Below are positions 1 to 20,551 of a stretch of DNA of 20,551 bases, piece after piece. Numbering within the stretch: the first letter of the stretch is position 1; every line of letters begins with the position of its first letter. Source of the stretch: a virus; IMG/VR virus record IMGVR_UViG_3300033156_000875, positions 1 to 20,551 of that record. The stretch is one strand, 5' to 3'. Under the pieces are notes generated by a model. That model had not been told where the DNA came from and searched no databases. It saw only the letters and a program-made list of their open reading frames with translations. The translations under genes and the position numbers were made by a program.

Positions 1-1
1 T

Positions 2-115
2 AACATTCTACGAGGGCAGCATGGATTACCCGAACGAACAAATGAACAGATAATAAATGCGATTTCGGATAAACTTTCTTCCTTAACAACTTATCGATGG
101 ATGGATGAAATATAG
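2..115 (+). CDS. 3' end of an unknown protein (partial)
   Basis: An open frame enters from the left edge and ends at TAG 113-115, giving the last 37 residues, which end in TTYRWMDEI. The stretch is polar and probably helical, with no motif I recognise. It lies just upstream of the packaging genes on the same strand, where small terminase or regulatory genes often sit, but there is too little to assign it. That it is coding is inferred from the open frame up to the edge and from the dense packing of the region. Confidence 0.5.
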   Translation, partial: NILRGQHGLPERTNEQIINAISDKLSSLTTYRWMDEI

Positions 116-167
116 TATATGTATAATTTCACAACATAATTAATTCTAATTCTATAAAGGAGAAATG

Positions 168-539
168 ATGAAAATATCACTACAAAATCCAATTTTAAGT
201 TTCCAAGGCGAAAATTTACCAGAAAGAGTTTTGGGAATAAACTCAAACAACCCACTAAATCTAGGAACTGTACTCATTACTGCCTTAGGCGCTAATTACA
301 CAGATGAGAAAAATCTTCCTGGTAGAGAAAAAGTAGAAAGATATCGACTGGCCGTAAAATTGGTAAATAATACAGAAGTAGAGCTTACTTCCGAAGAAAT
401 CACTTTATGCAAGAAATTAGTAAGTAAACTTACTGGTTCTCTTATTTACGGTCAAGTGGACGCCCTACTTGAGGGAAAACCGACGGGCATTAAGCAGAAA
501 GTAGTGAAGAAGGAAGAACCTAAAGGAGATGGAGATTAA
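168..539 (+). CDS. Conserved-looking hypothetical phage protein upstream of terminase
   Basis: A 123-residue soluble protein with no signal peptide or membrane segment. The centre (DEKNLPGREKVERYRLAVKL, then VELTSEEITLCKKL) is charged and helical, and the tail is Lys/Glu-rich. It looks like small proteins I associate with phage packaging regions, with a 'DEKNL..EEK..R..LA.K' block followed by 'VELT.EEI...KKL', but I cannot name a function. Two ATGs lie in tandem at 165 and 168. AAGGAG at 157-162 is 2 bases from the first and 5 from the second, so the second is preferred. Its end overlaps the next small gene by 11 bases, which suggests translational coupling. A small-terminase role is possible by position only. 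Confidence 0.75.
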   Translation: MKISLQNPILSFQGENLPERVLGINSNNPLNLGTVLITALGANYTDEKNLPGREKVERYRLAVKLVNNTEVELTSEEITLCKKLVSKLTGSLIYGQVDALLEGKPTGIKQKVVKKEEPKGDGD

Positions 540-672
540 TTTTCCAATATATTTCTGCCGGGATTGTGGCGCATTTTTTGAAGACCCGGATATAATTCAA
601 CTTGAGTACCAACTATTGATTTTATGTCCAATTTGTAATAGTGAAAAAACGGAGAAGTACATTATTGAATAG
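529..672 (+). CDS. 47-residue zinc-ribbon protein
   Basis: A short gene overlapping the end of the previous one and ending 3 bases before the terminase start. The protein has two CxxC pairs, C10-x2-C13 (FCRDCGAFF) and C33-x2-C36 (LCPICNSEK), spaced as in a minimal zinc ribbon or rubredoxin-like knuckle. The ATG at 529 directly abuts AAAGGAG (522-528), too close for a normal ribosome-binding site, so translation probably depends on coupling with the upstream gene, whose TAA is at 537-539. No other start fits. Function unknown; zinc binding is inferred from the cysteine spacing. The position next to terminase might suggest a DNA-packaging accessory role, but that is speculation. Confidence 0.7.
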   Translation: MEINFPIYFCRDCGAFFEDPDIIQLEYQLLILCPICNSEKTEKYIIE

Positions 673-675
673 AAA

Positions 676-1986
676 ATGATAGTAACCAAGAAAGAATTAT
701 CTCCAACAATTGAAGAAGTTCAGCATTTGGGAACGATAATCCCTTTCTATCTGCCTTTACCCGGCGGACAAAGCAATTATCACCGTTCTCAAGCAACCAT
801 TAGATGGTTATTTGGAGGAAATAAATCAGGAAAAACTTTTAGTGCAATGGTAGATTTGGGAATGGTTGCTTTGGATGTTCATCCTTTTAGGGAGATAAAA
901 AAATCAGGAGTTATTTGGGTTTGTTCCGAAACGTGGGAAATGGTACGGGATAACTTATGGGAACATTATTTATCCGATATCCTGCCTCCGGAACAAATTA
1001 CAAATATCAAAATGGATAGGGACATCCCTAAGAAAATCTACTTACGAAATGGACATACTATTGAATTTAAAGCATTTTCACAAGGGCGGGAATTGTTCCA
1101 AAGTAGGGATATTGATGCGGTCTATTGTGATGAGCAATGTTTAAGAGACTTTAAGGGTATCTTTGATGAAATTCAAGCCAGATTGTTACTGAGAAAAGGA
1201 TTTCTTTCATGGTCAATGACCCCTATAGTTCCACAAGTTGAGTTGGAGGAAAGAATTGAAAATCTTCCGGATACAGATGAAACCTTTTATTTGGACTTAA
1301 ATGATAATCGAAAATCTAGAGGCGGATATATTGAAGATAAACGTATTGATGATCTAATTAGTGAGTGGCCAGAGGAGATCCGTATTACAAGGGAGAAAGG
1401 AAAATTTAGTTCTTATTATGGAACTGTATATCAGGGATTTGATAGGAGTATACATGTAGTTGACCCTTTCCAAATTCCTGATAGTTGGCCCAGATATAGA
1501 GGAATAGATTTTGGGTTTGTAAATCCGTTTGTCTGCATATGGGCCGCAAAGGATAAGGATGAAAATTGGTACATTTATCGAGAGTATTATAAGGCTAAAA
1601 CGGGAATACAGGAACATATTTTCAACATAAAGGAATTGAGCGGAAATGAAGAATATGTTTCTACAATTGCTGATCCTGAAAATCCAGAAAATAGAGAGGA
1701 AATGAGAAAAGCTGGTATTCCTACAATTGCAGCGGAGAAATCTATAGCTTCTGGAATTGAAATGGTCCAATCAAAATTGAAGAAAAAACAGAATGGATAT
1801 CCAAGTCTATTTGTATTTAGTAACTGCAAAAATGTAATACGGGAATTTATTGTTTATTCTTATCCAAAGAATTCAAAATCAGATAAACCGCTGGCGGAAA
1901 ATGATCACTGCATGGACGTTATTCGCTATATCATTTATACGGTAAGTAAACCAAAGAAAAAAGGACGAATAGTTATTGCGGGATAA
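676..1986 (+). CDS. terL: Terminase large subunit
   Basis: This is the DNA-packaging motor: ATP-driven translocation into the prohead plus nuclease cutting of the concatemer. Of 436 residues, the N-terminal ATPase shows Walker A GGNKSGKT (47-54), Walker B ending in CDE (D152, E153) and the coupling motif SMTP (180-183). The C-terminal RNase H-like nuclease shows D278 in GIDFGF, D333 in ADPENP and D414 in HCMDVIRY, the expected metal-binding acids. Length is normal for the family. No good Shine-Dalgarno precedes the ATG; it starts 3 bases after the stop of the zinc-ribbon gene, so coupling is likely. All catalytic motifs are intact. The antisense frames inside it are shadows. Confidence 0.97.
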   Translation: MIVTKKELSPTIEEVQHLGTIIPFYLPLPGGQSNYHRSQATIRWLFGGNKSGKTFSAMVDLGMVALDVHPFREIKKSGVIWVCSETWEMVRDNLWEHYLSDILPPEQITNIKMDRDIPKKIYLRNGHTIEFKAFSQGRELFQSRDIDAVYCDEQCLRDFKGIFDEIQARLLLRKGFLSWSMTPIVPQVELEERIENLPDTDETFYLDLNDNRKSRGGYIEDKRIDDLISEWPEEIRITREKGKFSSYYGTVYQGFDRSIHVVDPFQIPDSWPRYRGIDFGFVNPFVCIWAAKDKDENWYIYREYYKAKTGIQEHIFNIKELSGNEEYVSTIADPENPENREEMRKAGIPTIAAEKSIASGIEMVQSKLKKKQNGYPSLFVFSNCKNVIREFIVYSYPKNSKSDKPLAENDHCMDVIRYIIYTVSKPKKKGRIVIAG

Positions 1987-1992
1987 CCCATC

Positions 1993-3315
1993 ATGAATAA
2001 AGAAATGAAAAAAGGTAAAATTGTACTTATTACTGGGTCAGATAAAAAAAGAATTGATAAAGCAAATGCTGAATCAAAGCAGATTAAAGAGATTTACCAA
2101 TGGAGTATTAATAATGATTTAGTTCCTCCTCCATATGACCCAAAAGGTTTCTTGGTATTCTATGAAAGAAATGCAACTTTCTTTGCAACAGTAAATCAGA
2201 TTGCAAGAGATGTTGCAGGTCTTGGTTGGGATATTATACTAAAGGATGGGGCTAAAGAAAATAAATCTGAAAAAGAGAAAATAAATGAATTCTTGCAAAA
2301 TTCTGTGCCGGAGAATTCATTAAGAACATTATTTAACGAGATTCTTATCGATTGGGGAACAATAGGATACTTTGGAATTGAAGTTATACGAAACCTGAAG
2401 GGAGAAGTAGCCCAGTTAAAACGTATCCCTGCTTATACGATTCGAGTACATAAATCAAAGAAAAAATTCTGCCAGGTCAAGTATACAAATAAGGTTTGGT
2501 TTAAGCAATTTGGTCTAGAAGAAGATATTTCCTATAAGACAGGAAAAGTAACTTCCAATAATGAGGAAAAAGCAAATGAGATAATTTTCTACAAGAATAG
2601 TTGCCAGACAAATGATTTTTATGGAGTACCAAATATTCTAGCAGCTCTAGGAGATGTTAATGGGTTAGTTGAATCTTCAACGTATAATCAAGCTTTCTTT
2701 GAGAATTTTGGAGTACCTGCATCAATTATCAGATTATCAGGAGAATGGGAAGAAGGATCCGAGGAAATAGTTAAAAAGTTCTTATCCACAGAGGTTAAAG
2801 GTTCTCAGAATGGATTCAAATCTCTAGTTCTACGCCAATCAAAGGACTGTGAGTTAGAATTTGATGATTTAAGTCCAAAGCAAAAGGATTCTTCTTTTGC
2901 AAATTATCAAAAGGAATGTAAGGAAAATGTACTTGCTGTATATTCAATGCCTCCAGAGCGAGTAGGTATTTCTGTAACAGGTCCTCTCGGAGGAGAAAAG
3001 GTAAGAGAAGCAAATCGAATATATAAGCAAGCTATAGTTGAACCTTTACAGTGTGATCTTGAGGACATAATGCAGAAAATCCTTTCTGCACTAGATGTAA
3101 GTAATTATTCTTTCAAATTCAAAGATTTAGATCTTACAGATCCGGAGGAAGAAAATAAGAAAGCAGAAAGTATATCAAAGTTAATATCACAAGGAGTTCT
3201 TTCAATTAATGAAGCAAGGAAGAAATTAGGCTTATCTTCTGTAGAAGGTGGGGATGTATTGAGAATAAGTGGAATTACAGAAGATATTGGAGTAGTAAGC
3301 AATGATGCTAACTGA
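1993..3315 (+). CDS. Portal protein
   Basis: A dodecameric portal protein forms the DNA gate at the unique capsid vertex and docks the terminase. The 440-residue protein carries recognisable portal segments: an N-terminal ATFFATVNQIARDVAGLGWD helix region, then NDFYGVPNILAALGDVNGLV and FFENFGVPASIIRLSGEW, close to the PBSX/XkdE branch of the portal family (from memory, not a search). Length fits. It lies 6 bases after terminase and overlaps the MuF-like gene by 14 bases. There is no strong Shine-Dalgarno before ATG 1993 and a second ATG lies at 2005, so the start is uncertain by four codons. Confidence 0.93.
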   Translation: MNKEMKKGKIVLITGSDKKRIDKANAESKQIKEIYQWSINNDLVPPPYDPKGFLVFYERNATFFATVNQIARDVAGLGWDIILKDGAKENKSEKEKINEFLQNSVPENSLRTLFNEILIDWGTIGYFGIEVIRNLKGEVAQLKRIPAYTIRVHKSKKKFCQVKYTNKVWFKQFGLEEDISYKTGKVTSNNEEKANEIIFYKNSCQTNDFYGVPNILAALGDVNGLVESSTYNQAFFENFGVPASIIRLSGEWEEGSEEIVKKFLSTEVKGSQNGFKSLVLRQSKDCELEFDDLSPKQKDSSFANYQKECKENVLAVYSMPPERVGISVTGPLGGEKVREANRIYKQAIVEPLQCDLEDIMQKILSALDVSNYSFKFKDLDLTDPEEENKKAESISKLISQGVLSINEARKKLGLSSVEGGDVLRISGITEDIGVVSNDAN

Positions 3316-4099
3316 AAAGCGAAGTAAAAAAACAAACTTCCTTTCTATTATTCGACTACAAAGTAGGAATGAAAAACTCCTTCTTATCGGTATTAAGAAA
3401 TGGTTAATTGAATCACGGAAGCAAATAATAAAGGATGTTAATTCTTTCTTCAAAGCTGCAGATTTTGTCAATTGGGCTTCTATAGAGGAGAATGGAAGAA
3501 ATATATTAAATCCCGTAATATTAAATATTTATACAAGTGGAAAAAAACAGGCGAGAAGAATTCTAGAATTACGTGGTGCTTTTGATATTACTTCAATAGA
3601 AACAGTAGAAGCATCAAGAAAGATTTGTTCCAAATTAGTAACTGGAATTACAAATGAAACAAGAATTGCTATCACAGAGCAGATTACAGCAGGATTAGCA
3701 GAAGGCAAATCTAACACAGTAATTGCTAGAGAATTGAGACCTCTAGTTGGGTTGAATAATAGACAAGCAAATGCTGTAGTAAATTTGAGAAGGGAATTGG
3801 AAGGGAAAGGTTTAACTCAAGCTGATATTAATAGAAGGATATCAGCTTATTCCAATAGAAGTTTAATACAAAGAACTAATACAATAGCAAGAACCGAAAC
3901 AGCACGTGCCCAGCATGCTGGTTACATAGAACAACTGACTAAAGAAAATGTAGCAAGAGTAGAGTATAGTGCTTTTCCGGGCTGTTGTGATGAGTGTACT
4001 GAACTAGATGGGAAAGAATATTCAATAACTGAAGGACAAAACTTAATTCCATTACATCCCAACTGTCGTTGTGCGGTTTTACCGGTTGTTAATTTTTAA
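3302..4099 (+). CDS. MuF-like minor head (morphogenesis) protein
   Basis: A capsid-internal protein of the Mu gpF / SPP1 gp7 family, which binds the portal and is packaged in few copies. The C-terminal MuF domain is clear: NTIARTETARAQHAGY, then FPGCCDECTELDGKEY and HPNCRC. C228, C229, C232, H252, C255 and C257 are the usual conserved Cys/His set. The 265 residues match a bare MuF domain with a helical N-terminus and no extra toxin or enzyme domain. The start at 3302 has GGAG 9 bases upstream (3289-3292) and lies inside the last codons of the portal gene. The portal-MuF-protease order is standard. Confidence 0.93.
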   Translation: MMLTEKRSKKTNFLSIIRLQSRNEKLLLIGIKKWLIESRKQIIKDVNSFFKAADFVNWASIEENGRNILNPVILNIYTSGKKQARRILELRGAFDITSIETVEASRKICSKLVTGITNETRIAITEQITAGLAEGKSNTVIARELRPLVGLNNRQANAVVNLRRELEGKGLTQADINRRISAYSNRSLIQRTNTIARTETARAQHAGYIEQLTKENVARVEYSAFPGCCDECTELDGKEYSITEGQNLIPLHPNCRCAVLPVVNF

Positions 4100-4112
4100 G
4101 AAGGATATAGAT

Positions 4113-5003
4113 ATGCGAATCGAACAGATAGAAAAAGGAATTATAGAGGATATTGACACTAAATCACTTCATTCTTTGCGTCTTCGATCTATTCAACTAT
4201 TTGATAAGTACTTTAGTGATCCCAATATAGATAGGGCAGAAGGTTTAGATTTAAGTAAATCAGAATTGTTGGAAAAGTATTCTATACTAGAATATGAAAT
4301 GAAGAATCGAAATATATCAATTCCAACAAAGAATATCGACAAAGCTCTATTTTCTTATCGGATGAAAAGGAAAAAAGAAGTAAGTAAGGAAGTTGATATT
4401 ACTAAACCTTACCCAAATGAACATTCTGCCCGTATAAATAATCCAGATAAATACAAAAGGATACGTAGGGAAAATGATGCTTTTGGCGATGGAATTCATG
4501 TATTGTGGGGAATTACAACAAATAATAAAGTAGAGGTTCAGGCCATTCGCTTTGATTCAGATAAGTTTACTGTTAAACAGGCTAAAGATTGGCTGAAAGA
4601 AAATAACTATAAACCAATTAGTTTTGAACCTGCAAAGGAAGAAAAATCAAAAATCGCTATTATTTCAAAGCAGAATGAAGAACAAATCGTTTATGGGATT
4701 GTTTATGCTCCTAATGAAGTAGATACACAAGGTGATTTCTCAACAGAGGAAGAAATTAGAAAAGCAGCCTATAGTTTTGCCTTAAATGGGTTCAAAATGA
4801 AAATAAATCATAGAGGGGGTAGAATTCTAGCGACAGTATTAGAATCTTATCTAGCTCCTTCTGATTTAACTATTGAGGAAACACCTATTCAAAAAGGTAC
4901 ATGGCTTCTTTGTGCAAAAATTCATGATAAAGATATTTGGAAGAAAGTGAAAGAAGGAGAAATTACTGGATTTTCAATGGCCGGTATTGCCGAAGTTGAA
5001 TAA
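4113..5003 (+). CDS. XkdF-type prohead maturation protease
   Basis: A putative serine protease of the XkdF / peptidase S78_2 group, expected to trim scaffold and capsid during prohead maturation. Of 296 residues, about 100-165 form a domain with NEHSARINNPDKYKRIRREN and VEVQAIRFDSDKFTVKQA, often seen joined to this protease. The C-terminal part is the protease, with VYGIVYAPNEVDTQGD, INHRGG (H233), LESYLAPSDL and GEITGFSMAG (S288). H233 and S288 are the likely catalytic pair. I chose ATG 4113 over 4071 because AAGGA lies 7 bases upstream (4101-4105) and the earlier start would overlap the MuF gene by 29 bases. The ORF stops just where the family normally continues into a 'D.DEVS.V..PAN.RKF' segment; here that opens the next gene. 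Confidence 0.88.
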   Translation: MRIEQIEKGIIEDIDTKSLHSLRLRSIQLFDKYFSDPNIDRAEGLDLSKSELLEKYSILEYEMKNRNISIPTKNIDKALFSYRMKRKKEVSKEVDITKPYPNEHSARINNPDKYKRIRRENDAFGDGIHVLWGITTNNKVEVQAIRFDSDKFTVKQAKDWLKENNYKPISFEPAKEEKSKIAIISKQNEEQIVYGIVYAPNEVDTQGDFSTEEEIRKAAYSFALNGFKMKINHRGGRILATVLESYLAPSDLTIEETPIQKGTWLLCAKIHDKDIWKKVKEGEITGFSMAGIAEVE

Positions 5004-5042
5004 AGATTAGAACTCAAATTAGTTTGAGGAGGAAATATTAAC

Positions 5043-5948
5043 ATGAGGAAAGACAGACATGGAAAACTTGTAGATATGGATATTGATGAGGTTAGTGTAG
5101 TAACTAAGCCTGCCAATAAACGGAAGTTTTTATTCTATAAAAACACGGAAGAATTGGAAAATGCAAAACCAATGTTTGAGAAGGAAAGTGAAATAGATCT
5201 TGAAATAACCAGCAATGGTACGAGAGAAGGAACAATCTTGAAACTAAACGGAACAGTTGTTCCTACTCCAGAAGCTATTTGGTTTTCTCTTTACGAAGTA
5301 TATGAAAAACCTGGTACTTATCGTGTAGAAGCCAGTTATACCCAAAAAGAAAATGTGGACGGGATTGAAGTCTCTCAAACATATATGTTACGAAAGGAAA
5401 ATACAATGATAGACAGTATTATAGATCAACTTAAAGAGATGTTCGGAAAAGATTTTGAAGTCGAACAGGTAGAAAAGAATGAGGAAACTTTGTCTACGCT
5501 GATAAAGGCTCTGGAAGTAACCGATAGTTATAAATCTGATTTCCCTGAAGAACTTGGGAATGCTCTTACTATACTTGCCAAGTATGCCCTTAGTGGATAC
5601 GTAGTAGAGAAGGAAGTTGAGCAGAAGCCTGAGGACGAGGGAGCAGAAAAGCAAGAATCCGAGGATGAGAAACCTGAGGAAGCAGAAAAGCAAGAATCCG
5701 AGGAAGAGAAACCTGAGGAAGATACGACTAATGCTACTGAAGTAGATAAGTCAGCGGAAATCATGGAAGGTGTATCCAAAGTTGCAGAATCAGTTTCAAC
5801 AATTTCAAAATCAATCGAGAAAATAACTGAAGCAATTGGCAATTTGGAGGAAAGAATAGAGACAGTAGAAAAGACTGTTGGAACAAGTAAGCAAGTAACT
5901 GAGGATGAGGCGCCAGAATTTGTGGATCCTTATCCCAGTTTAGGTTAA
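5043..5948 (+). CDS. Scaffold-like protein with protease-tail and Ig-like N-terminus
   Basis: A 301-residue composite. Residues 1-33 (DIDEVSVVTKPANKRKFLFYK) match the segment that normally ends XkdF-type proteases. Residues about 48-118 look like a beta-sandwich, Ig-like domain (YEKPGTYRVEASYTQ). From 122 on the protein is helical and acidic, with a Glu/Lys/Pro repeat (201-226) and a coiled coil (about 232-280), typical of a capsid scaffold. It lies between protease and major capsid gene, where the scaffold belongs. AGGAGG at 5027-5032 lies 10 bases before the ATG. It is in the same frame as the protease, from which two stops (TAA 5001, TGA 5025) separate it. Scaffold role is inferred from position and composition. 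Confidence 0.8.
   Translation: MRKDRHGKLVDMDIDEVSVVTKPANKRKFLFYKNTEELENAKPMFEKESEIDLEITSNGTREGTILKLNGTVVPTPEAIWFSLYEVYEKPGTYRVEASYTQKENVDGIEVSQTYMLRKENTMIDSIIDQLKEMFGKDFEVEQVEKNEETLSTLIKALEVTDSYKSDFPEELGNALTILAKYALSGYVVEKEVEQKPEDEGAEKQESEDEKPEEAEKQESEEEKPEEDTTNATEVDKSAEIMEGVSKVAESVSTISKSIEKITEAIGNLEERIETVEKTVGTSKQVTEDEAPEFVDPYPSLG
5406..5948 (+). CDS. Possible nested scaffold protein from internal start
   Basis: Inside the previous gene, the ATG of residue 122 (ENTMIDSIIDQL) has AAGGA at 5394-5398, 7 bases upstream, a better-spaced site than that of the full-length gene. Initiation here would give a 180-residue acidic, coiled-coil protein lacking the protease-tail and Ig-like parts: a free scaffold. 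Lambda makes its scaffold Nu3 from an internal start within the C protease gene in the same way. The internal product is inferred, not proven. Confidence 0.4.
   Translation: MIDSIIDQLKEMFGKDFEVEQVEKNEETLSTLIKALEVTDSYKSDFPEELGNALTILAKYALSGYVVEKEVEQKPEDEGAEKQESEDEKPEEAEKQESEEEKPEEDTTNATEVDKSAEIMEGVSKVAESVSTISKSIEKITEAIGNLEERIETVEKTVGTSKQVTEDEAPEFVDPYPSLG
5643..5720 (+). repeat. Tandem 39-bp repeat in scaffold gene (2 copies)
   Basis: Two adjacent 39-bp units (5643-5681, 5682-5720) differ at one base (GAT to GAA). They encode two AEKQESE(D/E)EKPEE units in the acidic linker before the coiled coil. This is a recent-looking in-frame duplication of low-complexity sequence, and such linkers tolerate length change. 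Confidence 0.9.
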
Positions 5949-5967
5949 AAAGAAAGGAATTTACATC

Positions 5968-7038
5968 ATGTATAGTAACAAGAAACTTCTGAGTAAAGCT
6001 CGAATGGTCGAGAAATTAACTTCGATTTCGGGCACACTGGTTGCTGAGGAGGCTGATGCGTTTATTACTTCCTTGGTCGATCAGTCAGTATTGAAAAATA
6101 ACTGCCGCATTATCCGAATGGATGGTGAGAAGAAAAATGTTCGGCATATTGGTTTCGGTTCCGGTAGATTTTTGAAACCGGCAGATTCGTTTAGTTCTTC
6201 AGATTATAAAACTACTTTTGATGATAACAAAATTGAACTGAACACCGAACATTTCCGTGGCGCTTATGCCATTTACGATGCTGATCTGGAAGATTACCGT
6301 GTAATGTCTGCAGAGGAATTTAAGACAACAGTTATGAACCTTATTGCGAAGCAAGTAGCCAATGAACTTGAGGAGATTGCATGGATTGCTGATGCTCACT
6401 CTTTGGGTGGCTTCTCTGATTCAGATGCAAGAAGTAAACTTGATGGGTGGAGATATCAAATTACCCACAGTGGTTCCGGCGAAACTTATGAGAATGATGT
6501 AACCGGTTCTGCTGTTATTCTTGATGCTTCTCTGGGTTCAGGCCATTCTACAGATTTTGATAAAGCAGGCGGGATCTCTGTATGGAACGACAGCATCAAT
6601 GCTTATGAGCATAAGTATCACAAAATGTATAAGAATTGGCCCAACGAGTATAAAGGAATTGATCTGTCCAACCTTAGATTTTGGAATCACGGGACAGTTA
6701 CAGCAGATTATTCGGAAGCCGTTGGCGGAAGAGCTACAGGTCTTGGCGATAAAGCACTTCAGGAAGGTAATATTCGGGTAGCTGCTGGTATTCCTATTGT
6801 TGATGCCAATAAAATGGCAATTACACTTGATGAATCAGGTGTGCTTGGTGGAGGTTCTTATACAGATGTTCTTTTGACCCCAGCCAAGAACTTAGTTATG
6901 GGAATCCAAAGGAGACTTACAATTGAGCCCGATCGAGATGCTGCAAACGAAAGAACTCTGTACTTCTTCAGTATTAGAGTTGATTTCAAAGTTGCAGATG
7001 TACGGGCCTGCGTACTTTGTAAAAACTTAACGTATTGA
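5968..7038 (+). CDS. Major capsid protein (HK97 fold)
   Basis: The shell subunit, 356 residues, directly after protease and scaffold and before the connector genes, as in most HK97-type heads. Supporting segments are the helical N-arm, FKTTVMNLIAKQVANELEEIAWI (spine-helix-like) and the C-terminal LLTPAKNLVMGIQRRLTIEP then RTLYFFSIRVDFKVADVRA, typical of capsid P- and A-domain strands. Assignment rests on position, length and these features rather than on one diagnostic motif. AAAGGA (5953-5958) precedes the ATG by about 9 bases. The codon use looks a little more GC-rich than that of neighbouring genes, which would suit high expression. A hairpin follows the stop. Confidence 0.9.
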   Translation: MYSNKKLLSKARMVEKLTSISGTLVAEEADAFITSLVDQSVLKNNCRIIRMDGEKKNVRHIGFGSGRFLKPADSFSSSDYKTTFDDNKIELNTEHFRGAYAIYDADLEDYRVMSAEEFKTTVMNLIAKQVANELEEIAWIADAHSLGGFSDSDARSKLDGWRYQITHSGSGETYENDVTGSAVILDASLGSGHSTDFDKAGGISVWNDSINAYEHKYHKMYKNWPNEYKGIDLSNLRFWNHGTVTADYSEAVGGRATGLGDKALQEGNIRVAAGIPIVDANKMAITLDESGVLGGGSYTDVLLTPAKNLVMGIQRRLTIEPDRDAANERTLYFFSIRVDFKVADVRACVLCKNLTY

Positions 7039-7062
7039 CGATAAGTATTTGTAGATAAAAGA

Positions 7063-7090
7063 GTTAGGGGGCTTTAATTAGTCCCCTAAC
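7063..7090 (+). terminator. Stem-loop after major capsid gene
   Basis: The arms 7063-7073 (GTTAGGGGGCT) and 7080-7090 (AGTCCCCTAAC) pair over 11 bp with one G-U, around a 6-base loop. The 3' side is followed by CCTTCCCTTT rather than a run of T, so this is more likely an attenuator or mRNA 3'-end stabiliser than a strong intrinsic terminator. It sits 25 bases after the capsid stop and before a gene on the same strand. Confidence 0.6.
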
Positions 7091-7116
7091 CCTTCCCTTT
7101 ATGTGAGAAATGTAAG

Positions 7117-7446
7117 ATGTATATTATTCGTAACAATGGAGAAGGTGTAAGTATAAATATTCCTTTAGGGATAAACAAGACAATCTTTTTTCCTGAAAAC
7201 GGAGTGATTAAGACAAATAATAAGGATTTAATGTATTGGATTGCAAATGAAGCAGAAGTATCAGTAAAAGTAAGAGATGCTTTTCCCGGGGAAGTAGAAA
7301 CTAATCTAGTTGATTTTCAAAGGGAGGAAGAAAGAAAAGTTGAACTAGAAGAGAAAGCTGATTTAGCTGAGTTGGAATATTTAATTAATTGGATTGGAGT
7401 TAAAGCATCTATTTCAATTCTAAAGAAAGAAATTTATCAATCTTAG
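7117..7446 (+). CDS. Small head-region protein, paralogue A
   Basis: A 109-residue protein of unknown function. It starts MYIIRNNGEG, has a short beta-rich N-terminal part, VIKTNNKD and EVETNL, then an acidic helical stretch and a C-terminus (LAELEYLINWIGVKASISIL) that may be a small helical domain. The next gene is clearly related (MYIIRNNGKR, VIKTRNKE, EVETNL), so the pair arose by duplication. The leader GAGAAATGTAAG before the ATG resembles the partner's AGGAGAAATGAT, showing that the ribosome-binding region was copied too, though here it is weaker. Position between capsid and adaptor suits a capsid-associated or decoration protein, but I cannot assign one. Confidence 0.75.
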   Translation: MYIIRNNGEGVSINIPLGINKTIFFPENGVIKTNNKDLMYWIANEAEVSVKVRDAFPGEVETNLVDFQREEERKVELEEKADLAELEYLINWIGVKASISILKKEIYQS

Positions 7447-7465
7447 AATTATAAGGAGAAATGAT

Positions 7466-7876
7466 ATGTATATAATTCGTAATAATGGGAAAAGAATAAT
7501 AGTAGAAGTAAAAAATGTAGGGGAAATCTATATTAAATCTGATCAGGTTATAAAGACCCGTAATAAAGAAATTGCAGAAGTATTTTCTAATTATAAGACA
7601 CCGAAGGGGATTAAGCCTTTTTCAGTAATTGAAAGGGCGACTCTAGAAGACGAAGTAGAAACAAACTTACTTTACTCTACCATTGAATCAGAAGTATCTA
7701 CTCTTCTAGATGAGTCAAAAGAGGAAGAACCAGATGTTCCTTATCATGTACAACTGCAAGAAAAATTACAAAAAAAGAATGAACCTGAAACTTGTCAATG
7801 TAGTCCAGAGTGTAAAGAAAAACCAATAAAGGGTAAACGTTTTGCACACGGGCACAAAAAGAAGAAGGATGAGTAA
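7466..7876 (+). CDS. Small head-region protein, paralogue B, with Cys/His tail
   Basis: A 136-residue paralogue of the preceding gene through its first 75 or so residues. It then diverges into an acidic linker and a C-terminal Cys-rich, basic tail: CQCSPEC, then FAHGHKKKKDE. The pattern 'C.C...C......F..GH' resembles a small metal-binding tail seen in assorted phage proteins, and zinc binding is plausible. AAGGAG (7454-7459) with AAATGAT precedes the ATG, the leader style also used at 10099. Function unknown; a head-associated role is inferred from position. Confidence 0.75.
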   Translation: MYIIRNNGKRIIVEVKNVGEIYIKSDQVIKTRNKEIAEVFSNYKTPKGIKPFSVIERATLEDEVETNLLYSTIESEVSTLLDESKEEEPDVPYHVQLQEKLQKKNEPETCQCSPECKEKPIKGKRFAHGHKKKKDE

Positions 7877-7878
7877 TA

Positions 7879-8472
7879 ATGGGTAATTATATTTCAGCTA
7901 CAGATGTAAATAATTGGCCGGATGGATATACCACTGCCCAGAAAGACGCAGTTATAGAAAGGGTGGAGAGCTTAATCGAAAGGGTTACTGGGGATTACTT
8001 CTATGAGAAAAGTGAAGTTTTGAAACTGGATGGAAACGGTAGTAATAGGATATTTACAGGCAGAGCTCCTGATTTGCTTAGTATAAGTTCTATCACTGCC
8101 TATGGTACTTTAGTACCTTCAAGTGTGTATACTTTTGATGCACATTCGATTTATATGGATCCAGAATTAATTGTTGAAGATCCTGTTCTTGCAGTTGAAT
8201 ACTGGCATCTGTGGCCAAAAGGGAAGAACAATATTGTAGTTACTTGTACTATAGGTTGGAGTTCTACCCCAGAAGCTATTAAGAATGCAGCAGTTATTTT
8301 AGCTGAGGCAGAAAATGATAGTACACTATATTCTCGCTATAGTATGAATCAATCTGAGAGCACAAAAGATTATTCTTTCAAAAGATCTGAAAGATTTATG
8401 ACAGGAGTTCTGGAAGCAGATAGGATTTTACATTGGTACGTCAAAAGAGTACCACAACTTTGGGCAGTTTAA
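7879..8472 (+). CDS. Head-tail connector / adaptor protein (gp6/gp15-like)
   Basis: A 197-residue protein with the layout of phage adaptors that dock under the portal: a helical N-terminus (YISATDVNNWPDGYTTAQKDAVIERVESLIERVTGDYF, given here as its start and end), a beta-rich centre carrying Gly/Asp turns (LDGNGSNRIFTG, LLSISSITAYG), and a C-terminal helix rich in aromatic and basic residues. The 'GW...P..IK.A..ILAE' segment near residue 130 is typical of the family. AAGGA lies about 9 bases before the ATG, which starts 2 bases after the previous stop. Head closure and gp10-like genes follow, as expected. Confidence 0.82.
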   Translation: MGNYISATDVNNWPDGYTTAQKDAVIERVESLIERVTGDYFYEKSEVLKLDGNGSNRIFTGRAPDLLSISSITAYGTLVPSSVYTFDAHSIYMDPELIVEDPVLAVEYWHLWPKGKNNIVVTCTIGWSSTPEAIKNAAVILAEAENDSTLYSRYSMNQSESTKDYSFKRSERFMTGVLEADRILHWYVKRVPQLWAV

Positions 8473-8473
8473 C

Positions 8474-8788
8474 ATGCGACACTTATACAATCAAAAAATA
8501 GATGTAATTAGAATTACAAGAACTGATTCTGCCTTAGGTCCAGTAGAATCTGAAAGTACTTTACATAGTGACCTTCCTTGCCGTTGGATTTGGACACGAG
8601 GAGAAGAAAGAGTTGTTACAGGAAGAACCGGCAGGGAAAAAGAAGCTACTATACTTTGTGCAGTTGTAGATATAACAGCAAAGGATAGAATTATCTATAA
8701 TTCTGTTACTTATGAAATTTTTAGTGTTTTGAAACACGACGAATTTCAAAATCAATATTTGGAGATATCTGTCGGAGTTCTGCAGTAA
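8474..8788 (+). CDS. Head closure protein
   Basis: A 104-residue small beta-barrel protein of the phage head-closure (SPP1 gp16 / HK97 gp9-like) type, which seals the connector after packaging and joins it to the tail. Supporting features: the start MRHLYNQKIDVIR, a polar loop WTRGEERVVTGRTGRE, then alternating strands with a conserved-looking AKDRIIYNSVTYEIFSV (the 'gDri...g..y.I..v' pattern of this family) and a C-terminal beta-strand YLEISVGVL. It begins 1 base after the adaptor stop and its stop overlaps the next start (TAATG), so the four connector genes are translationally coupled. Confidence 0.8.
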   Translation: MRHLYNQKIDVIRITRTDSALGPVESESTLHSDLPCRWIWTRGEERVVTGRTGREKEATILCAVVDITAKDRIIYNSVTYEIFSVLKHDEFQNQYLEISVGVLQ

Positions 8789-9093
8789 TGCCTATTCGAA
8801 AAGATAATACTAGAAAACTTTTGAGTAAAATTGACGCAGAAATTCAAGATAGATTTCTTAAATCTGCTTTATTGGTTGAGCGCGATGCAAAGAGAAATTG
8901 TCCTGTCAAAACAGGAAGATTGAAAAGAAGTATTTCTCATATTATAGAGAAAGATAAAGCAATAGTTGGAACAAATGTAGAATATGCAAAATATGTAGAA
9001 GGGGGAACACGTAGGATGGCAGCACGGCCCTTTTTGCGCAAAGCATTATTTGACAATATTCATAAATTAAAACGTATATGGGGAGCTAAATAG
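8788..9093 (+). CDS. HK97 gp10-like head-tail joining protein
   Basis: A 101-residue member of the HK97 gp10 family. The signature is clear: CPVKTGRLKRSI (42-53), VGTNVEYAKYVEGGTRRM and ARPFLRKAL. These match the usual 'P..TG.Lr.Si....' and 'YA.yvE.GTr.m.a.PFl..A' blocks. The protein is small, basic and probably acts at the head-tail interface. Its start overlaps the previous stop, and its own TAG overlaps the GTG start of the next gene. GGAG at 8774-8777 lies 10 bases upstream. Confidence 0.92.
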   Translation: MPIRKDNTRKLLSKIDAEIQDRFLKSALLVERDAKRNCPVKTGRLKRSISHIIEKDKAIVGTNVEYAKYVEGGTRRMAARPFLRKALFDNIHKLKRIWGAK

Positions 9094-9500
9094 TGAAAGC
9101 ACTATTCAATGCTATCTACAGTAAATGGAATTCTTCTGTAAAGGATAGTGTATCAGGAATTACCTGTAAACTATACAATACAGAAGCTAATCCAGATGCT
9201 TCTTATCCGTATTGCGTTATGACAATAGTTTCTGATGTCGAAAACGGAACATTAACAGAAGTAATTGAGGATAATTTAATTCAATTTGCAGTTTATGATG
9301 ACAGTTCTACGGCGGAGAATGTTCTAGATATATTTGAAGCAGTAAAATCTGCATTTGATTTTGAAGATTTAACTGTTACGGGATACAAAAGCATAGGAAC
9401 AGACAGAGTAGGCGGAGCAAATCTTACTAAAATAACCGAAGAAGGTTCAAACTATTGGCAACTAATCTGTCAATATCGAATTAGAATTGAGGAAAATTAA
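9093..9500 (+). CDS. Tail terminator / tail completion protein
   Basis: A 135-residue protein in the slot of the tail terminator (lambda gpU, SPP1 gp17-like), which caps the tail tube and joins it to the head. The sequence fits: an N-terminal helix (KALFNAIYSKWNSS), ASYPYCVMTIVSDVE, FAVYDDSSTAENVLDIFEAVKSAF and the C-terminal strand YWQLICQYRIRIEE. This matches the 'P.Pyv....' / 'i.v.d.s...a..l...v...f' pattern of this group. It starts at GTG 9093 in a TAGTG overlap, with GGGAG (9081-9085) 7 bases upstream. A structured gap follows before the tube gene, so this probably ends the connector transcription block. Confidence 0.8.
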   Translation: MKALFNAIYSKWNSSVKDSVSGITCKLYNTEANPDASYPYCVMTIVSDVENGTLTEVIEDNLIQFAVYDDSSTAENVLDIFEAVKSAFDFEDLTVTGYKSIGTDRVGGANLTKITEEGSNYWQLICQYRIRIEEN

Positions 9501-9588
9501 AAGGGTATTTTAAGCTATGAGTGCAAGAGAAAAGCACTTATACGGGATGTATGTACCCCTAAAACAGTGAGAATAACCCTTTATTTTT
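9500..9588 (+). terminator. Structured intergenic region, possible terminator, before tail tube gene
   Basis: Outer arms AAAGGGT (9500-9506) and ACCCTTT (9576-9582) pair over 7 bp, extended by ATT/AAT past one bulged base, and are followed by ATTTTT (9583-9588). Inside is a 9-bp hairpin, 9516-9524 with 9534-9542 (one G-U, 9-base loop), then a small GGG/CCC hairpin (9544-9546 with 9556-9558 or 9557-9559). The shape is a three-way junction ending in T-run, so it may act as a terminator for the connector block. It contains the promoter-like element described separately. It has no T-arm or anticodon layout, so it is not a tRNA. Confidence 0.4.
9529..9550 (+). promoter_or_regulatory. Promoter-like element, copy A (+), before tail tube gene
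   Basis: GAAAAGCACTTATACGGG (9529-9546) is identical over 18 bases to the reverse strand at 18451-18468, and its 3' half TTATACGGGATGT recurs at 14382-14394. It lies about 58 bases before the tail tube ATG and points towards it. No convincing -35 box is seen 16-18 bases upstream of TATACG. The core CACTTATACGGGA is reminiscent of single-subunit phage RNA polymerase promoters (T7: CACTATAGGGA). Promoter function is inferred. Confidence 0.4.
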
Positions 9589-9603
9589 GAAAGGAACAGT
9601 AAT

Positions 9604-10038
9604 ATGGCTAATGCAGGATATAAGGGAAGATTGTACATAGATGATGTTCAAATTGGTGGAATAATGAATTGGAACTATTCCGGTGAGGAAAGAGAACTCC
9701 ATGAGGATAGTCCACTTGGACAGGAACATCACAGTTTTACTCCAGGCCAGTATGAAGGAGGGGAAATTACTTGTAGTGGTAATTGTTTGCTTGATTCTGA
9801 TACTGGTCAAAAAACCACTTTACGTGATGCATTTAGAAATGGTACTAAGTTAACCAACGTTAAGTTATACTACGACTATGACAATGAGTATTATTTAGAA
9901 CCAGATTCTTCATTAAGTCCCCCTTCGGGTGTTTACGTTACTAAGTATAATGAGGTAGCACTCGATAAAGGAGGACTTGTAACTATTAGTATCACAATGA
10001 AGGTTGAAGGCAGAATGAAAGACAGTTCGGAGAGTTAA
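9604..10038 (+). CDS. Major tail (tube) protein
   Basis: A 144-residue tail tube subunit. Evidence is position (after tail terminator, before tail chaperone and tape measure), size, and a beta-sandwich pattern: GYKGRLYIDDVQIGGIMNW at the N-terminus, GGEITCSGNCLL, VKLYYDYDNEYYLEP and LVTISITMKVEGRM at the C-terminus, similar to tube proteins that open 'A..G..g.lyi.g..vg...'. AAGGA (9591-9595) lies 8 bases before the ATG. It is preceded by its own promoter-like element and followed by a strong hairpin, in keeping with a separately controlled, highly expressed gene. Confidence 0.82.
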   Translation: MANAGYKGRLYIDDVQIGGIMNWNYSGEERELHEDSPLGQEHHSFTPGQYEGGEITCSGNCLLDSDTGQKTTLRDAFRNGTKLTNVKLYYDYDNEYYLEPDSSLSPPSGVYVTKYNEVALDKGGLVTISITMKVEGRMKDSSES

Positions 10039-10044
10039 TTGTAA

Positions 10045-10067
10045 AGGGGAGACAACGTGTCTCCCCT
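10045..10067 (+). terminator. Hairpin after tail tube gene
   Basis: The arms AGGGGAGACA (10045-10054) and TGTCTCCCCT (10058-10067) pair perfectly over 10 bp around a 3-base loop, followed by ATATTTCTT. It lies 6 bases after the tube gene stop and 31 bases before the chaperone gene. The stem is strong and GC-rich but the T-run is poor, so partial termination or mRNA protection is more likely than full termination, since the tail genes downstream need expression. Confidence 0.65.
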
Positions 10068-10098
10068 ATATTTCTTAACCCTTTAGAGGAGAAATGAT

Positions 10099-10491
10099 AT
10101 GTTCGATTTTAGTTCAAAGAATGAAGGAAAATGGTTTTATTTTGATCCTACAAATGAGGAAGCAGGTGGAATTTACATTCGAGTTTTGAATGCAGAAGTA
10201 GCAAATAAAATTTTCAAATCAACTACTAGGGAACGGAAAGATATTGTTGTCAATAATAGGTTATTTGAAAAACGTATCGGCGATGATGAGGCTGCTTATG
10301 CAAGACTCATTGATTATTGTATTGTAGATTGGAAAGGTGTATCCCTTGATGGAGAACCTCTAGAATGTACTACTCCTAATAAAGTAAAAATCATGCGTAA
10401 AAGTGTTACCTTTTCTAGATTCTATGATAAATGTATGGAAGAATTGGAGGAAGAAGTTTCTAGTTTGGAGTCAGCCCGAGTAAAAAATTAG
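10099..10491 (+). CDS. Tail assembly chaperone, short form (gpG-like)
   Basis: A 130-residue soluble protein between tail tube and tape measure, the fixed place of the tail assembly chaperone that coats the tape measure during tail assembly. It begins MFDFSSKNEGKWFYFDPTNE and carries GGIYIRVLNAEVANKIFKS, GVSLDGEPLECT and an acidic end (EELEEEVSSLESARVKN). AGGAGAAATGAT precedes the ATG, the leader style also used at 7466. The last codons GTA AAA AAT TAG hold a -1 slippery heptamer, and the -1 frame is open up to the tape measure start, giving the G/GT pair typical of lambda-like tails. Confidence 0.88.
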   Translation: MFDFSSKNEGKWFYFDPTNEEAGGIYIRVLNAEVANKIFKSTTRERKDIVVNNRLFEKRIGDDEAAYARLIDYCIVDWKGVSLDGEPLECTTPNKVKIMRKSVTFSRFYDKCMEELEEEVSSLESARVKN

Positions 10492-10865
10492 AAAATGCTC
10501 TCCGTTCTCAGATTGAGGATTGGGAGGGCATATGTAGAGAATGTAAAGAACTTTGGGGAAGGATAAACAAACCTACACCTTGTGATACCTGTTCCATTGA
10601 TAAAACCTTTAGTAATGTATTTCCATCTAATGAGGAAATTCTTAAGTTTTATAATATTTTACGGAGTCAACTTATAGTAAGTGGTTTAGGCGAACCAATA
10701 GCATTAAATTTCCCTGCTATTGAATCGGTTCTCAATATTTACGGAGTAGAACCCGAAGATCGGCCATACTATTTTGAAAATTTACTTCTTTGTTATAAAA
10801 TTGAAAAAGAAGTAGCAGAGGAGATGCGAAACCGTTCGATAATATATGAAGGAAAGAAAAAATGA
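10099..10865 (+). CDS. Tail assembly chaperone, -1 frameshift form (gpGT-like)
   Basis: The predicted frameshift product has 255 residues: 130 read in frame 0 up to 10488, then 125 in the -1 frame from TTA 10488-10490 to TGA 10863-10865. The extension begins LENALRSQIEDWEGI and contains C146-x2-C149 (CREC) and C162-x2-C165 (CDTC), a four-Cys set suggesting a zinc knuckle. It then runs on as a helical protein (LNFPAIESVLNIYGVEPEDR) and ends EGKKK. The -1 frame has no usable start codon before its last 15 or so residues, which argues that it is reached only by frameshift. Its stop overlaps the tape measure ATG (AATGA). In lambda the T domain recruits the tube protein while G binds the tape measure; the same division of labour is likely here. 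Confidence 0.85.
10482..10530 (+). promoter_or_regulatory. Programmed -1 ribosomal frameshift signal
   Basis: The heptamer A AAA AAT (10482-10488) sits in the right phase just before the frame-0 stop TAG (10489-10491). After a 7-base spacer, TGCTCTCC (10496-10503) pairs with GGAGGGCA (10523-10530) over 8 bp (one G-U). Within it TTCTCA (10505-10510) pairs with TGAGGA (10514-10519) around a 3-base loop. Slippery site, spacer and two-part stem match known -1 frameshift signals. Confidence 0.85.
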
Positions 10866-13324
10866 ACTTCCTATCTGCAAGTGTAGAGATTGATGTAAAT
10901 AAAGAAGAAGCACGGAGAGAAGTTACTGAAATTCAATCTCATTTCAAAAGAACAATAGAAAAGATGGAAAGACAAGCTCGTTCTATGTCTACAACTGTAG
11001 GAAGAGCTTTTAGGTCCATGGCTTCTGGAGCAATTGGAGCTTTTCAATCTATAGTTAGAAAAGCGAGATGGGCAGGACTTGCTATCGCAGGAATATTTGT
11101 AGCAGCAGTTCGAAAAGCAGCTATACAAGAAAAAGCTTTAGCCAATCTTGAAATTGTTTTAAGGTCGACCGGGCACGCTGCTAATTTAAGTAAGAAAGAA
11201 CTAGTAGATTTTTCTAGAGAATTACAAAGAATGACAATCTTTGGAGATGAAACTATTCAGAAAGTACAGGCTCTGTTACTGACGTTCAAAGATATTAAAG
11301 GAGATCAATTCAAAAGAACTACAAGAGCAATTTTGGATATGTCAGTAGCTATGGCTGCCGTAAATGGAACATCTGTTGATTTGCGATCCGCTACAATACA
11401 ACTAGGTAAAGCACTAAATGATCCAATTGCTAACCTTGGTGCTTTATCTCGTGCAGGAGTTCAATTTACCGAAAAACAGAAGGATATGATAAAAACGTTA
11501 TGGGAAAGTGGGAGAAAAACAGAAGCTCAGCGTATAATTCTTGCGGAACTTGAATCCCAATTCGGCGGAATGGCAAGTGAAACTGATACTCTTATAAGTA
11601 AACTGGAACAAATGAAGAATGCAGTTGGCGATGCCGCGGAAGCATTTGGTGAACCCTTTCTTGATCCTATAAAAAAAGCTGCTGATGCAATTAGGGATTG
11701 GGCAATAGAAAATGAAGAGAAAATAAATAGATGGGCAAGAATTCTTACCGAAAAAGTTGATCACGTTATAGAAAAAATTAAAGATTTATATCACGTGTTT
11801 GAAACAGAAGGATTTAAGGCGGGAATGGATATTGTTGGAAAGGAAGTAAGCATACTTCTTGCTGGGATTGTTGATTCTTTTGCAATTGCAGGTATAGCAG
11901 CAGGTAAGGCTTTTCTACGGGGATTAGGATTTGGTAAACCAAGTTCTAAAGAAATTTTTGAGCGTTGGGCTGAAGAAAGAGGTTTAACTCTAGAAGAAGC
12001 TAAGAAAAAAGGTACGTATATGCCCCCGGATGTTCGTAAACGGATAGAGCGGGAGCTTGTGCTAGAACAATTGCAGAAAGAAATAGGTGCAGTGGAATTA
12101 CTAGGAGCCGTATGGAAGCGTACTGGAGAAAAAATGAGGGAGGCTATTCCTCCAAGACCTACAGTAGAACAAAAGAAATGGGAAGTACCGGATGCTAAAT
12201 GGTTTGATGTTACTGCTCCTTTAAGTTTTGAAGGCCTCAATGTACAAGAACAAATTCAAGATGTTGAGAAAGCAAAAACAGAAAGTTATAATAGGTTGCA
12301 GGAATCTGGCGAACAGCTTCAGGAACAATTTAGGAAAGGAACAGAAGGTACAACTCAACATACTATTGAACAAACTCAAAAACAAGAGGAAGCTTATGGA
12401 AGAATGTTTGAAGCACTCATGGAAAAATCTTCAGAATATTATGATAAAAATAAAGAAGCAGCAGAAAAAGCAGAAGATGCAAGAGAAGAAGCAACCAATG
12501 CCATTTCCAGAATGTATGATGAAGTACAAAGTAAAGCAGAAGGTTATTATGATTGGGAAAGAGGAGTTATAGAAGTTCAAATTGACTCCTTTAGAAAAGC
12601 TATCGAACAAGCCGGAATGATGTCCCCTGCTATAGATGCACTTATTCAGAAGTGGGAGGAGTATAAATTAAAACAAATCGAAATTCGAGAAAGTGCCTTT
12701 GCTGCACTTATCCAGCCACTCGAAGAGTGGGGAGAAAGAGCAGGAAATATTTGGGAAAGAATTGGCGAGGCAGCTACTTCTACTTTAGACAATGTTACCG
12801 ATAAACTTGTTGATATGATAAATGAAGGAAAAGCAGATTGGAGAGAATTAGGTAGAACTGCTTTGAGAGCATTGGAGGAAATTCTAGTTAAAGTAACAAT
12901 GATAAAAGTTGCAATGGGAGCCCTTAATTTATTTGGAGGACTTTTTGGAGGACTTTTTGGTGGAGTTATGCCTGCCCCAACAGCATGGCCGGGCCAAACC
13001 GCTGCGTTAGCTCATACTGGTGGAACCGTAGGTGCATTAACTCAGAAAAGAAAAGTAAGTCCTCTCGCTTTTATAGGAGCAGAAAAATATCATGAAGGTG
13101 GTATTATTGGTTTGGCGGCAAACGAAGTTCCTATTATTGCAGAGAAAGGAGAAAGGATTCTTAAAAAAGGAGAATCTGCTCCTTCTATTAATGTCCAAGT
13201 GATTGATAATTCAACGAGAATGACTCCAGTAAGGCAAAGAACAAACTTGACTAAAGAAGGGATTCTCCAAATTATTCTGGAGGACCAAAATAATCCTAAT
13301 GGAGTCCTCCCTAAGATGGGTTAA
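10862..13324 (+). CDS. Tape measure protein
   Basis: The 820-residue ruler protein sets tail length and helps DNA entry. The N-terminus is a coiled coil (about 10-50), then a hydrophobic segment WAGLAIAGIFVAAV (70-83). A block typical of prophage tape measures (TMP_2-like) follows at about 90-245 (LANLEIVLRSTGHAANLS, ATIQLGKALNDPIANLGAL, RAGVQFTEKQ). Long charged helices run from about 450 to 620. Near the C-terminus are ALNLFGGLFGGLFGG (a second membrane-active segment) and YHEGGIIGLAANEVPIIAEKGERIL, the lambda gpH-like end. By the usual 1.5 Angstrom per residue rule the tail would be about 120 nm. AAGGA (10849-10853) lies 8 bases upstream. The + and - frames inside it are shadows. Confidence 0.95.
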   Translation: MNFLSASVEIDVNKEEARREVTEIQSHFKRTIEKMERQARSMSTTVGRAFRSMASGAIGAFQSIVRKARWAGLAIAGIFVAAVRKAAIQEKALANLEIVLRSTGHAANLSKKELVDFSRELQRMTIFGDETIQKVQALLLTFKDIKGDQFKRTTRAILDMSVAMAAVNGTSVDLRSATIQLGKALNDPIANLGALSRAGVQFTEKQKDMIKTLWESGRKTEAQRIILAELESQFGGMASETDTLISKLEQMKNAVGDAAEAFGEPFLDPIKKAADAIRDWAIENEEKINRWARILTEKVDHVIEKIKDLYHVFETEGFKAGMDIVGKEVSILLAGIVDSFAIAGIAAGKAFLRGLGFGKPSSKEIFERWAEERGLTLEEAKKKGTYMPPDVRKRIERELVLEQLQKEIGAVELLGAVWKRTGEKMREAIPPRPTVEQKKWEVPDAKWFDVTAPLSFEGLNVQEQIQDVEKAKTESYNRLQESGEQLQEQFRKGTEGTTQHTIEQTQKQEEAYGRMFEALMEKSSEYYDKNKEAAEKAEDAREEATNAISRMYDEVQSKAEGYYDWERGVIEVQIDSFRKAIEQAGMMSPAIDALIQKWEEYKLKQIEIRESAFAALIQPLEEWGERAGNIWERIGEAATSTLDNVTDKLVDMINEGKADWRELGRTALRALEEILVKVTMIKVAMGALNLFGGLFGGLFGGVMPAPTAWPGQTAALAHTGGTVGALTQKRKVSPLAFIGAEKYHEGGIIGLAANEVPIIAEKGERILKKGESAPSINVQVIDNSTRMTPVRQRTNLTKEGILQIILEDQNNPNGVLPKMG

Positions 13325-13326
13325 AT

Positions 13327-13683
13327 ATGGCAAATGCTTTAGTATTACCGGAGACAGAACACACTTGGAGCGAATCTCCTGTATATGATCCAACGTTAAG
13401 AACTCTTTTCAGTTCAGGAGATGAAGCAGCAAGACTAATAGTTGAATCTGAGGATGTTTACTATGAAGTAAATCTAACAGTAAAGTATATGACACTTTCC
13501 CAACTTATTGCTCTAGAAAATTGGGAAAAAGAAATTCTTATTGGAAGTGATACTTTTAGCTTTACTGATTGGAATGGAAACAATTGGACAATGATTTTGA
13601 TGGATCAAATTTCCTATGAAACAGTGAAAGCAAAAGAAACTTTATTCAACGCTTCAATAAAGATGTATGGGAGAAAAAATTAA
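13327..13683 (+). CDS. Minor tail protein, gpM-like
   Basis: A 118-residue beta-rich protein that starts 2 bases after the tape measure stop and ends directly before the gpL-like gene, matching lambda's H-M-L order. It shows LSQLIALENWEKEIL followed by TFSFTDWNGNNWTMILMD and a strand ending TLFNASIKMYGRK. This fits the small baseplate-hub 'distal tail' fold of M-type proteins (a strand pair, a helix that replaces the '...L..f......g...F.f.d..G..w.v...' pattern, then strands). Sequence likeness to lambda M is only moderate, so position counts for much of the call. Confidence 0.7.
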   Translation: MANALVLPETEHTWSESPVYDPTLRTLFSSGDEAARLIVESEDVYYEVNLTVKYMTLSQLIALENWEKEILIGSDTFSFTDWNGNNWTMILMDQISYETVKAKETLFNASIKMYGRKN

Positions 13684-14325
13684 ATGCCTATAGAAAATCT
13701 TCCTGAAGAATACTGGATCGAAAAAAATAAATTAGACCAAGGAGCTGCTTGGGTTTGGCTCCTCGATATTACCCTAACTGATGATACTACTTTTCATTTT
13801 GTCAACAATCCGACAGCTATAAAATATCCAGAAGGCCAATCTGGCGAAGTCGAATATACTCCTTTAGATTTTGCTATTGGGAATTTGGAGGATAAAAAAG
13901 GTGGGAATCTTGAGAGAACTATCTCAATTACAAATGAAAAACTAGTTGGAACACTACTTCCTTACTTTAAGGATTATAAGGGCTTAGTGGGAAGTACAGT
14001 TATTCTCACACCACTAAATACTGATTTTCCCGATATTGATTATTCAAGTAAAGCTGAAGAGTACGAAGTAATGTCTTCAACTATTATGGAGAAAAGAATA
14101 GATGTTCGACTAGGAACAGTTAATCCGTTAATGGATAGTATCCCGTCCCAAACTTATTTCGGAAAATTTTGTCGTTATTGTAAATATTTCAAACAGCCTC
14201 CATGCAATTACTCAGGAGAAGAAACTTCCTGCGATGGGACACTTAAAAGATGTAAAGAACTTGGCAATGAAGCCAGATGGGGAGGATTTATTTGCTTAAC
14301 TCCAAAAGCGGTTAGATTTTGCTAA
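13684..14325 (+). CDS. Minor tail protein, gpL-like, with Cys cluster
   Basis: A 213-residue tail-tip protein. Lambda gpL carries a [4Fe-4S] cluster at its C-terminus. Here the C-terminus has the same layout: FCRYCKYF, PPCNYSGEE, SCDGTLKRCKEL and RWGGFICL, with Cys at 163, 166, 174, 183, 190, 204 and 213. 'C.Y.G ... C.....C....N..RwGGF' is the family signature. The N-terminal two thirds form a beta-rich hub domain (WLLDITLTDDTTFHFVNN, IDVRLGTVNPLMDS). GGGAG at 13669-13673 lies 10 bases before the ATG. Cluster binding is inferred from homology; C204 and C213 exceed the four ligands needed. Confidence 0.9.
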   Translation: MPIENLPEEYWIEKNKLDQGAAWVWLLDITLTDDTTFHFVNNPTAIKYPEGQSGEVEYTPLDFAIGNLEDKKGGNLERTISITNEKLVGTLLPYFKDYKGLVGSTVILTPLNTDFPDIDYSSKAEEYEVMSSTIMEKRIDVRLGTVNPLMDSIPSQTYFGKFCRYCKYFKQPPCNYSGEETSCDGTLKRCKELGNEARWGGFICLTPKAVRFC

Positions 14326-14428
14326 TTTAAGTGCTTCTTTAATACTACCCCTATTATGATATACATTTTTAGTTTTTTCCATTATACGGGATGTCAGGGC
14401 CCTTAAATACAAAGATAGAGAAGGAGAA
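14326..14428 (+). promoter_or_regulatory. Intergenic region with promoter-like element, copy B (+)
   Basis: A 103-base gap in an otherwise tightly packed tail operon. TTATACGGGATGT (14382-14394) repeats the core at 9539-9551. It is followed by the palindrome AGGGCCCT (14396-14403), then TAAATACAAAGATAG and AAGGAG. This order (TATACGGG, AGGGCC, TAA, AAAGAT, AAGGAG, ATG) is also seen on the - strand before the 18410 gene. The GGG lies 41 bases before the ATG at 14429. TTTTTAGTTTTTT (14366-14378) precedes the core. Promoter function is inferred. Confidence 0.4.
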
Positions 14429-14812
14429 ATGAATAATAAGGAATTATATTCTGATTTAATTGGTAAACCATATATTGATGGGGAAAGGAATTGTTGGACG
14501 TTTGTAAAAGAAGCTGCTGAAAGAGTAGGTATTTTTCTTCCAGATTACTCCGTTCCTGATAACCATGAAGAGTTAACTTCACTCATTAACTCGGAAAAAC
14601 ACGCCTATAAGAAGATTAACAAACCAGAACCTCACTGTTTGGTTTTATTCCGAATCCCATACCCTCGTAAAAGACTTGGTTGGCATGTAGGTTTTATGAT
14701 TGATAATACTCACTTTATTCATTGTACACGAAGAAATGGAGTAAACATAACTTCAATCAACAACCCACTTTATTTTTTGTTGCGTGAAGGTTTTTACAAA
14801 TGCAAATCATAA
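14429..14812 (+). CDS. NlpC/P60-type tail peptidase, gpK-like
   Basis: A 127-residue cysteine peptidase of the NlpC/P60 fold, equivalent to the C-terminal domain of lambda gpK. It probably cleaves peptidoglycan stem peptides or acts in tail-tip assembly. The catalytic Cys is C22 in RNCWTFVKEAA and the His is H86 in WHVGFMIDN. H98 (HFIHC) is the likely third polar residue. There is no JAMM (Mov34) domain, which is fused in lambda gpK, so this is the peptidase domain alone. AAGGAG (14421-14426) is only 2 bases from the ATG, but no other start fits. The gene overlaps the J-like gene by 13 bases. Confidence 0.9.
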   Translation: MNNKELYSDLIGKPYIDGERNCWTFVKEAAERVGIFLPDYSVPDNHEELTSLINSEKHAYKKINKPEPHCLVLFRIPYPRKRLGWHVGFMIDNTHFIHCTRRNGVNITSINNPLYFLLREGFYKCKS

Positions 14813-17800
14813 TTCAAAAAAATCCATTAGACCCAAAAGAAAGAGAAATTATTACTACTCCTTCCAATGGGAGAACTGTGGAGGAGATAATTAAATCTTT
14901 TGATTTTCTAGATATAGAAAAAACAAAAGCTCATGTAAATGGATTTCCTCTCGAAAAATTCCAATATGAACTTTGGGTAACAGCAGAGAATGATTTAATT
15001 ACTCTTGTTCCGGAAGTGGAGGATCCTATATCATTAGGCTTCGCCTTATCTAATATGTTATTTACAGGGGCAACAGCAACTTTTCTTGGTGGAATTGGTT
15101 TAAGCGCAGCTATTGGTTACGGAATGTATGTAGGAGCCGGAGCATTAATGCGTGCACTAGGACCAAAGCCTGAGGAACAGCCTGATATTTCTGCTTCTCC
15201 AACATATAGTTTCAATCAAAGAACACTTCAACAAGAAGGAATAAAAGTTCCAAGAGTGTACGGAAAAATTCTTACTCCGGGCAATGTAATAAGTTCTTGG
15301 ACTGTTACTTCGAGTAAAACTGAAAGGTTAAAAGGTGTAATAGCATTAGGTCGAGGTCCTCATAAAGGAATAGTAGAAGGGAGTATACGAGTTAATGATC
15401 AGGTTGCGGATAACTTCCCTGGTTTTACTACTTATGAAAGAAAAGGCACGATTGAACAGACGGCAATATTTAGTGAGGAAAAAGTTGAATTTCGTCCAAA
15501 TCGAGAAGTAAAGAATTCTAAAGGGCCGGTAACTTGGACAACTCCACATAATAATTTTGATAAATTAGAAATTACTCTAGAGTATTCAGGATATTACTAT
15601 GATAAATCAGGGGCTTTGACAACTCCCGACGTTGATATTCAAATTGAAATTAGTGAGCATGGGAAAAACGATTGGCACAATTTAGTCAATGGCTATGAAG
15701 TTTCTTGTCATCCAACCAAGAAATATAAGACATGGGTAAATACTGGAAACTATTATGGCGGAAGTCCTGTAACAATTGAAAATGGAAAGTCCTACGATAT
15801 TAGAGTTACAAAGAAGGATCCTGACAGAAATGAATCAAACTGGAAAAATTATATCGGCATTCACTCTATTCGAGAAGTTCATGATATTGCGTTCAAACAT
15901 CCTGAAGTAGCTCTACTGGGATTTTCAGCTTTGGCTTCTGAACAATTGAACGGAAGTCTTAAAATCACTTCTGTTTCAGAAGGCAGAGTTATGCTTGTAT
16001 ATGACGGAAGTTCTTGGAACATAGAATACTCCAATAACCCGGCTTGGACAATTATTGACTTACTTTGTCGCCCAGTAATTAAGGGGAAAGGTTCTCCAGA
16101 AGATCCTTATACCGTCGAAAGGTATGAAGGTGTTGATTTGTCAAGAATAACTCCTTATTTGGAAAATTGGTATGATTATGCTCAATGGTGTGATGAATTA
16201 GTTGATGATGGGGAAGGAGGAACCGAAAAAAGAATAACATTCAACGGATTATATGATAAAGTAGATAATATTTGGGATGCTATTAATCAAGTTTGTTTTG
16301 TTGGAAGGTGTGAAGTTCATCGAAGAGGAATTAATTATGACGTAATAGTGGATAAGAAATGGACTACAGCCCCTGTTCAATTATTCAGTGCAGGAAATAT
16401 GATTCCCGGAACATATAAAAGGGAATGGATCAGTGAAAAGGAGAAAATCAGTGAACTTGAAGTTACATTCATGGATGAGAAGAATGGGTATGAACTTACT
16501 CCTATATCATACGTTAATACACATGTAAACAGTGGGAAGAAGAAAAATCTCAAAGGTTTAGGAATAACTTCAGTATCGCAGGCTTGGAGAACTGCATACT
16601 ATGAATTAGCTAAAAACCAAGTAATCAATTCTATCACCACTTTTGATACCGATATTGATGCCTCAACTATCTCCAAAGGCGATGTTATTAGAATAATTCC
16701 TCCAGAGGAATCGGGCGGAAGAATAGTTGCTTATCATAGTGCAAGTGACATTAACAAAGAAGATGATATAATTGTTGTGGATAGGGATTTAACTGATTCT
16801 GATTCAGATACCATATTAGTCAGAATGCACGATCCAGCTACTAATGAGGATGTTGTTGAAACTCATACAATCAAATCAATTGAAAACAATTGGGTTACTA
16901 TAAATGGTACTTTTACAGTACAGCCATCAGAAGGCGATCTTTACGGATTTATCCCGACTTCCAAACTAGAAGAATTCAGAGTAATTGGAATAACCCATCA
17001 CGGGGACATGAAACATACTATCCAAGCAGTCGAGTATTCTGATGATGTTTACTTAGGCGATGAAGGAACACCTACTGTACCAATTATCGGATATAATAGT
17101 CCCGAATCTAATCCGACTCCAAACTTTACAAAACCCATCTCTCTAAATGATATAAGAACTTTGATTGGTGGAGAGGACATCGAAAATCGAGAGCCTAGTA
17201 TGGATATTCCTTGGAGGAGTAATCTTGAGTTCGTTAGTAACTATCCTTCCGCCGGTTATGTTAGTTGGAGAAATAAAGATTATGGAGGAGACGATACTCC
17301 AATAGTAATCTCCTTTGAGGATGAACATTATGAAATTCCACTGAGTAATACGGATGAGAAATATATTTACTGGGACGTAACTGATCCTGAAGAATTCAAA
17401 GTAACAAGTACTTTATCTGATATAACAAATTATCCGGGAGAAAGATGGATAGTATGTGTAAATGATAACGGTACTGCAATTCCAACTGTAAGCATGAGTT
17501 CGTTACATGGAGGCTTAATTCAGGCAGGTACGATTACAGCGGAATATGGGCAGATTGCTGATGCAGCAATTACAAGTGCAAAGATTGCTTCGGCAGCAAT
17601 AACATCCGCAAAGATTGCTGATGCAGCAATAACATCCGCAAAGATTGCTGATGCAGCAATAACATCCGCAAAGATTGGCAATCTCCAGGTTGAGTCTGCT
17701 CATATAAAAAATTTGACGGTCGGTACGAACAAGATAGCAAACAATGCGGTGTCTTTTTGGGACGCAAATTCTGAGACTACAGTGGAAGAGGTAGGCGATT

Positions 17801-18114
17801 CGGCTTACGTTGACATATTGACTCTCACTATCACTACAACAGGAAAGCCAGTGTTGTTAACATTCAACGTCAATTATAGAGCATCTGCCGGTGATGCTAA
17901 ATGTAAATTCAGAGTTTTGGAGGACAGTACAATATTATTTACATCACCTTACGATTTGTATGTTACTGCTACGGGAGAGTTGAATTTCAACTTCAGCCTG
18001 AGAAGAACATCATCTGCCGGCGAACATGTTTTTCATTTTCAATGTAGGGCCGGACCAGGAAGCACAGTCTTATGCAGCGTAAGGTCTATCGTTGCTGTAG
18101 AACTTAAAAAATAA
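14800..18114 (+). CDS. Central tail fibre / tip attachment protein, gpJ-like with gpI-like N-terminus
   Basis: An 1104-residue tail-tip protein. Residues 1-72 look like a ubiquitin-like beta-grasp (MQIIIQKNPLDP ... NDLITLVPEV) and 78-120 are a hydrophobic, Gly/Ala-rich segment (LGGIGLSAAIGYGMYVGAG). Together these resemble lambda gpI, here fused to J. From about 140 the J-type hub begins (QRTLQQEGIKVPRVYGKIL) and continues through FHKPEV-like and DLLCRPV-like regions and fibronectin-like parts near 780-900. Residues 919-958 are four 10-residue repeats (IADAAITSAK), likely a beta-helical or triple-helical stalk. The last 130 residues form a beta-sandwich, the probable receptor-binding tip. GAAGG (14786-14790) lies 9 bases upstream. 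No separate gpI gene is present, which supports the fusion. Confidence 0.92.
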   Translation: MQIIIQKNPLDPKEREIITTPSNGRTVEEIIKSFDFLDIEKTKAHVNGFPLEKFQYELWVTAENDLITLVPEVEDPISLGFALSNMLFTGATATFLGGIGLSAAIGYGMYVGAGALMRALGPKPEEQPDISASPTYSFNQRTLQQEGIKVPRVYGKILTPGNVISSWTVTSSKTERLKGVIALGRGPHKGIVEGSIRVNDQVADNFPGFTTYERKGTIEQTAIFSEEKVEFRPNREVKNSKGPVTWTTPHNNFDKLEITLEYSGYYYDKSGALTTPDVDIQIEISEHGKNDWHNLVNGYEVSCHPTKKYKTWVNTGNYYGGSPVTIENGKSYDIRVTKKDPDRNESNWKNYIGIHSIREVHDIAFKHPEVALLGFSALASEQLNGSLKITSVSEGRVMLVYDGSSWNIEYSNNPAWTIIDLLCRPVIKGKGSPEDPYTVERYEGVDLSRITPYLENWYDYAQWCDELVDDGEGGTEKRITFNGLYDKVDNIWDAINQVCFVGRCEVHRRGINYDVIVDKKWTTAPVQLFSAGNMIPGTYKREWISEKEKISELEVTFMDEKNGYELTPISYVNTHVNSGKKKNLKGLGITSVSQAWRTAYYELAKNQVINSITTFDTDIDASTISKGDVIRIIPPEESGGRIVAYHSASDINKEDDIIVVDRDLTDSDSDTILVRMHDPATNEDVVETHTIKSIENNWVTINGTFTVQPSEGDLYGFIPTSKLEEFRVIGITHHGDMKHTIQAVEYSDDVYLGDEGTPTVPIIGYNSPESNPTPNFTKPISLNDIRTLIGGEDIENREPSMDIPWRSNLEFVSNYPSAGYVSWRNKDYGGDDTPIVISFEDEHYEIPLSNTDEKYIYWDVTDPEEFKVTSTLSDITNYPGERWIVCVNDNGTAIPTVSMSSLHGGLIQAGTITAEYGQIADAAITSAKIASAAITSAKIADAAITSAKIADAAITSAKIGNLQVESAHIKNLTVGTNKIANNAVSFWDANSETTVEEVGDSAYVDILTLTITTTGKPVLLTFNVNYRASAGDAKCKFRVLEDSTILFTSPYDLYVTATGELNFNFSLRRTSSAGEHVFHFQCRAGPGSTVLCSVRSIVAVELKK
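17554..17673 (+). repeat. Four tandem 30-bp repeats in the tail fibre gene
   Basis: The units start at 17554, 17584, 17614 and 17644, each coding for I-A-(D/S)-A-A-I-T-S-A-K. Units 3 and 4 are identical in DNA; units 1 and 2 differ at a few bases. A fifth, degraded unit starts at 17674 (IGNLQVESAH). Such repeats are common in J-type fibre stalks, and the near-identity suggests recent copy-number change. Confidence 0.95.
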
Positions 18115-18170
18115 AAAAGGGATAGTATGAGATTATCTAATTTAGGTATTTGTGGCGACGGAACCATACT

Positions 18171-18410
18171 TTATAACCTTTCATTTCTCCGTGGAAGAAG
18201 GGCAAGGATGCCTCTTCCATTTACAAACAAAAACTTTAAGAAAAAATTAATTCCTATTGGAACATTTGGCATTTCATCTAACTCATCTGAAATAATTATA
18301 GGTTCCAAAGTATCCTCTGAATTAATTGGAACATTTGGCATTTCCTCGTTCAAATCTTCTAGAGTATCCTCTGAATTGATTGGAACATTTGACATATCGT
18401 CTTTACACAT
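18171..18410 (-). CDS. Small acidic repeat protein, function unknown
   Basis: A 79-residue protein beginning MCKDDMSNVPINSEDTLEDL. It has two and a half copies of a unit NVPINSEDTLE in 18- and 23-residue spacings, rich in Asp and Glu, then a hydrophobic/basic end (INFFLKFLFVNGRGILALLP). AAGGAGG lies about 7 bases before the ATG, a near-perfect ribosome-binding site, and the 60-bp repeat with promoter-like element lies just upstream. Both support this strand over the overlapping + frame 18127-18438. Repeat lengths (54 and 69 bases) keep the frame. It faces the fibre gene tail to tail. No function can be assigned; the C-terminal hydrophobic part could touch a membrane. Confidence 0.6.
   Translation of the reverse strand: MCKDDMSNVPINSEDTLEDLNEEMPNVPINSEDTLEPIIISDELDEMPNVPIGINFFLKFLFVNGRGILALLPRRNERL
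18256..18395 (-). repeat. Imperfect tandem repeats inside the small acidic gene
   Basis: A unit of about 33 bases (+ strand AGTATCCTCTGAATT, then ATTGGAACATTTG) occurs at 18309-18341 and 18363-18395. A partial third copy, ATTGGAACATTTGGCATTTC, is at 18256-18275. Offsets are 54 and 69 bases, both multiples of three. They encode the NVPINSEDTLE repeats. Confidence 0.85.
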
Positions 18411-18437
18411 CCCTTCCCTCCTTACAATCTTTTATTA

Positions 18438-18468
18438 GGCCCTTTCAGTGCCCGTATAAGTGCTTTTC
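18438..18468 (-). promoter_or_regulatory. Promoter-like element, copy E (-), before acidic gene
   Basis: Read on the - strand, GAAAAGCACTTATACGGG (18468-18451) is identical to 9529-9546 on the + strand. It is followed by CACTGAAAGGGCC, TAATAAAAGATTG and AAGGAGG. The GGG lies about 43 bases before the ATG at 18410, almost the same distance as in copy B. The element overlaps the end of the 60-bp repeat. Confidence 0.45.
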
Positions 18469-18516
18469 CTTCCCCGACCCCTAATTTACCCTACCTAATA
18501 ATAGTTCTTTAATTAT
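18457..18516 (-). repeat. 60-bp perfect direct repeat, copy 1
   Basis: It is identical base for base to 18845-18904. It lies in the gap upstream of the acidic gene. Read on the - strand it starts ATAATTAAAGAACTATTATT and ends GGAAAAGCACTTA. Outside the 60 bp similarity continues weakly (TATAGGGTA here, TTTACGGGATA in the other copy). Non-coding on both strands as far as I can see. Confidence 0.97.
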
Positions 18517-18530
18517 AGTACCCTATAACC

Positions 18531-18543
18531 GCCCTCAGAGGGC
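18531..18543 (-). terminator. Weak hairpin after the 71-residue gene
   Basis: GCCCT (18531-18535) and AGGGC (18539-18543) pair over 5 bp with a 3-base loop, 12 bases past the stop of the - strand gene at 18556. There is no T-run on the 3' side (- strand GGTTATAGGG), so termination is doubtful. The TATAAT-like string just beyond (- strand, about 18518-18513) is the only sigma70-like -10 in this gap and lacks a -35. Confidence 0.3.
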
Positions 18544-18555
18544 CTCAGAAAACTT

Positions 18556-18771
18556 TTATTTGTACGGTCTATACGGATATAGTGGACATGCCAGATCCGT
18601 ACAATTTCTAATATCAGAAGCAAAGGAAGAAGCATAACCTATGCACTCAAGACAGAAAGCATTTACTCCAGCTCTAAGACTTCTCCCTTCCATAGCTTTT
18701 TCATATTTTTCCTTATGATGTTTTGGTATTTGTTTCAATCGTTCCATAATTTGTTTTTGTTGCTTATTCAT
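18556..18771 (-). CDS. Small four-Cys phage protein
   Basis: A 71-residue protein with a basic helical N-terminus (MNKQQKQIMERLKQIPKHHK) and a C-terminal Cys cluster: C40-x2-C43 (FCLECIGY), C57 (IRNCTDL), C62 (ACPLYPYRPY). The pattern 'a....C.eC.g......vr.C....CPLyPyR' is one I recognise from many small uncharacterised phage proteins, where it probably binds zinc. The ribosome-binding site is modest (AGAGGGA about 7 bases before the ATG). The second copy of the 60-bp repeat and a hairpin leader lie upstream. Function unknown. Confidence 0.8.
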   Translation of the reverse strand: MNKQQKQIMERLKQIPKHHKEKYEKAMEGRSLRAGVNAFCLECIGYASSFASDIRNCTDLACPLYPYRPYK

Positions 18772-18814
18772 CTTTTCCCTCTTATTTTAAGAAGCTGAAT
18801 GACGTGTCCCGCAA

Positions 18815-18840
18815 AAGGCCCATAAAGGGCCTTATACGTG
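18815..18840 (-). promoter_or_regulatory. Promoter-like element, copy F (-), with leader hairpin
   Basis: On the - strand AAAAGCACTTACAAG is followed by CACGTATAAGG (18840-18830), a diverged form of the element. The arms AAGGCCC and GGGCCTT (18833-18827 and 18821-18815) pair over 7 bp around a 5-base loop and are followed by TTGCGGG. The element lies about 60 bases before the ATG at 18771. It is the weakest of the four copies and is recognised mainly by its place next to the repeat. Confidence 0.35.
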
Positions 18841-18844
18841 CTTG

Positions 18845-18904
18845 TAAGTGCTTTTCCTTCCCCGACCCCTAATTTACCCTACCTAATAATAGTTCTTTAA
18901 TTAT
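18845..18904 (-). repeat. 60-bp perfect direct repeat, copy 2
   Basis: It is identical to 18457-18516 at an offset of 388 bases, and lies in the 189-base gap between the methyltransferase stop and the small four-Cys gene. Both copies are upstream of a - strand gene and in the same orientation. An entirely conserved 60 bp in non-coding DNA implies recent duplication or functional constraint. Confidence 0.97.
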
Positions 18905-18960
18905 CTATCCCGTAAAGCCCCTTTTATCACGTTAGATTCGAAGATATAATCTTATTTTGA

Positions 18961-20551
18961 TTAATGTTGATAAAGTTTTATTGTATCCTTTAAAAATCCA
19001 AATTTATAAACACCTTCTCGCATCCTTTCCTCAAATTTCTTATAAAGCTGTACAAAGTTATTATACTGATTTGAGTACTGTTTCTTGAATAAAGGTTTTA
19101 ACTGTGCCCAACCAGCATCCCAGGCCTGTAAGTGCCTTTCGGGATGCTTTTTATGATACTCTTCTCTTTTGGCCATACTGGCCCGTATTAGATTTTGCGC
19201 AGCTTCCAAAACAGCTTTTGCATCAGGAGATAAGGGAGTAGATTGTAATAAAGTATAAACGTATCTATCTTTTTCATCCCTAACATCTTGCATCATTTCT
19301 CTAAAGGAGTATTTTTCAGCCAGTTGTTTCATCTCACTATTTGATAGGAAGAAGAATTCATTTTTTATGTCCCAAAGTTTTCCTTTGTATTTAACTTGTC
19401 GGAGGGAGGATTGTTGACTAAATAGTGAGTATATGATAGCATCATTATTCCATTGTTCATAGTCGGGATGAGAAGTATTATTGGGAGGAGAAGGACGATC
19501 ATTGAAAGTATACCATTTTACTTGTGGCGATCTTAATCCAGTATAAACTGAAGCACAAAATTTAAAATTTTCTTTACTTACTGGAATACAATTCCCTGCT
19601 ACTCCAGCTCCTGAAGTGAAATAACCAGAGGTTTTTGCAGTTCCAATATCATGACACGCAAGTTTGTTCAGTGAACCAAAACTTTCTTTATTATATAAAT
19701 TGGTTGACCCTGTGGAAAGTTTTAGTGCAGAAGATAATCGAGGGGAATCAAACTTTGTAAGTTCAAATTTACTCTGTCTTTTTACCCAACAACTTAAGGA
19801 TACATTTTTATACTCATGAAAAGTTTTTTTACCTATTTCTACTACTTTTCCTTCTCTTACTTCTCTAATTGGAAAAGTTTTCTTATTTGCTCCTTTTACA
19901 TTGCTTCGCCATATAACAAAAGTAACGGCCCATGATGCCACTAATCCAATAAAATCATCTGAAGGGAATAGAAATCCTGATACTGATGTAAAATTTGAAT
20001 ACAATTTCTTTCTTAGTTTATGAAAGGATCTATGCGTCATATATTTGGATGGTGCAATAATACCCATTACAATTTCTGTTTTTGGATATTTTTCCTTGAA
20101 CTGTAAAATTTTGAAAATAAATTGAGCATATAATTCTCCGGCACAACCTCCCATTTTGTTTCTTTTCATTTCAGTGTTTACTTCATTTCCAGTAACTTGT
20201 TCTTCCATATCCTTAATTAATCCAAATCGACCTCGACAACCATTACTTCTTCTATAAGGTGGATTAAGTAAAAAGAAAATTTTTCTTCCTTCTTTGAAAG
20301 CATTTTTCAAACCTAGAGGAACTCCTTTAGTTCCAGAACCTAATTCACCTATTGTATTTGGTATCGGACACTCACTTAGAAAATCATATTGAAAGATTTC
20401 CTTAGCTTCTCGATTATAGCCTGCGGCTTTAATGTCATTAATATCTCCTTGCTCCAACGTACTGAGATATAATTCCTTAAATTTATAATCGCGCGTAAGG
20501 TTGGCTGTTCCACAGCAACAATCCCAAACAACCCATTCATTCTTCCAATTT
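18961..20551 (-). CDS. N6-adenine DNA methyltransferase (5' end beyond window)
   Basis: The reading frame runs open to the right edge, so the gene is truncated at its 5' end; at least 529 residues are present. The SAM-binding motif I is VVWDCCCGTANLTRDY (window residues 7-22), followed by an acidic motif II/III region (STLEQGD, FQYDFL) and the catalytic motif IV NPPY (96-99), the gamma-type N6-adenine signature. GIIAPSKYMTHRSFHKLRKK and FLFPSDDF resemble later motifs. The C-terminal 200 residues (HPDYEQWNNDAIIYSLFSQQ, WDIKNEFFFLS, QAWDAGWAQLKPLF) are a helical region I associate with large phage methyltransferases and may hold target recognition. A TTG at 20457 is not the start, since motif I lies upstream. 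It probably protects phage DNA from host restriction. No restriction enzyme is seen beside it. Confidence 0.88.
   Translation of the reverse strand, partial: NWKNEWVVWDCCCGTANLTRDYKFKELYLSTLEQGDINDIKAAGYNREAKEIFQYDFLSECPIPNTIGELGSGTKGVPLGLKNAFKEGRKIFFLLNPPYRRSNGCRGRFGLIKDMEEQVTGNEVNTEMKRNKMGGCAGELYAQFIFKILQFKEKYPKTEIVMGIIAPSKYMTHRSFHKLRKKLYSNFTSVSGFLFPSDDFIGLVASWAVTFVIWRSNVKGANKKTFPIREVREGKVVEIGKKTFHEYKNVSLSCWVKRQSKFELTKFDSPRLSSALKLSTGSTNLYNKESFGSLNKLACHDIGTAKTSGYFTSGAGVAGNCIPVSKENFKFCASVYTGLRSPQVKWYTFNDRPSPPNNTSHPDYEQWNNDAIIYSLFSQQSSLRQVKYKGKLWDIKNEFFFLSNSEMKQLAEKYSFREMMQDVRDEKDRYVYTLLQSTPLSPDAKAVLEAAQNLIRASMAKREEYHKKHPERHLQAWDAGWAQLKPLFKKQYSNQYNNFVQLYKKFEERMREGVYKFGFLKDTIKLYQH

Follow-up and report, generated by a model that had tools for sequence, protein, structure and literature searches.

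What is the sequence that recurs in the gaps ahead of several genes of this phage fragment, on both strands and facing the gene that follows? The window, i.e. the whole stretch of DNA that was analyzed, is a 20,551-base IMG/VR virus record, a fragment of a phage genome (G000) that, judging from its sequence, appears to derive from an uncultured siphovirus-like phage with its late module on the plus strand (Table 1). A preliminary description had reported a promoter-like element in four of its gaps. The 18-mer GAAAAGCACTTATACGGG indeed has two exact matches, at 9529-9546 (+) and 18468-18451 (-), compared to 0.03 expected from shuffles, and there is no further match in the stretch when up to 3 mismatches are allowed. 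The partial recurrence reported at 14382 was also recovered, with TTATACGGGATGT exact at 9538 and 14382 and copy B reading TTATACGGG(ATGT) at 14382 (+).

Table 1. Coordinates of genes, gaps, repeat copies and direct repeats in the window.
Feature	Position	Strand	Remarks
Terminase	676-1986	+	
Capsid	5968-7038	+	
Tail terminator	9093-9500	+	
Gap A	9501-9603	+	before major tail tube gene
Copy A, GAAAAGCACTTATACGGG	9529-9546	+	core TTATACGGG at 9538
Dyad A, TTATACGGG N9 CCCCTAAAA	9538-9564	+	7/9 complementary
Major tail tube gene	9604-10038	+	gap A precedes
Tape measure-like	10862-13324	+	
Gap B	14326-14428	+	before NlpC/P60 tail gene
Copy B with dyad, TTATACGGG ATGTCAGGG CCCTTAAAT	14382-14408	+	6/9 complementary; spacer N9
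NlpC/P60 tail gene	14429-14812	+	gap B precedes
J-like	14800-18114	+	
79-aa gene	18171-18410	-	gap C precedes
Gap C	18411-18555	-	before 79-aa gene
Copy C, GAAAAGCACTTATACGGG	18451-18468	-	
60-bp direct repeat, copy 1	18457-18516	-	100% identity; ends inside element C
71-aa gene	18556-18771	-	cysteine motif, ...CPLYPYRPYK; between both 60-bp repeats; gap D precedes
Gap D	18772-18960	-	before 71-aa gene
Copy D, diverged core GTATAAGGC in strong hairpin	18811-18837	-	AAGGCCC TTTAT GGGCCTT, then TT
60-bp direct repeat, copy 2	18845-18904	-	100% identity
Methylase-like gene	18961-20550	-	weak Eco57I match

The repeat formed by A, B and C is real. Local alignment of all gap pairs revealed similarity among these three that was significant in gene-facing orientation only (sense orientation: A-B, 1/500 shuffles; A-C, 0/500; B-C, 0/500), in agreement with the earlier proposal of a gene-oriented regulatory element in gaps. 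A 9-mer common to A, B and C in one gene-facing orientation arose in 3/5000 dinucleotide shuffles, and the longest A-C match is 18, compared to a maximum of 13 in 5000 shuffles. Conservation is one-sided, extending from the upstream flank through the core, with 18/18 positions identical between A and C and 12/12 between A and D (GAAAAGCACTTA). Copies B and C, labelled B and E before, share the leader order that had been described, TATACGGG, AGGGCC, TAA and AAAGAT, followed by the AAGGAG ribosome-binding site. The distance from GGG to the start codon was found to be about 39-59 nt, which replaces the 41-60 bases given previously. The longer motif has no copy with ≤2 mismatches within the genes of the window, whereas the short core TTATACGGG also occurs once antisense within a gene, at 4437 (minus). 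The gaps longer than 95 nt are those that hold the copies; after the capsid and tail tube genes, where the gaps are shorter, hairpins are present instead.

The genes downstream of A, B and C, the copies with an intact core, all score as coding. For copy C the codon statistics gave 0.211 for the 79-aa minus-strand ORF, among the values of real genes, and -0.001 for the overlapping plus-strand ORF 18127-18438, together with non-coding frames, indicating that copy C precedes a real gene; the plus-strand ORF, which would make C antisense, was rejected as non-coding. A conserved leader peptide was also rejected: A and B read in frame as LYGMxxPL peptides, but C stops immediately, and D and the corresponding gap of the closest relative (G001, see below) have no start codon. 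Imperfect repeats at 18256-18404 (-) in the 79-aa gene encode MPNVPINSEDTLE.

The fourth copy, D, is of a different standing. A diverged form is present as described, with the core GTATAAGGC at 3 mismatches from the motif, a level which also occurs inside genes. However, both C and D are part of an exact direct repeat, 60 bp long, which had been overlooked, implying that D is a duplicated leader rather than independent support. For A, B and C, location in a gap and on the strand of the following gene was confirmed. The two 60-bp copies flank the 71-aa gene, whose product has relatives in other phages. The identity stops inside the element (GCACTTA), and the flanks beyond are wholly different. 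The 24-base heart of the 60-bp repeat has no match in IMG/VR, and neither inspection by eye nor a promoter scan gave a convincing host promoter within the repeat. Its sense strand carries several G-runs (GGGTAAATTAGGGGTCGGGGAAGG), a possible G-quadruplex sequence. An exact duplication of this kind is gap DNA that has been copied, as would be expected if the copies were short mobile or degenerate repeats spread by recombination, with no regulatory role. Yet the intact copies all face the downstream gene at a similar distance from its start, and the longer motif is absent from genes at the level given above, making this explanation highly improbable.

We consider it an even call, on sequence grounds, that the repeat is a phage-specific promoter/leader cassette duplicated together with a cargo gene. 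In such a cassette the AT-rich core TTATACGGG, usually following AAGGAAAAGCAC, would constitute a -10-like or factor-specific site, recognized by a phage-borne or host factor and read toward the next gene, with a short G-run/C-run dyad and then a Shine-Dalgarno leader downstream of it. The block has been copied as a unit, as seen from the exact 60-bp copy flanking the 71-aa gene, and would thereby also have provided a homology patch for the gain or loss of cargo genes. That transcription starts at the core, and that a factor recognizes it, we infer. This reading is favored because the conserved part is one-sided, oriented to the gene and present in few well-conserved copies, as in 7-11, phiEco32 and Xp10; furthermore, conservation from the upstream flank through the core is not symmetric as that of a pure stem-loop would be, and a 60-bp repeat flanking one gene is as expected of a mobile leader cassette. 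The phage-specific promoters of 7-11, phiEco32 and Xp10 were found as low-copy, strongly conserved, gene-oriented gap repeats, for which pairwise gap alignment, the type of comparison also applied to the present gaps, worked while multiple-alignment methods did not (PMC4331800). The likeness lies in the low-copy conserved gap motif facing the next gene and in the short AT-rich core; on the other hand, the core of phiEco32 is TAATGTATA, and for those phages the gene of the sigma factor or polymerase has been identified, whereas none was found here (PMC4331800).

Several results speak against a promoter cassette. Copy A lies within a long operon, where a promoter is not strictly needed. There is no canonical -35 box at A, C and D, as had been stated, although B retains a partial match, TATACA (4/6), and no -35/-10 hexamer pair of a host sigma-70 promoter at 16-18 bp spacing was found at any of the copies A-D. 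Searches for sigma-70 regions 2 and 4 (PF04542, PF04545) gave no match in the window and five relatives (G001, G004, G005, G009 and G014), considering that Pfam can miss divergent factors. For a T7-type polymerase (PF00940), a gene that the preliminary description had suggested looking for, the same six sequences, of which two are 56 kb long, were likewise empty, and the positive control in the same search, gene 1 of the T7 genome, was matched at 1e-109; these absences are informative for the relatives and weakly so for a 20.5-kb fragment. A T7-type single-subunit phage RNA polymerase promoter with its start at GGG, as proposed earlier, was attractive in that the copies lack a canonical -35 box and in that CACTTATACGGGA resembles, by eye, the T7 CACTATAGGGAGA. 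With no polymerase match in six sequences, no such gap repeats in the relatives and the TATA not kept in the closest of them, the proposal is very unlikely to hold; the case for it is weak, and only a polymerase gene in the full genome would justify retaining it.

The closest record, G001, is 15.5 kb long and has a capsid 80% identical to that of the window. Ahead of its tail tube gene is an orthologous gap, whose global alignment with gap A beats 300/300 shuffles and which keeps GAAAA, AAG, TTA, the G-run and the C-run followed by TAAA. The core in this gap is TTACAGGGG, without TATA, which counts against a promoter cassette as well as against the T7-type reading. No gap sequence comparable to that of B is present at the corresponding position in G001. 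Synteny extends to G004, G005, G009 and G014, which are related more distantly (G004 and G014 are each 56 kb long), but their gaps have neither CTTATACGGG nor a comparable repeat, and a matching gap repeat is absent from the relatives found by terminase, capsid and tail tube; the missing equivalent is a further point against a promoter cassette. In IMG/VR, AAAGCACTTATACGGG gave four matches only, in unrelated viruses and apparently within genes. There are no close isolates, and isolate relatives are remote. The sole capsid relative in the genome collection (L054 10001-11059) has 36% identity and lies on a contig binned as a Thermoplasmatota archaeon; the contig may stem from an archaeal virus or from a phage and be mis-binned. 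In G014 the terminase at 8381-11572 (-) (L042) is 1064 aa long and contains a large insertion, probably an intein, that starts with CLGGEQLIYDPVEK.

The core named in the preliminary description was confirmed, but a dyad overlapping it had gone unnoticed. With the core at its left arm, the dyad is loose and spans 27 bp (TTATACGGG-N9-CCCYTAAAW); it is present in A and B (Table 1), in C (TTATACGGG-N9-GGCCTAATA, 4/9 complementary), in D (GTATAAGGC-N9-GCCTTTTGC, 7/9) and in G001 (TTACAGGGG-N9-CCCTTAAAA, 6/9). The dyad could indicate a DNA operator, which the preliminary description had named as an alternative next to an activator-dependent host promoter. Two half-sites of about TWTANGGG would form an inverted pair separated by 9 bp, for a phage repressor or regulator acting near start codons, comparable to mycobacteriophage stoperators or extended start-associated sequences. 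In A and B the inverted WTANGGG sites have identical 9-bp spacing. In the 765 gap bases WTANGGG was counted 13 times, compared to 20 times in ~19.8 kb of genes, which makes it ~17-fold denser in gaps, and 300 shuffles of the gaps gave a mean of 2.8 and a maximum of 8; as the word was picked after viewing the data, the enrichment is a suggestive observation and does not amount to a test. Ahead of start codons, imperfect inverted repeats with no assigned function have been described (PMC3203893). Nevertheless, the dyad symmetry is poor in C, conservation is much lower in the right arm than in the left, and no repressor gene was recognized in the fragment, making an operator somewhat unlikely.

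Repeats of mycobacteriophages offer further comparisons. The SAS/ESAS of Cluster K are short gene-oriented repeats before start codons, approximately half of which contain an inverted repeat that is imperfect and has a spacer of 4-13 bp, and resemble the present copies in position and orientation and with regard to the loose dyad; however, the SAS is a 13-mer, GGGATAGGAGCCC, tied to translation start and to the non-structural half, whereas here the core lies 39-59 nt upstream and is also found in the structural operon (PMC3203893). Cluster O phages have gap dyads, and Corndog gene 14, like the 71-aa gene, is flanked by a short direct repeat, but their >30 near-invariant 17-bp palindromes have no meaningful orientation, whereas the copies here are few and oriented (PMC4351075). 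The stoperators of Cluster A, 13-bp repressor sites mostly in one orientation relative to transcription, share with our copies the orientation to transcription across the genome and differ in being the sites of a repressor, which was not recognized in this fragment (PMC6550527).

Alternatively, the dyad could act as RNA, i.e. as an attenuator, RNase site or mRNA-stabilizing leader, in which case the common letters would be the stem and its flanks. Strong hairpins are formed in D (-14.7 kcal/mol) and in the G001 gap (-11.2 kcal/mol), with nearly all shuffles weaker, and the hairpin in C is modest, but A and B form local hairpins no more stable than those of shuffles. As a whole, gap A folded better than most shuffles (z -2.3), and gap C had z -3.3, whereas gap B folded worse than shuffles (z +2.0). 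A search with the dyad pattern returned G001, a built-in control, and otherwise unrelated phages, where the pattern appears as hairpins in gaps, as a stem-loop would predict. Conversely, A and C are conserved at least 9 nt upstream of the dyad, and no Rfam family matches near the copies. A terminator with a stable hairpin and U-run in every copy was not found either; a stable hairpin followed by a short T-run is seen in D only. An RNA stem-loop is therefore a rather unlikely explanation. The capsid and tail tube genes are each followed immediately by a strong hairpin, at 7063-7090 and 10045-10067 (+), respectively, with counterparts after these two genes in G001; the hairpins likely serve as partial terminators or protect the mRNAs of the two most abundant proteins.

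Returning to the promoter/leader cassette, a more specific form would be a mobile one, in which a non-canonical promoter for an undescribed phage transcription factor is combined with the G-run dyad, controls structural and accessory operons and recruits genes by homologous recombination between copies; we hold this version to be somewhat unlikely. Cassettes of the T4-type PeSL kind were reportedly set out by Arbiol in 2010 and Comeau in 2014. T4-type PeSLs are described as a promoter-like block plus stem-loop in gaps, duplicated and thought to mediate gene shuffling (PMC4503421, PMC4177764). The 60-bp duplicated leader flanking one gene is alike, and the duplication around one small gene fits gene transfer together with the leader, as in the T4-type cassettes (PMC4503421). 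The 60-bp block around the 71-aa gene and the strong stem-loop of D would suit such a cassette, while the early promoter recognizable in the T4 blocks has no recognizable equivalent here, and there is one duplication only.

If the repeat is a promoter, the lineage would use a transcription factor that is unrecognizable from sequence, and the copies would offer a direct handle to find it; otherwise they are ordinary phage regulatory DNA. The duplicated leader around a small gene is a clear snapshot of how a phage may acquire a gene plus its control region. In kind, the feature is already familiar, a lineage-specific phage intergenic regulatory repeat that is genuine but ordinary.

Other parts of the window showed features of their own. 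For the methylase-like protein there is no match in phage isolates, but IMG/VR contains 49 relatives with identities of 30-60%, many of them in very large contigs. The J-like gene has 30-bp tandem repeats in its C-terminal part, at 17552-17671 (+), which encode AAITSAKIAD units. TAAAAAATTAG marks the end of the gene at 10099-10491, and the -1 frame relative to that gene, which lacks a start codon, stays open as far as 10861; the interval 10480-10861 (+) is a probable site of programmed -1 frameshifting that gives a tail assembly chaperone pair.

Follow-up and report, generated by a model that had tools for sequence, protein, structure and literature searches.

Gene layout of the record

The window analysed here is the entire 20,551-bp virus record IMGVR_UViG_3300033156_000875. 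It holds the rightward late region of a tailed phage, with genes for terminase, portal, capsid, a likely tail tube (9604) and a lambda-type tape measure, followed by a gene resembling NlpC/P60 (14429) and one for a J-like tail tip protein (14800-18114). On the 3' side of the capsid and tail-tube genes there are strong hairpins with terminator-like calls (7063-7090 and 10045-10067, plus strand), and the J-like gene carries 30-nt tandem repeats of the ADAAITSAKI type (17552-17701, plus strand). The nearest IMG/VR relatives of the terminase are mostly 54-64% identical to it; two of them belong to genomes of about 56 kb with identical ends, of which one has a gene for family A DNA polymerase and the second one for a RecT-like protein. 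Given relatives of this size, the record is probably a fragment of a larger phage genome, so further copies of the element described below may sit beyond it, and the host is probably bacterial. Only 1006 of the 20,551 bases are non-coding. Convergent to the late region stands a leftward block that comprises, in reading order, genes C, B and A, and the features of this block are as follows.

18171 to 18410, minus strand: gene A, an ORF for a 79-aa acidic protein with three in-frame MPNVPINSEDTLE-like repeats; SD AAGGAGG; positive codon score, antisense ORF negative
18457 to 18516, minus strand: 60-bp unit, copy 1 (leader of gene A), matching copy 2 at 60/60 positions; continues unbroken into TACGGG (18451-18456)
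18531 to 18544, no strand assigned: hairpin GCCCT-CTG-AGGGC, in the gap that separates copy 1 from the stop of gene B
18556 to 18771, minus strand: gene B, an ORF for a 71-aa four-Cys protein (C-x2-C ... C-x4-C), homologous to one of the related phage G019
18817 to 18831, no strand assigned: hairpin GGCCC-loop-GGGCC with a 5-bp G+C stem, between copy 2 and gene B
18845 to 18904, minus strand: 60-bp unit, copy 2 (leader of gene B), matching copy 1 at 60/60 positions; at the 3' edge it passes into an imperfect 10-bp tandem, AAGCACTTAC AAGCACGTAT
18961 to 20551, minus strand: gene C, upstream of copy 2 and cut off at its 5' end by the contig edge; adenine-methyltransferase-like, with an NPPY motif, a weak match to Eco57I (E 0.019) and IMG/VR relatives of 42-60% identity

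Both A and B appear to be genuine genes, with positive codon scores, a worse score on the opposite strand in each case and, for A, a strong ribosome-binding sequence. A search for a family match to gene A found none, and comparison of the two proteins revealed no similarity, in agreement with the preliminary description, which had called the genes unrelated.

Two identical copies of a non-coding unit

The two copies, whose starts are 388 bp apart, show 0 differences in 60 bp and are the only full copies in the record. In shuffled versions of the window (60 order-1, 60 order-3 and 60 order-5 Markov shuffles, 180 in total) the longest exact direct repeat was 18 bp, so the 60-bp identity that had been noticed earlier stands. 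Both copies occupy non-coding gaps in sense orientation relative to the minus-strand genes, 46 nt before the ATG of gene A and 73 nt before that of gene B, which bears out the earlier remark that each lies upstream of a small minus-strand gene. The leader sequence downstream of the copy and the ribosome-binding sequence differ between the two genes. The copies are also the two most G-rich stretches of the window, with a |G4Hunter| of 1.76.

Identity stops sharply at both ends, the ungapped flanks matching at 10/40 positions upstream and 15/40 downstream. Where copy 1 reads AAGCACTTATACGGG at the 3' edge, copy 2 has AAGCACTTAC AAGCACGTAT, a 10-bp unit in imperfect tandem. Simple recent duplication of a longer segment would not produce such an edge, with near-random flanks and a 10-bp tandem change. 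The absence of any difference in 60 positions beside a tandem-changed edge points instead to a unit that alone was copied, or alone was kept uniform, and the suggestion that a control region had been copied or kept uniform thus gains support.

A diverged copy in front of the likely tail-tube gene

Copy 1 together with the next six bases ends in GAAAAGCACTTATACGGG, and this word recurs exactly (18/18) once more in the window, at 9529-9546 on the plus strand, within a diverged third copy that the preliminary description missed.

9504 to 9546, plus strand: diverged third copy, 43 nt, ahead of the likely tail-tube gene 9604; aligns locally to the unit with a score of 38 (p about 0.002)
14382 to 14394, plus strand: TTATACGGGATGT, identical to the sequence at the 3' edge of the third copy and followed after 34 nt by the NlpC/P60-like gene 14429; a weaker member

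In a scan of 1024 windows, the third copy was the best place outside the two copies to align to the unit. Matches to the 18-nt word with up to 3 mismatches are expected about 0.03 times, and words common to different gaps reached at most 13 nt in 150 shuffles, versus the 18 observed. The end of this shared word lies 57 nt before the start of the tail-tube gene. The third copy resembles the unit well in the 3' part only and does not retain the G tract. Every AAGCACTTA site in the window (4/4) falls in non-coding sequence, scarce as such sequence is here, which counts in favour of a control element. A minus-strand match at 14336 (p = 0.03) was rejected as a further copy because it ties with background windows. 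By these alignments, the element occurs beyond the leftward genes and also fronts a late structural gene.

Distribution of the unit and of gene B

The preliminary description proposed looking for the unit in the rest of the genome and in related phages. The former yielded the diverged third copy and no further full copy, and the latter yielded none in 20 relatives. Three 20-22-mers from the unit had no match in IMG/VR, a distant blastn to phages and plasmids returned only hits with E of at least 2, and Rfam gave only a sub-threshold whalefall-1 match, located elsewhere than the unit. The unit is therefore private to this phage among the relatives, phages, plasmids and IMG/VR contigs searched; these searches used exact 20-22-mers or word-11 blast, which strongly diverged versions would escape, and the collections may omit records very near the window.

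Several candidates from outside the record were rejected. A 21-mer match in Flavobacterium fontis (genome_contigs), in a gap upstream of a gene, shows no likeness beyond the 21 bases, and chance is plausible. The 17-mer AAAAGCACTTATACGGG has two IMG/VR matches, both within genes. A G-rich stretch after the G019 homologue of gene B seemed unit-like by eye, but its alignment gave p = 0.5. The relative G003 has a perfect 29-bp repeat pair (L030:12541-12569 and 12613-12641, 72 bp apart) in the intergenic space of two convergent genes, and AAGCACTTA on one strand of this pair overlaps at about chance level.

The homologue of gene B in G019, a related 56-kb phage, is 44% identical (E 5e-13); over the full length the identity is 40%, with 4/4 Cys conserved. 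It sits in another operon, among co-directional genes and well away from the J gene, behind a short leader that lacks the 60-bp unit, which indicates that gene B and the leader are separable. A relative of the gene A/B region was sought for comparison of the same site, and none was found. G019 has other features of its own: a GCCC-NTAA-GGGCGGAAAG-like hairpin with a ribosome-binding sequence before several small genes (L031:14030-14065, 15072-15100, 15170-15200 and 15995-16030, plus strand), and an unusual terminase gene (L031:8381-11572, minus strand). The product of this gene is 1063 aa long and contains an intein splicing domain as well as a second insert that matches LAGLIDADG; antisense within the gene lies an HNH endonuclease ORF (L031 10684-11262, plus strand).

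Possible role and origin of the unit

We give about an even chance to the reading that the 60-bp unit is a putative control leader specific to this phage and recognised at the DNA level, most likely as a promoter or operator. Both copies lie upstream and in sense orientation, and the shared word recurs before a third gene. Because the copies stand at unequal distances from the ATG (46 and 73 nt) and the genes have separate ribosome-binding sequences, a DNA-level site is favoured over a translation signal acting at a fixed distance. The putative conserved core would be GAAAAGCACTTATACGGG, which copy 1 and the third copy have in full, and the upstream half of the unit is rich in G; the unit would drive or time separate genes, B and A leftward and, through the diverged copy, the tail-tube gene rightward. 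The identity of the leftward copies may reflect recent copying of one to the other's position or recombination that keeps both uniform. Against this reading, the third copy shares only the 3' part well and no close relative has the element, so that functional constraint is inseparable from recent copying. A sigma-70 promoter scan, which covers the sigma-70 consensus and not phage or other host factors, called no promoter in either copy. A fuller version, in which some factor of the phage or the host recognises a long, G-rich element of non-sigma-70 type around the core, coordinates the leftward accessory genes with the late tail gene and leaves recombination to keep the copies uniform, is speculative and on balance improbable.

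The main rival, which we regard as somewhat unlikely, is that leader and gene B, a 388-bp segment, entered at a leader that was already present, through homologous recombination or misaligned exchange, so that the identical copies mark the borders and share no control role beyond that for gene A. The abrupt end of identity on both sides agrees with such an event, as do the different operon of the B homologue, which implies that B has moved, and the RecT-family recombinase encoded by a relative; the core ahead of the tail gene 9604 would be left unexplained. Distinctly less probable is a leader acting at the RNA level, where the G-rich tract GGGTAAATTAGGGGTCGGGGAAGG would form a G-quadruplex in the mRNA, or the leader a fold, controlling translation or decay of B and A. 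The sole four-tract G motif and the two highest-scoring G4Hunter windows do fall in the copies, and the leader with copy 1 gives a better fold than shuffled sequence (z -3.2); however, that fold draws on sequence outside the repeat, the 60-nt unit by itself does not outdo shuffled sequence (z +1.2), nothing stands out in the leader with copy 2 (z -1.4) and the third copy lacks the G tract. An assembly artefact, in which the assembler joined pieces at the 60-bp word or duplicated it, is very unlikely: the record is indeed a metagenome contig, but the flanks hold different intact genes, each with its own ribosome-binding site, the third copy points to genuine recurrence of the element, and 60 bp is below the length of the usual short reads.

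The preliminary description had raised the idea of a moron-type cassette that spreads within the genome. The unrelated genes and the copied non-coding upstream region hold good, whereas the cassette of promoter, small gene and hairpin finds no support. Neither a sigma-70 promoter nor an intrinsic terminator was called on the minus strand over 18411-18960, and no intrinsic terminator was called at the end of A or B. The expectation that every copy precedes a small accessory gene fails at 9504-9546, where a structural tail gene follows, the G019 homologue of gene B does without the leader, and none of the other genomes searched has a copy. A shared on/off control sequence is most likely, ahead of a travelling gene cassette.

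Should the unit prove to be a promoter or operator, it would offer a sequence-level entry to the way in which a little-known group of phages regulates late and accessory genes in the absence of recognisable sigma-70 promoters, as well as a motif with which to search more complete relatives. Otherwise it would be a routine copied leader in a mosaic phage genome.

Comparison with known systems

The closest published kind that we found is the SAS/ESAS of cluster K mycobacteriophages, in which the 13-bp SAS lies at the ribosome-binding site in many copies and the ESAS consists of 17-bp inverted repeats (PMC3203893). As here, these are short repeated non-coding sequences before unrelated genes of tailed phages, mostly in one orientation, with a proposed role in DNA binding or expression control (PMC3203893). 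The present unit differs in its 60-bp length, its position 46-73 nt upstream of the ATG and its two perfect copies and one diverged copy. The SAS consensus GGGATAGGAGCCC has two matches with 3 mismatches in the window, against a chance mean of 2.06, and neither is in the leaders.

Phage promoters repeated at several genes provide a second comparison. Contig L024 (IMGVR_UViG_3300033148_008526), which has a gene C homologue, carries five promoter-like leaders before separate genes.

6208, 8969, 11544, 12266 and 17083, plus strand: L024 leader copies, 0-14 mismatches in 47 bp

They set a precedent for near-identical leaders before several separate genes of one such phage, a pattern that the window shares with its two perfect copies and one diverged copy. 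The L024 leaders have a clear TTTGCA-17-TATAAT, in contrast to the unit, where the sigma-70 scan called no such hexamers.

In the moron cassettes of lambdoid phages, as with A and B, small accessory genes stand next to late genes and have a leader of their own. Unlike these cassettes, the window has no called promoter-terminator pair, its element also fronts a structural gene, and gene B occurs without the element in a relative. Repeated control elements in phages are a known kind of thing, and the unit is a private member of that kind.
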